Source of the DNA: Hyphomicrobium sp.
GTDB lineage: Bacteria; Pseudomonadota; Alphaproteobacteria; Rhizobiales; Hyphomicrobiaceae
Length of the DNA: 64,000 nt
Assembly (NCBI GenBank): GCA_002928955.1
Contig: PERT01000001.1
Location: 1-64,000, forward strand
Reading direction: 5' to 3'
In this document: positions 1 to 64,000 of the stretch, one piece after another
Numbering within the stretch: position 1 is the stretch's first letter
How the letters are laid out: every line of letters begins with the position of its first letter
Program-made: the position numbers and the translations under genes
Notes under the pieces: model-generated
Databases searched by the model: none
What the model saw: the letters and a program-made list of their open reading frames with translations, nothing else
Told to the model about the DNA's origin: nothing

Positions 1-47
1 GGCGTCAATTAAGGCGCGATGAACGCCCCACTAACCCAATGATATAG

Positions 48-123
48 CTAGTGGCCTTCATGCCGGGCCTAAATCGTCGACGCGTGCGGCTGACACAGCG
101 ATTTAGGCGAGACAGGCCACTAG
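48..123 (+). repeat. two-tier hairpin repeat, copy E
   Basis: The outer stem CTAGTGGCCT (48-57) pairs perfectly with AGGCCACTAG (114-123). An asymmetric internal loop starting TCAT (58-66) follows. The inner stem GCCTAAATCG (67-76) pairs perfectly with CGATTTAGGC (99-108). The architecture matches the copies at 5988-6065, 46606-46682 and 57270-57437. It starts four bases beyond the stop codon of the minus-strand XRE gene, so it may also act on that transcript's 3' end. There is no U-run. Family membership is inferred from shared architecture and the short conserved outer-stem/bulge sequence. Confidence 0.65.
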
Positions 124-126
124 GCG

Positions 127-927
127 TCAGGTCGGCAAGAGCAGCGCGAAGTGCTCGTCCATCGCCCGCCGCAGGATTTGGGCATAGGTTCCGTGGCAGG
201 CATGTCCCCGCCCGATCCGCCCGAAGGCAATCTCATTCAGCGCCGCGGCTGGGCCCTGCGGCTTTAACGGAACGAGTGCAATCGGTGTCGAGACCGGCGT
301 GAGCTGCGAACCGCGACCGGCCTGAAGAGTGGTCAGGATGCCGAACATTTCCCCCGTGATCGTCGGTCGCGACGCGACGATCAAACGATACTGGCCGTGG
401 CGGTTCGTCACGAGATAGATGTGGCCCGACTGGTTCGGCATCGATACCTGTCCGAACTGCGTGAAGGCTGCGTCGAGCCGGTCGGATTCGCGAAACCTCA
501 GGATCGAGGTTGCGTCGTCCCAGCCGATCTCGGTGCGGTAGGCATAGATCGCACCAGGTTCACCGAACGAAGGTCTCAGGGTCAGATAGGCACCCTCTAT
601 CCATGCCACGGCCGACCGGGAATAGTTGCCGAGCTCGTCCGGTGCCACCCCCGTAACCTGTCCCGCCGCCGCTTTGCCTGGATGCACGCCACTGAGCGAT
701 CCAGACACATTCGCCCGCAACGACATCCCGAGCGCCTGCTCGATGCGGACTGTCGTCGCGAGCGTGAAAGGGCGGCGGCCGGACAGCGCCTTCTCCAGCG
801 TCGAAATGCTGATACGTGCTTGATCGGCGAGCTGCTGGCGCGACCATCGCTTACGGGCAATCTCCTCGCGCACCCGCGTTGCAACGGCGCGGCTCTCGTC
901 CGTATTCAGGGGCTGTTCGGTGGGCAT
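127..927 (-). CDS. XRE-family helix-turn-helix regulator
   Basis: This 266-aa protein has an N-terminal Cro/C1-type HTH at about residues 15-70 (SRQQLADQARISISTLEKAL reads as the helix-turn-helix). A C-terminal region of about 190 residues, which I do not recognise, is probably a ligand or partner domain. It is divergently placed from the VIT/vWA-sortase pair, with 220 bp between starts. That gap holds a perfect inverted repeat at 995-1019, so I infer it controls itself and/or the sortase locus. Function as a DNA-binding regulator is well supported; the target is inference. Its stop codon is followed at once by hairpin repeat E. Confidence 0.8.
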   Translation of the reverse strand: MPTEQPLNTDESRAVATRVREEIARKRWSRQQLADQARISISTLEKALSGRRPFTLATTVRIEQALGMSLRANVSGSLSGVHPGKAAAGQVTGVAPDELGNYSRSAVAWIEGAYLTLRPSFGEPGAIYAYRTEIGWDDATSILRFRESDRLDAAFTQFGQVSMPNQSGHIYLVTNRHGQYRLIVASRPTITGEMFGILTTLQAGRGSQLTPVSTPIALVPLKPQGPAAALNEIAFGRIGRGHACHGTYAQILRRAMDEHFALLLPT

Positions 928-994
928 CGTTCAGCATCTCGTCTCGGGCACGCAGGAGCGCGGGCTATCGGGTGATCCTGCGCACGCACCCGCA

Positions 995-1019
995 AATGTC
1001 CGCACGAAAACCGGACATT
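995..1019. promoter_or_regulatory. candidate operator (perfect inverted repeat)
   Basis: AATGTCCG (995-1002) and CGGACATT (1012-1019) are perfect 8-bp inverted arms separated by 9 bp. They lie in the divergent intergenic region between the XRE gene start (927) and the VIT/vWA gene start (1148). Arm length and spacing suit a dimeric HTH protein. Binding by the adjacent XRE protein is inferred from position only. Confidence 0.5.
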
Positions 1020-1147
1020 CATGCCGCAACCTGGCGCGGGCGTGCCGAACAAAGCCAATCAAGACCATCGTTTTCTCCGAGGCAATCGGGCGTCATCGAA
1101 ACGGTCACCGGGCAACCGGAGGCCCGCACACCCAAGGAGTGAACAAC

Positions 1148-3520
1148 ATGCTTCCAACCATTCAAATCCCAGCGAACTGCGCGGTCAGGAGGCGCATCGC
1201 TCCGTTCGGCCCCCATTTCTGGCTTGCGATTGTTGTCGCAATTGGGGCAGTGCTGGCCGGGGCGTGGCCCAACACGGTACTGGCAGAGCGTTCACAGTCA
1301 AGGTCGGCCGCATCCCCGACGCCGAAACTTGTCTCCCCCGGCGACATGAAATCCGGAGCATTGCTGCTAAAGGCCAATGAGGAGGGACGCTTCGTCGAGG
1401 CACCGCGGCTTGGCGCCGATTACGACCTCACGGTGAGCGGCCCGACGGTGCGCGGTCGCGTCTCACAGATCTTCCACAATCCCACCGACGGCTGGGTCGA
1501 GGCGGTCTACGTTTATCCACTTGGTGAAGGCGCCGCCGTCGATAGCCTCAAGATGGTCATCGGCGAGCGGGTCGTCGTGGCTGAAATAAAAGAGCGCCAG
1601 CAAGCCAAGCGCGTATTCGAAGCGGCGAAGGCGGCTGGACAGAAGGCAGCGTTGATGGAGGAGGAACGGCCGAACATCTTTACCAACTCGGTGGCCAACA
1701 TCGGTCCAGGCGAAAAGGTCGTGATCCAGTTCGAGTACCAGGAGCCGGTCAAGCAGTCGGGAGACACGTTTTCGCTGCGGCTGCCGCTGGTGGTCGGCCC
1801 CCGTTATAACCCGGCTCCTCTGTTGCAAGTGGTCGATCTCGTTCCGGGCGGTCAAGGTTGGGGTCAGGCGGTCTCCGATCCCGTGGCTGATCGGGCGCGC
1901 ATCGAAGCTCCCGTTTTCGACCCCGCAGTGCACGCGCCGACCAACCCGGTCACCATTGCCGTCACGCTCTCCTCGGGGTTCGCATTGGGTGATGTCAAAA
2001 GTCACCACCACGCTGTCGATATCGACAGCCCGCGCGAGGACCAGCGCACGGTCCGCCTCAAGGATCGCGCCGTTGCCGCCGATGGTGACTTCGAGCTCAC
2101 CTGGACGCCGGCTGCATCCAATGCGCCATCTGTCGGCCTTTTCCGCGAGCGCGTCGGCGACAGCGACTACATCCTTGCTTTCGTGACCCCGCCAGTGGTT
2201 GCCGAAGTCAAAGAGGCCCGTAACCCGCGCGAGGTGATCCTGGTCATCGACAACTCCGGCTCGATGGGCGGCACATCCATCCGCGAGGCCAAGGCCAGCC
2301 TGCTCTACGCACTCGGCCGCTTGAAGCCCGAGGATCGTTTCAACGTGATCCGCTTCGACCACACACTTGATGTGCTCTATCCAAGCGCGGTTCCGGCCAC
2401 GGCCGACAAGGTCGGGGAGGCAAAGCGGTTTGTAGACCGGTTGCAGGCCAGCGGCGGCACTGAGATGCTGCCGGCGATGCGCGCGGCCTTGCTGGACAAT
2501 CGCGGTTCTGACGACACGATCCTGCGGCAGGTGGTGTTTCTGACCGACGGCGCGATCGGCAACGAAAGCCAGCTATTGGATGCGATTGCCGGCGACCGGG
2601 GTCGTTCGCGGCTGTTCATGGTCGGCATCGGCTCGGCGCCAAATACGTTTCTGATGACCCGGGCAGCCGAGATCGGACGCGGCACATTCACGCATATCGG
2701 CTCACCCGAACAGGTCGAGGAACGGATGCGGGCGCTCTACGAAAAGCTTGAAAATCCAGTGGTGACAGGCCTCACGGCAAAGGTCACCGGAAGCACTGCC
2801 GATATGGCGCCCGGGATCCTGCCCGATCTCTATCGGCGGGAGCCCCTCGTCCTGACCGCAAAAATTGATCCACGCGACGCGTCGCAGCCTCTTTCGATCG
2901 ACGTCGGCGGTATGATCGGTGAGCAGCCGTGGAAGGTGTCGATACCGTTGCAGAATGCCGCCGTTGGTCATGGCGTGTCCAAGCTCTGGGCGCGGAGGAA
3001 AATCACCGATCGGGAAGTGGCGCGCTCGCTACGCCTGCTGACGCCTGAGGATGCCGACCGGCACATTCTCGCGTTGGCGCTCGAGCATCAACTGGTTTCT
3101 CGGCTCACCAGCCTGGTGGCCGTCGATCGGACCCCGTCACGGCCTCACGGAGCACGGTTGGCGCGGGCCGACGTTCCGCTCAATCTTCCGGCCGGTTGGG
3201 AGTTCGACAAGGTCTTCGGCGAGACGCCGGCCCCAGGCAGGGGGGCGGGTGACATTCTGCTGCCGGGACAGCATCCGAACGGCACCGGCCAGCGTGCCGG
3301 TTCCGATGCCGATCCGCTTCGGCGGCAGGTGCAGGTCGCGGCAAACGGTTTGGTGGCGGTGGCGACCGCCAGCCAGCCGCGACCCGACAGTCAGCTGGTG
3401 CAGGCCGTGCCGTTGCCGCGGACCGCGACGGATGCGGAACTGCGGGTGAAGCTGGGTCTGGCGCTGCTGCTGGCGAGCATGCTGCTTTTGGCGCTGCGGC
3501 GCCGCGCCGAAAGTGAGTGA
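1148..3520 (+). CDS. VIT and vWA domain sortase-target surface protein
   Basis: This 790-aa protein resembles the proteobacterial sortase-target family (TIGR03788 type). I chose ATG 1148 because AAGGAG lies just upstream and a signal segment follows (about residues 25-46); the frame is open further upstream. A VIT domain spans roughly residues 70-200. A vWA domain carries an intact MIDAS DxSxS (D368, in VIDNSGSMGG). The C-terminus has a sorting signal: LPRTA at 756-760, a hydrophobic segment (LGLALLLASMLLLAL), then RRRAESE. The class GN sortase gene lies 169 bp downstream and is the likely processing enzyme. Location at the cell envelope is inferred; the ligand is unknown. Confidence 0.88.
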   Translation: MLPTIQIPANCAVRRRIAPFGPHFWLAIVVAIGAVLAGAWPNTVLAERSQSRSAASPTPKLVSPGDMKSGALLLKANEEGRFVEAPRLGADYDLTVSGPTVRGRVSQIFHNPTDGWVEAVYVYPLGEGAAVDSLKMVIGERVVVAEIKERQQAKRVFEAAKAAGQKAALMEEERPNIFTNSVANIGPGEKVVIQFEYQEPVKQSGDTFSLRLPLVVGPRYNPAPLLQVVDLVPGGQGWGQAVSDPVADRARIEAPVFDPAVHAPTNPVTIAVTLSSGFALGDVKSHHHAVDIDSPREDQRTVRLKDRAVAADGDFELTWTPAASNAPSVGLFRERVGDSDYILAFVTPPVVAEVKEARNPREVILVIDNSGSMGGTSIREAKASLLYALGRLKPEDRFNVIRFDHTLDVLYPSAVPATADKVGEAKRFVDRLQASGGTEMLPAMRAALLDNRGSDDTILRQVVFLTDGAIGNESQLLDAIAGDRGRSRLFMVGIGSAPNTFLMTRAAEIGRGTFTHIGSPEQVEERMRALYEKLENPVVTGLTAKVTGSTADMAPGILPDLYRREPLVLTAKIDPRDASQPLSIDVGGMIGEQPWKVSIPLQNAAVGHGVSKLWARRKITDREVARSLRLLTPEDADRHILALALEHQLVSRLTSLVAVDRTPSRPHGARLARADVPLNLPAGWEFDKVFGETPAPGRGAGDILLPGQHPNGTGQRAGSDADPLRRQVQVAANGLVAVATASQPRPDSQLVQAVPLPRTATDAELRVKLGLALLLASMLLLALRRRAESE

Positions 3521-3689
3521 GGCGCGGCACCCGGAATTCGACCTCGTTCGTGACACGTCCCCGGGCGGATCCCCCGAGACCTCCTCGGCCAAGGTTCCGG
3601 CGGCGCCACGTCGATAGCGGAGACGGCAGCCCCCGCCGTCGCCGCTCTTGTCTCCAGAGATGCTTTCCCAGGTTGGTTAAAGCGCGCCC

Positions 3690-4319
3690 ATGCGGTATTC
3701 GCATTCCTTAAGAGCCGAGCGGCTGGCCGCCATGCGATGGCGTGCGCCGGTCGTGACCGCCATGCTTATGGCAGCTCTTGGGCTGGTCCTCGTCGCCCAG
3801 GGCGGTTGGGTCCACGCCAAGGCCGTGCTGGCGCAAGTGCTGTTGCAACGGGCGTTCTCGAGTGCGCTCGCACATGGGGAGCCGGTGAAGCCATGGCCCT
3901 GGGCCGATACGTGGCCTGTGGCGCGTATCGCGATCTCTCGTCTGGGTGTCAGTGCCATCGTGCTCGCCGGATCGAGCGGGCAGGCGCTGGCGTTCGGGCC
4001 GGCCCATGTCGAAGGCACACCGGACGCGGGCGACCCCGGCACCGCCGTCTATTCCGCGCACCGTGATACGCATTTCCGTTTTCTAGGTCGCGTCGGATAT
4101 GGTGATGAAATCCATGTCACTCGCAAGGATGGGCGGACTGCGCGGTTCCGTGTCACGGCTACCCAAGTTGTCAGATGGGATGCCTCGGGTATCGATGCGG
4201 CGGCGATCGGGCGCCACCTGGTGCTCGCGACGTGCTGGCCGCTCGACGCCCGAACCTCGGGTCCTGAGCGGTATCTCGTCCACGCAGAGTTCGTCGCAAA
4301 CGACGCGGCCAGCGACTGA
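3690..4319 (+). CDS. class GN (proteobacterial) sortase
   Basis: This 209-aa cysteine transpeptidase has an N-terminal membrane segment at about residues 19-38. The sortase triad is visible: His124 (YSAHRDTHF), Cys182 in the LATC motif, and Arg194 (GPERYLVH). It is expected to cleave the LPRTA motif of the upstream VIT/vWA protein. In Gram-negative bacteria this family typically sits beside a single substrate gene, as here. The start at 3690 lacks a strong Shine-Dalgarno; ATG 3732 is an alternative that would shorten the cytoplasmic tail. Confidence 0.88.
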   Translation: MRYSHSLRAERLAAMRWRAPVVTAMLMAALGLVLVAQGGWVHAKAVLAQVLLQRAFSSALAHGEPVKPWPWADTWPVARIAISRLGVSAIVLAGSSGQALAFGPAHVEGTPDAGDPGTAVYSAHRDTHFRFLGRVGYGDEIHVTRKDGRTARFRVTATQVVRWDASGIDAAAIGRHLVLATCWPLDARTSGPERYLVHAEFVANDAASD

Positions 4320-4350
4320 GGCGGCAGAGGCGACGGATTCGGCACCTGTT

Positions 4351-4427
4351 ATGGTGTTCCGGTTCAGACATTTGCCTGCCTGTGCCCAGTGCTCAAGAGC
4401 CCATGTTTCAACCATGCGCGACACGCG
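4351..4427 (-). repeat. two-tier hairpin repeat, degenerate copy D
   Basis: The left part GTGTTCCGGTTCAG followed by CATTT (4354-4372) matches the copy at 5988-6065 almost base for base. The right part keeps TTCAACCATG (4407-4416) and a weaker outer arm, so pairing is partly lost. It lies between the convergent 3' ends of the sortase and bpt genes. I read it as a decayed member of the family on the minus strand, like copy A. Confidence 0.5.
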
Positions 4428-4540
4428 GATAAAACGACCTTTTGCGTTCCCTTTTGCATCCGACCTCAACGAATGAGACCACGCTCGATACCGGACCAAA
4501 CTCCGGAAGGCCTACACGAGACCCTGCGGGCACGTGCGGC

Positions 4541-5302
4541 TCATGGCTGGTCGCGCAATGGGTTTCGAACCCAGCCGTTAGGGGTCAATTGCTCTTGCGG
4601 TTGGAACTTGACTTTGTAGTTCATCTTGCGCGAGCCCTGGATCCAATAGCCGAGGTAGAGGTAGGGCAAGCCCAACCGGCGCGCATACTCGATATGGTCG
4701 AGGATCATCGCCGTGCCGAGGCTGCGGCTATCCTGGTCCGGATCGTAGAAACTGTAGACCATGGAAATTCCATCGGACAGGCGGTCGCAAAGGGCAACGG
4801 CCTTGAGCGGCCAGGTTTCAGGGCTACTCGACAGCGGGTTCTCCGGCTTCAGGCGGTACTCGGTGAGAAAGGTCTTTATGACGCTGTCCTCGATCATCAT
4901 CGCGTAGTCGAGCACCGTCATGTCGGACATGCCGCCATCTGAGTGGCGGGCATCGATATAGGATCGGAACAAGCTGTACTGTTCACTCGACGGCACCGGG
5001 TTGACGCGCATGGCATTCAGGTCCCGGTTGCGGTCGACGATGCGGCGCATGGTGCGGCTGGGCTGGAACTCGTCGATCAACACCCGCACCGACACGCAGG
5101 CATGGCACCCCTCGCAGTAGGGCATGTAGGCGATGTTCTGGCTACGGCGGAAGCCGCCCTTCAGCAGATTGTCGATCAGAGCGGACGACTTGTCTTGGGT
5201 CAGGTGCGTGAACAACTTGCGTTCGAGCCGCCCTGGGAGATAGGGGCAAGGCTGCGGGGCGGTGACGTAGAATTCAGGAAAGTGCTTCTGCAGCTCCGTC
5301 AT
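4541..5302 (-). CDS. bpt: aspartate/glutamate leucyltransferase (N-degron)
   Basis: This 253-aa protein of the arginyl/leucyl-tRNA-protein transferase family transfers Leu from leucyl-tRNA to proteins with N-terminal Asp or Glu, marking them for ClpAP. The N-terminal cysteine motif ([16 protein letters not shown]) and the C-terminal GNAT-like part ([18 protein letters not shown]) are diagnostic. The frame is open to 5437, but ATG 5302 gives the family length and has GGAGG ten bases upstream. ATG 5311 abuts that same motif and is too close. It lies 163 bp downstream of a small secreted-protein gene in the same direction. Confidence 0.88.
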
Positions 5303-5465
5303 CCGGGGCATCCCTCCGCAGGCTCCAAGCGCGGGCGCCGCGCCGTCCGGCCTTTCGGCATGATATGTGACGACCGGCCTCTCAATCAAGCGGCTGGTCT
5401 TCAAGCAGCCGTTCATCTTGGTGTTGCCGCTGAACACCGGTCGTCGCCGTGTCGCGAGGAATCAG

Positions 5466-5960
5466 TCAGGGCTTGGGCTTGGCGGCCATTTTGGCGGCGG
5501 CCGCTTCGGCCTCGATCGATCCGACCCAGAATCGCTGCAAAAAACGCATCCTCGCTGGCCCCAGCGGCCCGCCGTCGCTGGTCACCGCGACGAGGTCCCG
5601 CGACCGGCGGAAGGTGCTGCCACTGTCCTTGAACGAGCATACGAGCTTGCGGCCCTTCGGCAGTCCCGTCGGCGGGCGGGCAACATAGGTGATGACCACG
5701 GCGTTGGCATCGCCGATGCGAAGGGTCGAGGTGATCTCGAGCGCCGTCGAGGCCGGATTGATGACCGCCAGGATGGACCGGCAGGTCTTGCCGGCTGCCT
5801 CGTCTAGAGTACCAAGCGAGAACGACTGTCCATCGGCGGGATTGGCCGCGGTCAACAGGGCGCCAAGACCCAACGCGACGCATCCACCAACCGCTATGCA
5901 CCGGCGCACGGCCGGCCTGCCAATCTCAATCACGATCCAGGATCTCTGCAGCGGCGTCAC
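5466..5960 (-). CDS. small secreted protein of unknown function
   Basis: This 164-aa protein starts at a GTG with AAAGGG about eight bases upstream. An N-terminal hydrophobic segment (about residues 22-38) followed by NPADGQS suggests a cleaved signal peptide. The mature part is a mixed beta-rich domain with two cysteines (CRSIL and LVCSF) that could form a disulfide. The tail is rich in Ala and Lys. I do not recognise the family. Hairpin repeat A lies 28 bp upstream of the start, within its leader region. Confidence 0.65.
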   Translation of the reverse strand: MTPLQRSWIVIEIGRPAVRRCIAVGGCVALGLGALLTAANPADGQSFSLGTLDEAAGKTCRSILAVINPASTALEITSTLRIGDANAVVITYVARPPTGLPKGRKLVCSFKDSGSTFRRSRDLVAVTSDGGPLGPARMRFLQRFWVGSIEAEAAAAKMAAKPKP

Positions 5961-5987
5961 GATGGGGCCCTTTCAACGAATTGACCG

Positions 5988-6065
5988 GCTCGTGTTCCGG
6001 TTCAGGCATTTTTTCTCCTCGTTGAGCGCTCCAGAGCGAAACTCTGAACCATGAGGAACACGAGC
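5988..6065 (-). repeat. two-tier hairpin repeat, copy A
   Basis: Read on the minus strand, GCTCGTGTTCC (6065-6055) pairs perfectly over 11 bp with GGAACACGAGC (5998-5988). A TCAT bulge (6054-6051) occurs on the 5' side only. The inner stem GGTTCAG (6050-6044) pairs with CTGAACC (6005-5999). The loop contains CTGGAGCGC, also found in copy 57362-57437. It lies between rimK (3' end at 6173) and the start of the gene at 5960. Confidence 0.75.
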
Positions 6066-6172
6066 AACACAATGATTCCCGTGTAGTGTTTACATCTGAC
6101 GTATCGTTTCGAGGCCAGGTGCGATGTGGGTACGGCCGATGCGCGACATGAGCATGCGAATGAGCCGCGCGA

Positions 6173-7078
6173 TCAGCCGTTGCCTTTGGTCATAGTGTTG
6201 CCGTGTCGGGCGTGAGTTTCAAGAAAAGAGATGATCTTCGCTGCAAGATCCACTCCGGTCGCCGTTTCAATACCCTGCAGACCGGGCGAGGAATTTACTT
6301 CCATCACCATCGGCCCCCGCTCGGACCGCAGCATGTCGACGCCGCAAGCGTTCAGGCCGAGTGTTTCGGCCGAGCGGATGGCGGTTTGCCGTTCGGCCTC
6401 TGACAAATCGACCGCCTCGCCCCGGCCACCGCGGTGAAGGTTTGACCGGAATTCGCCGGACTTGCCCGTTCGCTTCATGGCCGCCACGACCTCTCCGCCG
6501 ATCACGAACGCGCGGATGTCGCTGCCGTCAGCCTCTTTGATGAACTCTTGAACCATGATGTTGACGTTGGCCGTCGAGAACGCCTCGATGATCGACTTCG
6601 CCGAGTTGAACGTCTCGGCCAGGATCACGCCCATCCCCTGTGTGCCTTCGACCAGCTTGATCACAACCGGTGCGCCGCCGACCTCCTTGATCACCTCCTC
6701 GGCCTTGCGCGGTCCATGGGCGAATGCGGTCACCGGAAGGCCAATCCCGGCCCTGGCCAGCAGTTGCAGCGCGCGGAGTTTGTCGCGGGACCGGCCGATG
6801 GCCACGCTCTCGTTCAAGGGATAGATGCCTTGCATTTCGAACTGCCTGAGCACAGCCAGGCCATAGTTCGTGATCGATGCGCCAATGCGCGGTATGACGG
6901 CATCGTAGTGCGGCAGATCCTTGCCGCCGAACCGGAGCATGGGCTGGTTGGACGTGATATTCATATGCACGTGCAACGTGTTGATCACGTCCAGGGCGTG
7001 GCCTCGGTCGAGCGCGGCCTGAATGAGCTTTTGATGCGAATAGAGCGACGGATTGCGGGCAAGCATTGCCAGTCGCAT
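6173..7078 (-). CDS. rimK: ribosomal protein S6 glutamate ligase RimK
   Basis: This 301-aa ATP-grasp ligase adds glutamate to the C-terminus of ribosomal protein S6. It is the usual family length. The start [18 protein letters not shown] is typical. The ATP-grasp core is visible: [14 protein letters not shown] as the nucleotide loop, [20 protein letters not shown], and the metal-binding [14 protein letters not shown]. It is transcribed away from the pel operon with about 360 bp between starts. A RimB-type protease partner is not beside it. RimK is reported to respond to c-di-GMP in pseudomonads; whether that applies here is unknown. Confidence 0.9.
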
Positions 7079-7439
7079 ATGCGGCCTCCAGCCGAAGTCT
7101 GGTTGCTGCAGCCCAAGGCCACCAGCCGCGTTTCATTAGGCCAACGGCGGCAACGGCGGAAGGGGCTCGCGCAGGTCTGCCACGAACATATTTTTTCAGG
7201 AGGCGTGTGCGATGGGTCTGGCACCCCGCGGTGGCTCCGGTGAGAGCGGCCGATCTGAGCGTGCTGGATCAAGCGTGGGAGGCAGCTCATGTGTCGATTG
7301 TGCTCGATTGTTTAGCCTCATCGCCGGCCCGATCATCGAGTGCATTGCAAAGACGCTGAAGATGCTCCATTTGGCTTTGGGCTCGCGACCGATCCCATGC
7401 GGGAACGTCTGCCGCGAATGACCCAGGCTTGGATTGAGC
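7079..7439. other. divergent rimK/pelA intergenic region
   Basis: This 361-bp region must contain promoters for rimK (minus strand) and the pel operon (plus strand). I see an A/T-rich run near 7187-7196, followed by AGGAGG at about 7198-7203 and ATG 7212. That pattern suggests a short leader ORF (listed separately). No convincing sigma-70 or RpoN boxes could be assigned by eye. Confidence 0.5.
7212..7421 (+). CDS. possible 69-aa leader ORF before pelA
   Basis: A strong Shine-Dalgarno (AGGAGG, eight bases before ATG 7212) opens a 69-codon frame ending shortly before pelA. The peptide starts Gly/Ser/Arg-rich and has a short hydrophobic stretch (LFSLIAGPIIECIA) and four cysteines. I recognise no family. 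The ribosome site is better than that of pelA itself, so it could be a leader peptide affecting pel translation, or a chance frame. It is listed because of the ribosome site, not because of protein-level evidence. Confidence 0.3.
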   Translation: MGLAPRGGSGESGRSERAGSSVGGSSCVDCARLFSLIAGPIIECIAKTLKMLHLALGSRPIPCGNVCRE

Positions 7440-9791
7440 ATGCGACCAACGTTCCGCAACCGCCCGAGATCTGGCTTCGAACCGAACGTTCGCAGTCGCA
7501 GCAATCGATGGCCGGCCACCATCGGCATGATGTTTTTGTCGTTATGGGCCGGACTGTTGCTCTTGCTCGCCCTGAAGATCCCGGCCGCCCAGGCCATCGA
7601 GATCGAAATCACCGAGCGCCGGATCGAGAGGGATGTGCTCGCGCTCTACGACAGCCGTGCCGAAAAACAGAGTCACGAAACGCGCATCCATCAGTTCGCC
7701 GAGATGCCGCTCAATTTTCTCGGCTTTCGCGTGAACTATCACGATATCAACGGATCGTGGCCAACACCTTCGGAAACCACCGGTTATCGCGCCGTGCTGA
7801 CGTGGTTCCTCGAACCGATGGAAGCCGAGCGTGCCGAAGCGCTTCTCAACTGGCTCGACAGCGCCACGGACCGTGGCTTGAAGCACGTTATGCTCGGTGA
7901 GATGGCACCGGGGGCCAGCGACGCCGGGTTGGCCCCATTGGTCCGGCTACATGAGCGATTGGGGCTCACCCACACCGGCGAATACATCGACATCGCCCAC
8001 AAGGCGCGGGTCGTGGCGCACAATAAATCGATGGTCGGGTTTGAACGCCCGCTCGACAAAGTTCTTCCCGACTACCCCGTGGTCGTCCCGGTCGCTGGAA
8101 AATCGGAGGCGCACCTCGTCCTCCAGGCCGACACGCGCGATGGTCCTATGCCTTCGGCCGTCGTGGCAACCTCGGCTGGAGGCGGGTTCGCGGCTTCGAA
8201 CTTCACGATCTACTTCGAGCCGACGAGCGACCGTGTACTGTGGGTGCTCAATCCGTTCGAGTTCTTCCGCCGTGCCCTCGGCTGGGAGCGGATGCCGGTT
8301 CCGGACGTCACCACGCTCTCCGGCAGGCGCATGTACTTCAGTCATGTCGACGGCGACGGCTGGAACAATCTGACTGAGATCGAGCCCTTCCGTGATCAGG
8401 AGCGGCTCTCGGCCGAGGTGATCGCCGAGGAGGCGATCATTCCGTTCCAGGATTTGCCGGTGTCCGTTGCGGTTATTGGCGGCGATCTCGATCCTGTCCT
8501 TGGCGGCAGTCGTCGCGGACAGGCGGTCGCCCGGCTCCTGTTCGCGCTGCCACACGTAGAGGTGGCGAGCCATACCTATACCCACCCTTACAATTGGTCG
8601 TTTTTCGAGGACTACAACCGGCAGACGGAAGCCGACGCGATCGCCCGCTCTCTGAAGCCAGAGCGGCCCTTGCGCGAGCAGTTCATCGGTACCCTGGCCC
8701 GTCTCGCGGGCCGCGATCCACCGCGCGGCCAGTACAACCCCTACATAGCCGGCACTGACGATCTGCCGCGGACCTATTTGAAAATGCCGTTCGAACTCGA
8801 ACAGGAGGTTAAGGGCGCGCTCAAGTTGTCTGAAAGCTTTGCCCCCAAAGGCAAGAAGGCCAAGCTCTATCAATGGAGCGGCGATACCACGCCTTTTGCC
8901 GGTGCCGTGCGGGCGACGCGTTCCGCGGGCGTGCGCAACATCAATGGCGGGGACAGTCGGCTTGACCGCGCGTTCCCATCGGTCGCATATGTGCCCGCGA
9001 TTGGTCGGCAGGCCGGCGCAGAACGCCAAATCTACGCCGCCAACTCTAATGAAAATACCTACACCAACGATTGGACAGGACCCTACTACGGCTTCTTCCT
9101 GCTGGAAGAAACGTTAAAGAACACCGAGATGCCCCGCCGGTTGAAACCGTTCAATCTCTATTACCACATGTATTCGGGGGAGAAGGCTGCGGCGCTCGCG
9201 GCCATCAAGCATTTTCTCCGCCTCGCGCGGTCGTCCGCCGTGATTCCGGTTCCGGCGTCGCTTTATGCGGCTATCGCCGATGATTTCTATACGACCGAGA
9301 TTCGCAAGGTGGACACCGAGGTGTGGGAGGTCTCCAACCGAGGCGCACTGCAGACTGTTCGCTTCGACGATGCCGGGTCGCTCGCACTCGATCTCGACAA
9401 CAGCCGTGGCGTGCTAGGTGCGACGATGCACAATGGGTCGTTGTACGTCGCACTCGACTCCGCCGTCGACGTCGCGCGCGTTGCACTCAGGGCCGAGAAC
9501 CGTGAATCGCCCGAATTGTCCGGCCGCGGTGCCATGCTAGTCGAAGCACGGTGGCAGATTCGCAACCGGCGCGAGGAGGACTGCGGGATGAGCGTCGACG
9601 CCGAGGGGTTTGGGCGTGGCGACATGATCTGGCGCACCCGGGCGGGACGCGCATTCGAGGTGGTGCTCTTCCGTGGCGCTCGTGAGCTGTCGCGTGAGAT
9701 CGTCAGGGCCGGAGCAGACGGTCTGTTTCGGCTGCAACTCGAGCCGGACGCTCTAGACCCGGTGACCTTGAGGTTCACCTGCCATGAGTAG
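7440..9791 (+). CDS. pelA: PelA-type polysaccharide deacetylase without hydrolase domain
   Basis: This protein is about 783 aa with an N-terminal membrane segment (about 30-50) ending PAAQA, so it is exported or anchored to the periplasm. The part after it aligns by eye with the middle and C-terminal regions of Pseudomonas PelA. Residues 62-280 form the alpha/beta region. The deacetylase core has SHVDGDGWNN (D304, D306) and ASHTYTHPYNW (H378, H382), the metal-binding Asp-His-His set of the CE18-type domain. A beta-rich C-terminus follows. The GH166 hydrolase domain at the N-terminus of P. aeruginosa PelA is absent, which matches the shorter length. It is first in the pel operon and overlaps the next gene by 8 bp. 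Confidence 0.85.
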   Translation: MRPTFRNRPRSGFEPNVRSRSNRWPATIGMMFLSLWAGLLLLLALKIPAAQAIEIEITERRIERDVLALYDSRAEKQSHETRIHQFAEMPLNFLGFRVNYHDINGSWPTPSETTGYRAVLTWFLEPMEAERAEALLNWLDSATDRGLKHVMLGEMAPGASDAGLAPLVRLHERLGLTHTGEYIDIAHKARVVAHNKSMVGFERPLDKVLPDYPVVVPVAGKSEAHLVLQADTRDGPMPSAVVATSAGGGFAASNFTIYFEPTSDRVLWVLNPFEFFRRALGWERMPVPDVTTLSGRRMYFSHVDGDGWNNLTEIEPFRDQERLSAEVIAEEAIIPFQDLPVSVAVIGGDLDPVLGGSRRGQAVARLLFALPHVEVASHTYTHPYNWSFFEDYNRQTEADAIARSLKPERPLREQFIGTLARLAGRDPPRGQYNPYIAGTDDLPRTYLKMPFELEQEVKGALKLSESFAPKGKKAKLYQWSGDTTPFAGAVRATRSAGVRNINGGDSRLDRAFPSVAYVPAIGRQAGAERQIYAANSNENTYTNDWTGPYYGFFLLEETLKNTEMPRRLKPFNLYYHMYSGEKAAALAAIKHFLRLARSSAVIPVPASLYAAIADDFYTTEIRKVDTEVWEVSNRGALQTVRFDDAGSLALDLDNSRGVLGATMHNGSLYVALDSAVDVARVALRAENRESPELSGRGAMLVEARWQIRNRREEDCGMSVDAEGFGRGDMIWRTRAGRAFEVVLFRGARELSREIVRAGADGLFRLQLEPDALDPVTLRFTCHE

Positions 9792-11391
9792 TGCAGAGGT
9801 TCGAGCGCGGGTCGAGCCCCATATGGTCATCATGGGCCTGGTTTTCGCCTCAGCCCTCGTTGCCGGGTACATGCTGCTGCCCGGTGAAAATGAACGGGTC
9901 GCGATGCTCGAGCGCGATGGCAAGAACCTGCAGGCGCTGGGTATTCTGGAAGCCCGTTTCGACGCCGGTGATCGGCGTGCGCGGACGCTCTACCAGTTGG
10001 TCGGACTTTACGAGCAATTCGGTCAAATCCCGCGCCTCAAGACGACGCTGGAAGCGCTTGCCGAAGCGCGACCGCGCGATGTCCAGGTTCGCCGACGGTT
10101 GGCCCAGTTCTATTCGGCCACCCAGGACAACGAGAGTTATCTCGCTGCCCTCGAGCAGGAGATCGACGTCAAGTATTCCGAAGCTGCGTGCAGGGAGTTA
10201 ATAGGACTTCATCGCCTGAAGGGCGAGTTCGCAAAGGAACAGGCGGCGATTGTCAAATGCCGTCAGCGCGGCTATCGGCGCGCCGAGGACGTGGTGCGGC
10301 TTGCGGAACTGTTTGCAGCCGACGGCGATGCCGTGCAGGCCGCGCAGCTGTTGCGGAACGTCGATGATTTGAAGCGCTTGAAGAGCGATCGGGAACGGTT
10401 GCAACTGTTCACGATGCTGGTTGAAGCCGACCAGCCCAAAGAAGCCCAGCGGCGCGCTGTGCGCTGGATTAAGGTGTCTCGTGACAAGGAGTTCACGCTG
10501 ACCTTGATCGAGACCCTCGTGCGAAGCCGACGTCACGACGACGCCATCGCGCTCGCCCGGGAAACCAGCCAGCCAGGCGACGCGATCTCCTTGACGGTCG
10601 CTGAAATCATGCTCGATCGCGGCGAGACGGTCGCTGCGCGCGCTTATCTGCGAGGGTGGGCCGTGAGTGCGAAATCGCCGTCCCTGGATACGACGATGCG
10701 CTTCAACGATGCGGCGCTCGATGCCGAAGACGCAGAGACGGCTTTCAGCTTTTCATCGGCGTTCGGCCTGGCGCGTTTGCCGCAGCTGCAACTGGTTGCA
10801 CTTGCGGAGGCATTGAGCGTCATCGGAAGAAAGCCGAGTGTCGAGGCGGTCCGTGCGGTCCTGACCACTGAAACGCTGGCATCGAACCCGCTGCTTGGCG
10901 CCGCCGAGGAGCTGGGCCGCGGTCAGAAGGAGGCCTCCCGCGAACTGTTGAATAGGGTTGAGCCGGAGAAGCTCGATGCTTGGAAACTGACCTTATGGGC
11001 GCGGCTGATGCAGGAGACGGGCCGGGGAGGCGAGGCGCAAACCAAGCTGCGGAGTTTGGGCGTTGTTTCCGAACGGCCAGCCGACACGCCGCTCGCGTCG
11101 GCAGCCGTGCCGGCTGTCTCGGTAGTGGCGTCGCGGGGCGGGGCGGCCATCGCCGCCAAACCAGCGGCCGAGCAGGCGACGAGAATTCTGCGGCGCAAGA
11201 AGCGGGCAAAACGGTTCCAGGTTCGCAATGTGGTCCGGCCCCCGGGTGTTGCAGCCGGCGCCGTCGCGAAGGAGCCGGCAGGGAAGGACATCGAGAAGGA
11301 CCAGAAAGAACAGAAGAATCAAAAGATTCAGAAAGATCAAAAGGACCAGAAGAGTGCCGCGCCTTCGTTCACATGGCCGTTTTCCAAGTAG
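9784..11391 (+). CDS. PelB-like TPR membrane protein lacking the beta-barrel
   Basis: This 535-aa protein has one N-terminal membrane helix (about residues 15-33). A long helical TPR-type region follows (about 45-420, with repeated patterns such as ARTLYQLVGLYEQFGQIPRLKTTL). The low-complexity C-terminus is rich in Lys, Gln and Asp (about 500-525) and ends FTWPFSK. Position and TPR content match the N-terminal part of PelB, but P. aeruginosa PelB is about 1190 aa and ends in an outer-membrane beta-barrel that is missing here. It is probably a periplasmic scaffold guiding the polymer or PelA. The PelB assignment is by synteny and architecture. Confidence 0.7.
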   Translation: MSSAEVRARVEPHMVIMGLVFASALVAGYMLLPGENERVAMLERDGKNLQALGILEARFDAGDRRARTLYQLVGLYEQFGQIPRLKTTLEALAEARPRDVQVRRRLAQFYSATQDNESYLAALEQEIDVKYSEAACRELIGLHRLKGEFAKEQAAIVKCRQRGYRRAEDVVRLAELFAADGDAVQAAQLLRNVDDLKRLKSDRERLQLFTMLVEADQPKEAQRRAVRWIKVSRDKEFTLTLIETLVRSRRHDDAIALARETSQPGDAISLTVAEIMLDRGETVAARAYLRGWAVSAKSPSLDTTMRFNDAALDAEDAETAFSFSSAFGLARLPQLQLVALAEALSVIGRKPSVEAVRAVLTTETLASNPLLGAAEELGRGQKEASRELLNRVEPEKLDAWKLTLWARLMQETGRGGEAQTKLRSLGVVSERPADTPLASAAVPAVSVVASRGGAAIAAKPAAEQATRILRRKKRAKRFQVRNVVRPPGVAAGAVAKEPAGKDIEKDQKEQKNQKIQKDQKDQKSAAPSFTWPFSK

Positions 11392-11558
11392 GAACGGATG
11401 GCATGCCGTCTGACAACACCAAGCGTCCGGCGTTCTGCTTCGCGGGGGGTGAGCGGGGCATGTCTACTGCAGTGCAACCCCGCTTCGCGTTCATTGGTGG
11501 AATTGGCCGATCGGTTCTGCTTTGGTATCCGTCACTGAAAAACCTTTGAGGACAGGGC

Positions 11559-12716
11559 GTGCGTAACATGAAGACCTTAGGCGAACGAGAGCGCCAGCCG
11601 GGTGCCTCATCCGCACTTATGGTTCTGCCTCCGGTTTCGGCTGTATTCGAACTCGGGGCGATTGTCGCTCTGATCAACTTCGTCGATTGGCTGTTGCCCA
11701 GCTACGGTCTCGGTGAAGTAGGCCCAAGTCCCTACTGGCTTGCGGTTCTGCTGCTTAGTCTTCAGTACGGCACCGTCAGCGGATTGATGGCGGCTGCCAT
11801 CGCCATTCTATTGACCATGCTGCCCGGCATTCCTGAGCAGGGTGTCGGCGAGAACCATTTTGCCTTCCTGTTGAGGATCTGGGTGCAGCCGATCCTATGG
11901 ATCGCGGTTGCGGTCTTGCTCGGGCAGTTCCGGATGCGCCAGATAGCCGTCAAGGAAGAATTGACGCGACAGGTGCAGGAACTCGCCAATCAGCGGCAGG
12001 CGTTGGCGGATTATTCGAACAATCTCCGCAGCAGATGCGAGGTGCTTGAGCGCCACATAGCCGGGCAGCAGAGATCGCCCGCAACCGCTCTACTGTTGGC
12101 ACAGCAGGCGCTCGGTCGGCCTGACAGCGATCTCGGCACCGCCCTGGCCAAGTCCGTCGCGCTGTCCATTCATGGTGGTCAGGCATCGGTGTATGCGTTG
12201 GAGGGCCTGCAACTTGAAAAGCGCGCGGACAGCGGCTGGTTCAACAACCATTCGTGGGCGAACGCATTGCCGGCCGGGCACCCGCTCTACCGGGCTGTCG
12301 TCGATCGCGGAGAAAGTGTGATCGTGCTCGATACCGGGGGCGAAGCCGCCTTGTCAGGCGAAGGAGTTGCCGCCGTTCCGATCCGGTCGGCAGTCAACGG
12401 TGCTGTGGTTGGGATGCTCAAGTTGGAAGCGGCATCACCAACCGCAATCGCGCCAGAGACCGTTGTCGCGCTCGAGGTAATGGCCCAGGTCCTTTCGTGC
12501 CGCTTTGCTGGCGCCGGGCTTGTCGCGCAATCGCCCACGGCGCGCCCGGCGACTGCCGATACCCAGCGCACGACATCGCCTGGCAACCTGCGCAGCTTCT
12601 TCAGCCAGACAATGAACTGGATGCCGTCAAAGGCCAAGACGCCGGATCTCGATAATAATGACGGCGAACGCGTGGCAAGCAGCACTGGCGGCAGTCGGCC
12701 GCGGGCCGTGCGCTGA
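11559..12716 (+). CDS. pelD: PelD-like membrane GAF protein lacking GGDEF
   Basis: This 385-aa protein has about four N-terminal membrane segments (about 23-123), a coiled-coil helix (130-170) and a GAF domain (about 185-315). The order matches PelD, the inner-membrane regulator of Pel polymerisation. P. aeruginosa PelD is about 455 aa and ends in a degenerate GGDEF domain that binds c-di-GMP through an RxxD site. Here the GAF domain is followed only by a Ser/Thr/Pro/Arg-rich tail (about 320-385) with no such domain. The start is GTG 11559 after GAGGACAGG; ATG 11568 is an alternative. A 167-bp gap separates it from the previous gene. Confidence 0.82.
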   Translation: MRNMKTLGERERQPGASSALMVLPPVSAVFELGAIVALINFVDWLLPSYGLGEVGPSPYWLAVLLLSLQYGTVSGLMAAAIAILLTMLPGIPEQGVGENHFAFLLRIWVQPILWIAVAVLLGQFRMRQIAVKEELTRQVQELANQRQALADYSNNLRSRCEVLERHIAGQQRSPATALLLAQQALGRPDSDLGTALAKSVALSIHGGQASVYALEGLQLEKRADSGWFNNHSWANALPAGHPLYRAVVDRGESVIVLDTGGEAALSGEGVAAVPIRSAVNGAVVGMLKLEAASPTAIAPETVVALEVMAQVLSCRFAGAGLVAQSPTARPATADTQRTTSPGNLRSFFSQTMNWMPSKAKTPDLDNNDGERVASSTGGSRPRAVR

Positions 12717-12717
12717 G

Positions 12718-13782
12718 ATGGCCCATTCAGCGCCAGCGGCAGCGGGATTGGCGGGAAAAGAGCATGTCGCCGTCGCGGCCAATGCTTCGGCTCGCGCTTA
12801 CGCGAGCGTCCAGCGTTTGGCCATTGGAGCGTTCCTGGCCGAGGTTTTGTTGGCAATCGCGCACGTGGGGTTCGGCGCGGGTTTTGTCGTCACGGCGCTC
12901 GGTCACTTGGTTATCGTCGCTGCCTGTAGCGGTTGGCTCTTGAGCGTGCCTTCGGGGCGTCCGCTCGGTGGCGCGACGGCTCACGACATGGTGCCGGGGG
13001 CCATGGTTGTCGCCGCCACCACGGTCGCGGGGCCGATAGGAGCCCTATTCGCGCTTGCGATCCCGACTTTCCTTGCGCGCCCGATGACGCCGAGCCCGCT
13101 GCTCGATGCCTGGTACCAGCGAATTGCGCAATCAGGTGAAATCGATCCTGAAACGCGCCTCTGCGACAACGTCAGCAGCGGCCGCACCATGGATCTGGCG
13201 GCCCCCCCGCCTCAATCCTTCGTCGAGGTCATGAGCCATGGCGGACTTGCCGACAAGCAGTCAGCTCTCGGATTGATCGCGCGCCGGTTCCATCCTGATT
13301 ACCTCCCGGCGCTGGCGGTCGCCCTAAAGAGTCCGGAGCCGGTGGTGCGGGTCCAAGCGGCCGCCGTCGCCGCTCGCGTGCGAAACGGATTGAAGTCCCG
13401 TGTCAGGGCTCTGCTCGACGAGGTCGACGCGGCTGTCGTTTCGCCGCAGGTTGCCGCGTGCCGGCCGGAGCTGGCCAAGGCCGTCGCATCGGGCTTGCTC
13501 GACGCGTCCGACCGCGTGCGTGCCGAAGCAGCACTGGCACGGTTTGCCGACGGCTTGGCCTCGTCCGCGGCGTCGTCGTCGGCAGTCGCACCCGGAGGCC
13601 CGTCCGAGACGGTTCGAGCGGTCCAGAGCTTCAAGGCGTTGCGCGTCAGTCGCCGGGTCCGGCTGATCGAAGCGAGCGGGCGCTACGTGGTTCGCGACTG
13701 GGCCCTGAGAGTCCGTGGCTCCAGCGCAAGATCGGGTGCGCCCTTGTCACGGCCTGACCTTTCACCGGAGGTCAATTTGTGA
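12718..13782 (+). CDS. pelE: PelE-like membrane protein
   Basis: This protein is about 354 aa from ATG 12718, which lies one base after the pelD stop; ATG 12658 in the same frame would overlap pelD by 59 bp. There are two hydrophobic regions (AFLAEVLLAIAHVGF with GHLVIVAACSGWLL, then AMVVAATTVAGPIGALFALAI). A cytoplasmic HEAT/TPR-like helical domain follows (DKQSALGLIARRFHPDYLPAL, PEPVVRVQAAAVAARV). PelE is the partner of PelD in the inner-membrane synthase complex. The assignment rests on position between pelD and pelF plus this architecture. It shares a 4-bp GTGA overlap with pelF. Confidence 0.75.
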   Translation: MAHSAPAAAGLAGKEHVAVAANASARAYASVQRLAIGAFLAEVLLAIAHVGFGAGFVVTALGHLVIVAACSGWLLSVPSGRPLGGATAHDMVPGAMVVAATTVAGPIGALFALAIPTFLARPMTPSPLLDAWYQRIAQSGEIDPETRLCDNVSSGRTMDLAAPPPQSFVEVMSHGGLADKQSALGLIARRFHPDYLPALAVALKSPEPVVRVQAAAVAARVRNGLKSRVRALLDEVDAAVVSPQVAACRPELAKAVASGLLDASDRVRAEAALARFADGLASSAASSSAVAPGGPSETVRAVQSFKALRVSRRVRLIEASGRYVVRDWALRVRGSSARSGAPLSRPDLSPEVNL

Positions 13783-15329
13783 ACGAGCACACGTTTCGGG
13801 CCACGGCATCCGTTCCGCGCAAGGCAACTCCTGAAGCCGATATCTGCATCATCGTCGAGGGCTGCTACCCTTACGTGCCTGGTGGCGTGTCGTCATGGAT
13901 CGACTGGTTGATCAGGTCGCAGCCGCAAACGACCTTCGCCGTTGTCACGTTATGGCCGCGTCCCACCGATCAGAAGCCGCGGTATGCCTTGCCAGAAAAC
14001 GTTGTGGCTCTGCGGCATGTCTACCTGCAGGATTTTGGCGGCCGTCCGCGGGCCAATCTCCCCTTGCCCCCTGGGATTGAGGCGCTGGGCCGTTCGCTCA
14101 ATCGTCTGACCACGCGGGGCGGTGCCGAAGCGCTCTGGGAAACCACCGCCGCCCTCGACGCGATGCGCGGCCACGTTGCACTACCTGTGCTGTTTAATTC
14201 GCCCATAGCCTGGCAACTCGTGCAGGAGATGTACGAAGCTGAAATGCCATACGGCTCCTTTCTGCACTATTTCTGGGCATGGCGCGCGTTGCTGGGCGGC
14301 CTGTTCGCCACGCTCGAGTTCAAGCTGCCTGAGGCTCGGGTCTATCACACGATTTCGACGGGCTACGCGGGCGTGCTGGCGGCGCGTGCGGCACTTGAGA
14401 CGGGAAGGCCCGCACTGCTCACGGAGCACGGCATCTACACCAACGAGCGTCGGGTCGAGCTGCTGATGGCGGACTGGGTGGCCGATACGGTCGACAAGGG
14501 TCACACGCTCGACGATCCCCGCTTCGATCTGCGCGACATGTGGGTGCGTGCGTTCGAGGCCTACGCCCGTACCTGCTACGAAGCATCTACCGAGGTCGTG
14601 ACCCTTTATCAGGACAATCAGCGACTGCAACGGGCGCTCGGGGCCGACGAGGACAAGCTCCGTGTCATCGCCAACGGCATCGACGTGTCGAAGTTCTCCC
14701 GCCTCACTCAAGCCAGCGATACGGCAAGGCCGACCATGGCGCTGATCGGCCGCGTAGTCCCGATCAAGGATATCGAGACGTTCATCGCGTCGGCCAGGAT
14801 TGTGCGCGAGCGGATACCCGAGATCCGTGCCCTGATCATCGGGCCGACCGACGAGGATCCGGACTACTTCGCCGCCTGCCGGGCGCTCGTCGCGGAACTC
14901 GGGTTGGTCGACACGGTGGAATTTACCGGTCAGGTCAGCATCCTCGAGTACCTGCCTCACGTGCATGTGGCCGTCCTAACGTCGCTGAGTGAAAGCCAGC
15001 CTCTCGTCGTCCTCGAAGCCGGCGCGGCAGGTATCCCGTTCGTTGCGACCAATGCGGGCTCGTGCCGCGAGATCATCGAAGGCCGGGCTGATGAGGTCCC
15101 ACCACTCGGGCCCGGCGGCATCGTCACGGATTTGGTGGCGCCTGATCAGATCGCGGACGCGGTCTGCGTCTACCTGACAGAACATGAGCAGCGGCGGGCC
15201 CACGGCAACGCACTTCGCCGGCGCGTAGAAGCAACCTACACGTCCGAGCGTGCGGCTGCAGCGTACCGTGATCTCTACCTGAGGCTCTGCCTGGAGCCAG
15301 GCAAGGGCACGTCTCGGGAGATGATGTGA
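13779..15329 (+). CDS. pelF: Pel polymerising glycosyltransferase PelF
   Basis: This 516-aa GT4-type cytosolic glycosyltransferase is expected to polymerise UDP-activated N-acetylhexosamine into Pel. The N-terminal motif IIVEGCYPYVPGGVSSWIDW is characteristic of PelF. A C-terminal GT-B half has LIGRVVPIKDIETFI and the EX7E motif ESQPLVVLE. The start is GTG 13779 with GGAGG upstream, overlapping the pelE stop as GTGA. pelG follows one base after its stop, so translation is probably coupled. Confidence 0.95.
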   Translation: MNEHTFRATASVPRKATPEADICIIVEGCYPYVPGGVSSWIDWLIRSQPQTTFAVVTLWPRPTDQKPRYALPENVVALRHVYLQDFGGRPRANLPLPPGIEALGRSLNRLTTRGGAEALWETTAALDAMRGHVALPVLFNSPIAWQLVQEMYEAEMPYGSFLHYFWAWRALLGGLFATLEFKLPEARVYHTISTGYAGVLAARAALETGRPALLTEHGIYTNERRVELLMADWVADTVDKGHTLDDPRFDLRDMWVRAFEAYARTCYEASTEVVTLYQDNQRLQRALGADEDKLRVIANGIDVSKFSRLTQASDTARPTMALIGRVVPIKDIETFIASARIVRERIPEIRALIIGPTDEDPDYFAACRALVAELGLVDTVEFTGQVSILEYLPHVHVAVLTSLSESQPLVVLEAGAAGIPFVATNAGSCREIIEGRADEVPPLGPGGIVTDLVAPDQIADAVCVYLTEHEQRRAHGNALRRRVEATYTSERAAAAYRDLYLRLCLEPGKGTSREMM

Positions 15330-15330
15330 C

Positions 15331-16815
15331 ATGGCAGGCATTGGCTTTGAATTGCGCCGCCTCGGGCGACAGGAAACGCTCTCGTCGCTGGCGTCCGCTT
15401 TCGGGCACGCGGCTATCGTGGCGGCGGGCCCCTGGCTGTTCACCATCCTGAGCCTCGCCATCATCACTTTCACGGTCGAGCAGATCGTCGGCCTCGATAC
15501 GCTGGCCACATTCCGCATTATCATTATCTACGCGTTTGCGACGTCGCTGGTCATCACGTCGCCGGTGACGATCGTTGCCACGCGGCTTGTCGCCGATGCG
15601 CTCTGGCTCAAGAAGACCGACGCCGTCCGTCCCCTGTTGATTGGGGCCTTCGGCCTGTCGGTCATTCTTGTCGCTCCGTGCGCGGCTATGCTGGTGTTTT
15701 ACTTCAATGTGCCTTCGGGCGTGGCGCTGGTGCTGACGGCGATGTCTTTGACCGTCGCTCTCATATGGGTCGCGCTCAGTTTTTGTGGTGCGGTCCGCGA
15801 TTATCTGGCGGTGACGCTGGCCTTTCTGTTCGGGCTCATCGTGTCGCTCGTCCTCAGCATCGGAGCGGCGCTTTCAGGTCTTGGGCCTACCGGTATGGCC
15901 TGGGGCTTCCTTGTCGGCCTTGTCTTGATCCTGTTCGGCCTGACGCATCGTGTGCTGATGACGTTCCCGGCACCGGTTGCCGACATCCGCGACGGGTTCG
16001 CGGCCATGATCGACGGCATCGGGCGCTATCGTCTGCTGGCGTTCGGCGCGCTTGCGGGAACCGCGGCGGTGTGGATCGACAAATGGGTGTTCTGGTTCTC
16101 GTTGCAGGGTGAGAAGGTGGATGCAGGGCTTATCCACGCACCGCTCTACGACAGCGCGATGTTCATCGCATCCCTCGTCATCATCCCGTCGCTGGCGCAA
16201 TTTGTGATGCGCCTCGAAACCGAGTTTTTCGACCGCTACCATACCTATTTCGGCACCATCAAGTCACACGGCACCATTCGCCAGATCGAGGCCGCACGCG
16301 TGCGGATGAAGAGCTTCACACTCGATCATCTGGTACTCATCACCGTGTCGCACGTCGGCATTTGCGCGGTGCTCATTCTGGCCGCACCCGCCATCGTTGA
16401 TCTTCTCAACCTTCAGTATCGTCAGATTGCCATCCTGCGTTTCGGTGCGCTCGGATCGGTGTTTCAATTCATCTTCATCGCGACGACGGCCATGCTGCTG
16501 TTCTTCGACCGCCGCAAGTTGTTCCTGACGCTGCAGCTCACATTCTTCGCTCTCAACCTCGTTTTGTCGATGTGGAGCGTATCGGCGGGCGAGGAATATT
16601 ATGGTGTCGGCTACTTCATGGCCTGTCTCATTTCGAGCTTCATCGCCTATGTCGTGGCCGATCGAACGTTCACAAATCTCAACTACCTGACCTTCATCGG
16701 CAACAATCCGTCGGTGCGCGAGGCGGCGTCATCGGTGTCGGCCCAACGGCGCGGCATGCCGACGATTTTCCGCGAGGCGGTACTCGCGATCATGCCTCGA
16801 AGACGTCGAAGTTGA
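15331..16815 (+). CDS. pelG: Pel transporter PelG (MOP/MATE-like)
   Basis: This 494-aa protein has about twelve hydrophobic segments. Its start MAGIGFELRRLGRQ is typical of PelG, the polysaccharide-transporter-fold membrane protein thought to move the growing Pel chain across the inner membrane with PelD/E/F. It is somewhat longer than the roughly 456-aa P. aeruginosa protein because of a C-terminal basic tail (REAVLAIMPRRRRS). The last 26 bp overlap the 3' end of the opposing GH114 gene, so the two transcription units collide here. Confidence 0.95.
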   Translation: MAGIGFELRRLGRQETLSSLASAFGHAAIVAAGPWLFTILSLAIITFTVEQIVGLDTLATFRIIIIYAFATSLVITSPVTIVATRLVADALWLKKTDAVRPLLIGAFGLSVILVAPCAAMLVFYFNVPSGVALVLTAMSLTVALIWVALSFCGAVRDYLAVTLAFLFGLIVSLVLSIGAALSGLGPTGMAWGFLVGLVLILFGLTHRVLMTFPAPVADIRDGFAAMIDGIGRYRLLAFGALAGTAAVWIDKWVFWFSLQGEKVDAGLIHAPLYDSAMFIASLVIIPSLAQFVMRLETEFFDRYHTYFGTIKSHGTIRQIEAARVRMKSFTLDHLVLITVSHVGICAVLILAAPAIVDLLNLQYRQIAILRFGALGSVFQFIFIATTAMLLFFDRRKLFLTLQLTFFALNLVLSMWSVSAGEEYYGVGYFMACLISSFIAYVVADRTFTNLNYLTFIGNNPSVREAASSVSAQRRGMPTIFREAVLAIMPRRRRS

Positions 16816-18277
16816 GCCGGTCCAACTCGCGGTCTTTTGGCGCGACGTAGAGGACGTAGCCCGCGGTTTTCATATAAACGGCGGCTTCGGCGATCTTGGC
16901 GGGGGTGTCGAGATACTCGACCACCAGCACCGCCTTTCCAGCCGACTTGGCGAAATCGAGGGCGCCCCGTGCCTCCTGCACTTCGCTCTTGGAGTTCTTG
17001 CGTTCCGGGCCAGACAGACCGAACAGCAGTTCTTCCTTGGCCACCCCATCAATGGCTGCCATGACACCCTCGTGCTCAAGCAGGTTTTCGGTGTTCTGCA
17101 TTACCATGAGGAATCCCGGTGCCTTCGATTTAGCATACCGCGACAGCTGGCTGATGAACGCCACCATGTCGCCTTCGATGTCGGGTCGTGTCTTGGCGGC
17201 CTTGCGGTCGCGCCGCTCGAGATCCTCGAATACGTCGCATTTGTCGAGGTAGACGCCGTCGAAACCGGCCGCGATAATCTTGTCGAGATAGGCCGTGGGT
17301 GAGCCGAACATAAGCCGCTGCCAGCCCGGGTCCCAGAAACAGACGGAATAGTTCTCCCTCCACTCCGGATTCTCCGACAACAACCACGCAGGCTTGTTCA
17401 ACGCCCACGTCGCATCCCAATAATAGCGATAGCTCTCGGCCTCGCCGACAGAGAGGTAAGAGAGGATCAGGCGCGAGCCCCCATTCGGCTTCTGCCGGAT
17501 GCGCTCGACATCTTTTGGTCTGAGTGCGGTTTCGTCCGAGCCATCGCGCGCATAGTCGACCACCAGCACGTCGAATGGTGAGTCGGCGGCTCGTTTCAGG
17601 TTGAGGCTCTGTAATTGGTAGCCCCAGCTCGTGGCGTTGAGCAGAGGGTTCAGGTCCCGTGTCACGGTCGGACGTCGAGGCTTGGCTTCGCCTGGCGTGT
17701 GTGACCGGTTCGTCCTCTGGTCAGCCGGGGGCATGGACGAAGCCGAGGCCTTCGCGGTGCCGCCAGCGATAGCGGGCGGAGGCGCGCTCGTTCGCTTTGG
17801 TGCCATGTCCGCCTCTTGGTTGGTGGTGGGGTTGGATCGGGGAGAGCGCGGAACGCTCGCCGCATGCGGCACAACAGTATCGTGGACCCCACCTCTTCCG
17901 GCCGCTGCGGGTGGTGGGGTCGACGTTCGCCGCTCAGCCGCAATGTCTGAGCCGGAGGGTCCGTCGGCGGAACGACGCTCAGCGGCGGCTGGCGGCGGAG
18001 GTACGCCTGACCGGCGCGGTGGGTTCGGTCCTGTCAGGTGGTCATCGGTTGCGGCGACCTCCTGCCATTCACCGGCCAAGGCCGGAGGCGGTGCTACGCC
18101 AGAGCGCGGTGGAACGCGGCGGGCCATCTCGGGCTTGGCCGAACTGGTCGGACCGGGCGCGTCCTGGCCGGAGGTCGGGCTATGGTTTCGAAGCCGCCGC
18201 CGCCAGACGAGGTAGAGGACCGCCGCCGCCAGCAGAATGACCGCGATCCAAAGCAGTGTGGTCGTCGAAATCGGCAT
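16790..18277 (-). CDS. membrane-anchored GH114-type glycosidase
   Basis: This 495-aa protein has an N-terminal membrane anchor (7-25), then a disordered Pro/Ala/Ser linker to about 210 with four copies of a short R-x-S-x-x-PPP-A-x-A unit (58-69, 89-99, 117-127, 162-172). A TIM-barrel-like domain (217-495) of the endo-alpha-1,4-polygalactosaminidase (GH114, TM1410/MJ1477-type) family follows. Family acids are present: D241 (VVDYARD), E279 (SVGEAESYR), D340 and D345 (FDGVYLDKCD). Pel contains alpha-1,4-linked GalN/GalNAc, so Pel is the likely substrate. It is convergent with pelG, with 26 bp overlap. The fold is well supported; the substrate is inference. Confidence 0.85.
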   Translation of the reverse strand: MPISTTTLLWIAVILLAAAVLYLVWRRRLRNHSPTSGQDAPGPTSSAKPEMARRVPPRSGVAPPPALAGEWQEVAATDDHLTGPNPPRRSGVPPPPAAAERRSADGPSGSDIAAERRTSTPPPAAAGRGGVHDTVVPHAASVPRSPRSNPTTNQEADMAPKRTSAPPPAIAGGTAKASASSMPPADQRTNRSHTPGEAKPRRPTVTRDLNPLLNATSWGYQLQSLNLKRAADSPFDVLVVDYARDGSDETALRPKDVERIRQKPNGGSRLILSYLSVGEAESYRYYWDATWALNKPAWLLSENPEWRENYSVCFWDPGWQRLMFGSPTAYLDKIIAAGFDGVYLDKCDVFEDLERRDRKAAKTRPDIEGDMVAFISQLSRYAKSKAPGFLMVMQNTENLLEHEGVMAAIDGVAKEELLFGLSGPERKNSKSEVQEARGALDFAKSAGKAVLVVEYLDTPAKIAEAAVYMKTAGYVLYVAPKDRELDRLNFDVFEA

Positions 18278-18298
18278 GACAGGGTGTTCCCATGGTGC

Positions 18299-18322
18299 GG
18301 AGCCCGGATGTCAGCGGGCTCC
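18299..18322 (-). other. stem-loop before the third GH114 gene
   Basis: GGAGCCCG (18299-18306) pairs with CGGGCTCC (18315-18322) across an 8-nt loop, ending 22 bp upstream of the ATG at 18277 on the minus strand. It lies in the 197-bp gap between two GH114 genes. It could attenuate or stabilise read-through mRNA. No U-tract follows, so it is not a classical terminator. Confidence 0.4.
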
Positions 18323-18474
18323 CGGTGTGCGGCAGAGGGCAGCCGACACACTAACCAACGTCTGCGCCGGGGGGGATAACCGATTGTGACAGCGAAGTCA
18401 CCCGCTGCGCCCTGTCCATCATAGCGACTGGTCGGCGGCCGCATTGGGTCGCCCGTTGCCTATGATCGCACGCA

Positions 18475-19458
18475 CTAACGAATGGGTTGTGTCCCCTCCC
18501 GTACAGATCGGAGCGTACCAAGCGAGCGTTCCGTGAGCAAAAATACGAAGCCCTCACGCGCCATGCGCCGCTCCGCTTCACGCGCCAGTTGCGGATCGCT
18601 GAGGTACTCGACCGCCCAAACTGCAAGCCCGGACTTCTTCGCCAGCCTCAAGTCATCAAGCGAGCCGGCAACCATCTCCGGAGGGTTGGCTTTTTCGATA
18701 TGTTCGACGCCATAGAACAAATCTTCCTTTGCAATACCGTCGAGGGTCGCACGAAGCGCTCTGTTCGCCACGAGTTCTTCCGCGTTCTGCATGATCACGA
18801 AGAATCCCGGATTGCTGCGACGGGCGTGGCCCGACAGGGCCACAATGAACGCCGCCATTTCGCTCTTGCCATCGGGGTTATCCTTGATCAGTTCGGCATA
18901 GACGTCGGCGCGGTCGAGGTAGATCCCGTCGAACCCCTGCGCCACGATCCGGTCGACGTAGGCGTCGGGTGCTCCAAAAATCAGACGCTGCCATTCCGGG
19001 TCCCAGAACTTGACGGGGAAGTTCCCGTCCCACCGCGGGTTGACTTGCCCTAGCCAAGCCGGCCGTGTCGGGGGCAGATACCAGTCCTGTTTCCAGTAGA
19101 ACCGGTAGCGCTCTGCTTCGCCGATGGAGAGGTATGCGAGGAGCAGCCGGCGGCTGCCGTCAGGGCGGATTTTCATCGCCGCCACCTCGTCAGGGGTGAA
19201 CTCGCGCAGGAAACGGCGGTTGGCCGAGATCGCGTGGTCGATGACCGCCAGATCGAAGGGCGATGCCGCGACATCGGCCGGTTCGATGAACCGCAGCTGA
19301 TAGGCCCAGGTTTTGACGTTCGCGAGGACAGCCCGACGTTGTTTCGCAGTGGCAGCAGCAGCAGCGGCCTCCTTGTCGCGCGGCGCGGCCTGCATGATGG
19401 TTGCGCACGCCGAAAGGCTCGAAATGATGGCGACCGCGAGCGAAAGCAGATTGCGCAT
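18475..19458 (-). CDS. GH114-type glycosidase lipoprotein
   Basis: This 327-aa protein starts at ATG 19458, with GGAAGG five bases upstream; a longer frame to 19482 lacks this site. The signal peptide ends in a lipobox LSAC with Cys18, so it is a lipoprotein. Residues about 50-315 form the GH114-type barrel with D74 (AVIDHA), E114 (SIGEAERYR), D177 and D182 (FDGIYLDRAD) and VIMQNAEEL. It is closely related to both neighbours. It lies 38 bp after the upstream paralogue's stop, so the two probably share a transcript. Likely role: trimming Pel-like polymer at a membrane surface (inferred). Confidence 0.87.
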   Translation of the reverse strand: MRNLLSLAVAIISSLSACATIMQAAPRDKEAAAAAATAKQRRAVLANVKTWAYQLRFIEPADVAASPFDLAVIDHAISANRRFLREFTPDEVAAMKIRPDGSRRLLLAYLSIGEAERYRFYWKQDWYLPPTRPAWLGQVNPRWDGNFPVKFWDPEWQRLIFGAPDAYVDRIVAQGFDGIYLDRADVYAELIKDNPDGKSEMAAFIVALSGHARRSNPGFFVIMQNAEELVANRALRATLDGIAKEDLFYGVEHIEKANPPEMVAGSLDDLRLAKKSGLAVWAVEYLSDPQLAREAERRMAREGFVFLLTERSLGTLRSVREGTQPIR

Positions 19459-19496
19459 GTTGGCCTTCCGGTGCGAACCCACCCGATTATTTCATG

Positions 19497-20639
19497 TCAG
19501 AAATTCACGCCGGGCAGCCACAGTGCGCCCAGATCCCGTGGACCGATATATGGGATGAAGCCCTGGCTTTCGATCTTCTTCTTGGCGTCGCTGATCTTGG
19601 TACGGTCCTTTACGTAATCGACCACGAACACCGGCCGGCCCGCGGCTCGGGCGCGCTTTAAGTTTGCAATCGAGTAGCGCACCGCATCTGCGCTGTTCGG
19701 TCCTTGCGAATAATCGACGCCGTAGAACAGGTCTTCCTTGGCGACAGCGTCGATGGCGTCGATCATCGTCTTGTGGGCCAGCAGTTCCTCCGCATTTTGC
19801 AGGATGACCATGAACCTAGGGTTCCTTTTGCGCGCATGAGCAGCAAGGCGAGCCACGAACTCGACCATCTTGGCTTCTGCGTCGGGGCACTCCTTCTTGA
19901 CCTCGCTGTAGACGTCGACGCGGTCGAGATAGACGCCGTCGAGGCCAAGCTCGATCAGCCGGTAGAGAGGCGAGAGCTCGATGCTGTTGTAAATATTCAA
20001 GCCATTGTCATCACCAAGGATCGTTTTCTGCCAGCCCTCGGTGCAGAAGCGGATGATGCGATTGCCCCTCCATTGCGGGTTCTCGTGCAACAGCCAGTCG
20101 GGAGCATCCTCGGTCATGTACTCGGTGCTGAAATAGTCCGGCCGGTAGTCCTCCGCCTCCCCGATCGACAGATAGGATACGACGAGGCGCTTCGAGCCGT
20201 CCGATTTCGTCCTGAGGCTTGAGACTTCGTCGGGGCGGAAAGGCCGGTCGGCCGCGAGTCCCGTTGTGGCGTCAACAACCAGGAGATCATAGGGCGAGCG
20301 GGCTGCGTCTTCGACCTTAAGGCCGTTCAATTGGTAACCCCAGCTCCGGACCGCGGATATGCGTGCGAGGCGATCGGCTCGTGCGGCTGCAACAGAGGCA
20401 GATGTGGGTGATGTGGCGGCCGGCGCCGGCGTGGCCGAGGGGGGAGCCGTGGGTTGCGGCGTTGGTCGCTTGGCCGGCCGTGGTGCAGGTGGTGGTGGAA
20501 GCGCTGTATCGTCCGCGTTTCGCGCTAGGCCGGCACCGGAAAGTGCGCCGAGTATGGCCAGGCAGGTTGAGAGTAAAACCCAGCCGGCGCAGAACCCGCC
20601 CGGACGACCTTTCGGAACGCTGTTTCTGCAACCCAGCAT
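19497..20639 (-). CDS. exported GH114-type glycosidase
   Basis: This 380-aa protein has an N-terminal signal or anchor segment (about 18-38), then a Pro/Ala/Thr-rich linker (45-82) and a GH114-type domain (about 95-380). Conserved acids are D123 (LLVVDATT), E161 (SIGEAEDYR), D234 and D239 (LDGVYLDRVD). It contains VILQNAEELL and a FYGVDYSQG segment like its paralogues. It is first gene of the minus-strand GH114 group, and its promoter should lie in 20640-20801. No lipobox is visible, so it is either released to the periplasm or held by an uncleaved signal. Substrate inferred as for its neighbours. Confidence 0.86.
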   Translation of the reverse strand: MLGCRNSVPKGRPGGFCAGWVLLSTCLAILGALSGAGLARNADDTALPPPPAPRPAKRPTPQPTAPPSATPAPAATSPTSASVAAARADRLARISAVRSWGYQLNGLKVEDAARSPYDLLVVDATTGLAADRPFRPDEVSSLRTKSDGSKRLVVSYLSIGEAEDYRPDYFSTEYMTEDAPDWLLHENPQWRGNRIIRFCTEGWQKTILGDDNGLNIYNSIELSPLYRLIELGLDGVYLDRVDVYSEVKKECPDAEAKMVEFVARLAAHARKRNPRFMVILQNAEELLAHKTMIDAIDAVAKEDLFYGVDYSQGPNSADAVRYSIANLKRARAAGRPVFVVDYVKDRTKISDAKKKIESQGFIPYIGPRDLGALWLPGVNF

Positions 20640-20712
20640 GGCGAATCCCCGCGACTCTGGCGCATCCAGAGGCCTAACAGGCGCCTATTTCATGTCAATC
20701 AACACAATGCAC

Positions 20713-20766
20713 CATGGCCTTTGGCCGGCAATACGGCCGAAAGCGTGCCATTTGGCCAAAATTTTT
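20713..20766. other. GC-rich hairpin followed by T-run
   Basis: CTTTGGCCG and CGGCCGAAAG form an imperfect hairpin. A second palindrome, TTTGGCCAAA, follows directly and runs into ATTTTT on the plus strand. It sits between the start of the first GH114 gene (20639) and the small membrane protein (20802). It may end transcription in this gap, though no plus-strand gene obviously needs it. Confidence 0.3.
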
Positions 20767-20801
20767 CGAGCAACAACGGTCTTGGATGGTCCGAAGTGAG
20801 A

Positions 20802-20999
20802 TCAGCCTTGCCGCACCGGCGTCTGTTCGGCCGGCAGCTCAGCGGCTGGATCGATCGAGGAATGAAGAAGCCACGCGCTGGCACTTACGACGACTGCCAG
20901 AATGGCGATACCGACAATGGCCTGACGAACGACCCAGGCGGCCGGCGAACGATGGCGCAGACCCAAGTTGATCTCGGTGGCGGGCGTCGTGGTCGTCAT
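20802..20999 (-). CDS. small single-pass membrane protein
   Basis: This 65-aa protein has a good ribosome site (AGAGGAAGAGC then ATG 20999). One transmembrane helix lies at about residues 23-45 (VVRQAIVGIAILAVVVSASAWLL), with a basic cytoplasmic N-terminus and a short acidic periplasmic tail. No family recognised. It lies on the same strand as, and 162 bp upstream of, the GH114 group, so it could belong to that transcription unit; a hairpin with a T-run lies between them. Confidence 0.55.
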   Translation of the reverse strand: MTTTTPATEINLGLRHRSPAAWVVRQAIVGIAILAVVVSASAWLLHSSIDPAAELPAEQTPVRQG

Positions 21000-21409
21000 G
21001 CTCTTCCTCTGTGTCGTGGGACGTCTGTCGGTGCCGGCCGTGGATGCAGCTGCGGAGTGGTGGCGACTAACTCATGGCGCATCATCTGGGCAAAGTGCGG
21101 GCCGGGTGGGGGCGAATATCAGGCGTGTAGGACAACGCTACTGGAGCTGATCCGGGCAACAGGTCAAGGCGGGCGATGAAGTCGAGGCGATATGAACGGC
21201 CTGGCGTGTCCTGGCCGCAACGATCGGCATGCGGATCAGCGTCGTCCCGCCTCGTTTGGCGCGCCGGACGATTGCCCCCTGGCGGTTCGTCCCGGTGTAA
21301 CGTCAGATGGAAAAAATAATACAAAACAGCATTTTGCTGATCTTCGGCATCGTTCCGGCATTTGCTCTGTAACGGTCTGCGAGGGGAAGCAATAGTCTGA
21401 ACCCGCCCA
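21000..21409. other. non-coding gap
   Basis: The 410 bp between the small membrane protein start and the 3' end of the MFS gene hold no convincing gene on either strand. The only structure seen is a small hairpin plus T-run at 21311-21339 facing the MFS transcript. Confidence 0.5.
21311..21339 (-). terminator. candidate terminator after the MFS gene
   Basis: Read on the minus strand, CAGCA-AAA-TGCTG is followed by a T-rich tract (TTTTGTATTATTTTTT), about 70 bp past the stop codon at 21410. The stem is only five pairs, but the U-tract is long and the region is unusually A/T-rich for this genome. Confidence 0.4.
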
Positions 21410-22918
21410 CTACCGAACGCGACGACCCAGCCCCAGAATCGCGGTGAGTGGCAGGACGAGTCCGATCACGGCCACCGCGACCACCAACGCTGGCAATTGA
21501 CCATAGGATCCGCGTTCCACGACATAGATCTCGTTCAGGTATTTTGTCAGCAGCTGGCCGGCAACCAGGGCGAGGTTCATCAACGAACCCATCAGCGCGA
21601 ACCACGTGGCCCGATGATCGCGGGGCGCGTAGATCGCCGTCAGCGTGAGCAGGGGGATGATGCCGAGCTGTGCGAACGGCGACGTCGCGGCAGTGTCGAT
21701 CACGGCTATGGCGCGCGCTCCGACCCCGACCATCCGCTCGGTCCAATGGTGCACGTCGAACGCCAGAAGCAGGCCGGGAATGGCGAGCACGGTTCCGAGC
21801 ACCGTCAGCCAGAACAGAACCCGGGCCACCGGTTGGCGGGTGATGGCGTCGGCGAACAGCCAGGTGGCCAACAGCGCAATCAACGCCCCGAACTGGCCGA
21901 GTGTGCCGAAAAACGCCTCGTCGAACCCGAGCCTGTCGATCGAATACCACTGGAAGCCCGAGCCCACGCTGGGCGTTGCCCGGAACGCGAAGATCAGGAT
22001 GGCGGCTGAGATGATTCGCTGCTTGGTGACGGCTTCGATCTCGGATGTGATCCGGGCGAGCATCAATATCACCACCGCCATCGAGATCATGAAGACGATC
22101 TCCTCCTTGAACGGCGTGTCAGAAACGCCAAGGATCACCACGGTCGCGCCGAACACCAAGCCGCCGCCCAGGATGCGCCAGTCCGTCGGCCTGCATTCGC
22201 CGGGTTCGAGCCTCACGGTCAGCGCGCCGGTCACCGAAATGAGTGGCACCAGGAGACCAATCAGGAACACGGTCGCGTAGGGCAGCGACTGCGCAAGCCA
22301 TCCGGCGAGCCCCGCCGTCAGGAAGACACCGAGCGAAAGCGACAGGCGGCCGAGCACCTGCACCATGCCGAGGTCGCGGTCGATCTCCGCCTGCTCCCGC
22401 GGCTTGCCCTCGTCGTCAAAGTGCGGCACGACCTCGGTGCTCATGGCATCCGCCACGACATCCTGCAGCACGACACCGATGACGGTCATCAACGAGGCCA
22501 AGAAGTAGATCGTTTCGGGCTTGGCGAACGTGATCAACTTGGCCGCGGCGCCGGCCAGTATCAACAGGCTCGTGGCCACGAGTGCGGCCCCGATCAAAAC
22601 GTAGATCCGCCGCCGGGAGCCGAATACGGGCACGGTGTCGACGAGCTCGCCGAACACCATCTTGATCGTCCAAGGCAGCGTCAGCCAGACACCGATCTGT
22701 GCCAGCTGCGCCGCGCTGAGTGTCAGACCATTCTTGACCCAGAAGCTGTCGGCGATGGCCGTGATGCCAAGTGCTCCGTAAGCGAAGTAGATCATCAGCA
22801 GAGGCAGATAGGCCCAGCGGAAGGCGCGCACTGGTGCCACCAGTGCGGCGTGCAACCGTTCCCGGACGAAAGCGACCGTCGACGGTGGGTCGTTGTTTGG
22901 AGGGACGCCGGTCGTCAA
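21410..22918 (-). CDS. MFS / BT1-like transporter
   Basis: This 502-aa protein with about twelve membrane helices resembles the folate-biopterin-transporter (BT1) branch of the major facilitator superfamily. Visible features include YGALGITAIADSFWVKNGLTLS at the first helices and IGVVLQDVVADAMSTEVVPHFD in the first half. Its start overlaps the stop of the upstream acyl-ligase gene as ATGA (22915-22918), so the two are translationally coupled. By analogy with LplT-Aas of enterobacteria it may move a lysophospholipid or fatty-acyl substrate; the true substrate cannot be read from sequence. Confidence 0.7.
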   Translation of the reverse strand: MTTGVPPNNDPPSTVAFVRERLHAALVAPVRAFRWAYLPLLMIYFAYGALGITAIADSFWVKNGLTLSAAQLAQIGVWLTLPWTIKMVFGELVDTVPVFGSRRRIYVLIGAALVATSLLILAGAAAKLITFAKPETIYFLASLMTVIGVVLQDVVADAMSTEVVPHFDDEGKPREQAEIDRDLGMVQVLGRLSLSLGVFLTAGLAGWLAQSLPYATVFLIGLLVPLISVTGALTVRLEPGECRPTDWRILGGGLVFGATVVILGVSDTPFKEEIVFMISMAVVILMLARITSEIEAVTKQRIISAAILIFAFRATPSVGSGFQWYSIDRLGFDEAFFGTLGQFGALIALLATWLFADAITRQPVARVLFWLTVLGTVLAIPGLLLAFDVHHWTERMVGVGARAIAVIDTAATSPFAQLGIIPLLTLTAIYAPRDHRATWFALMGSLMNLALVAGQLLTKYLNEIYVVERGSYGQLPALVVAVAVIGLVLPLTAILGLGRRVR

Positions 22919-24504
22919 GGCGTTGGTCTCGTCTGGCGAGCAAGGGTGTGGGTCGCGGCCAAATCGACTTTCCCCGAGCCAAGCACTGGAATCTGTTCAA
23001 CGATCTGGATTGAGCGCGGCACCCAGAGTTCTGGTACGCCTTCGGTCTGCGCATGTGCCAGCAGTTCGCCGCGCTGGGCCAGCGGGTTATCGGTCACCAG
23101 CACCAATTGTTCTCCCTTTTTCGGGTCCGGCAGCGAGATGACGACGTGCTGATTGTCCGGCCAGACATCCTGGGCGAGCATTTCGACGGCGGCCAGGGAC
23201 ACCATCTCACCGGCGATTTTGGCAAAGCGCTTGGCGCGGCCGCGGATGGTGACGAAGCCGTCCTCTATGGTTACGATGTCGCCGGTGTCGTGCCATCCGC
23301 CCTCCGGCTTCACCAGCACCCCGGGCCGCTCGGCCAGGATGTATCCTGCCATCACGTTGGGTCCGCGCACGACCAGCTTGCCTCCTTCGGTGATGCCCTC
23401 CACGGGATGCAGCCGCGGTTCGATACCGGGAATGAGCCGTCCAACCGAACCAGGCCGGTTGCCCGATGGCAGATTGCAGGCGAGCACAGGCGAGCATTCG
23501 GTTGCGCCATAACCTTCGAGGATTGTTGTTCCGGTCTTGCTCCACATCGCGCGGGTGGCATCCTTCACGCGCTCGGCGCCGGCAATAACAAACCGGACGG
23601 AATTCAACTCGCCATCCGAGGCTGCGCGGCCATAGCCCTGCAGAAACGTGTCGGTGGCGAACAGCACGGTGGCCTTGGTATCACCGATCAGTTTCGGCAC
23701 CTGCTTGTAGTGCAACGGGCTCGGGTAGAGGACAGTTTTCAGACCGTTGAGGACCGGCATGAGCGTCGCTGCCGTCAGACCGAATGAATGGAACATCGGC
23801 AGCGGGTTCATCACGGTGTCGGCCGGCGAGAGCATCCCGTCAGCGTGGGCGTAGATCTGCCGGGCATTCGAAACCAGGTTGGTGTTTGTGAGTGCGACAC
23901 CTTTCGGGCTGCCTTCGGTGCCGGAGGTGTAGAGAATGACCGCGGTCTTGTCGGCGCGGGATGCCGCGTCGGCGAAGAGCATGCCCGCCAATGCCGACCT
24001 CGCGGCTCCGGATAACTTGTCCAACGCACCGATCGATGTCCGGACGTGCTCAAGGTAGACGATCTTCACGTATTTGCCGGGGCTGATTTCGGTTGCGGCA
24101 AGGGCCGAGACGACGTCGTCGAGATTGGTTGCCCTGATGAAGCGGCGCGAGGTGACGACCGTCTCGACAAGGCCCGTCTTGACCGCCGAAATCAGGTTGC
24201 GGGCACCGGCCGTGAAGTTGAGCATGGCGGCGACGCGGCCGAAGGCGTTGAGGCCAAATACCGTGACCGCCAGGCCATTGACGTTAGGCAGCAGCACGCC
24301 CACGGCCTGTCCCGGCCGTGTGAGGCCGGCGAGTTTGCCGCCGAGTACGAGGCTGCCCAGCACGAGCCGGCCGTAGGTGAGAGTTTGCCGTTCGGCATCC
24401 TCGAGGACGACCTTGGCCGCACCATGCCGCCTTTTGGCATCCAGTAAGGCCGCAAACAGAGTGGTTCGGGCCGAAATCGGATCAAAGGTCGCGGTTTTTG
24501 ACAT
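22915..24504 (-). CDS. AMP-dependent acyl-ACP/acyl-CoA synthetase, Aas-like
   Basis: This 529-aa ANL-superfamily adenylating enzyme starts at ATG 24504 (MSKTATFDPIS); the frame is open to 24579. Motifs: VILYTSGTEGSPKGV (P-loop), FVIAGAERV, LEGYGATECSPVL (A5), GWHDTGDIV (A7) and GSGKVD with the C-terminal catalytic lysine. LHYKQVPKLIGDTKATVLFATDTFL resembles the ligase half of Aas. No acyltransferase (PlsC) domain is fused, unlike bifunctional Aas. It probably activates fatty acids for phospholipid repair together with the coupled transporter (inferred). Confidence 0.82.
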   Translation of the reverse strand: MSKTATFDPISARTTLFAALLDAKRRHGAAKVVLEDAERQTLTYGRLVLGSLVLGGKLAGLTRPGQAVGVLLPNVNGLAVTVFGLNAFGRVAAMLNFTAGARNLISAVKTGLVETVVTSRRFIRATNLDDVVSALAATEISPGKYVKIVYLEHVRTSIGALDKLSGAARSALAGMLFADAASRADKTAVILYTSGTEGSPKGVALTNTNLVSNARQIYAHADGMLSPADTVMNPLPMFHSFGLTAATLMPVLNGLKTVLYPSPLHYKQVPKLIGDTKATVLFATDTFLQGYGRAASDGELNSVRFVIAGAERVKDATRAMWSKTGTTILEGYGATECSPVLACNLPSGNRPGSVGRLIPGIEPRLHPVEGITEGGKLVVRGPNVMAGYILAERPGVLVKPEGGWHDTGDIVTIEDGFVTIRGRAKRFAKIAGEMVSLAAVEMLAQDVWPDNQHVVISLPDPKKGEQLVLVTDNPLAQRGELLAHAQTEGVPELWVPRSIQIVEQIPVLGSGKVDLAATHTLARQTRPTP

Positions 24505-24700
24505 GGGGTGTATCGGGTGAACAAGGATGGTCAAGGGCACGGTCAACGTACCATGCACGGTGTTGCGCCGGTCATGCAACTCATCCGGCAGATCAGAGAA
24601 AATCCGAGGCGAATTTGATTAAACTTTATCGGTCGTTGTTTACGAGGTGTCAGTGCGGATTGCGTAGGCTTTTGCAACCTTCCGTTAAAGGAGTTGGTTC

Positions 24701-26353
24701 ATGCCTGATGCGCACTGCCGCCAGATGTCCGATAAGTCTTCGTCGTCCACCACCGGCCTGCTTGTCCGCTTTCGGCACGACCAGCGCGGTGTTACCGCAC
24801 TGCTGTGGGCGGGAACATTCACCGGATTTCTGATGGCGGCGGCAGTGGCCGTCGACTACGGGCTCGCGGTTGCCGAGTCCCAACGCGAGCAGCTTGCGCT
24901 CGACGCGGCCACGCTGGCGGGCTCGGCGCAGATCAGTAGTCCCGAGCACGAGACCAAGGTGGTCGCAACGGTGGAGGCCTTCTACACCGCGAACCGCTCG
25001 GCTGTTGGCGGCAGCACTCTGAAGTCCACGAGCTACGATGCCGACAAAGGCGAGATCGAAGCGACGGCTGGTACCGCGCTGAAAACCAAGCTGCTCAAGA
25101 TCAAGGACTACGGCCAGAAAACCATCGACATTTCCACCCGCTCCAAAGTCGTGCGCGGGACAGGGACAGTTGAGATCGCCATGGTTCTCGACAATTCAGG
25201 CTCCATGGGCGGAAGCTCCGGCTCGGTCAACGGCACCTACATCGAGGATCTCAAGGTCGCCGCCAAGAATCTCTCGAGTGCGATGTTCACCGGCGCCGAG
25301 GGCACCGATCGGGTCAAGGTCGGGCTCGTGCCATTCGCCGCGTCCGTCAATATCGGCCCCGAGAACCGCGGCGCCTCTTGGATCGACAAGAGCGGCCAGT
25401 CGTCCATTCACTTCCAGAACTTTTCGGAGAACCGCAGCCGGTTTTCGCTTTTCGACGACATGAACGTCGCCTGGAAAGGCTGCGTCGAGACCCGGCCGGG
25501 CGGCTTGGATACCTCGGACGAGCCCGCGGTTCCTGGTGTCCCCGAAAGCCTGTTTGTGCCGATGTTCGCCCCCGATGAACCCGACGACAGCAACGCGTCG
25601 GCCGCTGGCCAGCCCAGCTATCCGAACAACTACATCTCCGACTTTGGCGGCAACTGTCCGGCCGGCGAGCAGGTCTGCACCAGGTTCAACAGGAAGAGAA
25701 ACTCCTGCACGGCCTACGCTCCCGCCCCCATCAGTGTCGCCGAGGCCCAATCGCGGACATGCAAGTATCTATCGGCAACGCCGACAGAGGACACCGGTCC
25801 CAACTCCGGTTGCACGACGGCGCCCGTCCTGCCGCTCAATTCAACCAAGCAGGACGTGCTCGACGCCATATCGGCCATGGGGGCCAGCGGCAACACCAAT
25901 ATCGGCGAGGGCGTCATGTGGGGATTGCGTGTCCTGTCCCCCGGCGAACCGTTCGCCGAGGGCCGTGAACCGGGGCAAGGCGACAACCGCAAATTCATGA
26001 TCGTGATGACAGACGGCGAGAACTTCCTGTCGTCGACGTCGAACCACAACAGGTCAGTATATGCCGCCCACGGCTATGCCAGCAGCGGCCGTCTCGGGAC
26101 AACCTATACGCAGGCGGGCTATGGCGAGGCGCTTAACGCCAAGCTCACGGCAGCGTGCGGTGCGGCCAAGCAGCAGGGGATCACCATTTTCACGGTGGCT
26201 TTCCGCCTAGAAAGCAATCCGACGACGCAAACCTTGCTCAAGGGATGTGCCACCACTCAAGATCAATTCTTTACGGCCGGCGACGGCGACGCGCTGCTGC
26301 AGTCTTTCCAGAACATTGGCCGGCAGATCTCGCAGCTAAGGATCGCGGAATAG
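24701..26353 (+). CDS. TadG-like pilus protein with vWA domain
   Basis: This 550-aa protein has AAAGGAG seven bases before ATG 24701. A TadE/TadG-type N-terminus (RFRHDQRGVTALLWAGTFTG and a membrane helix at about 35-55) is followed by the YGLAVAESQREQLALDAATLAGS segment usual for the family. A vWA domain starts at about residue 160 with an intact MIDAS (VLDNSGSMGG) and a second part with IVMTDGENF. An insert of about 150 residues contains several cysteines. It is likely a minor pilin-associated protein of the tad (Flp) apparatus. The secretin gene lies 401 bp downstream. Confidence 0.8.
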   Translation: MPDAHCRQMSDKSSSSTTGLLVRFRHDQRGVTALLWAGTFTGFLMAAAVAVDYGLAVAESQREQLALDAATLAGSAQISSPEHETKVVATVEAFYTANRSAVGGSTLKSTSYDADKGEIEATAGTALKTKLLKIKDYGQKTIDISTRSKVVRGTGTVEIAMVLDNSGSMGGSSGSVNGTYIEDLKVAAKNLSSAMFTGAEGTDRVKVGLVPFAASVNIGPENRGASWIDKSGQSSIHFQNFSENRSRFSLFDDMNVAWKGCVETRPGGLDTSDEPAVPGVPESLFVPMFAPDEPDDSNASAAGQPSYPNNYISDFGGNCPAGEQVCTRFNRKRNSCTAYAPAPISVAEAQSRTCKYLSATPTEDTGPNSGCTTAPVLPLNSTKQDVLDAISAMGASGNTNIGEGVMWGLRVLSPGEPFAEGREPGQGDNRKFMIVMTDGENFLSSTSNHNRSVYAAHGYASSGRLGTTYTQAGYGEALNAKLTAACGAAKQQGITIFTVAFRLESNPTTQTLLKGCATTQDQFFTAGDGDALLQSFQNIGRQISQLRIAE

Positions 26354-26754
26354 GCCCGGATAGATCAAGGCGCGGCCGACCTGGTGCCGCGCCAAGGTTT
26401 TCCCCAGTGCCGTGACCGCCCCCCGTGATCGGGAGGCGGCAGCCCACGCGTGCCAGACCTGCTGTAGCCAAGTCATTGAATTTCGGAATTTTTGTTTGCT
26501 GCCCGCCCTGGCCGACTGGGCCTTTTGAGCTGTTCCGCACGGCACCGAACCTGTGGGCAACCTGTGGGCGCTTGCTGTTTGTGTCACGGTGAACCTGACG
26601 CCGCGCTGGAAACACGCCCCGAAACCCGCGATTGTGCCGCGATCGCAGTTTGTGCGCGTCGCCGAAACCAACGTGCACGGTGCCCGCTTGTCATCGCGTT
26701 CGAGGCGCCCTTGCCGGTCCAGTCCGGGCCAGTCAAATCCAGGGTTCCAGTATC
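26354..26754. other. intergenic region with 2 x 11-bp tandem repeat
   Basis: These 401 bp separate the tadG-like gene and cpaC. The sequence AACCTGTGGGC occurs twice in perfect tandem (26548-26569). The cpaC promoter should lie here. No gene is supported, although the cpaC frame stays open upstream. Confidence 0.45.
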
Positions 26755-28272
26755 ATGTGGACGCAGAAAGGTCGCGCATCGGCGCATCTTGGTTTACTCG
26801 CAGTACTCGCGGTTCTTGTCGGACTTCCGGCGAACCCGGTTGAGGCACAAGTCAGGCGCGAGGCCGCGGCATCCGATTTCGACCCAACCCACAAGTCGGT
26901 CCTCAAGATCCCTGGCGGCAGCGCGCTGCCAGCGACCCGCAAGGTGACGCTGGGTGCCGACAAATCGATGATCGTCGAGGTTCCTGTCGAACTGCAGAAT
27001 GTGCTGGTATCGAACCCAGAGGTGATCGACGCCGTCGTGCAGACCTCGCGGCAGGTCTACATCCTGGCCAAGGCGACGGGCGAGGCTAACGCCTTCTTTG
27101 TCGGTCCCGATGGCCAAAAGGTGCTGTTCCTCGAAGTGACGGTCGCCCGCGATCTCGGTGCCCTTCGCGATACCATTGCGCGGCTGTTGCCGGGGTCCAA
27201 GGTTGAAGCAGAGATGATGGGCGAGAACATCATCCTTTCGGGCTCGGTCATCACGCCCATCGATGCGTCCCGCGCAGGCGAGCTGGCGCAGCGGTTCGTC
27301 AAAGGTACGAACAACGTGGTCAACATGTTGAACACGGCCAGCAAGGAACAGGTGCTGCTGAAGGTTCAGGTCGCCGAAATGCAGCGTGATGGGCTGCGCC
27401 GCATCGGTGTGGACATTCCGAGGGCCGTTTTCAGCGCGGGCGACTTCACTTTCGCGCAGGTCGTCCGCAACGCCTTTCCCGTTACCAGCGGCCTGGTTCC
27501 ATCCGCCACCGCGGCAGCCACGGCGACGGGCGTACCCCTCGTCACGGCCGGTTCGGCCTTCCAGCCTGGATTTAGTAATGGCAATCAAAGCGTCAGCGCG
27601 TTGATCCAGTCGCTCGAGCGGAGCGGCGTCATCCGTACTCTGGCCGAGCCCAACCTGACCGCGATCTCAGGCGAAACGGCGAAATTCCTGGCGGGCGGTG
27701 AGTTTCCGGTTCCGATTGCGCAGCAGAACAACACCATCACGGTCGATTGGAAGCCGTTCGGGGTCAACATCTCGTTCAAGCCGGTCGTGCTGTCGGAGGG
27801 CAAGATCAGCCTGACCATTTCCGCCGAGGTCAGCGAGCTGTCGTCCGATGGCGCCATCACCATCGGCAGCATTTCCCTGCCGGGTCTCAAGGTGCGCCGA
27901 GCCGAGACCACACTCGAGATCCCGTCGGGCGGCACGCTGGCCATGGCCGGGCTGCTTTCGGATTCAACGAGGCAGAACGTGGAGGGTGTTCCTGGACTGA
28001 AGTCGCTGCCCATTCTGGGGGCACTGTTCCGCTCAAACGATTACCAGAAGAACGAGACCGAGTTGGTCATTCTTGTGACGCCTTACATCGCCTCGCACGC
28101 GGCCAAACGGGATCTCGCCAAGCCCGACGACGGCTACTTGCCGTCGAGCGAGTTGAAAGAGCTATTCTTCGGCCACATCAACCGCGTCTACGGCCACGGA
28201 ACACCGGCCGACCGGACCCGCTATCAGGGCGATTACGGCTTCATCGTCGACTATCCGGGAGTGAAAGGATGA
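26755..28272 (+). CDS. cpaC: tad pilus outer-membrane secretin CpaC/RcpA
   Basis: This protein is 505 aa from ATG 26755; the frame is open further upstream, but a signal peptide (MWTQKGRASAHLGLLAVLAV, cleavage near VEAQ) fixes the start. The N-terminal secretin domain (VPVELQNVLVSNPEVIDAVV) is followed by a BON-like middle. The C-terminal secretin core has LAEPNLTAISGETAKFLAGGEFPVPI and ETELVILVTPYI. It should form the outer-membrane pore for Flp/Tad pili. It overlaps cpaD as ATGA. It is the only recognisable outer-membrane channel protein in the window. Confidence 0.92.
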   Translation: MWTQKGRASAHLGLLAVLAVLVGLPANPVEAQVRREAAASDFDPTHKSVLKIPGGSALPATRKVTLGADKSMIVEVPVELQNVLVSNPEVIDAVVQTSRQVYILAKATGEANAFFVGPDGQKVLFLEVTVARDLGALRDTIARLLPGSKVEAEMMGENIILSGSVITPIDASRAGELAQRFVKGTNNVVNMLNTASKEQVLLKVQVAEMQRDGLRRIGVDIPRAVFSAGDFTFAQVVRNAFPVTSGLVPSATAAATATGVPLVTAGSAFQPGFSNGNQSVSALIQSLERSGVIRTLAEPNLTAISGETAKFLAGGEFPVPIAQQNNTITVDWKPFGVNISFKPVVLSEGKISLTISAEVSELSSDGAITIGSISLPGLKVRRAETTLEIPSGGTLAMAGLLSDSTRQNVEGVPGLKSLPILGALFRSNDYQKNETELVILVTPYIASHAAKRDLAKPDDGYLPSSELKELFFGHINRVYGHGTPADRTRYQGDYGFIVDYPGVKG

Positions 28273-29066
28273 CCGCGCGCCGCACCATGAGCAGTAAAAT
28301 GACCGTTGCCCGGCAATCCAAGGTTCGCAGCGCCCACCTAATCGGCCCCATGTCCCGGCGACTGGGTCCTGCGGCCATAGCCCTCCTCGTTCTTGGACTT
28401 AGTGGGTGCCGCGATCACTGGGGGCTCGACAATCAGACAGCGGCCCTTCTCGGCGATCCGGAGAAGCGGCATCCGATCACTTTCTCGTCTCGCACCGAGG
28501 CGCTCTACGTCGAGCTGGTGCCCGACGGCGGCGGGCTCTCGAACAATCAGCAGATTGACATCATCCGCTTCGTCGACCGTTTCAAGGTCGAAGGTACGGG
28601 CCGCTTGATGGTTGCCGCTCCCGGCTCCCCGCGGGGGGCTCTTTCGGCGTCGCGCTCGGTGCGGCAGGTCGAGGAGATCGTGCGCGGGGCGGGACTGCCG
28701 CCCGAATCCGTGGCGAACGCGCGCGCGCCGGCGGATACGCGCTATGGGCCGGCGATCCGGCTAGCCTACGAGCGGCCGGTAGCGGTTGCACCGCAATGCG
28801 GCGACTGGTCGGAAGACCTCGGGCCAAACCGGGAGCGGCTGCCGCATACCAATTTTGGCTGCGCGACGCAGCGCAATCTGGCGATGTCGGTCGTCACCTC
28901 ACGTGATCTGCAAGTCCCGCAGGAAGATGGCGATAGGGCGGGCGAACGGCGAACCGCCGTTTGGACCAAGTTCACCGGCCTGTCATCGGGCGGCGGCGGG
29001 TCAGCCGCACCGGGCGTCGCGGTTCCGCCAGGGGTTGGGGCTGCACCTGGGGCCGCTGCGCCCTGA
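28269..29066 (+). CDS. cpaD: tad pilus lipoprotein CpaD
   Basis: This 265-aa CpaD-family lipoprotein starts at ATG 28269, overlapping the cpaC stop. Its long signal peptide ends in the lipobox LSGC (LLVLGLSGCRDHW). A CpaD core follows, with PITFSSRTEALYVELV, a repeated-turn segment and CATQRNLAMSV near the end. The C-terminal tail is Gly/Pro/Ala-rich. It partners the secretin at the outer membrane. The tad motor genes (cpaE, cpaF, tadB, tadC) and cpaA/cpaB do not follow; a CDF transporter gene does. Confidence 0.88.
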   Translation: MTARRTMSSKMTVARQSKVRSAHLIGPMSRRLGPAAIALLVLGLSGCRDHWGLDNQTAALLGDPEKRHPITFSSRTEALYVELVPDGGGLSNNQQIDIIRFVDRFKVEGTGRLMVAAPGSPRGALSASRSVRQVEEIVRGAGLPPESVANARAPADTRYGPAIRLAYERPVAVAPQCGDWSEDLGPNRERLPHTNFGCATQRNLAMSVVTSRDLQVPQEDGDRAGERRTAVWTKFTGLSSGGGGSAAPGVAVPPGVGAAPGAAAP

Positions 29067-29179
29067 ATACTTTTTGCTTGCGGGTTCAGCCGCTCTCGCT
29101 CATCGCTGCTGAACGTCGGCATTGCGGTTACCCCCCGCCCGGCCGTCGTTATTGTCCGCGGCTGCAGTGGAGGCAAGGT

Positions 29180-29839
29180 GTGGTCGAGAGTGCTCATCGC
29201 GACAGGCTGGTATTGCGAAGGGTAGTCTTCTGGGTCGCTGTCCTGAACCTTGGTTATTTCTTCGTCGAGTACGCTGCTGCGAGCCTCATTTCGTCGGTTG
29301 CGCTGTTTGCCGACAGCATCGACTTTCTGGAAGATGCCACGATCAACTTTCTCATTGTCGTTGCCGCGGGCTGGAGTGCCGCCCGGCGGAGGATTGTCGG
29401 GTTCCTGCTCGCACTGATCCTGCTATTGCCGGGATTGGCGGCGGCATGGACCGCATGGTCGAAGTTTGGCTCTCCCGTGGTGCCAGAGCCCGTCACTCTG
29501 ACCCTCGCGGCCTGTGGTGCGCTGGCTGTCAACATCACGTGCACCATGATGCTGGCGCGGGTGCGGCAGCATGGCGGCAGCCTGTCCTCAGCGGCCTATC
29601 TTTCGGCACGCAACGACGTGCTGGCAAACATCGCGATCATCGGAGCCGGTCTGATGACGTTCGCCACGCACTCCCATTGGCCGGACCTGATCGTGGGGAT
29701 TGGCATCGCCGTGATGAACGCCGGTGCGGCCTATGAGGTTTATGAAGCTGCCGAGCGCGAAGCGGACGACTTGATTTCCGGCCCCGGCGTCACGCCCGAG
29801 ACGGCTCCGGAAGGCCCGCAAAAGCGTGCACGACCATGA
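29180..29839 (+). CDS. CDF-family cation transporter (transmembrane part only)
   Basis: This 219-aa protein starts at GTG 29180 with GGAGG six bases upstream. It resembles the membrane domain of cation diffusion facilitators: ASLISSVALFADSIDFLEDATINF contains the S-x-x-x-x-D-x-x-D-like metal site, and a later helix has ARNDVLANIAIIGAG. About six helices are visible. The cytoplasmic C-terminal domain of full CDF proteins is absent; only a short acidic tail follows. It overlaps the next gene as ATGA. Probable Zn/Co/Cd or other divalent metal export; ion unknown. Confidence 0.72.
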   Translation: MVESAHRDRLVLRRVVFWVAVLNLGYFFVEYAAASLISSVALFADSIDFLEDATINFLIVVAAGWSAARRRIVGFLLALILLLPGLAAAWTAWSKFGSPVVPEPVTLTLAACGALAVNITCTMMLARVRQHGGSLSSAAYLSARNDVLANIAIIGAGLMTFATHSHWPDLIVGIGIAVMNAGAAYEVYEAAEREADDLISGPGVTPETAPEGPQKRARP

Positions 29840-30831
29840 CCCGCAACGCCGCCGCAGATCACGGTGACCACGAACGGCCCGCCGCTGCGACCGCTGACGA
29901 ATGCCCCGTCGCGCCTGCCTTCGGCGTCTACGGTGTGCCACTGCCCGCACTGGTGGACGTTCCCGCGCGTGCGGCGCAGTACTCACCGCTGGTCGCAGGG
30001 GCGTTGGCGCTCGAAGATGCGCCGGCATCGGCACTCGGCGGTTTTGTCTTGCTTGCACCGCCCTCAACTCTCGAACGCCGCTGCGTCATCGCCCTCGCAC
30101 TGCGGGCAGTGAAGCCCGGTTCGCCGTTCACGGTCCTGGCGCTGAAAGACAAGGGTGGGGCCCGCATCGGGCGTGAGCTCGAAGCCTTCGGTGCGGAGGT
30201 ATGCGACAATGCGCGGCGGCACCACCGCATCTGCACCATGCTTCGGCCAGCCACTGCCACGGGGCTCGATGAGGCGATCGCCGAGGGACGCTTGCGCTTC
30301 GTCGACGCTATCGGGCTCTGGTCGCAACCCGGCGTGTTCAGCTGGGACCGGGTTGATCCAGGCACGGCGCTGCTGGCTTCTATTCTGGCTGCGCAACTGC
30401 CTCTTGCTGGCCGCGTCGCCGACCTCGGCTGTGGCATCGGCACACTCGCGCGTGCGGCGCTGGCCGCATCAACCGCAATATCCGAACTGACGCTGATCGA
30501 CCGCGACCGGAGAGCGATTGCCGCCGCGCGTTTGAATGTTCCGGACGCACGCGCGCGCTTCACATGGACTGATGTGCGAGCACACGCGGTCGGGCTCGCC
30601 GATCTCGATGCCGTAGTCATGAACCCGCCATTCCATGACGGTGGCGCAGAAGACCGCGCGCTTGGCCAGGATTTCGTGCGCATTGCGGCACGCATGTTGC
30701 GGCGCGGCGGCCGTTGCGTTCTGGTCGCCAACCGCCACCTGCCCTATGAGGACATTCTGGCAACTTCGTTCAGAAGCGTGACGCTGCGGGCCGACAGCGC
30801 CGGATACAAAGTCTATGAGGCCGTCAAGTGA
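29836..30831 (+). CDS. RsmC-like rRNA guanine-N2 methyltransferase
   Basis: This 331-aa class I SAM-dependent methyltransferase has a less conserved N-terminal half and a C-terminal Rossmann domain. The SAM site VADLGCGIGTLARAAL and the N6/N2-type catalytic motif MNPPFHDGG are clear. Architecture matches RsmC/RlmG (16S m2G1207 or 23S m2G1835). Overlaps of 4 bp with the CDF gene upstream and the pseudouridine synthase gene downstream suggest one translationally coupled unit. RNA target inferred from family. Confidence 0.8.
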   Translation: MTRNAAADHGDHERPAAATADECPVAPAFGVYGVPLPALVDVPARAAQYSPLVAGALALEDAPASALGGFVLLAPPSTLERRCVIALALRAVKPGSPFTVLALKDKGGARIGRELEAFGAEVCDNARRHHRICTMLRPATATGLDEAIAEGRLRFVDAIGLWSQPGVFSWDRVDPGTALLASILAAQLPLAGRVADLGCGIGTLARAALAASTAISELTLIDRDRRAIAAARLNVPDARARFTWTDVRAHAVGLADLDAVVMNPPFHDGGAEDRALGQDFVRIAARMLRRGGRCVLVANRHLPYEDILATSFRSVTLRADSAGYKVYEAVK

Positions 30832-31595
30832 CTGAACCATCGCCTGAGCCGGGGCGGCACCTGCGCCTCGACCGCTTACTCGCCAACATGGGCTACGGTT
30901 CGCGCCGCGAGATCCAGAAACTCGTGCGCGCAGGCCGCATCCTGCTCGACGGCGCGCGGCCCGCGGCCGCAGATCAGCGCGTGGCGGTTACGCCCGACCT
31001 CTCATCCCGCATGACCGTCGACGGCCGCCCGCTCGATCCGCCCCCGGGTGTCGCGCTGATGCTGAACAAGCCGCTCGGCGTCACTTGTTCGCACAAGGAA
31101 AGCGGTCCGCTGGTCTATGGTTTGTTGCCACCCAGATGGCGAGGCCGTGATCCGATGATTTCGACCGTCGGCCGGCTCGACAAGGAAACGTCGGGATTGC
31201 TGCTGATGACCGACGACGGCGAGCTGCTGCACCGGATCATTTCGCCGCGGCGGCAGATCGCGAAGCGCTACCGGGTGTCACTCGAACGGGCGCTTGCCGG
31301 CAACGTGGCGGAGGTCTTCGCCAGCGGCACGCTGATGCTCGAGAGCGAAGACAAGCCGTTGAACCCCGCCCTCCTTGAGCCAATCGGAGAACGTGAGGCG
31401 TTTCTTACCATCACTGAAGGCCGCTACCATCAGGTGCGCCGTATGTTCGCGGCGACCGGCAATCATGTGACAGCACTGCATCGCGATCGGATCGGATCTC
31501 TCGAATTGCCCGCCGATCTCGAAGCGGGTCGCTACCGCGTCTTGACCGAGGCCGAGATCGGCGCCGTTATCGGGGCAGCCGGCGCCCCCTGGTAG
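30828..31595 (+). CDS. rsuA: 16S rRNA pseudouridine synthase RsuA-like
   Basis: This 255-aa protein starts at GTG 30828, overlapping the previous stop as GTGA. An S4 RNA-binding domain lies at about residues 12-60 (LRLDRLLANMGYGSRREIQKLVRAG). The catalytic domain has GRLDKETSGLLLMTDDG with the catalytic Asp, and YHQVRRMFAATGNHVTALHR. This is the RsuA/RluB/E/F family; RsuA (U516 of 16S) is the best guess from length and the SPRRQIAKRYRV segment. Confidence 0.87.
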   Translation: MTEPSPEPGRHLRLDRLLANMGYGSRREIQKLVRAGRILLDGARPAAADQRVAVTPDLSSRMTVDGRPLDPPPGVALMLNKPLGVTCSHKESGPLVYGLLPPRWRGRDPMISTVGRLDKETSGLLLMTDDGELLHRIISPRRQIAKRYRVSLERALAGNVAEVFASGTLMLESEDKPLNPALLEPIGEREAFLTITEGRYHQVRRMFAATGNHVTALHRDRIGSLELPADLEAGRYRVLTEAEIGAVIGAAGAPW

Positions 31596-31648
31596 CCGGT
31601 TTGTCGACGCACTGCGTGGTGTCGCTGCCTTCATCACGCCGACCGGCA

Positions 31649-32518
31649 TCAGTTTTTCCTGTCGGCAGCCGCCAGTGCTGGCTGATCCGGTACCGGATCG
31701 GCGCGGGAGACTTTGACCCGTTCTCCACCTACGGACAGACTTTCGAGATAGCTGACGTTGACGCGGACCTTGTCGGGCGTCAGCACGGCTTCGCTGACCT
31801 TTTTCGCTTCGCCGACGTTGCCGCTGAGCCCGAGAAGCAGCGCGAGGTTCTGCTGTGCCTTGGGCTCCACGCCCCTGGTCTTGGTGACCCGTTTCAACAG
31901 CCGCTCGGCTTCGTCGTGCTTGCCGTCGAGCGCATAGGACAGCGCCAGATTATTCAATACCGACGGATGATCGGGGGCTATTTCCAGCGCCTTGGCGAAC
32001 TGCAGTTGCGCTTCCGATTGCTTGCCCTGAGCCGCAAGTGCAGATCCGAGCCCGGAATGCAGCCGCCAGTCGGCATCTGCCGGATCGAACGCCTTGCGCA
32101 ACAGCGCCTCGGCCTGCTGTACCTTCCCGGCATCGAGCGACACCAAACCGCGCTCTTTCATCAACGCCTTGTCCTTGGGTTCTTTCTCGGCGGCCGAATC
32201 AAGCACGGCAAGCGCCTTGAGCTTGTCGCCGGCCAGTCGTAGCTTCCGCGCGTCGTCGATCGCCTGGGTGACGGAAGGCTTCGGCGGCGCAACGCTTCGC
32301 TTCTGAGGCGTCGCCGAGTGCGTTGCGTCCGATCCGGTGACGGGCGCCAAGGCCCCGGTTTCGACCGTCGGCGGCGAACCTGGCAGCGCGCCTATGTTTA
32401 GGGTTGATTGCGCGCAGCCTGCCAAGGCCAAGGACGTGACCGCGAACAGAACCGGGGGGCTGCACCAAGCGTTGGGGCGCTTTTCGAAATTTGATCGTCC
32501 GAATATGTCAAGCGACAT
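31649..32518 (-). CDS. tadD: TadD-like TPR pilotin lipoprotein
   Basis: This 289-aa protein has AGGAG six bases before ATG 32518. The signal peptide ends in the lipobox LAGC (LALAGCAQS). About four TPR units occupy residues 85-240 (for example DWRLHSGLGSALAAQGKQSEAQLQFAKAL). This fits TadD, the pilot lipoprotein for the Tad secretin, and cpaC/cpaD lie 2.5 kb away on the opposite strand. It is convergent with rsuA (53 bp between ends). Confidence 0.82.
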   Translation of the reverse strand: MSLDIFGRSNFEKRPNAWCSPPVLFAVTSLALAGCAQSTLNIGALPGSPPTVETGALAPVTGSDATHSATPQKRSVAPPKPSVTQAIDDARKLRLAGDKLKALAVLDSAAEKEPKDKALMKERGLVSLDAGKVQQAEALLRKAFDPADADWRLHSGLGSALAAQGKQSEAQLQFAKALEIAPDHPSVLNNLALSYALDGKHDEAERLLKRVTKTRGVEPKAQQNLALLLGLSGNVGEAKKVSEAVLTPDKVRVNVSYLESLSVGGERVKVSRADPVPDQPALAAADRKN

Positions 32519-32921
32519 GTCATACTCCTCTTCGAAAGGCCCGACGGCAGCTGGATCGTGGTCAGGATTAGGATCTGGCCGGGCGGATACGGCCCATGGG
32601 CGCCGAGCACCGAACGCGCGACGGCTGCGAATGCGGGCGTATCGACCTATTCAGATTCGCCGAATGCAAGAGAGGGCGTGGGGAGGATGTCCCCGTTATC
32701 CCCAGCACGGGCATTTGCCCCGAAATTTGGGGCCAGGGGATGTTCAGTAGGTCAAGACGCACGCTCTCACCGGGTACAGCTTGGCGTCATACTTTCGCGA
32801 TGCTTCGCCATCGTTGACCGACCAGGGATCCGGCATGCTAAGGTTAGGCGTTCTGTTCGAGACGTTTGGCCGCGTTGATTGTCCGCGTGCGTGTTCCATG
32901 AGCCAAAAGGCCGGCAACCTG

Positions 32922-33702
32922 ATGACAGCTACAGACGCGATCATCGAAACCCAGGGCCTCGGCAAGAGTTTCAAGGGCTTCTGGGCGGTCAAGAATGTTG
33001 ATCTCCGGGTACGGCGCGGTACGGTTCATGCGCTCATTGGCCCCAACGGCGCCGGCAAGACGACCTGCTTCAATCTGATCACAAAATTTCTCGTGCCGAG
33101 CGAAGGCACGATCCGCTTCAATGGCCGTGACATCACCGCATTAAAGCCGGCTGACGTTGCCCGGCTGGGTCTCGTCCGCAGCTTCCAGATTTCGGCGACC
33201 TTCCCCCACCTGACGGTGATGGAGAATGTGCGCGTCGCACTCCAGCGGCCGCTTGGCACGTCGTTCCAGTTCTGGCGGTCGGAATCGTCGCTCGACGGTT
33301 TGAACGACCGGGCCATGGCGCTCTTGGCCGACGTCGGGCTTGAGACCTACTCGGAGCTGCCGGCCGTGGGGCTGTCCTATGGCCGAAAACGCGCGCTCGA
33401 GATCGCGACCACGCTGGCGCTGGAGCCCGAGATGCTGCTGCTCGACGAGCCGATGGCGGGCATGGGGCGAGAGGACATCGCCAGGGTCTCGCAACTTATC
33501 AAGCGCGTGGCCAAGAACCGGACCGTGCTCATGGTCGAGCACAATCTCAACGTCGTCGCTGATTTGTCCGACACGATTACCGTATTGGCCCGCGGCGAAA
33601 TTCTGGCCGAGGGCGATTACGCGACGGTCTCACGTAATCCGCAGGTGGTCGAAGCCTACATGGGCACGGGCGCCGGCACCCCAGCCGGAGCGAGCGCCGC
33701 CG

Positions 33703-33710
<8 letters not shown>
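32922..33710 (+). CDS. livG: ABC importer ATPase LivG-type
   Basis: This 262-aa ATP-binding subunit of a branched-chain amino acid/amide-type importer has Walker A GPNGAGKTT, signature LSYGRKRALEIA, Walker B LLLDEPMAGMG and the H-loop MVEHN. The LivG-type C-terminal extension is present. ATG 32922 (MTATDAIIE) is chosen from alignment with the family; ATG 32898 is in frame and possible, and neither has a strong ribosome site. It overlaps livF by 8 bp. First gene of a five-gene importer operon. Confidence 0.9.
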
Positions 33711-34434
<724 letters not shown>

Positions 34435-34459
34435 TCAAAAAAACCACTGGAGGAAAGCA

Positions 34460-35632
34460 ATGCGTCTTAGAAGTCTGATGCTCGGGGTGGCCGCCGCGGC
34501 GCTGTTTGGGGCTTCGGCCCAGGCCCAAATGACCGATGGCGGTATCAAGATCGGGGTGCTGACCGACATGAGCGGAACGTATTCCGATCTGTCGGGCGGC
34601 GGCTCGGTCTGGGCTGCCAAAAGAGCGGTCGAGGATTATCTTAAGGACAAGCCCGGTTTGAAAATCGAGGTGATCGGCGCCGATCACCAGAACAAGGCCG
34701 ACATCTCGGCCAATACCGCACGCCAGTGGTACGACGTGGACAAGGTCGATGTGATCGTCGATCTTGTGACGTCGTCGACTGCGCTCGCGGTCAACCAGAT
34801 CGCCAAAGAAAAGAATAAGGTTGCGCTCGTTTCGGGTGCGGCGTCATCGGCACTGACCGGCAAGGACTGCACGGCCAATACCATCCACTGGACTTACGAC
34901 ACCTGGTCGCTGGCCAACGGAACCGGCAACGCCATCACGAAGACGGGCGGCGATAGCTGGTTCTTCCTTACTGCAGATTATGCGTTTGGCCAGGCGCTCG
35001 AGAAGGACACGGCCGCCGTCGTCGAAAAGAACGGCGGCAAGATTCTGGGCAAGGTGCGGCATCCTTTCCCAGCACAGGATTTCTCATCGTTCCTGCTGCA
35101 GGCACAGGCATCGAAGGCCAAGATCATCGGCCTCGCCAACGCCGGCGCCGATACCACCAATGCAATCAAGCAGGCGTCAGAATTCGGCATCGTGTCGGGC
35201 GGGCAGAGCCTTGCCGGTCTGCTCGTCTTCATCACCGACGTCCACGCGCTTGGTCTCAAGACGGCCCAGGGCCTGATTTTCACCGAGGCCTGGTATTGGG
35301 ACGCCAACGATAACAACCGCGCCTTCGCCAAGGAATATTCTGCGGCCAACGGCGGCAAATTTCCGACCATGGTGCACGCCGGCGTCTACTCGTCGGTCAT
35401 CCACTATCTGAAGTCGGTCGAAGCCTTGAAGGGTGACGCGGATGGCGCCGCCGTCGTCGCAAAAATGAAGGAGCTGCCGACGGACGACAAGCTTTACGGC
35501 AAGGGCACGGTTCGCGCTGATGGCCGCAAGATCCACGACATGTACCTGTTCGAGGTCAAGAAGCCAGCTGAGAGCAAGGGGCCGTGGGACTACTACAAGA
35601 CCCGCGCGACAATTCCCGCCGCCGAGGCCTAG
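34460..35632 (+). CDS. livK: ABC importer periplasmic substrate-binding protein (LivK-type)
   Basis: This 390-aa protein has GGAGGAAAGC before ATG 34460. A signal peptide at residues 1-22 ends ASAQA. The mature protein is a type I periplasmic-binding fold: ITDGGIKIGVLTDMSGTYSDLSG, a VIVDLVTSSTALAV hinge, and YAFGQALEKDTAAVVEKNGG. It binds the transported solute outside the inner membrane; amino acid, amide or aromatic acid cannot be distinguished. A 181-bp gap with a long inverted repeat separates it from livH. Confidence 0.92.
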   Translation: MRLRSLMLGVAAAALFGASAQAQMTDGGIKIGVLTDMSGTYSDLSGGGSVWAAKRAVEDYLKDKPGLKIEVIGADHQNKADISANTARQWYDVDKVDVIVDLVTSSTALAVNQIAKEKNKVALVSGAASSALTGKDCTANTIHWTYDTWSLANGTGNAITKTGGDSWFFLTADYAFGQALEKDTAAVVEKNGGKILGKVRHPFPAQDFSSFLLQAQASKAKIIGLANAGADTTNAIKQASEFGIVSGGQSLAGLLVFITDVHALGLKTAQGLIFTEAWYWDANDNNRAFAKEYSAANGGKFPTMVHAGVYSSVIHYLKSVEALKGDADGAAVVAKMKELPTDDKLYGKGTVRADGRKIHDMYLFEVKKPAESKGPWDYYKTRATIPAAEA

Positions 35633-35680
35633 CGTCCGTTAGAAGCTGGCGAATGTCCGCTGGTCAAGAAGTGAAGGTGA

Positions 35681-35778
35681 GGGAGTTGGGAATGAGAAAT
35701 AGGGAGTAGGCGAAAAGGGGAGGCCTCGACCGGCCCGACCGATCCGGCTGCAACTCTCGTCCGATCATCCCAATTCCC
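35681..35778 (+). repeat. long imperfect hairpin between livK and livH
   Basis: GGGAGTTGGGAATGA (35681-35695) faces TCATCCCAATTCCC (35765-35778), giving a stem with one bulge and one wobble. The left flank (35664-35726) is strikingly purine-rich and the right flank (35755-35790) pyrimidine-rich, so pairing may extend. Position after the binding-protein gene suggests mRNA stabilisation or partial termination, lowering permease relative to binding protein. Confidence 0.55.
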
Positions 35779-35813
35779 GTCCTGCTCTCCGTCAATTCCA
35801 CCCGGACCCCGCC

Positions 35814-36695
35814 ATGTTCGAGCTACTCGGTGTGCCGCCACAGGCCCTCTTCGGCCAACTTTTTCTCGGGCTGATCAACGGTGCGTTTTATGCGCTGTTG
35901 AGTCTGGGGCTCGCCGTGATTTTCGGCATGCTGAACGTCATCAATTTTGCCCACGGCGCACAGTACATGATGGGGGCATTCGGCGCCTGGGTCCTGCTCA
36001 AGTACGTAGGCATTCCTTATTGGGGGGCGCTGGTGATCGTGCCGGTGATCGTTGGGGCCTTGGGTGTCGTTCTCGAACGGCTTCTGCTGTCGCGGCTCTA
36101 CCATCTCGATCATCTTTACGGCCTTCTGCTCACGTTCGGACTTGCGATCATCTTCGAGGGCATCGCGCGTTACGCGTTCGGTGCTTCCGGAGTCAGCTAC
36201 GAGAACCCCATTCCGGGCGGCGTAAATCTCGGCTTCATGTTCCTGCCGTGGTACCGCGCCTGGGTGATTGTTTTCTCGCTCGCCGTCTGTCTCGGCACCT
36301 GGCTGATGATCGAAAAGACGAAACTCGGCTCGTATCTGCGCGCGGCTGTCGAGCGGCCGGACTTGGTGCAGGCGATGGGCATCAACGTACCCTTGATGAT
36401 CACGCTCACTTATGGCTTCGGTGTCGCGCTCGCTGCGTTGGCTGGTGTGCTGGCCGCCCCCGTCTATTCGGTGACGCCCAAGATCGGCGCTGAGATCATC
36501 ATCGTCGTGTTCGCGGTCGTCGTCATCGGCGGCATGGGATCGATTCTGGGATCGGTGGTCACCGGCTTCGGCCTCGGCATGGTCGAGGGGTTGACCAAGG
36601 TGTTCTACCCTGAGGCATCCAATATCGTGATCTTCGTCATCATGGCCATCGTGTTGATCGCCCGGCCAGCTGGCCTGTTCGGCACGGCGAAGTGA
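35814..36695 (+). CDS. livH: ABC importer permease LivH-type
   Basis: This 293-aa permease has about eight helices. LINGAFYALLSLGLAVIFGMLNVINFAHGAQYMMGAF is the LivH signature region, and GGMGSILGSVVTGFGLGMVEGL near the end is the EAA-like loop. The ATG at 35814 has no obvious Shine-Dalgarno, unlike livK, consistent with lower expression of the permease. livM follows 10 bp after its stop. Confidence 0.92.
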   Translation: MFELLGVPPQALFGQLFLGLINGAFYALLSLGLAVIFGMLNVINFAHGAQYMMGAFGAWVLLKYVGIPYWGALVIVPVIVGALGVVLERLLLSRLYHLDHLYGLLLTFGLAIIFEGIARYAFGASGVSYENPIPGGVNLGFMFLPWYRAWVIVFSLAVCLGTWLMIEKTKLGSYLRAAVERPDLVQAMGINVPLMITLTYGFGVALAALAGVLAAPVYSVTPKIGAEIIIVVFAVVVIGGMGSILGSVVTGFGLGMVEGLTKVFYPEASNIVIFVIMAIVLIARPAGLFGTAK

Positions 36696-36705
36696 GGTGG
36701 GCTCC

Positions 36706-37650
36706 ATGAAATCGCGCGAAGTTTTGATCGGTCTCCTGATCCTGGCGGGGCTTCTCGTCGCGCCAACGGCAATCTATCCCGTCTTCTTGATGAAGGTCTT
36801 GTGCTTTGCGCTGTTTGCGTGCGCGTTCAATCTGCTCATCGGATATGTCGGGCTCTTATCCTTCGGCCACGCCATGTTCTTCGGTTTTGCCGCCTATATC
36901 GCTGGCCATACCATCAAGGTTCTGGGTTGGCCGACGGAGCTCGGGCTCGCCGCTGCGACTGCGACGGCCGCGCTGATGGGTCTCGCCGTCGGGTTGATCG
37001 CAATCCGCCGCCAGGGGATCTACTTTGCGATGGTCACCCTGGCTCTGTCCCAGATGGTGTTCTTCTTCTGCCTGCAATCGAAATTCACCGGTGGCGAAGA
37101 CGGCATTCAGGCCATCCCGCGTCGGCCAGTGTTCGGCGTGATCGATATCCAAAACGACATTACGCTTTATTACTTCGTTCTCGCGATCTTCGTTGCTGGC
37201 TTTCTACTCATATATCGCACCATCCATTCGCCGTTCGGACAGGTTCTGAAGGCCATTCGCGAAAACGAGCCGCGGGCCATATCGCTCGGCTATCGCATCG
37301 ACCACTATAAGCTTCTGGCTTTCGTGCTCTCGGCGGGGCTCGCGGGTTTGGCGGGCGCTACCAAGGTTCTGGTCTTTCAGCTCGCCTCGCTCACAGACGT
37401 GCAATGGCAGATGTCGGGCGAGGTGGTGCTCATGACCCTCGTTGGCGGCATGGGAACGGTGCTTGGCCCGGTCGTCGGTGCCGCGGTCATCATCTCAATG
37501 CAGAACTACCTGAAGGGGCTCGGTGAGTGGGTATTGGTCATCCAGGGGCTCATCTTCGTGATCACCGTGCTTGTGTTCCGGCGCGGGGTGGTGGGCGAGA
37601 TTTGGGCTGCCATGACCAGGCGCAAACCCGAGTCCGGACCGCCGGCATAG
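36706..37650 (+). CDS. livM: ABC importer permease LivM-type
   Basis: This 314-aa permease has about nine helices, with LLIGYVGLLSFGHAMFFGFAAYIAGH and VGGMGTVLGPVVGAAVIISMQ typical of LivM. ATG 36706 has AGGTGG seven bases upstream; GTG 36697 in frame is an alternative. Last gene of the importer operon; no intrinsic terminator is evident after it. Confidence 0.92.
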   Translation: MKSREVLIGLLILAGLLVAPTAIYPVFLMKVLCFALFACAFNLLIGYVGLLSFGHAMFFGFAAYIAGHTIKVLGWPTELGLAAATATAALMGLAVGLIAIRRQGIYFAMVTLALSQMVFFFCLQSKFTGGEDGIQAIPRRPVFGVIDIQNDITLYYFVLAIFVAGFLLIYRTIHSPFGQVLKAIRENEPRAISLGYRIDHYKLLAFVLSAGLAGLAGATKVLVFQLASLTDVQWQMSGEVVLMTLVGGMGTVLGPVVGAAVIISMQNYLKGLGEWVLVIQGLIFVITVLVFRRGVVGEIWAAMTRRKPESGPPA

Positions 37651-38074
37651 CCTGACGAACAACAATCGGGGCCTCTGCAACCTATCGTGTGAAAATGCTG
37701 GCGGCAGCGTTTCGATAGTGGCTTTTGTGCCGCACCGCTGCGGCCATTTCGCCGCCGCTCGGTCTTCGAGCAATTGATATCTGTTCAATTTGGAGCGGAT
37801 TCCGGGTGCGCGCACTCTCGTTACTTTCCTGCAATCGCCATGGTTGCAGGGTTTTTTGGGCACAAGCCAAGGCTGGCAACATCGCCCGACTGCTATTGTG
37901 TCAGTTTTTCTGCGCCTAACCAATTGGCAACACCTGGTGTTCCATACTGCTTGTTCAGCCAAGCACGAGTCACCTAGCCTCGCGACAACAGCAAGAAACG
38001 ACGGAGAAGCGCCCAATCGGAACTGAATTCGCCTCAGGCGGGTTCGGAGACTTGATTAGATATGGGAGCTGAAG
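37651..38074. other. non-coding gap
   Basis: These 424 bp lie between livM and the 68-aa gene. They are less GC-rich than the surroundings, with no ORF that looks coding. The promoter of the 68-aa gene should be near the 3' end of this stretch; I could not assign boxes. Confidence 0.5.
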
Positions 38075-38281
38075 ATGATCGAGATTGTCGTATCCGTCTG
38101 TTCCATCGTGCAGGGCGCAACCTGCAAGGATGTCCGCCTGACCTTCATGGCCGAGAGCGCTACCCCGTTCGAGTGCATGATGTACGGCCAAGTCGAAATC
38201 GCGAAGTGGGCCGAGGGTCATCCCAACTGGAAGATTCAGCGCTGGTCCTGCGGCCGTCCAAGCCAGATGGCCAAGATCTAG
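38075..38281 (+). CDS. conserved 68-aa protein of unknown function
   Basis: A short ORF with a clear ribosome site (GGGAG, six bases before ATG 38075). Its compact sequence (MIEIVVSVCSIVQGATCKDVRL, CMMYGQVEIAKWAEGHPNWKI, WSCGR) has four cysteines at regular spacing. It resembles a small protein I recall from many rhizobial genomes, always without known function. No signal peptide, so the cysteines may be redox-active or bind metal in the cytoplasm (inferred). Confidence 0.7.
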   Translation: MIEIVVSVCSIVQGATCKDVRLTFMAESATPFECMMYGQVEIAKWAEGHPNWKIQRWSCGRPSQMAKI

Positions 38282-38320
38282 AACGTCCAATCAGATTGCT
38301 GTTGTTTCCCTTTGGTAGCC

Positions 38321-38340
38321 GCGCGCATCCGGATGCGCGC
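38321..38340. promoter_or_regulatory. perfect 20-bp palindrome upstream of metY
   Basis: GCGCGCATCC followed by GGATGCGCGC is a perfect palindrome 106 bp upstream of the metY start and 40 bp after the 68-aa gene stop. There is no T-run, so it is not an intrinsic terminator in either direction. A dimeric regulator site is possible (inferred). Confidence 0.4.
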
Positions 38341-38446
38341 AACACCCTGGCGGCGGCTTCTGGATACGTTGATTTCAGCGATTGACTTGTTGTTAGCCTT
38401 CGCTTCCCTTCTCGCTCGCGCCAACGCGATGTCGAGGAGCGTAACG

Positions 38447-39742
38447 ATGAACGATACGAACTCAGCCCCAAAATTCTCGACGCTTGCCGTTCACGCGGGC
38501 GCCGCGCCAGACGCTGCAACCGGCGCGCGCGCAACGCCGATCTACCAGTCCACCTCGTTCGTCTTCAACGACGCCGATCATGCGAGCGCCCTGTTCGCGC
38601 TCGAAATCTTCGGCAATATCTACACCCGTCTCGGCAACCCGACCCAGGCCGTGCTTGAAAGCCGGGTCGCAGCCCTCGAAGGCGGCACGGCAGCACTCGC
38701 CACCGCCTCCGGTCATGCGGCACAGCTTCTCGCTTTCCACACGCTGCTGGAACCGGGCGACGAGTTTATCGCCGGCCGGCAGCTCTACGGCGGTTCGGTC
38801 AACCAGTTCAATCACGCGTTCAAGAAATTCAACTGGAACGTGGTCTGGGCAGATTCGACAGATCCCGCATCGTTCGAACGCGCGATCACGCCCCGCACGC
38901 GGGCGATTTTCTGCGAGAGCATCGCCAATCCGGGGGGCGTGGTCGTCGATCTGCCAGCCATTGCAGCGATTGCCAAGAAAGCCGGCATCCCGTTCATCGT
39001 CGACAACACCCTGGCCACGCCCTATCTCTGTCGTCCGAAAGAGCATGGCGCCGACATCGTCATCCACTCGTTGACCAAGTTCATGGGCGGCCATGGCAAC
39101 TCGATCGGTGGCGCCATCGTCGATTGCGGCAGCTTCGACTGGCAAGGTGCGAAGATCCGCTACAAGACGCTTGTCGAGCCCAATGCATCCTATAACGGCA
39201 TGCGGCTGGCCGAGACCTTCGGCGATTTCTCATTTGCCATCGCTTGCCGCGTGATGGGGCTCCGCGATCTCGGCCCTGCCATTTCGCCCTTCAACGCCTT
39301 CATGTTGTTGACCGGTATCGAAACCTTGCCTCTCAGGATGCGCGCTCATTGCGATAACGCGCTGGCCGTAGCGACCTACCTCGAAGCCCACCCGAAGGTC
39401 GCGTGGGTCAACTATGCCGGGCTTCCGTCGAACCGCTACCACGACGTTCAACGCAGGATATGTCCGGCGGGCGCCGGCGCCGTCTTTACATTCGGCTTGA
39501 AGGGGGGCTATGAGGCGGGCATCGGGTTCGTGTCCGGCCTAAGGATCCTGTCGCACCTCGCCAATATCGGCGATACGAGGAGCCTGGTCATTCACCCGGC
39601 GTCGACGACACATCGCCAGCTGACGGACGAGCAGCGCAAGGCGGCTGGCGCTGGCCCGGATGTCGTGAGGCTATCTGTCGGCATCGAGGACAAGGCGGAC
39701 ATCATCGCCGATATTTCGCAGGCGCTCGATCAGGTGGCTTGA
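38447..39742 (+). CDS. metY: O-acetylhomoserine sulfhydrylase (MetY-type)
   Basis: This 431-aa PLP enzyme of the Cys/Met metabolism family makes homocysteine from O-acetylhomoserine and sulfide. It starts at ATG 38447 with GAGGAG seven bases upstream. Visible: ATPIYQSTSFVF, TRLGNPTQAVLESRVAALEGG, and the PLP lysine in HSLTKFMGGHGNSIGG. Length of about 430 and the insert regions fit MetY rather than MetB/MetC. metC and hom are elsewhere in this window, so methionine synthesis steps cluster loosely here. I see no SAM riboswitch in the leader. Confidence 0.9.
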   Translation: MNDTNSAPKFSTLAVHAGAAPDAATGARATPIYQSTSFVFNDADHASALFALEIFGNIYTRLGNPTQAVLESRVAALEGGTAALATASGHAAQLLAFHTLLEPGDEFIAGRQLYGGSVNQFNHAFKKFNWNVVWADSTDPASFERAITPRTRAIFCESIANPGGVVVDLPAIAAIAKKAGIPFIVDNTLATPYLCRPKEHGADIVIHSLTKFMGGHGNSIGGAIVDCGSFDWQGAKIRYKTLVEPNASYNGMRLAETFGDFSFAIACRVMGLRDLGPAISPFNAFMLLTGIETLPLRMRAHCDNALAVATYLEAHPKVAWVNYAGLPSNRYHDVQRRICPAGAGAVFTFGLKGGYEAGIGFVSGLRILSHLANIGDTRSLVIHPASTTHRQLTDEQRKAAGAGPDVVRLSVGIEDKADIIADISQALDQVA

Positions 39743-39796
39743 AGGGTCTGAATCGATCAGGGCAGGCATGAGGATGGCTTGAGGAACGGTGCAACC

Positions 39797-40114
39797 ATGA
39801 ACTACCAGCTTGTGATCCAGTTCGAGGATGAAGCCGGCGAGGCGCTCGAGAAGATCGAGGCGCTCGAAGACCAGTTGATCGATGTTCTGGACGGTGTGGC
39901 GGAAGTAGACGGTCACGAAATCGGATCCGGCACCGCAAACATCATCATCCACACGTCGTCGCCAAAAAAGGTGTGGGAGAAGGTCGAGCCGGTGGTCGAA
40001 AAAGCAGCCGAGGATGACCTGGTGGCGATTGCGGCCGCCTACCGCCCGTTCGATGCCGAGGACTACACTGTGCTGTGGCCGGCGGATTTCGAAGGCGATT
40101 TCGAGCTGGCGTGA
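39797..40114 (+). CDS. small acidic protein of unknown function
   Basis: This 105-aa, very acidic protein starts at ATG 39797; a TTG 18 bases earlier is in frame. The pattern MNYQLVIQF, IEALEDQLIDVLDGVAEVDGHEIGSGTANIIIHT, then KKVWEKVEPVVEKA looks like a ferredoxin-like alpha/beta fold. I do not recognise a named family. It lies 54 bp after metY in the same direction and may be cotranscribed. Convergent with phaC. Confidence 0.65.
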   Translation: MNYQLVIQFEDEAGEALEKIEALEDQLIDVLDGVAEVDGHEIGSGTANIIIHTSSPKKVWEKVEPVVEKAAEDDLVAIAAAYRPFDAEDYTVLWPADFEGDFELA

Positions 40115-40195
40115 GAGCGGCCGCTCGGTTCCCGGTATAGCGGCAAGCCACAGTCCGACGGGGCCGGCGCCCCATCGGACGTCGGGAAAACCCGT

Positions 40196-42037
40196 TCAAC
40201 TTTTGGCGGTCACGTAGCTGCCGGGGGCGGCCTCGATCACGCCGATGCGCTCGCCCGGCTCGCGCGGAACCGTCCAGCCGCCGGAATGCTTGGCCAGCCA
40301 GTCGGCCCAGTGGGGCCACCACGACCCCGGATGCTCGCGGGCCATGCCCGTCCATTCCTCCAGCGTGTCTGCCGCAGCCTTGGGCGCCGTCCAGTACTGG
40401 TACTTGATCTTGTCGGGCGGGTTGACGACGCCAGCGATGTGCCCCGACCCTGCCAGCACGAACTCGACCGGACCCGCGAACAGCCGCGATCCAATAAATA
40501 CCGACTGCGCAGGCGCGATGTGATCTTCCTTGGTGGCGAGTTCGTAAATCGGCAGCTTGACTTTCCCGAGGTTGAGCCGAGCGCCTGACATTGTCATTTC
40601 GCCCTTGGCCAGTTTGTTCTCGTGGTAGAACTGCCTGAGATAGAACGAGTGATTGGCCGCCGCCATCCGCGTCGAGTCCTGATTCCAATACAACAGGTCG
40701 AACGGGAACGGCTTTTTGCCGAGCATGTAATTGTTGACGATGTAGGGCCAGATCAGGTCGCGTGGTCTCAGCATGTTGAACACGTTGGCCATGCGCGATC
40801 CGTCCAGATAGCCGCGCTCGGCCATCATTTCCTCGAGACTCGCGAGTTGCGCGTCGTCGATGAAGTGCAGAAGATCGCCGGCCTTCGAGAAGTCGACCTG
40901 CGTCGTCAAAAATGTGGCCGAAACGAAGGGATCCTCGCCGCGGGCGGCGAGGTAGGCCAGGGTGGTCGCCAGAAGGGTGCCGCCGACACAATAGCCGAGC
41001 ACGTTGCACTTCGGCACGTTCGTTTCCCGGCGCACGGCATCAACCGCCTGCATCAGGCCTTCCTTCATGTAGTCTTCGAAGGTCTTGTGCGAGAGCCGCT
41101 CGTCAGGGTTGACCCACGATACAAGGAACGTCGTGAAGCCCTGGTCGACCACATACTTGACGAAGCTCTTCGCTGGCGTCAGGTCCAGGATATAGTATTT
41201 GTTGATCCAAGGTGGAATCACCATGATCGGCACTTCGCGGACCTTGTCGGTCGTAGGCGAGTATTGAATCAACTGAAGGATATCGTTCTGGTAGATGACC
41301 TTGCCTGGCGTCATCGCCAGATTGCGGCCCACCTCGAACGCCGTCGTGTCGGTCTGGGTGACCTTGAGCATGTCCCCCGATCGGTTCATGTCGGCGGTCA
41401 GATTGGCCATGCCCTGGACTAGGTTCGCGCCGTTGCTGGCGAGGGTCTCACGCACCACTTCAGGGTTCAGCATCGGGAAATTGGTCGGGGAGAATGCACT
41501 CCCCATCTGGCGGAAGTAGAATTCAGCGCGCTGCCGCGTGCGCTCGTCGATCCCGTCGGTTTGGTCGAGGACGTTGTCGGCCCATTGGGTGGTGACGAGG
41601 TAGGACTGCTTCCAGAAGTCGAAGTAGGGATTGCTCGACCACTCGGGGTCCTTGAAGCGGTTGTCGCCGGTTTCCGGGACCGCGACCGGTGCGACGTTCT
41701 CGCCCAGCATGCGTCGCACGGAGTTGTTCCAGATCTCCATATAGGACTGCATCAGTTGCGACTGCGCCTCGGCGGCCTTCATGGGATCGGTCATCCAGAC
41801 GCGCTGGACTTCGCTGATGGCGTTTGCGGCCTCCCCCATGTCGCCCGATCCGGACCAGGTGCCGCCCTTATTTTCCGAACGTGCCAGGTAGTCGGCCATC
41901 GCGCGGCCACCTTCCTCGACAAGTTTCAGCATGTTGCGGGTGAACAACTCCGGGTCGCCGATACGGAAAGAGGTCACATCGGGGGCTCCTGATGCGGACG
42001 CTGGCGGCGCGGCGGGCGGAGGGGAGGATTTTTGCAT
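40196..42037 (-). CDS. phaC: class I poly(3-hydroxyalkanoate) synthase
   Basis: This 613-aa cytosolic enzyme polymerises (R)-3-hydroxyacyl-CoA on PHA granules. The lipase-like box GYCVGG holds the nucleophile Cys at about residue 350. The catalytic Asp (KEDHIAPA) and His (GSGHIAGVVNPP) are present. VSWVNPDERLSHKTFEDYMKEG and the tryptophan-rich C-terminus fit class I. The frame extends to 42115; I chose ATG 42037 for length and Pro-rich start, with no strong ribosome site at any option. phaA/phaB are not adjacent. Confidence 0.92.
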   Translation of the reverse strand: MQKSSPPPAAPPASASGAPDVTSFRIGDPELFTRNMLKLVEEGGRAMADYLARSENKGGTWSGSGDMGEAANAISEVQRVWMTDPMKAAEAQSQLMQSYMEIWNNSVRRMLGENVAPVAVPETGDNRFKDPEWSSNPYFDFWKQSYLVTTQWADNVLDQTDGIDERTRQRAEFYFRQMGSAFSPTNFPMLNPEVVRETLASNGANLVQGMANLTADMNRSGDMLKVTQTDTTAFEVGRNLAMTPGKVIYQNDILQLIQYSPTTDKVREVPIMVIPPWINKYYILDLTPAKSFVKYVVDQGFTTFLVSWVNPDERLSHKTFEDYMKEGLMQAVDAVRRETNVPKCNVLGYCVGGTLLATTLAYLAARGEDPFVSATFLTTQVDFSKAGDLLHFIDDAQLASLEEMMAERGYLDGSRMANVFNMLRPRDLIWPYIVNNYMLGKKPFPFDLLYWNQDSTRMAAANHSFYLRQFYHENKLAKGEMTMSGARLNLGKVKLPIYELATKEDHIAPAQSVFIGSRLFAGPVEFVLAGSGHIAGVVNPPDKIKYQYWTAPKAAADTLEEWTGMAREHPGSWWPHWADWLAKHSGGWTVPREPGERIGVIEAAPGSYVTAKS

Positions 42038-42224
42038 GTGCGAAGTGATCTGTTCCTGACAGGAGAACGATACCTCCGCCCCGATGTGCGACATACTATC
42101 GAGGCGGATCAACAAGATCGGCGAACTTCAAGTATAATACAGGCATCGGGATTCGCCGCTGCTATTGAGCATGTGCAGCAATGCGGGTCAAATGCAACAT
42201 CCGGATGAGGCGGACGGTCCTTCG

Positions 42225-42482
42225 ATGATCAGTGAACGTGGTCAATTCTGGCGTGTCAGGTCTTGCAACAACGCACTGAGAGCGGGGCTGGTCCTTGCTG
42301 CGGTCGCGGGCCTGGCTGGGTGTAGCCAGTCGACAATCTCTTTGCCCGATCCGGCCTCCATGCCTTCGCGAGCTTCGGTCGCATCTGATCGTGCGCGGCA
42401 TACCAGCGCGATCCAGGACATCGAAAGCCGCGGCAATAGCCGCGAGGGCGAAGCGTTGAAGCAGATCGGGGCCACGCGCTGA
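42225..42482 (+). CDS. small lipoprotein
   Basis: About 85 aa from ATG 42225; the frame is open to 42165. A signal peptide with lipobox LAGC (VLAAVAGLAGCSQSTISLP) precedes a short mature part of about 53 residues, polar and Ser/Arg-rich (SRGNSREGEALKQIG). No domain recognised. The N-terminal mature sequence CSQSTISLPDP is similar in style to that of the TadD-like lipoprotein (CAQSTLNIG). Divergent from phaC. Confidence 0.6.
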   Translation: MISERGQFWRVRSCNNALRAGLVLAAVAGLAGCSQSTISLPDPASMPSRASVASDRARHTSAIQDIESRGNSREGEALKQIGATR

Positions 42483-42764
42483 CCCGACATCAGAGCGACG
42501 CGGATAGGACGTGGTCCAACGGCCAAAGTTTGACGCAGGCGCATCCCAAAGGATTTTCGCACGCGGTCATCAGGCCCTGGACGCAGCCCGTACCGGCGCG
42601 TAAACACGAGCGTGTTGAAGAATTCGGGTTGGCAGCTCGGTGTGAGCAGCGTCTGACCGAGTGCCCCGCCGTGAAGCCGCCTGATCCAACCGGCCGAACG
42701 TTCGACACGCGACCCGCCGCAAGAGCTATATCACTGCCCACGCCAAAGCATCGAGAGATTGATC

Positions 42765-43994
42765 GTGATCGAGGAATTCCACCGCATCAAGCGTTTGCCA
42801 CTTTACGTTTTCGCCGAAGTCAACCGGTTGAAGGCGGGCGCGCGCGCGCGCGGGGCGGATATCATCGATCTCGGCATGGGTAACCCGGATCTGCCGACGC
42901 CGCAGCATATCGTCGACAAGATGGTCGAGACGGTGGCCAAGCCGCGCACTCACCGCTATTCAGCGTCGAAGGGCATACCCGGCCTGCGCCGCGCCCAGGC
43001 CGCCTACTACGACCGGCGGTTTGGCGTGAAGCTCAACCCGGAAACGCAAGTCGTTGCCACGCTGGGTTCGAAAGAAGGCTTCGCCAACATGGCGCAAGCG
43101 ATCACCGCGCCTGGCGATGTCATCTTGGTGCCGAACCCGACCTACCCCATCCACGAGTTCGGCTTTATCATTTCGGGAGCAGCCATGCGGCATCTCCCGG
43201 CTGGCAACGGCGATGAGTTCCTGCGCGCGGTCGAGCGGGCCGTGAAACACTCGATACCCAAACCGTTGGCGCTCGTGCTGAGTTATCCATCGAACCCGAC
43301 CGCCATGACCGCGTCGATCGAGTTCTACACCGCAGCCGTCGACTTGGCTAAGCGCCTGGGGTTGATCATCCTGTCGGATATCGCCTACGCGGAGATCTAT
43401 TTCGACGACAACCCACCGCCGTCGATCCTCCAGGTTCCCGGCGCCATCGACGTCGCCGTCGAGTTCACCTCGCTGTCGAAGACCTACAACATGCCGGGCT
43501 GGCGTATGGGATTTGCCGTTGGCAACGAACGGCTGATAGGTGCGCTCGCACGCGTCAAATCCTATCTCGACTATGGTGCGTTCACACCGATCCAGGTGGC
43601 GGCATCCGCGGCGCTTAACGGCCCACAGGACTGCGTCGAGGAAATCCGCCAGACCTACAAGCGTCGGCGTGACATCCTGGTCGAGAGTTTCGGTCGCGCC
43701 GGCTGGGATATTCCCCCGCCGCCTGCCACCATGTTCGCCTGGGCGCCGATCCCCGAGCCTTACCGGCATCTGGGCTCTGTGGAATTCTCCAAGCTGTTGA
43801 TCGAGAAAGCGGATATCGCCGTGTCGCCGGGGCTCGGTTTTGGCGAATACGGTGAAGGGTTCGTCCGCATCGCCTTGGTCGAGAACGAGCACCGCATTCG
43901 GCAGGCCGCGCGCAGCCTCAAGAAGTTCTTTTCGCAAGGAACCGAAACGTTGCATAACGTCATTTCGCATCCCGCCATCAAAGCCAGCCGCTAG
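42765..43994 (+). CDS. class I aminotransferase, LL-DAP/alanine type (AlaC-like)
   Basis: This 409-aa fold-type I PLP aminotransferase starts at GTG 42765 (VIEEFHRIKRLPLYVF), with GAGAG upstream; TTG 42759 is also in frame. Features: IDLGMGNPDLPTPQHIVDKM, VLSYPSNPTA, and the PLP lysine in SLSKTYNMPGWRMGF. It is usually annotated LL-diaminopimelate aminotransferase or AlaC-like alanine/glutamate transaminase. It lies 10 bp before hom in the same direction, a conserved order in Alphaproteobacteria. Amino-acid specificity is not resolved. Confidence 0.82.
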   Translation: MIEEFHRIKRLPLYVFAEVNRLKAGARARGADIIDLGMGNPDLPTPQHIVDKMVETVAKPRTHRYSASKGIPGLRRAQAAYYDRRFGVKLNPETQVVATLGSKEGFANMAQAITAPGDVILVPNPTYPIHEFGFIISGAAMRHLPAGNGDEFLRAVERAVKHSIPKPLALVLSYPSNPTAMTASIEFYTAAVDLAKRLGLIILSDIAYAEIYFDDNPPPSILQVPGAIDVAVEFTSLSKTYNMPGWRMGFAVGNERLIGALARVKSYLDYGAFTPIQVAASAALNGPQDCVEEIRQTYKRRRDILVESFGRAGWDIPPPPATMFAWAPIPEPYRHLGSVEFSKLLIEKADIAVSPGLGFGEYGEGFVRIALVENEHRIRQAARSLKKFFSQGTETLHNVISHPAIKASR

Positions 43995-44004
43995 CTCATC
44001 CCCC

Positions 44005-45330
44005 ATGAAAGTGCCCTTGCAACTCGGCATCGCCGGCCTCGGCACTGTCGGAGTCGGTCTCCTGCAGTTTCTTGAAATGCACGGTGGACGCATCGCCGAG
44101 GCGACCGGCCGTGAGGTCCGCGTCGCCGGCGTCTCCGCGCGCTCACGGAGAACGGCCCGCGGCGTCGCGATCGACGGATACGCTTGGTTCGACGATCCGG
44201 TGAAACTCGCGACCGATCCGTCGATCGACGTCTTTGTCGAATTGATCGGTGGTGACGAGGGCGTGCCACGGCTTGCGGTCGAAGCCGCGCTCCACGCCGG
44301 AAAGCATGTCGTTACGGCCAACAAGGCGCTGCTCGCCAGGCACGGCGTTGAACTCGCGCGGTTGGCCGAAAAGCAGGGTGTGGCGCTCAACTTCGAGGCA
44401 GCGGTGGCCGGTGGCATTCCGGTTATCAAGGCGTTGCGCGAGGCGCTGGTCGCCAACGAGGTGCGCCGCGTCTACGGCATCCTCAACGGCACCTGCAACT
44501 ACATCCTCACCAAAATGCAGAGCGAGGCGCTGGCCTTCGCCGAGGTGCTGAAGGATGCGCAGGCGAAGGGCTACGCCGAGGCCGACCCCACGTTCGACAT
44601 CGGCGGTTTCGACACCGCCCATAAGCTCGCGATCCTGACCAGCCTGGCCTTCGGTACCCGGGTCGCCCTCGACGAGATCCACGTCGAAGGCATCGAATCG
44701 ATCTCCGCTGCCGACATCGAGGCCGCCGATGCGCTCGGCTACCGCATCAAGCTTCTCGGTGTGGCCGTGAAGACAGAGAGTGGCATCGAGGCCCGCGTTG
44801 GCCCGGCTTTGGTGCCAAAGCACTCGGCCATCGCTGAGGTTTCTGGCGTCACCAATTGCGTGGCGATTGATGGCGATTTTTCTGGCAATCTGCTGCTCGT
44901 CGGCCCCGGCGCCGGGGCCAAGCCCACGGCATCCGCAGTCGCCAGTGACATCGTCGACATTGCGCGCGGCATCGTGCTGCCGCCGTTTGTCACGCCCACC
45001 GCTAAGCTGCGCCCCCACAAGCGCGCCAGGATCAACGCCCATCAGGGCGCCTACTACGTGCGGCTCGCGGTTCACGACCGGCCGGGCGCCATGGCGGCCA
45101 TCGCCAAACGCATGGGCGACCGCGAGGTCAGTCTCGAAAGCATTGTGCAGCGCCGGCCACGGTCGGCCTTGCCGGGCATCGATGCGCGTCCCGCTCCGGG
45201 CACTGCCGCGTCGGTGGTGCTCATCACTCACGAGACGACGGAGGACGCGATCCGCAAGGCTCTCGACGCGATCAACGCTGATGGCAAGGTTACTGAGCGC
45301 CCGCAGTCGATCCGGATCGAAAAACTTTAG
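44005..45330 (+). CDS. hom: homoserine dehydrogenase
   Basis: This 441-aa enzyme reduces aspartate semialdehyde to homoserine for Thr and Met. It starts at ATG 44005. The NAD(P) site is IAGLGTVGVGLLQFL. Catalytic region: ANKALLARHG, NGTCNYILTKM and AEADPTFDIGGFDTAHKLAIL. A C-terminal ACT domain (about 350-430, YVRLAVHDRPGAMAAIAKRMG) implies threonine feedback control. Operon with the upstream aminotransferase and downstream glpX. Confidence 0.95.
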   Translation: MKVPLQLGIAGLGTVGVGLLQFLEMHGGRIAEATGREVRVAGVSARSRRTARGVAIDGYAWFDDPVKLATDPSIDVFVELIGGDEGVPRLAVEAALHAGKHVVTANKALLARHGVELARLAEKQGVALNFEAAVAGGIPVIKALREALVANEVRRVYGILNGTCNYILTKMQSEALAFAEVLKDAQAKGYAEADPTFDIGGFDTAHKLAILTSLAFGTRVALDEIHVEGIESISAADIEAADALGYRIKLLGVAVKTESGIEARVGPALVPKHSAIAEVSGVTNCVAIDGDFSGNLLLVGPGAGAKPTASAVASDIVDIARGIVLPPFVTPTAKLRPHKRARINAHQGAYYVRLAVHDRPGAMAAIAKRMGDREVSLESIVQRRPRSALPGIDARPAPGTAASVVLITHETTEDAIRKALDAINADGKVTERPQSIRIEKL

Positions 45331-45388
45331 CCAACAGGTGCTACCTCGAATTTCTAGAATAGCAGCGGACCGGGCTTGGAGGGGTGTG

Positions 45389-46384
45389 ATGGGCATTGAA
45401 ATTGGCAGCGGCAAGAACGGCCTTGAGCGAGTGCTGGTCCTGGAAGTGGCTCGCGTCACCGAGGCCGCCGCCATCGCGGCCGCCCGGCTGCGCGGGCGCG
45501 GCAATGAGAAGGCTGCCGACAAGGCTGCAGTCGATGCTATGCGCCGCGAGCTCGCCAAGCTTCAGATCCGTGGCACTGTCGTCATTGGCGAAGGTGAGAT
45601 GGACGAGGCGCCGATGCTCTACATCGGAGAGAAGGTTGGCTCGGGTGAGGGACCGGAAGTCGATATCGCCGTAGATCCGCTCGAAGGCACCACGATTTGC
45701 GCCAAATCGATGCCGAACTCGCTCGCGGTTCTGGCCATTTCCGAGCGCGGCGGGCTGCTGCACGCTCCCGACATGTACATGAACAAAATAGCGATCGGCC
45801 CGGGCTATGCCGAGGGTGTTGTCGATCTTGACGCATCCCCTGCCGACAATCTCCAGGCGCTTGCCAAGGCGAAGGGCGTGCCGATCAATGAAATCATGGC
45901 CTGTATTCTCGACCGGCCGCGCCACGCCGAGTTGATCAAGGCCGTCCGCGATTGCGGTGCAGCCGTGCAGCTGATCCCCGATGGCGACATCGCCGGAGTC
46001 ATCTGGACCACCGATCCAGACGAGACTGGCATCGACATTTACATGGGTTCGGGTGGGGCGCCCGAGGGCGTGCTGGCGGCGGCAGCACTGCGGTGCATCG
46101 GTGGCCAGATCCAGGGGCGGCTAATCCCCTCCAATGACGTCGAGCGCGAGCGTGCCCAGAAGATGGGGATCACCGACGTCAACCGGAAATTCCGGATCCA
46201 GGACATGGCGTCCGCCGACGTTATCTTCTCGGCGACCGGCGTAACCGACGGCTCCCTGCTCGATGGCGTGCATTTCCGCGGCGGCTTTGCCGAGACCGAG
46301 ACCGTCGTGATGCGGTCGAAGACTGGCACCGTTCGCCGCATCAAGACCAACTTCCGCAACATCGGGGCGCGGTTCATCGGCTGA
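45389..46384 (+). CDS. glpX: class II fructose-1,6-bisphosphatase GlpX
   Basis: This 331-aa GlpX-family phosphatase starts at ATG 45389, with GGAGG seven bases upstream. Metal/substrate motifs: GEGEMDEAPMLYIGE, DIAVDPLEGTTICA, and GGAPEGVLAAAALRCIGG. It catalyses the gluconeogenic or Calvin-type step F1,6BP to F6P. It follows hom by 58 bp. In many relatives recJ comes next; here the gene is followed by a hairpin and about 480 bp without a gene. Confidence 0.93.
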   Translation: MGIEIGSGKNGLERVLVLEVARVTEAAAIAAARLRGRGNEKAADKAAVDAMRRELAKLQIRGTVVIGEGEMDEAPMLYIGEKVGSGEGPEVDIAVDPLEGTTICAKSMPNSLAVLAISERGGLLHAPDMYMNKIAIGPGYAEGVVDLDASPADNLQALAKAKGVPINEIMACILDRPRHAELIKAVRDCGAAVQLIPDGDIAGVIWTTDPDETGIDIYMGSGGAPEGVLAAAALRCIGGQIQGRLIPSNDVERERAQKMGITDVNRKFRIQDMASADVIFSATGVTDGSLLDGVHFRGGFAETETVVMRSKTGTVRRIKTNFRNIGARFIG

Positions 46385-46405
46385 TGCGGCCGGATTGACC
46401 GGCGC

Positions 46406-46426
46406 GTGTCGCGATAAGCGCGACAC
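46406..46426 (+). terminator. stem-loop after glpX
   Basis: GTGTCGCG (46406-46413) pairs perfectly with CGCGACAC (46419-46426) across a 5-nt loop, 22 bp after the glpX stop. There is no U-tract, so it may protect the mRNA end or assist Rho rather than terminate alone. Confidence 0.4.
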
Positions 46427-46605
46427 CAAGCCGATGATGGTGCACGTGACCCTCATGTCGCGGCGCGACCGAACCTGGTCGCGGCCATGATTTCATTTGG
46501 GCGCGACGGCCCAAGAGTGGTGCGTCACGAACGCTTGGTCCCCAGCTGCTGCGAGGTGGCATGCCAAGCGTGAGTAACAAGAGCAACACTCGAACCATAG
46601 AGTTG

Positions 46606-46682
46606 CTCGTGTTCCTCATGTCTCCGGCACTTGGTCGAACAGGTAATGCGCGGAGGACCAAGTGTCGGAGACGGGCCACGAG
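46606..46682 (+). repeat. two-tier hairpin repeat, copy B
   Basis: The outer stem CTCGTGTTCC (46606-46615) pairs with GGGCCACGAG (46673-46682), allowing one wobble and one mismatch. The TCAT bulge is at 46616-46619. The 17-bp inner stem at 46620-46636 pairs with 46656-46672 with a single mismatch. The upstream flank (GAACCATAGAGTTG) resembles that of copy 57362-57437 (GAATCAAAGGTTTG), so homology extends beyond the hairpin. Confidence 0.75.
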
Positions 46683-46861
46683 ACCGCAAACTGCGCGAAG
46701 TTCGCGGCGATCCACGCAAGGCACCCCCACTTGTGACGCCGGAAGCTTAACTTAACCCCATGATTTCAAGGCGGCTTCGCAGCTTTCCCGGGTGCCCAGC
46801 GCCATCATCTGGCCTATGTTCGGGCGCTGGTTGCCGACTAGGTATTGCGTAGGGGACACTG

Positions 46862-47908
46862 ATGAACCGATCGATAGTCGTCGTGGCGGCGGGGATGCTG
46901 TCTTTGTGCGCCGTCGCCTCGTTTGGTCCACCTTCAACGCCAGCATCCGCCGGGGAGACGGGTGTTGCCGACGCCCTCACGACGGAGCCGGCCGCCCTGG
47001 ATTGGGGCTTTCTCGATCCCCGGCGGGTCTCGCAGATCGAACTTCCCGAACGCGCGAGCGCGGCGACGGCTCCACTCACCATCGAGTTCGCGGCGCAACG
47101 GGCGCTTGTCCGCAACGCGGAGGCCGATGTTTTCGCCGCCGCCGAGGTTCGTCGCCGGGCCGAGGAATTGAGCCGCAAATTCGTCACCGACCATGGCCTT
47201 ATTGCGGATCCACCGCCTCTTCGCGTGTCTCCGCTCGTTGAGGCGGCTTCATCGCCGCAAGTGCGTGCGGCCGGTGGGTCGACGGCACAGTTTCCCTCGT
47301 CTCATAGCGAGCCAAGCTCCGAGCCGAAAACGCCCCTCAGTCCAGAACAGGTGCCAAGTTCGGTCGACGGGCCCGCAGCCGTGGTCCCGCCGCCTGGATT
47401 GGTGGACGAGCCGGTTCCGGCCGCCCCCGATCTCTTGACGCTCGCAAGGCGACAGGTCGCCGAGGCCGAGGCTCGGGCACTGTCCGAGCGAGCGGCACGT
47501 TTGGCCGCCGAACGGGATAGCCAGCAGACAATCGAGCGGGCCGCCGCTGCCATGGCCAAGGCACAGGCTGAGGCTCGGGCCGCAAGCCGCCGCGCGGTCG
47601 AAGCTGAGGCGCGGGCGTTAAAGGCCAGCGCTGCCGCCAAGCAAGGGCGGGTTAACACCACGAACTTTGCGGCTACGATCGGCAAGGAGAAAGTGGCCGC
47701 CGGTGCTGCGGCCTCGGCTGCGGTTGCGGTGCCAGCCCAGACCAGGGTCAACGCCCCAACCGGTCCGTCGCCTCCCGGCGCGGGCCCTGCAAGCGGACGC
47801 GTGGCTGCGGCCAAGCCGCCTGGCGGTTTTCTCAGTGCGGGCGGTATCGTCACTTCGCCCCCGCCACCGACGTTCTCCCTAGGCGCCATGCTTGGCCTGC
47901 AGAAGTAG
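46862..47908 (+). CDS. secreted Ala-rich coiled-coil protein, unknown function
   Basis: This 348-aa protein has a signal peptide at about 1-30 (MNRSIVVVAAGMLSLCAVAS, cleavage near ASAGE). Low-complexity Pro/Ser segments flank a long Ala/Glu/Arg heptad-like helix (about 195-265: LARRQVAEAEARALSERAARLAAE), probably a coiled coil. The C-terminus is Gly/Pro-rich and ends FSLGAMLGLQK. No enzymatic motif. Convergent with metC. Coding status rests on signal peptide, codon use and length. Confidence 0.6.
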   Translation: MNRSIVVVAAGMLSLCAVASFGPPSTPASAGETGVADALTTEPAALDWGFLDPRRVSQIELPERASAATAPLTIEFAAQRALVRNAEADVFAAAEVRRRAEELSRKFVTDHGLIADPPPLRVSPLVEAASSPQVRAAGGSTAQFPSSHSEPSSEPKTPLSPEQVPSSVDGPAAVVPPPGLVDEPVPAAPDLLTLARRQVAEAEARALSERAARLAAERDSQQTIERAAAAMAKAQAEARAASRRAVEAEARALKASAAAKQGRVNTTNFAATIGKEKVAAGAAASAAVAVPAQTRVNAPTGPSPPGAGPASGRVAAAKPPGGFLSAGGIVTSPPPPTFSLGAMLGLQK

Positions 47909-48020
47909 TTCTGACGGGTGCGGGGGACGCGGCGCACGGGCATCGAGCGTGTGATCGACTGATCCGAACGCGGAGCGCCGGGAATGGCCCGGTGGCCGGT
48001 TTCGCCACACCGCCCCGCCG

Positions 48021-49208
48021 TCAAGTCGCGGCGTGAAGGCGCGCGAAGCCAGCTTCGAGGTCGGACTTCAGCTCCTCGATGCTTTCGAGACCAATGTGGA
48101 ACCGCAGTGTCGGCCCGGCCGGGTTCCAGGCGGTTGCCGTGCGGTATGGCTTTGCATCGAACGGGATTACGAGGCTTTCGTAGCCACCCCAGGAAAACCC
48201 CATCCCGAACAGTGCGAGCCCATCGAGCATGGCTGCAACGGCCGTTTTCGGTACTGGGTTCAGGACCACAGAGAAAAGTCCACTGGCGCCCGAAAAATCC
48301 CGCGCGAATATTGCGTGGCCGGGATGGCTCGGAAGTGCCGGATGCAGGACCGCGGCGACTTCAGGTCGGGCTTCCAGCCAGCGCGCCATTTCGAGGGCTT
48401 GCCGGTTATGCCGTTCCAATCGCACGTCGAGGGTTCTGAGCCCTCGTAGTCCGAGGAAGGTTTCTTCTGAGCCAGGACACACGCCGAGCGCTTCCTTGGC
48501 GCGTTCCAGATGCCGCGCCGCTCGGGTGTTGGCGGTCACGGTTCCAAGCATGGCGTCGGCATGTCCCACGATGTACTTGGTCGCGGCCTGGATCGTGACG
48601 TCGACCCCATGGTCGAGTGGACGGAAATAGAGCGGCGTAGCCCAGGTGTTGTCCATGAGCAGCCACAGTCCTCGATCGCGCGTAACGGCGGCGATGGCCG
48701 GAATATCCTGCATTTCAAAGGTCTGCGATCCCGGGCTCTCGGTCAGCACCAGCCGCGTGTTCGGCCGGACCAGGTCAGCGATCCTGGCCCCGACCAACGG
48801 ATCATAGTAAGTGGTCTCCACGCCGAGGCGCTTGAGCAGGGTTTCGCAGAACCGGCGCGTCGGCTGATAGACACTGTCGGTCACCAGAACATGATCGCCG
48901 GTCTCGACGAAGGCGAGTATGGCAAGGGTGATCGCCTCAAGACCGGACGACGTCAGCACTGTCACAGCTCCGCCGTCGAGCGATCGCAACGCGTCCTCGA
49001 GGGCCGCGACCGTTGGCGTTCCGTGTCGGCCATAGGTGAAGGGCTGGTGCCGGCCTTCGAGCGCTGCGACCGTGGGAAACAGCACGGTTGATCCGCGATA
49101 GACCGGCGTGTTGACGAAGCCGTGGTTCTGGGCGGGTTTTCGCCCTGCGTGAATCACGGTCGTGGCTGGCTTGCGGGCCTTGAAAGGGGTGTCTTCACGA
49201 TTGGTCAT
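48021..49208 (-). CDS. metC: cystathionine beta-lyase
   Basis: This 395-aa PLP enzyme of the Cys/Met metabolism family cleaves cystathionine to homocysteine, pyruvate and ammonia. VIHAGRKPAQNHGFVNTPVYRGSTVLFPTV is typical of alphaproteobacterial MetC. The PLP lysine lies in AATKYIVGHADAMLG, and the C-terminal part has GFSWGGYESLVIPF. Distinguishing lyase from gamma-synthase relies on these segments. Divergent from the TPR-like gene at 49548. Confidence 0.88.
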   Translation of the reverse strand: MTNREDTPFKARKPATTVIHAGRKPAQNHGFVNTPVYRGSTVLFPTVAALEGRHQPFTYGRHGTPTVAALEDALRSLDGGAVTVLTSSGLEAITLAILAFVETGDHVLVTDSVYQPTRRFCETLLKRLGVETTYYDPLVGARIADLVRPNTRLVLTESPGSQTFEMQDIPAIAAVTRDRGLWLLMDNTWATPLYFRPLDHGVDVTIQAATKYIVGHADAMLGTVTANTRAARHLERAKEALGVCPGSEETFLGLRGLRTLDVRLERHNRQALEMARWLEARPEVAAVLHPALPSHPGHAIFARDFSGASGLFSVVLNPVPKTAVAAMLDGLALFGMGFSWGGYESLVIPFDAKPYRTATAWNPAGPTLRFHIGLESIEELKSDLEAGFARLHAAT

Positions 49209-49547
49209 GTCGGTCTCTCAAATTTTGCGGCGCTCTTCCTTGCCGCGTTCTGCCACGCGGCGCCATGATTGCGTCGGTGCCGAGCGGTGCAAACCCCGTG
49301 GTCGATCCCGTGTGGCAAGCTCCGGGGTCAGGTTGGTGTCCGTGCGGATCAATGAATGGTCCAGGTGCGAATATCCAGACGGCGGCGGTTTTGCTGGCGG
49401 GGAAGCTCAAGTCCGTCATCAGGACAATTGTACACGGCCGTTCAATAGGCAAATTCAATGACGCGATGGACGCTGTGTGATCGTGGGTCCGCGCGCGACC
49501 ATTTCGGTCATGATAGAGTTCTGCAGTCGTGACGATCGGGGGGATCG
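49209..49547. other. divergent intergenic region metC / 49548 gene
   Basis: These 339 bp are without a supported gene; promoters for both flanking genes must lie here. I see no riboswitch-like or strong palindromic structure. Confidence 0.45.
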
Positions 49548-50144
49548 ATGGACTTGACCGGATGGCCAGCCGTTGCGGTGCTTTCGTCTCCGTTTGCCAT
49601 ATTGATACTGGTTATTCTGGCGTCGTTTCGGCCAAGGTGGCAGCGGCGTGGTCCGGCGCTGACCCGGTCAGCGGAAATGGCAACGGGAAGGTATGGAACG
49701 GCCATTCCCGCGGGCGCGGCGCCTGGCGGCGTGCCGCTGAGGGGTATCATCCCTCCCGCGCCTCCGTCTGTCCGCCCTCGCGACGAACTCCTGATTGCGC
49801 TCGATCGCGCCGAGGCCGCCGCCGACGAGCGGGCACTGGCTACCCTCTACCTGGCGCGCGGGCGTCAGGCCCTCACCACCGGCGATACTGCTGAGGCCGG
49901 CGACAAAATCCGGCGGTCGATCCGGATCTCGTCGCGGCTCGGGCTCAAGGACGTGCACGCAGCTGCTCGAATCGAGCTCGGTGATATGGCGCACGCGAGC
50001 GGCGACCTGACGACAGCTTGTGAGCACTGGCAGATAGCACGCGGCTTGTTCTTCGACATGCAGAAGGTGGAGGCACTGCAGTCGGTCGAAGCGCGAATGC
50101 AGCAGAACGGCTGTCCGACCGACTGGGTGCTCAACGATTTCTGA
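49548..50144 (+). CDS. membrane-anchored TPR-like protein, unknown function
   Basis: This 198-aa protein starts at ATG 49548 after a GGGGGG ribosome-site-like run. One N-terminal helix (about 6-27, WPAVAVLSSPFAILILVILASF) is followed by basic residues and a Pro-rich linker. A helical domain of two to three TPR-like repeats follows (about 75-185: RALATLYLARGRQALTTGDTAEAG, RIELGDMAHASGDLTTACEHW). Probably a cytoplasmic-facing scaffold. No named family. Convergent with the gene at 50186. Confidence 0.6.
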   Translation: MDLTGWPAVAVLSSPFAILILVILASFRPRWQRRGPALTRSAEMATGRYGTAIPAGAAPGGVPLRGIIPPAPPSVRPRDELLIALDRAEAAADERALATLYLARGRQALTTGDTAEAGDKIRRSIRISSRLGLKDVHAAARIELGDMAHASGDLTTACEHWQIARGLFFDMQKVEALQSVEARMQQNGCPTDWVLNDF

Positions 50145-50185
50145 GGGATGGTCCGTCCATCGGGTCGTGAGAAGCTCGGGCTGGG

Positions 50186-51223
50186 CTACTGCTGCACGAT
50201 CTCGACTTCGACGTTGTCGCCGTTCTGAATGGAGAAGTCGCGGCGGAAGCTGCGGCCCGAGGACTTGGCGATTGCCGAGTAGTTTCCGGGCGCAAGGTGA
50301 TGCGTCGGCAACGCGCCAACGGACAGCTTGACCAGTTCGCCTTGCAGCGTCTGGATCGTCCACTGGGTGTCGGCGAGCGCCTCTCCTCCGGCGCGTGTCA
50401 CCAGCTTGAAGGCGACTTTCGCTGCGGAATGCGCGACGGTGGCCTCGGTTAGCTTGCCGGCCTCCACATTGACGTCCGCGCGAATGATCGCATTGGCATC
50501 CCCATAGGTCGAGACGATCTGGTAGAGACCGGCATTGAGGCGGATGATCAGACCCGGCTTTGCATTCGCCATGATCGCCCAGCGGTTGCTCTGCTGGTCG
50601 CGCTCGTCGGTGAAGATGCTGTACGTCACCGCTCCGGATGGCGCGGGCTGCGTGCCTAGAAGCGCTGTAACTCGCAGACCCCCGGCATTCAAAATGAACT
50701 GCTCTGTTACCGGTGCGCCGCCCTTGATGCTGATTTTCCGCGTCAGGTGTGCCCGTCCATAGGAGGCGTTCACCACGTAGTCGCCGGGCGGCAATTTCAG
50801 CGTTGGCGACGGGTCGCGTAGGGTGCTCAGGATCTTGAGTTTACCAGCCCGCGGCGGCTTCTCCTCGAACACCCGCCAGACAATGCCCTTGTCGATCTTG
50901 TGGCCGTCGGCTGTCAGAAAGGCCAAGAGCTTCAGGTTGGCGCTGGCTGCCAAATCGTCACCTGCGGCCCGCGGTACGACCGTGGTATTGCTGCCTGCTG
51001 CGGCGTCGGACGGTTCCGGCGCAACCGGTGGCGCGGGAACATTGGTCGCAAGCGGGACGGCATTCTGCGTCGGTGCCGGGGGGCGGCCGGCAGCGGGCGG
51101 CGCCTGTTGGGAAAATGCCGCCGACGATGCGACAGAAGCGGCTAACCAGCAGCCTGTCAGCATCGCCGCAGCGGCGCAGCAAAATGAAGAGAGTCGTCTG
51201 ATGTGAGGGCTTTGGGGCGGCAT
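50186..51223 (-). CDS. secreted protein with three repeated beta domains
   Basis: This 345-aa protein has a hydrophobic N-terminus (about 10-40) containing Cys25 in LTGC, a possible lipobox, then a Pro/Ala linker (about 40-90). Three repeats follow, of the form L-x-x-G-x-Y-x(n)-G-x(n)-I-x-x-G: LPPGDYVVNASYGRAHLTRK, LNAGLYQIVSTYGDANA and LAPGNYSAIAKSSGRSFRRD. The same module occurs five times in the vWA protein encoded 31 bp upstream, so the two are an operon and probably a functional pair. It resembles PEGA-like envelope domains; function unknown. Confidence 0.68.
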   Translation of the reverse strand: MPPQSPHIRRLSSFCCAAAAMLTGCWLAASVASSAAFSQQAPPAAGRPPAPTQNAVPLATNVPAPPVAPEPSDAAAGSNTTVVPRAAGDDLAASANLKLLAFLTADGHKIDKGIVWRVFEEKPPRAGKLKILSTLRDPSPTLKLPPGDYVVNASYGRAHLTRKISIKGGAPVTEQFILNAGGLRVTALLGTQPAPSGAVTYSIFTDERDQQSNRWAIMANAKPGLIIRLNAGLYQIVSTYGDANAIIRADVNVEAGKLTEATVAHSAAKVAFKLVTRAGGEALADTQWTIQTLQGELVKLSVGALPTHHLAPGNYSAIAKSSGRSFRRDFSIQNGDNVEVEIVQQ

Positions 51224-51254
51224 CGGTTCTCATCGGCTTAGGTTGCGTGCCTGC

Positions 51255-53270
51255 TTATTTCAACTCAACGGTAATCGTGGTCTGCTCCCCTGATTTCACG
51301 TCGAACGAACGTTCCAGCCTCCGGTCACGCACGTCCACGCGCGCCTTGTACCGGCCCGGCGCCAGAATCATCTTGGCCTCGGATTGTGTCGTCCGCCAGA
51401 CGATCCGTTCGTCACTGTCGCGAACCTCCCAAAGCTGATCCGTGACCGATGTCTGATTGTCCCGTAACTTCAGTGTTATCTGGCCACCGTCGAGCGCGAC
51501 GCTCACGTGCTGCGGATCCGATGTCCTGATGTTGATCGTCCGGTCCGCGCGCACATTCTGCGAGCCGAGCCGTGACTCCAGCCGGTAGCGGCCAGCGGGC
51601 AACAGAAACACCGGATTGGGAGCCGTGCTGCGTGCCGCTTCACTCTGATCGCCGTCCAGCCGGAAAGCTTGGCTCAAGATGGCCATCGGTGCGGCCGCGA
51701 TCTTGTTGTCGATCTTCGTCGTCAACTCGACACGTGCCAGCCCGAGTGCAATCGTTCGCTTGACGATGTCGCCCGCTCCGACCGCGACGCGCTGACGGAC
51801 GAGAGCAGATCCGTGCCGTGCCGTGACGTAGTAGGTTCCCGCTGGCAAGACGAATTCGGGGCGCGGCGCTGCCGAACGACTGACCTCGCGGCGGCCACTC
51901 GGAGCATCGGTGTCGTCCTCTGAGACGATGATCACGGCATTCTCGATTGCCGGTCCGTCGTCGGCGAGCGCGACGGTCACCTCGAGGCGGCCGCTGCCCA
52001 AAACGAATTCGACGGGTGTGCGGCTGCCGGGTGCGAGTGTCGCCGTTTCCTCCTTGACGACGTGCCCGACCTCCGCGCGCACGGTGTAAGTCCCTGCCGG
52101 CAAGACGATGTCGGTTCCTCCGCTGCGCCCGATCCAGAGCGTGCGCGATGGTGCCGCTCCGGACGCGGGATTTGCTTCACGCACGGAGTAAGTGGTGCCC
52201 TCCATCATGCCGCTGGTCTTGAAGGCGCGTGCCGAGGGTGTGATCACGCCTGCGTCGAGCACCAAGCGCACTGTGCTGCCGACCTTGGCGCCGACTTCAA
52301 CCGTTTGCCGCGCCGATGCGAGCCCGAGCTGTGCTTCTACGACATAGGTTCCGCTCGCGAGCGGCTCGACGAGCTGGGCGGAATTGGTTTCGAGCAGAGG
52401 CGGCTCCTTACCGTCGGCTTTGAATACCCGCCAACGCACGGGCACGGTCACCGGGGGGCCACCAGCGCCGAGTGAAGCAAACACGGCGAGCCCCGGCACG
52501 CTCGGCGCAGGGCTCGGAAGAGGTGCGGGTAGCGCAGCCGGGGCGGTGCTCTGAAGCGGCTTCACAGGCTTGGTGGTGCCCCCACCAGTATCCAGGTTGG
52601 CGAGTTTGACGGCCTCGGCCACCGCAGCATCGAGTTTGCTGAGATCGTCGGGTTCAAAGGCTCGGCCGCCCGTCGCGGCGGCAACGCACGACGTCTTTTT
52701 CCAATCCTCTTCGTCGAGTGCGATGGCGATGGTATGGATGGCCAGCCCGGGTTGAGACCTTGCGATTTCGGTGGCCGCTGCGCAGGCATCCTGCTGGCAG
52801 TTGTCGGGTCCGTCGTGGATCAGGACAATGCTGGCGTCGCGGCGCCCGGCCAGTGACTTGGCAGCCTCACGGATGGCTACCACCAGGGGGCCCTTGCCCT
52901 TGGGATTGAGCTTCTCGAGCGGTGACATGACGCGCTCGATGTCCCGGCCTTCGGGCGGCACAATCAATTCGACATCGCTGCAGTCGCCCTTGCGCCGATG
53001 GCCGAACGACATCAGGCCGACGTTGGCGTCGGGGGACAGTTGCGGAAGGCTGCGGCGAAGCGCCTCGCGCACGGCATAGAATTTCGGACCTTTGTCGCCC
53101 TCGAGTTTGCCCCACATAGAGCCCGATCCGTCGAACACCACGAGCACGCTCGGCCCGGGCCCAGGGCGTGGCGCCTCGGCGGCGCCGACCGGCTTTCCAG
53201 TCGGCAGGCAGAGCGATACGCAGACGGCCGTCACGAACACGACTGCTGCAATACACTGGCGGTTGTTCAT
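51255..53270 (-). CDS. exported vWA protein with repeated beta domains
   Basis: This protein is about 671 aa from ATG 53270 (MNNRQCIAAVVFVTAV, signal peptide ending near VGAAE). The frame is open to 53327, but that adds a non-signal extension. A vWA domain (about 40-220) has an intact MIDAS (D47, FDGSGSMWG) and VLIHDGPDNCQQDAC. After a Pro/Ala linker come five beta modules with LASGTYVVEAQLG, LPAGTYTVRAEVG, LPAGTYYVTARHG, LPAGRYRLESRLG and LAPGRYKARVDV, spaced about 90-100 residues. It ends IDVRDRRLERSFDV-like then GEQTTITVELK. Likely periplasmic or surface adhesive/structural role. Confidence 0.75.
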   Translation of the reverse strand: MNNRQCIAAVVFVTAVCVSLCLPTGKPVGAAEAPRPGPGPSVLVVFDGSGSMWGKLEGDKGPKFYAVREALRRSLPQLSPDANVGLMSFGHRRKGDCSDVELIVPPEGRDIERVMSPLEKLNPKGKGPLVVAIREAAKSLAGRRDASIVLIHDGPDNCQQDACAAATEIARSQPGLAIHTIAIALDEEDWKKTSCVAAATGGRAFEPDDLSKLDAAVAEAVKLANLDTGGGTTKPVKPLQSTAPAALPAPLPSPAPSVPGLAVFASLGAGGPPVTVPVRWRVFKADGKEPPLLETNSAQLVEPLASGTYVVEAQLGLASARQTVEVGAKVGSTVRLVLDAGVITPSARAFKTSGMMEGTTYSVREANPASGAAPSRTLWIGRSGGTDIVLPAGTYTVRAEVGHVVKEETATLAPGSRTPVEFVLGSGRLEVTVALADDGPAIENAVIIVSEDDTDAPSGRREVSRSAAPRPEFVLPAGTYYVTARHGSALVRQRVAVGAGDIVKRTIALGLARVELTTKIDNKIAAAPMAILSQAFRLDGDQSEAARSTAPNPVFLLPAGRYRLESRLGSQNVRADRTINIRTSDPQHVSVALDGGQITLKLRDNQTSVTDQLWEVRDSDERIVWRTTQSEAKMILAPGRYKARVDVRDRRLERSFDVKSGEQTTITVELK

Positions 53271-53368
53271 CAACGGTGCTCGATCTTGATCTGATTTACC
53301 AACATTGTACCAGAGAGCGATTTCCATTAGCGAGAGGGTCCGAAGCCGATGGGAGAGAGTATCGTCGC

Positions 53369-53938
53369 ATGATCAACCCAATGATCGAGCTGTTGTCGCG
53401 CCGCCGTTCGGCGAAACCCCATATGCTGGCTATGCCGGGTCCAGGCGCTGCCGAACTCGAACAGATCCTGACGCTCGCCGCCCGCGTCCCCGATCACAAG
53501 AAACTTGTGCCCTGGCGCTTCATCGTTATCGAGGGCGACGCCCGCGCCCGTCTCGGCGATGTCATTGCCGGCGCCTGCATGGCCGAGGAAAGCGAGCCGC
53601 CGTCGGATGTCCGCATTGAGAACGAGCGCAAACGGCTGATGCGATCACCCGTCGTCGTGTGCGTGGTCTCCCGCGTGGTCCCCAGTAGCGGGGCGCCGGA
53701 GTGGGAGCAAGTGCTGTCTGCCGGTGCCGCCTGCTTCAATATGTGCATCGCGGCGAATGCGCTGGGATTCGGAACCTGTTGGATTACCGAGTGGATCGCG
53801 TATAGCCCTCGCGTCAAAGCCGCCTTGAAACTGGCGGAAAACGAACGTATCGCGGGCTTTGTGTACATCGGTACGGCGAGCGAGACACAGGCTGACCGTG
53901 ACCGTCCCGCGCTAGCCGAGATCGTAACCCGGTACTGA
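53369..53938 (+). CDS. nitroreductase family FMN protein
   Basis: This 189-aa protein starts at ATG 53369. Short nitroreductase-family fold: LLSRRRSAKPHMLAMPGPG (FMN phosphate-binding RR-S), AARVPDHKKLVPWRFIVIEG and GFGTCWITEWIAYSPRVKAAL. It resembles the YdjA subgroup, reducing small nitro or quinone substrates with NAD(P)H. Physiological substrate unknown. Convergent with the NAD kinase gene (11 bp between ends). Confidence 0.85.
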   Translation: MINPMIELLSRRRSAKPHMLAMPGPGAAELEQILTLAARVPDHKKLVPWRFIVIEGDARARLGDVIAGACMAEESEPPSDVRIENERKRLMRSPVVVCVVSRVVPSSGAPEWEQVLSAGAACFNMCIAANALGFGTCWITEWIAYSPRVKAALKLAENERIAGFVYIGTASETQADRDRPALAEIVTRY

Positions 53939-53949
53939 CGGGAGGATCG

Positions 53950-54732
53950 TCAAAATCGGAATTGTTCGGCTAGAATACGTTCGTCCAGGCTGTGGCCTGG
54001 ATCAAACATCATGAAAAGGTCGACGCTACGCGCTTCCTCGATCTCTACTCGAACGACGTGCCGCGTCTCGGCATGATCGGCGACCGCGCTTACCGGACGC
54101 TTGTCGGGCTCGTGGACCGTGATGGAGATGTGCGCGCGGTTTGGCAATAACGCCCCGCGCCATCGTCTTGGCCTGAACGGGCTGATCGGCGTCAATGCAA
54201 GCAGAGGCGTGTTGATCGGCAATATGGGCCCGTAGGCTGAAAGATTGTAGGCTGTTGAACCGGCCGGTGTCGCCACAAGCACGCCATCGCAGATCAACTC
54301 TTCGAGCCGCACCTTGCCGTCGACCGTGACCTGCAGCTTGGCCGCCTGATAGGCCTCTCGAAACAGCGACACCTCGTTGATCGCCAGTGCTTTATGAGCC
54401 TTGCCGGCCGCATCGTAGGCGACCATAGACAAGGGACGAATGCGGCTGATCTCTGCCGCGTTCAGCCGTTCCCGCAGGCTTTCCTCGGCGTATTCGTTCA
54501 TCAGGAAGCCGACCGAGCCACGGTTCATACCGTAGATTGGGATGCCGTCGTTCATGAAGCGATGCAGCGTTTGCAACATGAAACCGTCGCCGCCGAGCGC
54601 CACAATCGCTGACGCTTTCCGCGGGTCGACGCCTTCGTATTGGGCGCTGAGCTTGGCAAGCGCCTGCTGGGCCTCGGGCACATCGCTGGCAACGAATGCG
54701 ATTCTTTCGATGGCCGGTTTTGGTTTTGGCAT
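53950..54732 (-). CDS. nadK: NAD kinase
   Basis: This 260-aa enzyme phosphorylates NAD to NADP. It starts at ATG 54732 ([13 protein letters not shown]); a longer frame reaches 54768. Diagnostic motifs: [15 protein letters not shown] (GGDG), [20 protein letters not shown]-like ([14 protein letters not shown]) and [20 protein letters not shown]. The C-terminal half carries the family's beta-sandwich. Divergent from cutA with 65 bp between starts. Confidence 0.93.
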
Positions 54733-54797
54733 CTTGGTCTTCAAGCTGGGGCCACCCGGTGCGAACAAGATTCAGTCAGTGATGGAGGCTGGCGCAA

Positions 54798-55223
54798 GTG
54801 TCCGATTTGAACAAGCCCGATTTCGGGGCCGGCAATAGTCATACAGCCGATCCGAGTGCGTACATGCTGGTCTACGCCACGTTTCCATCGCTGGCTTCGG
54901 CCGAATCGGCGGGCGGCGCGCTCGTCGATAGCGCTTTGGCTGCCTGCGTCAATATTCTGCCCGGCATGGTTGCGATCTACCGGTGGCAGGGGAAGTTGCA
55001 TCGGGATCAGGAGGTGGTCATGATCGTCAAGACCCGGGCGGCTCTCGTGGATGCCGTGATCGCTGAGACGTTGTCGGCTCATCCTTACGATAACCCCGCC
55101 ATCTTGGCGGTGCCGGTTGTCGCTGGCGCGAGCGCTTACTTGAATTGGATCTTAGCGCAGACCGCGGTGCCATCCCGCCGCGAGGATGGCTCCGGCTCAA
55201 GCACAAGCAAGATAGGGCAATGA
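54798..55223 (+). CDS. cutA: divalent-cation tolerance protein CutA
   Basis: This 141-aa protein starts at GTG 54798, with GGAGG about ten bases upstream. The CutA core (about 22-125) is a trimeric ferredoxin-like fold: LVYATFPSLASAESAGGALVDSALAACVNILPGMVAIYRWQGKL and the HPYDNPAILAVPV motif. Slightly extended at both ends compared with the usual 105-115 aa. Role in metal tolerance is historical; actual function in most bacteria is unsettled. Confidence 0.88.
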   Translation: MSDLNKPDFGAGNSHTADPSAYMLVYATFPSLASAESAGGALVDSALAACVNILPGMVAIYRWQGKLHRDQEVVMIVKTRAALVDAVIAETLSAHPYDNPAILAVPVVAGASAYLNWILAQTAVPSRREDGSGSSTSKIGQ

Positions 55224-55303
55224 TCGTCGGACCTGCGCCGGTGCTTCAGGCGCAATGTTCCGCGTCACCTTAAGTGGCGGTGTTCTTGACGCGGCCAGTG
55301 GTG

Positions 55304-56893
55304 TCAATTGATCGCCCGGAGGGGGTTGTGGAACACTTCGTAGGGCGATAGACGGATCCGCGCGGACTTCGGCGGCCTTGCAGGCTTCGGCGCGTAGACA
55401 GCTCCGACATAGTACGGCGGGACATTGCGCTGCGGCCTGGGCGCCGACAGCCGAGCGGCCGCCCGCTTCGGGACCGCTGCGGGCACTGTCGATGAATTCA
55501 AGTTGCTCACGGAAGAGCTCCCGTCGCCGTTGTCGGTGCCTCCATTATCGGTTCCATATCGCGCGCCTGGAACACGAGCCGCTGAATTGACAGGACCGGA
55601 TGCCGGCGCTTCATTCACCGGTGAAGCAGTGGAGGCGGCCGCGCTGACGATCGACGCGCCGCCAGCGACGGCGACGGGTCCTCCAACTGCCATTCGGCCA
55701 GGCAGCGGCTCGACAGGCTGTTCCGGCGACTGCACGGCTCCGGCTCTCGCCTCGGCAGTTGCCGCTGATTTCGTGACGGTAGTCGTTGCGACAGCGATTG
55801 GCGCCGCTTGCGCGGCCGCCGTCGTGGTGGTGTGCCACGTGCCGGGCGCAGCTGAAGATTTTTCCGGTTGGCGATCAGTCTTCGTCGTCGCGCCGGCGAC
55901 GCCTGGATGTTCCACCAACCCCGCGTTGGCTGCGACGGTTTGCTCGGACTTCTTGCGGCTCGGTCTGGCAGTCTCGGACTTTGCCAGCTCGGTCTTCCGA
56001 GCGTCCGATATCCCGATGGTCGCGCCCGGCTGATCAGTGGCCACCGGATCCGCAGATCGCTTCACGCGATCCGTCTTGGCAGTTTCCGCGCGGGCTGCCT
56101 TTCTCGCGGCCTGCGCGATGATCGCGTTCGGAATGCAGCGCCCGTCGGCACCCAAGCCCTGGTCCGCAGGGCACTTGGTGCCGCATGCCTGGCTAGCGTG
56201 ACCCTGCACCAGCGTCAGCAGAATGTAGTCCGGATCTTCCACCGGCAGCGTGGCGTTGACCCTGTCCGTGAATGACTTCATGGCCCGTCTGGTCGCGGCG
56301 TTCCACGATCCGCTGATATCGCCGTCGTAACAGCCCACACGCTTTAGTTCTTTCTGCAACTTGTTCGTGAGCTCACGTCTCGCGTCGTCGTCGCCCGCCT
56401 TGGGCGAGGTGAGCGGCCGGACCGCGAATGAATTGTTGGCGTCGAGCGCTTTCTGCGTCGGCCTCGCGTCGGTGGAGACGGTGGCCGTCTGAGTTGGACG
56501 AGTGGGCGCATCTGGCGAAATCAGTGGAACGGACAGCGACGGTGGTCGCCCTTCGCTAGCGGATCGCGCTGGGGCCTGTCGCGCGTCGTTACCGGCTGTG
56601 ATTCCAGTCGGCGAAGGCAAGGTGCCTGCGGTCGTCGCCGGTTCGGTTGGAGGCGCCTGGAACAAAGGTGCCTGCGGCGAGAATATACGCCGCTGCGGAT
56701 CGATCACGACCAAAGCGCCAGAGGAAGTTGAGTTGGACGGGCCCTGAGACTGAGCCCCATGAGAAGCGGCGGGCGCCGCCAGCGCCGAGATGTCGCGGTA
56801 CGCCTGCTCGCGTTCAGTCTGGGTTGGGAAATAGCCGTAAAGAACGGCCGCGCCACCCGCGAGAACAAACGTCAACCCGTTGAGGCCGCGCAT
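55304..56893 (-). CDS. membrane-anchored protein with peptidoglycan-binding-like domain
   Basis: This 529-aa protein has one N-terminal helix (about 5-22), a disordered Pro/Ser/Thr region, then a compact domain at about 165-245 (LQKELKRVGCYDGDISGSWNAATRRAMKSFTDRVNA) with the leucine/glycine pattern of PG_binding_1. CGTKCPADQGLGADGRCIP adds four cysteines. A long Ala/Thr/Lys-rich disordered tail ends in RIRLSPYEVFHNPLRAIN. Probably tethers the membrane to the cell wall. Specific role not known. Confidence 0.65.
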   Translation of the reverse strand: MRGLNGLTFVLAGGAAVLYGYFPTQTEREQAYRDISALAAPAASHGAQSQGPSNSTSSGALVVIDPQRRIFSPQAPLFQAPPTEPATTAGTLPSPTGITAGNDARQAPARSASEGRPPSLSVPLISPDAPTRPTQTATVSTDARPTQKALDANNSFAVRPLTSPKAGDDDARRELTNKLQKELKRVGCYDGDISGSWNAATRRAMKSFTDRVNATLPVEDPDYILLTLVQGHASQACGTKCPADQGLGADGRCIPNAIIAQAARKAARAETAKTDRVKRSADPVATDQPGATIGISDARKTELAKSETARPSRKKSEQTVAANAGLVEHPGVAGATTKTDRQPEKSSAAPGTWHTTTTAAAQAAPIAVATTTVTKSAATAEARAGAVQSPEQPVEPLPGRMAVGGPVAVAGGASIVSAAASTASPVNEAPASGPVNSAARVPGARYGTDNGGTDNGDGSSSVSNLNSSTVPAAVPKRAAARLSAPRPQRNVPPYYVGAVYAPKPARPPKSARIRLSPYEVFHNPLRAIN

Positions 56894-57269
56894 GACCCAA
56901 ACTCCTTACCAAAACTCAATTCAAACCAACCTTGTCAGCGTCGGCGGTCAAAACAGCCGGGTCTACGTTCCGCCGCGTGCGTGTCGCGTCGGCTGGTCTT
57001 GCCGCAGTTCCGGAACCCTGGTGGCGGCCGATCGCAACATTGACCGAAATCACCCTTTTTCAACCCTGCGTCGCGGGCCGTGAAGGCGCAGAAAACTGTC
57101 GTCCGCAGACCTAAAGTACGGGCAGAGACGATCTAATACGCCAAAACCGGCCGCAGCCCAATGGCCCCGAAATGAGGAACTTCTTCTACTTTAACGCGGC
57201 TACTCCTCGTTGCAAACCGAATATCTGGCACAAGAGTGTCGGCAAAGGCGCCGGAAGGCCAACGCGTCG

Positions 57270-57348
57270 CTAGTGTAGCGCATCTGACGTTTGGTCCCCA
57301 CTCGGGGCTAGACTCGAAACCAAACGCCAGATGCAAAAGCTACACTAG
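57270..57348 (-). repeat. two-tier hairpin repeat, copy C1
   Basis: Read on the minus strand, CTAGTGTAGC (57348-57339) pairs perfectly with 57279-57270. A TTTT bulge (57338-57335) occupies the place of TCAT. The 16-bp inner stem (57334-57319 with 57295-57280) has one mismatch. A further CCCC/GGGG pair lies in the loop. Confidence 0.7.
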
Positions 57349-57361
57349 AATCAAAGGTTTG

Positions 57362-57437
57362 CTCGTGTTCCTTAGGCGCCGACATTTGATCTGGAGCGCG
57401 TTGCAACGGGAATCAAATGTCGGCGCCGGAACACTAG
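57362..57437 (+). repeat. two-tier hairpin repeat, copy C2
   Basis: The outer stem CTCGTGTTCC (57362-57371) pairs with GGAACACTAG (57428-57437), one mismatch. The TTA bulge is at 57372-57374. The inner 16-bp stem GGCGCCGACATTTGAT (57375-57390) pairs perfectly with 57412-57427. The loop begins CTGGAGCGC as in copy A. It lies 13 bp after copy C1 in the opposite orientation. Confidence 0.75.
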
Positions 57438-58108
57438 CGGCAGCCAGCCCACTGCCGTCAGGCCCGGTGCCGCAGGCCCCCATCCCGAAGTTCCTTCTGC
57501 AGAACGTGCTGAGCCTGTACCGGGCGGCGATTTCAGAACCGGTCACGGCGATGGGCAGAATCCAGATCTGGTGGCTTGGTGCCAGGTCAACCGCTGCATA
57601 CTGTGGAGAACTACAGCGGCCCTGGGGAACAGCTGTGGACAAATGAGGGAAATCCGAGGTCGGGCAGCCGTTGCAATTCCGCCACACGGAATGCCGGCGT
57701 GCTGTAGGGGTCCGCGAGAGGTCCGGCTACCGGCCTGATTCCCTTACTATTAAATAACGAATCGCGTAGCGTCGGCATCAGAGGGGTCTTGTTTTGCGTC
57801 AGTTACACGTGGCTTCGTTGCGACTGCCCAGTCTTTCCACAGAGTCGATCGAGCGGCGATCGAAGGTGTGCATAACGGCAGTCGGAACAGACTTCACTCA
57901 CGAGGTTTGAAGTGCAGCTTTGAGGTGTGTCCGTCGGCGTCCATTGGGGATGGCGCCAACTGCTCAACGGGCAACGTCTCCATTGCTGGCATTTCGCGCC
58001 GTGTTTTGCGTGGAGGGAAGTGGCTTGAACCCTCGCAGGCCGTAAAACGACGTAGGCCGGCATTGTTTCGCGTTGAAACCGGCCCTTCCGCAATGGATGG
58101 AGAGGGCA

Positions 58109-59362
58109 ATGAACCATGCTCTAGGCGTGCTTGGCGTGTTAGCCGCTGGCGTATTGCTGGCGGTGTCTGCCGCAATGAATTGGCAATTTGGTTATTCGTT
58201 GGGGCGCAGTGAGTTCGACGGGCAGATATATGGTGCGGCGAGTGCCGCGGCAGACTGCCTGAAGGCGCTCATTCCGTTCTTTTTCTTCGCTGCTATTCGC
58301 AACCGCATGTGGAGTCAGGCAGGCGCGGCGGCGGTGCTTGGGGTGGTGGTCACGGCCTATTCGTTGACCTCCGCGCTCGGACACGCGGCGCTCAACCGGA
58401 TGGATACGTCCGGTGTTCGTACGGCCGGGGCGCTGTCTTATCAGGATGCCCGCGCCGATTTGAAGCGTGCGCAGGATCAGTTGGGATGGGTTCCCCAGCA
58501 TCGCCCGGCGCAGGTTGTGCAGAGTGATATCGACAGTCTCAAGACTCAGCGGCCATGGGCGTGGACAAAAGGCTGCTCGGATGTCACCGGCAAACAAGGT
58601 CGGGATTTCTGTCAGCAGTTCCATGCGCTGTCGGCCGAGGTTGCTGCGGCCAGTCAAGCCCAGGCACTGGAGTTGCGAATAGCAGACATCCAGTCCAAGC
58701 TTGCGCAGTCCAAGCAAGGTCAGTCTGCTGGCGGTCATGCGTCAATTGAGGGTGATCCTCAGGCCGCTGTATTCGCGCGTCTCGTGACGCCCATCTTCCC
58801 GTCGATAACGACGGCGGATGTGCAGACTGCGTTGACAGTGTTCGTTGCGATTTTGCTGGAAGTCGGTTCCGGCTTCGGCATGTATGTCGCATTCAGTTCG
58901 TGGCGTCTCCACGACGTCCACGCGCCGGCCGCGCCCCGAATGGCGTCGGTCAGCACCGCAGCGGTTGCGGTGGCGGCTCCGAGTGTTCTCACTCCGGCCG
59001 TTGCGATAGCCAAGCCGCGTTCGAGCGCCAACGACAACGTGACAAAAGTCGCCGTCGCTGCCGCGCCGCAAAGACTGGTTGCTCCCGAAACGGATGTGGA
59101 GCGCTTCTACAAGGAAAGGATCGAAACCCAGGATGGTTCGAGTTTGACCGCGACCTCGCTCTACGAGGACTACTGTTCGTGGTGTGAGGTGCGTGAGAAG
59201 GAGCCACTGGCCCTGCCAACTTTTGGGCGTGAGTTTGGAGAGTTGGGCGTTCAGAAGGCGAAAGTTGCAGGTCGTGTCAGATACATCGGCATTGCACTCA
59301 GAACGTCACTGGAACGGCCGGAGGATAAGAAGCTGCCGGCCTTAAGCAGTCAGGCTGCCTGA
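58109..59362 (+). CDS. membrane protein with C-terminal winged-helix-like domain
   Basis: This 417-aa protein starts at ATG 58109 with GGAGAGG just upstream. Two to three N-terminal helices (about 5-100) lead to a helical, possibly coiled-coil segment (110-215) with three cysteines. Another membrane helix follows (about 235-260, VQTALTVFVAILLEVGSGFGMYVAF), then a disordered linker. The soluble tail (about 325-400: DVERFYKERI, SLYEDYCSWCEVREKEPLALPTFGREFGELGV) resembles the winged-helix tail of phage/plasmid primases. That pairing with membrane helices is unusual. It ends at a strong terminator. Function unknown; a mobile-element origin is possible. Confidence 0.7.
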   Translation: MNHALGVLGVLAAGVLLAVSAAMNWQFGYSLGRSEFDGQIYGAASAAADCLKALIPFFFFAAIRNRMWSQAGAAAVLGVVVTAYSLTSALGHAALNRMDTSGVRTAGALSYQDARADLKRAQDQLGWVPQHRPAQVVQSDIDSLKTQRPWAWTKGCSDVTGKQGRDFCQQFHALSAEVAAASQAQALELRIADIQSKLAQSKQGQSAGGHASIEGDPQAAVFARLVTPIFPSITTADVQTALTVFVAILLEVGSGFGMYVAFSSWRLHDVHAPAAPRMASVSTAAVAVAAPSVLTPAVAIAKPRSSANDNVTKVAVAAAPQRLVAPETDVERFYKERIETQDGSSLTATSLYEDYCSWCEVREKEPLALPTFGREFGELGVQKAKVAGRVRYIGIALRTSLERPEDKKLPALSSQAA

Positions 59363-60114
59363 CAGGGGTTTCCACGAAAGGCCGCGAAAGCGGCCTTTCT
59401 CTTTTTAGTTGCGCGCGTACCAGACAAAGCACGCTCAAGGGCGGTACCTGCCGGTGCCGCCTTTTCGCGTTGGTGCCGGTCTCGGCATTGATTCGAGGTT
59501 GCCGGCGAGGGTTTGAAACGGGAGGTTAGGCTCGAATGCTCGGCCTGAGCGGTCGAGAACGAAGCTGAACCCCCGTTGTGGACCACAAGGCCGCGTGGGG
59601 AGGATGCTCGAAACGTAGGCGCGACCGTCTTGGCGGGCGCGGTTCAGAGGGCTGGCGTGGCAGGCTTATGGGTCACACCAAAGGAACCGCCCGTACTTCC
59701 ATGGAATGAAAGTTTGTTGTGTGGACGGCTGAAAGAGGATGAATGCACACGAGCGGCATTTATCGCGGAGCCTGCCGCGCTGCCGCTATGACCCCGTTCC
59801 GACCTGTCGGCCAGTTCCCACCTGTCTGCCAGCTCCGCCCAACGCGGCAGTGCGGATAGCGCTCGCCGCGCACGGAACCCACAATCGGGATTCTAATTCT
59901 AAGGCGAAAAATTGACAATACAGTGGATAACTCACGGGCGGGGTTGGGTGTGCTCCTGAGGCCACATGGCTCCAAGATCACAGGTCGCGGCCGAAACGTT
60001 CATCCCGGATTTACCAGGGCTGATTGATGCTTGTTTTACAGCCAGCAAAGAAGCAGGGTTCCCGTTGAGGGACGGTTGCGTGCGTGCTGTCGTGATGAGC
60101 CTGCGGGGTCGCCT
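59363..60114. other. non-coding gap
   Basis: This 752-bp gap begins with the terminator at 59376-59406 and otherwise has no gene I can support. An imperfect tandem pair of 18-nt units (ACCTGTCGGCCAGTTCCC and ACCTGTCTGCCAGCTCCG) occurs near 59802-59837. Confidence 0.45.
59376..59406 (+). terminator. Rho-independent terminator
   Basis: GAAAGGCCGC and GCGGCCTTTC form a perfect 10-bp stem with a GAAA tetraloop (59376-59399), followed by TCTTTTT. It lies 14 bp after the stop of the gene at 58109. It is the clearest intrinsic terminator in the window. Confidence 0.93.
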
Positions 60115-60483
60115 ATGAAGATTTGGAAGATCGTTGGTTTCGGTGCCGCGCTGGCCTTTGCCAGCAGTGGCGCCGTTGCATTCCAGGAACAGAAGTCTGG
60201 CGCAGCGGCCGCACCCGTCGCCGCAGACGCCCAGGTTGGTTCACAGACTGCGCCCTCTAAGGATCTGGGGCTTGCAGCAGACACCGCCGGACCGAAGTCG
60301 AGCACGGGCACGGAAGTGCGCATCCCGGGTCTCGGCCGGCTCGGAGTGCTACCCAAGATGGACTTCGGCCTTGAGTTGCTGTACGGCGCCGCCGATCAAG
60401 CCAAGCAGCCGGAGCCGCCGCGCGGTACGGCGCCGGGTGAAGACGACCTGACGATCCGCGGTACGGTCAAGCACCGCTGGTGA
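60115..60483 (+). CDS. small secreted protein, unknown function
   Basis: This 122-aa protein starts at ATG 60115; the frame is open to 60031. Signal peptide MKIWKIVGFGAALAFASSGAVA, cleavage before FQEQ. The mature part is Ala/Pro/Gly-rich with VRIPGLGRLGVLPKMDFGLELLYG and ends DDLTIRGTVKHRW, reminiscent of short beta-rich envelope proteins. No family recognised. A strong terminator follows the stop codon by 29 bp, which supports it as a real gene. Confidence 0.7.
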   Translation: MKIWKIVGFGAALAFASSGAVAFQEQKSGAAAAPVAADAQVGSQTAPSKDLGLAADTAGPKSSTGTEVRIPGLGRLGVLPKMDFGLELLYGAADQAKQPEPPRGTAPGEDDLTIRGTVKHRW

Positions 60484-60512
60484 ACAACAGTCACCGGTCG
60501 GGTCGGGTGAGG

Positions 60513-60540
60513 GGGAGCGCGCGCGCTCCCTTTTGTTTTC
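60513..60540 (+). terminator. Rho-independent terminator
   Basis: GGGAGCGC and GCGCTCCC (60513-60530) form a GC-rich stem, followed by TTTTGTTTTC. It directly follows the small secreted-protein gene. Confidence 0.88.
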
Positions 60541-60693
60541 GAGGTCTGAGGTGCCTTGCGGGCGCGTGCCATCGGGCGTTCTGACGCGTGTTTGATTTCA
60601 CTTTGCCGCCGATTTCGGCTGAAACGGGTCGACGGCGGGCGAGCCGGGGTGCAACTCGAGCGGGGCGAAGCTCCAAAGTGACCGGTGACAAGA

Positions 60694-61629
60694 ATGGACA
60701 TTGACGTGTTGCGGCTCGACGGGCCGGTGCTGGTGTTCGGCGGACCCTACGGCAATCTCCAGGCCACCGAGGCTGTTCTGGCGGAAGGTTTGCGTCTCGG
60801 CATCCCGCCTGAGCGGACGATCTGTACCGGCGACCTGGTGGCCTACTGCGGCGATCCGGTCGCCACCATCGATCTGGTGCGGAACTCCGGCATCCACGTT
60901 GTCATGGGCAATTGCGATGAGCAGATCGGTGCGGGCGCGGGCGACTGCGGCTGCGGGTTTCCTGAAGGCGGCACCTGCGACCGGCTATCTGCGGCTTGGT
61001 ACGCGTGCGTCGACAGGGTGGTCGGCGCCGAAGATCGCGCCTGGCTCTACCGGCTTCCGAGGCGGCTGATCGTCGAAATCGGCGGCCGGCGGCTGGCCAT
61101 CATCCACGGGAGCGTCGACACCATCAACCAGTTCGTGTTCGCGACCAGTCCGCTGGACGAAAAACGGCGGCAGCTCGCCATGGCAGCTGCCGACGGTTGC
61201 CACGGGGTCGTTGGTGGCCATTGCGGCATGCCGTTCACCCAGGTCATCGACGGGCGTCTCTGGCACAACGCCGGCGTAGTTGGCATGCCCGCCAATGACG
61301 GTACTCCGCGTGGCTGGTACAGTGTGCTGACGCCCCGCCACGGCGCCGTCGAAATCAGCCACCGGCCGTTCGACTATGATTACGCCGCGGCCATGCAGGC
61401 GATGCAGCGGGGCGGCTATCCGGACGAATATCGGGCGGCACTCGCCAACGGCAACTGGCCGAGCTGCGACGTGCTCCCGCACCATGAGCGCAGGCAGCAG
61501 GGGCGCGCGCTCGATCGTGCCTTCGTGATGTGGGTGGCGCGGGAGCGGGGGCTTGGCCTCGGGCGGCACTGGCCGGCCGTGCCGGTGCCCGAAACGGCCG
61601 ATGGCGAGCTTGCCGTGGCCTGCTGTTGA
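60694..61629 (+). CDS. metallophosphoesterase
   Basis: This protein of about 311 aa starts at ATG 60694 (GTG 60685 is in frame). Calcineurin-like fold: the first motif is altered to FGGPYGNLQATEAVL (usually D-x-H-G-N, here G-P-Y-G-N). Next come TICTGDLVAYCGDP (G-D), VVMGNCDEQIG (G-N-C/H-D/E), LAIIHGSVD (H) and VGGHCGMPF (G-H). Replacement of the first Asp/His pair is notable and may reduce or change metal binding. A cysteine-rich insert (GDCGCGFPEGGTC) follows the third motif. Probable cytosolic phosphodiesterase/phosphatase; substrate unknown. Confidence 0.8.
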   Translation: MDIDVLRLDGPVLVFGGPYGNLQATEAVLAEGLRLGIPPERTICTGDLVAYCGDPVATIDLVRNSGIHVVMGNCDEQIGAGAGDCGCGFPEGGTCDRLSAAWYACVDRVVGAEDRAWLYRLPRRLIVEIGGRRLAIIHGSVDTINQFVFATSPLDEKRRQLAMAAADGCHGVVGGHCGMPFTQVIDGRLWHNAGVVGMPANDGTPRGWYSVLTPRHGAVEISHRPFDYDYAAAMQAMQRGGYPDEYRAALANGNWPSCDVLPHHERRQQGRALDRAFVMWVARERGLGLGRHWPAVPVPETADGELAVACC

Positions 61630-61640
61630 GGCGGGTGGAT

Positions 61641-61937
61641 ATGGCCCGGAAATCAACGGTCAAGAAACCCGCAAGTCAGGCAGCCATCGCCGTCTACGCA
61701 GATCAACTGCGCGCGGCCCGGGTGGACCGCGCTGGGTTCAATGCTGTACTCGAAGCGATAAGATCGGATCCCGAGCTTGGACCGTTGGACGTGGCCACCA
61801 TCGGCAATGCTTACGCAGTTGACGGGGTCAAAGCGGCCAGGCGCAGGGCCGGTTTGGACAGGATCGAAAAGCGTTTCATCGAACTCGTCCGGGACCAGGC
61901 CAAGAGAAAAGTTGCCGATAAGTTCCGGCCAATCTGA
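61641..61937 (+). CDS. small basic protein, unknown function
   Basis: This 98-aa helical protein starts at ATG 61641, with GGTGGAT just upstream. A Lys-rich N-terminus precedes a predicted helical bundle (VYADQLRAARVDRAGFNAVLEAIRSDPELG, ATIGNAYAVDGVKAARRRAGLDRI). It follows the phosphoesterase by 11 bp and is likely in its operon. No domain recognised; basic charge would allow nucleic-acid binding. Confidence 0.65.
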   Translation: MARKSTVKKPASQAAIAVYADQLRAARVDRAGFNAVLEAIRSDPELGPLDVATIGNAYAVDGVKAARRRAGLDRIEKRFIELVRDQAKRKVADKFRPI

Positions 61938-61967
61938 CCCCCAAGCCCGCTCTAACACACCGCCCCG

Positions 61968-62034
61968 AGCCCGACCTTCTCACGGGGTCGCGATCATGCG
62001 ATGACGAGTCGCGAGCCTGTGAAAAGGTCGGGCT
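61968..62034. terminator. large hairpin between convergent genes
   Basis: AGCCCGACCTTCTCAC (61968-61983) and GTGAAAAGGTCGGGCT (62019-62034) form 16-bp arms with one mismatch. A second TCGCGA/TCGCGA pair lies inside. It lies after the 61641 gene and overlaps the last two bases of the phosphomannomutase frame. It probably serves both convergent transcripts, though there is no long U-tract. Confidence 0.55.
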
Positions 62035-63538
62035 AGGCCACGATCTTCTGATTGTAGGCGCCGACCTCGGGGTGTCGCGACAGTTGCGCATCTAGATCGG
62101 CAAAGATCGCCTTCATGTTGGCTTCCGAGGTCGGGCTTTCCACCACGACCACGAGTTCGGGCTTGTTCGACGACGCGCGGACCAAGCCCCAAGTCCCGTC
62201 GGCCAGCACGACGCGCACGCCATTCACGGTGATGAGCTCGCGGATCTTCTGCCCGGCGATTGTCGCACCGCGCGCGGCGAGCGTTTTGTAATGCTCGATG
62301 ATTTTGTCGACGACACCGTATTTCACTTCGTCGCCGCAGTGGGGCGACATGGTCGGCGAGCCCCAGGTCTTGGGCAGTGCGTTCTTGAGATCGGCCATGG
62401 TCTTGGTGGGATTGCGGTCGAGCATGTCGAGGACCGCGAGCGCCGCCACGAGCCCGTCGTCATAGCCGCGCCCGAGTGGCGGATTGAAGAAGAAGTGGCC
62501 CGACTTCTCGAAGCCGACGAGCGCCTTGGTCTCGTGCGAAAAGCGCTTGATGTAGCTGTGGCCGGTCTTCCAGTAGGTGGTGGTCGCGCCGTTGGCGAGC
62601 AGCACCGGATCGGTGGCGAAAAGCCCCGTGGACTTCACGTCGACCACGAATTTGGCGTTCGGGTGCAGCGATGAGATATCGCGCGCGAGCATCACGCCGA
62701 CCTTGTCGGCGAAGATTTCGTGGCCCTCGTCGTCGACCACGCCGCAGCGGTCGCCATCGCCATCGAACCCGAGCCCCACGTCGGCGCGGTGCTGGCGCAC
62801 GGCGGCGGCGATGGCGTTGAGCATCTTCATGTCTTCAGGGTTCGGATTGTAGCGCGGGAAGTGATAGTCAAGCTTGGTGTCGAGCGGAATCACCTCGCAG
62901 CCGATTGCCTCGAGCACCTGCGGGGCGAAGGCGCCGGCCGTGCCGTTGCCGCAGGCGCAGACGACCTTCAGTTTCCGCTTGAGCTTCGGGCGGTCGAGCA
63001 GCGCAGCCACGTAACGCTCGCCCATGTCGGGCACGAAAACATAACGGCCGCCGGCACGGGGCTGGAACTTTCCCTCAAGCACGATCTTCTTGAGTTGCGT
63101 CATTTCATCGGGCCCGAAGGTCAGCGGACGGCCGAGGCCCATCTTGATGCCGGTCCAGCCGTTGTCGTTGTGGGATGCTGTGACCATGGCCACGCCTTCG
63201 ACGTCGAGTGCGAACTGGGCGAAATAAGCCATGGGCGACAGGGCGAGGCCGATGTCGTGGACTTCGCAGCCGCCTGCCAAAAGCCCGGTGATCAGTGCCT
63301 GCTTCACGCTTCCCGAGTAAGATCGGAAGTCGTGGCCGACGACGACGCGCTTCGGTACCCCGCGCTCGGCGAACAGAGCCGCCATGCCGAGGCCGACGGC
63401 GTTCAACCCCATCAGGTTGATTTCCTCAGGGAACAGCCAGCGGGCATCGTATTCGCGGAACCCGGTCGGCTTTACGAGCGGATAGCGCTCGAAGTCGGCC
63501 GTGTTCGGAACGAGATCTGCGCGGGGGATGGGAAGCAT
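62033..63538 (-). CDS. phosphomannomutase/phosphoglucomutase
   Basis: This 501-aa alpha-D-phosphohexomutase has the phosphoserine loop VTASHNDNGWTG, the metal site GFDGDGDRCGVVDD, the sugar-binding GFEKSGHFFFN, and a C-terminal phosphate-binding region (RASSNKPELVVVVESP). It interconverts hexose-1-P and hexose-6-P, feeding nucleotide sugars for polysaccharides, which could include Pel precursors. The start MLPIPRADLVPNTADF is unambiguous. Confidence 0.92.
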   Translation of the reverse strand: MLPIPRADLVPNTADFERYPLVKPTGFREYDARWLFPEEINLMGLNAVGLGMAALFAERGVPKRVVVGHDFRSYSGSVKQALITGLLAGGCEVHDIGLALSPMAYFAQFALDVEGVAMVTASHNDNGWTGIKMGLGRPLTFGPDEMTQLKKIVLEGKFQPRAGGRYVFVPDMGERYVAALLDRPKLKRKLKVVCACGNGTAGAFAPQVLEAIGCEVIPLDTKLDYHFPRYNPNPEDMKMLNAIAAAVRQHRADVGLGFDGDGDRCGVVDDEGHEIFADKVGVMLARDISSLHPNAKFVVDVKSTGLFATDPVLLANGATTTYWKTGHSYIKRFSHETKALVGFEKSGHFFFNPPLGRGYDDGLVAALAVLDMLDRNPTKTMADLKNALPKTWGSPTMSPHCGDEVKYGVVDKIIEHYKTLAARGATIAGQKIRELITVNGVRVVLADGTWGLVRASSNKPELVVVVESPTSEANMKAIFADLDAQLSRHPEVGAYNQKIVA

Positions 63539-63664
63539 GGGGCCCTCGTGGTTAACGTGGCCGGAACCTAACGGATCGGGATGCTCCCGCCAACGTCGAA
63601 TCAGGCCGTGTGCGCTGCCTTTATGGCAGGGTTCGTGGCGGCGCCAAGCCCGGCGGTTGAGGAA

Positions 63665-64000
63665 TCAATCCTGGAGATAAAGCGTGCCGGAACGCATCTC
63701 GAGCCGCGACAGCCGGCCGAGGAACGACATGCCCAGTAGCGAGGTGTTGAGCCGACCCGGTTCGCTCACGACCGCGCGCACGTCACGGACGGTGATATCC
63801 CCGATCGAGACGCGAGACAGGGTCACGGGCGCGACCTTGGCGCGGCCGTTGGCGGTGCTCACCACGTGGCTGAAATCCTGCGGCTTCAGGAAAATGCCGG
63901 CACGCTCGGCATCTTCGTAGCTCAAGGCCACAAGCGTCGCGCCGGTGTCGACCATGACGTCGACCCCGCGGCCGTTGATGTCGGCCGAGGTATGGAAATG
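63665..64000 (-). CDS. retropepsin-like aspartic protease (5' part cut off)
   Basis: The frame stays open to the window edge, so the N-terminus is missing. At least 111 residues are visible: ADINGRGVDVMVDTGATLVALSYEDAERAG with the catalytic D-T-G-A, then VSTANGRAKVAPVTLSRVSIGDI, and SLLGMSFLGRLSRLEMRSGTLYL. This is the clan AA, TIGR02281-type bacterial protein, usually with an N-terminal membrane helix and periplasmic domain. Confidence 0.85.
   Translation of the reverse strand, partial: HFHTSADINGRGVDVMVDTGATLVALSYEDAERAGIFLKPQDFSHVVSTANGRAKVAPVTLSRVSIGDITVRDVRAVVSEPGRLNTSLLGMSFLGRLSRLEMRSGTLYLQD

Follow-up and report, generated by a model that had tools for sequence, protein, structure and literature searches.

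The window, which here means the whole 64,000-nucleotide stretch of Hyphomicrobium sp. DNA that was analysed, contains a Pel-type locus in which PelA consists of a deacetylase with no hydrolase domain. In our judgment, the missing hydrolase step is rather likely to be supplied by three separate enzymes of the recently defined family GH191, encoded convergent to pelG, which would trim the polymer for release or clearance. Pel is among the most widespread of the biofilm polymers. In Pseudomonas aeruginosa the hydrolase, the deacetylase, and the porin constitute one periplasmic unit, and the binding of c-di-GMP by PelD switches Pel on.

Organization of the locus

The host genome amounts to 3.48 Mb in 114 contigs and is 98% complete. 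Its nearest public relative is a Hyphomicrobium MAG, with a PelG identity of 97%. The gene order on the plus strand from 7440 to 16815 is pelA, a TPR gene, a pelD-like gene, a gene in the pelE position, pelF, and pelG. Following pelA (7440-9791) is the gene for a PelB-like TPR protein (9784-11391), recognized by a TPR profile match, which has an N-terminal membrane segment and no β-barrel. The PelD-like protein (11559-12716) contains membrane and GAF regions, and its C-terminal domain, in the GGDEF position, is absent. The PelE-position membrane protein (12658-13782) displays HEAT/TPR-like repeats; the HEAT matches are weak, and in other pel loci its homologues occupy the interval from pelD to pelF. 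PelF, a GT4 glycosyltransferase (13779-15329), and the exporter PelG (15331-16815) were matched by NF038011 and PF16933 with E-values of 3e-128 and 1e-106, respectively.

The minus strand from 16790 to 20639 harbors three genes matching PF03537/TIGR01370, hereafter copies a, b, and c, with copy a adjoining pelG. Copy a (16790-18277, E-value 7e-22) is characterized by an N-terminal membrane anchor, a Pro-rich linker, and a catalytic domain with Asp 345 and Glu 415. Copy b (18475-19482, E-value 9e-21) has a Sec signal, Asp 190, and Glu 253, and copy c (19497-20639, E-value 4e-25) has a Sec signal, a Pro-rich linker, Asp 239, and Glu 302. The 3' ends of pelG and copy a overlap in convergent orientation over 26 bp (16790-16815), and, as judged from the ORF ends, an identical 26-bp overlap exists in the related loci L009, L010, and L011. 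The three genes run head-on into pelG, as an earlier note on this DNA had stated. A scan of 16600-21300 for promoters and terminators gave results at chance level.

Just upstream of the pel genes, at 920-4319, are encoded a sortase target protein (TIGR03788, VIT and VWA) and then a class GN sortase (TIGR03784). The pairing of the marine proteobacterial sortase target with the class GN sortase is already known.

PelA and the distribution of its hydrolase

The start of pelA is an ATG at 7440, with a TTG at 7434 also open, and the stop lies at 9791. When numbered from the TTG, the deacetylase residues are His 304, Asp 306, Asp 308, His 380, His 384, Glu 540, and His 578. All seven are present and correspond to the full P. 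aeruginosa set of His 526, Asp 528, Asp 530, His 600, His 604, Glu 723, and His 761 (PMC12022489); the CE21 motifs are intact. The Asp 304/Asp 306 and His 378/His 382 pairs cited previously are correct when numbered from the ATG. No family was assigned to PelA by the Pfam and NCBIfam profiles. In a phmmer search, the protein aligned with P. thermotolerans PelA (9cgy) starting at chain residue 257 of the latter, a region that represents the beginning of the mixed α/β domain (PMC12022489). The AlphaFold model, calculated with 21 homologues (pLDDT 84.9), likewise had 9cgy as its best match, and the PelA hydrolase-domain entry (5tcb) was not found among the 50 structure matches listed for it. The profiles, the start of the alignment, and the model matches thus bear out the contention that this PelA is devoid of a hydrolase domain: it is composed of a mixed α/β domain, the CE21 deacetylase, and a C-terminal β domain, without GH166.

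It had further been proposed that hydrolysis was moved to separate proteins in this lineage, and that part of the reading is not supported. In a survey of 80 pelG loci, fused GH166-PelA proteins were observed in the Campylobacterota and in one gammaproteobacterium (L040), many of the beta- and gammaproteobacterial loci ending at a contig or flank edge and being uninformative on fusion. No hydrolase domain was found in any alphaproteobacterial PelA examined with its N-terminus present, and for most alphaproteobacterial pel loci the hydrolase-less PelA is paired with a stand-alone glycoside hydrolase gene, located within the locus or next to it. Nine genomes (G212, G249, G323, G325, G375, G510, G546, G574, and G242) have a stand-alone gene of the GH166 type whose end coincides with or lies close to the pelA start, in a different frame or overlapping it. 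Given that the split PelA is class-wide in the Alphaproteobacteria, loss of a hydrolase domain in the window lineage was rejected. The lineage shed no domain; rather, it carries another hydrolase family in another place, with GH191 genes 3' of pelG as opposed to the GH166-type genes upstream of pelA in most Alphaproteobacteria. No hydrolase gene was found upstream of the window pelA, where RimK-like and other genes are located. One genome, G391, combines a hydrolase-less PelA with no linked GH191 or GH166 gene, and thus the hydrolysis step may be dispensable.

Four loci from the Campylobacterota (L047, L059, L060, and L086) contain two tandem PelA genes, one of which shows a partial GH166 match only.

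The three convergent genes belong to GH191

With respect to both sequence and fold, the closest solved relatives of copies a, b, and c are Env-GH191 (9ep5) and TM1410, the two enzymes by which GH191 is defined, followed by PelAH (5tcb). Identities to the solved GH191 members are 26-27%. In a tree of 77 sequences, constructed by a quick method with SH-aLRT supports only, GH191 (support 98), the GH166-type sequences including the PelA domains (98), and true GH114 (100) were all separate, and the three window proteins grouped with TM1410 and Env-GH191, outside of the GH114 and GH166 clades. Assignment to GH114 sensu stricto was rejected by the tree placement and the best PDB matches, and membership in GH166 was rejected because the PelA hydrolase domains form a clade of their own. 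The earlier description of the genes as GH114-type is right in that three PF03537 genes of an endo-galactosaminidase family are present, but the label is outdated and the family is GH191.

Of the two characterized GH191 enzymes, Env-GH191 cleaves Pel and TM1410 (TmGH191) showed no activity on fungal GAG oligomers; the family is described as active on GalN-rich polymers more broadly (PMC12054363). Across 29 GH191 sequences the catalytic Asp and Glu do not vary, and both are retained in copies a, b, and c. To our knowledge, a single activity has been demonstrated for GH191 and no physiological role has been assigned to it. Thermotoga maritima, the source of TM1410 and thus of the family founder, was the only PelG match among 14 control genomes.

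Copies a, b, and c represent three distinct lines in the tree (supports of 99, 93, and 100), each of which contains sequences from the window and from L009, L010, L011, and L012. The presence of each line in five loci indicates an old triplication whose members have been retained. In comparison with two relatives, the dN/dS values of the three genes are 0.12-0.30, indicative of purifying selection. Additional Hyphomicrobiaceae loci contain three convergent copies (G650), two (G624), or one that is co-directional (G646), and in G669 three tandem copies reside on a contig other than that of pel. At 12776-14419 and 16660-17760 of L011 are found two unrelated genes that separate copy a from copy b, together with an additional GH191 gene, the fourth, which is very divergent.

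Association of GH191 with pelG

Among 385 alphaproteobacterial genomes, PF03537 was found in 19 of the 20 with pelG versus 9 of the 365 without it (Fisher p = 2e-24). These counts mix GH191 with true GH114, the sole match in G277 and G391 being GH114-type, and the class-level test was therefore repeated with true GH114 removed. GH191/GH166-type genes were present in 17/20 pelG-positive versus 3/365 pelG-negative genomes (p = 7e-24). Within the Hyphomicrobiaceae (103 genomes, with L009-L012 taken as identical to G663, G665, G668, and G649, respectively, and counted once), all 15 that possess pelG carry four to nine PF03537 genes. Any such gene occurs in 6 of the 88 genomes without pelG (p = 1.3e-13); for two of these the completeness is just 54% and 73%. 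GH191 is thus tied to Pel in every pelG-positive genome of the family, and the whole GH191 set, beyond the linked trio, tracks pel. The co-occurrence in relatives that the earlier note had made a touchstone for its GH114-type genes was, in fact, found. Many new candidate biofilm-dispersing enzymes are hereby on offer.

Five additional GH191 genes are located away from pel in the window genome (C50, C59, C32, C56, and C3; L127-L131). They carry signals or anchors and have no obvious polysaccharide neighbors.

Missing components and a possible export route

The TPR protein at 9784-11391 matches just the N-terminal portion of full-length PelB, by way of the shared TPR profile. No match to the PelB β-barrel was obtained with PF24604 or porin profiles in either the locus or the genome (98% complete, 114 contigs). 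In most Alphaproteobacteria the barrel is encoded by a separate PF24604-like gene. A PelB porin elsewhere in the window genome was considered and rejected, since there were TPR-type partial matches only. Between the pelB-like gene and pelD are 167 bp, which leaves no room for pelC at that position in the locus. The window PelD ends after its GAF domain, and a profile of the C-terminal (GGDEF) domain built from 68 other loci matched 0 of 14 Rhizobiales-type loci (13 full loci and the partial L046). A single clade of the PelG tree, with a support of 100, unites the 13 full loci, which come from the Hyphomicrobiaceae, Methylobacterium, Pseudovibrio, Aureimonas, and Bosea. Both the PelB barrel and the PelD GGDEF domain are absent from a Pel branch that constitutes a single PelG clade, and neither absence was remarked on in the earlier note. 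The branch is conserved though it is without three of the P. aeruginosa parts, and it provides a natural test of which of these are essential.

The outer-membrane step in the window locus would not proceed via a PelB porin. In three Methylobacterium loci, Aureimonas ureilytica, Bosea, and G646, a Poly_export/SLBB gene (OPX, Wza-type) is positioned between pelG and the hydrolase gene, and in A. endophytica an OPX gene likewise follows pelG. The OPX loci are L013-L015 and L027-L029, between or after pelG, together with L154 (6119-7561) and L156 (3357-4865); in the last of these, the second pel locus of G650, the OPX gene lies upstream. No OPX gene is found beside the window locus, and two short ones occur on other contigs of the window genome. 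OPX is a candidate replacement for the PelB barrel in the porin-less Rhizobiales loci, which suggests the pairing of a synthase-dependent polymer with an OPX channel.

The second pel locus of G650 (C23:172000-190000) is divergent and contains OPX, pelD-G, TPR, and GH166-type hydrolase genes; PelA was not found in it.

Predicted location of the hydrolases and their proposed role

The signals of copies b and c are of the Sec type, with basic N-termini, and both proteins look periplasmic. A lipobox (LSAC) occurs in copy b of the window only. It is absent in L009, the relative with 97% PelG identity, and lipoprotein anchoring as a general trait of copy b was consequently rejected. Copy a contains a single hydrophobic segment with no Lys or Arg before it and four after. 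In its orthologues the corresponding numbers are 0 and 3 in L009 and 0 and 2 in L011, and in L010 there are none following the nearest Met and one after the segment. The L012 orthologue lacks both signal and anchor, such that the anchor is kept in four of the five. According to the positive-inside rule, which is a rule of thumb, copy a is probably anchored in the inner membrane with its N-terminus out and its C-terminus in, thereby placing the catalytic domain in the cytoplasm. We know of no precedent for a Pel hydrolase in that compartment. The idea that chain length or release might be tuned by an anchor thus retains its footing for copy a and loses it for copy b. Opposing transcription had likewise been suggested as a possible means of tuning; what was observed in this respect is the conserved convergent overlap.

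In the mechanism that we propose, PelF would polymerize a Pel-type GalNAc/GalN polymer, PelG would export it across the inner membrane, and PelA would deacetylate it. The endo-hydrolase step of the P. aeruginosa GH166 domain would be performed by the three GH191 enzymes convergent to pelG. Following their export, copies b and c would cut the partly deacetylated Pel in the periplasm, giving rise to short chains that can be released and removing polymer that has stalled, and copy a, held at the inner membrane, would probably work on polymer on the cytoplasmic side of that membrane. The role suggested for copies b and c is based on analogy. In P. aeruginosa the PelA hydrolase yields secreted low-molecular-weight Pel and lowers adherence (PMC9894940), and in Bacillus cereus loss of the stand-alone PelAH increases biofilm (PMC7112168). 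Speaking against the proposal are the lack of activity shown by TM1410 on fungal GAG, the five GH191 genes away from pel, the possible cytoplasmic placement of copy a, and G391.

Given the missing PelB barrel, the hydrolases may credibly serve to remove stalled polymer, either instead of or in addition to trimming Pel for release. Quality control as their only function, with no influence on exported chain length, would fit the occurrence of porin loss and GH191 expansion in one PelG clade, the probable cytoplasmic orientation of copy a, and the four to nine copies per genome. We nevertheless regard it as unlikely, for porin-keeping Alphaproteobacteria also retain a stand-alone hydrolase by pelA, and other porin-less Rhizobiales have one linked copy rather than three, so that copy number does not track porin loss. 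Still less probable is that the secreted enzymes scavenge or attack foreign galactosamine polymers, their proximity to pel being a regulon or historical effect. Although the five unlinked copies and the reported activity of GH191 on GalN-rich polymers generally are in keeping with such a function, the family is nearly absent from relatives without pelG, three orthologous lines have been kept beside pelG, and copy a either carries a membrane anchor or, as in L012, has no export signal. A decaying cluster of little function is highly improbable: the PelB barrel, the PelD GGDEF domain, GH166, and space for pelC between pelB and pelD are indeed missing, but the dN/dS values for the seven locus genes tested are 0.07-0.30, the catalytic motifs are intact, and the architecture is shared by one PelG clade of several genera.

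Trimming of Pel by the three GH191 enzymes for release or clearance is thus the reading that we favor. A broader and distinctly more tentative extension of it is that the Rhizobiales loci may form a Pel class with OPX or other export, no c-di-GMP gating via PelD, and GH191 enzymes active on either side of the inner membrane, one such enzyme trimming nascent polymer in the cytoplasm.

Comparison with known systems

A deacetylase-only PelA accompanied by a stand-alone, oppositely transcribed hydrolase is already known in Gram-positive bacteria (PMC7112168), as are rearranged pel operons (PMC7112194). In the full-text literature searched, outside of which most subscription papers lie, no description was found of either GH191 or OPX in pel loci, of a three-gene GH191 array in a Gram-negative pel locus, or of a barrel-less and GGDEF-less Pel branch.

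Like TM1410 and Env-GH191, the window hydrolases have the GH191 fold and the catalytic Asp and Glu, but they differ in being Pel-linked, tandem, and equipped with anchors or signals. The derived pel cluster of free-living Rickettsiales is also alphaproteobacterial and, in the portion of its published account considered here, has PelB and PelE replaced (PMC9352585). The related loci L019, L021, L022, and L026 are not members of the Rhizobiales PelG clade; L022, the one for which the relevant region is covered, retains a porin. With pelDEADAFG of B. cereus ATCC 10987 the window locus shares the deacetylase-only PelA, the stand-alone and opposed hydrolase, and the lack of outer-membrane parts; unlike it, the window locus is Gram-negative and has a TPR protein, a PelD without GGDEF, and three GH191 genes 3' of pelG. 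In common with P. aeruginosa pelABCDEFG are PelF, PelG, a PelA deacetylase with all of its catalytic residues, and a pair of proteins in the PelD and PelE positions, in the same order, whereas the window locus is distinguished by the absence of GH166 in PelA, of the PelB barrel, of room for pelC between pelB and pelD, and of the PelD GGDEF domain, and by its three convergent GH191 genes.
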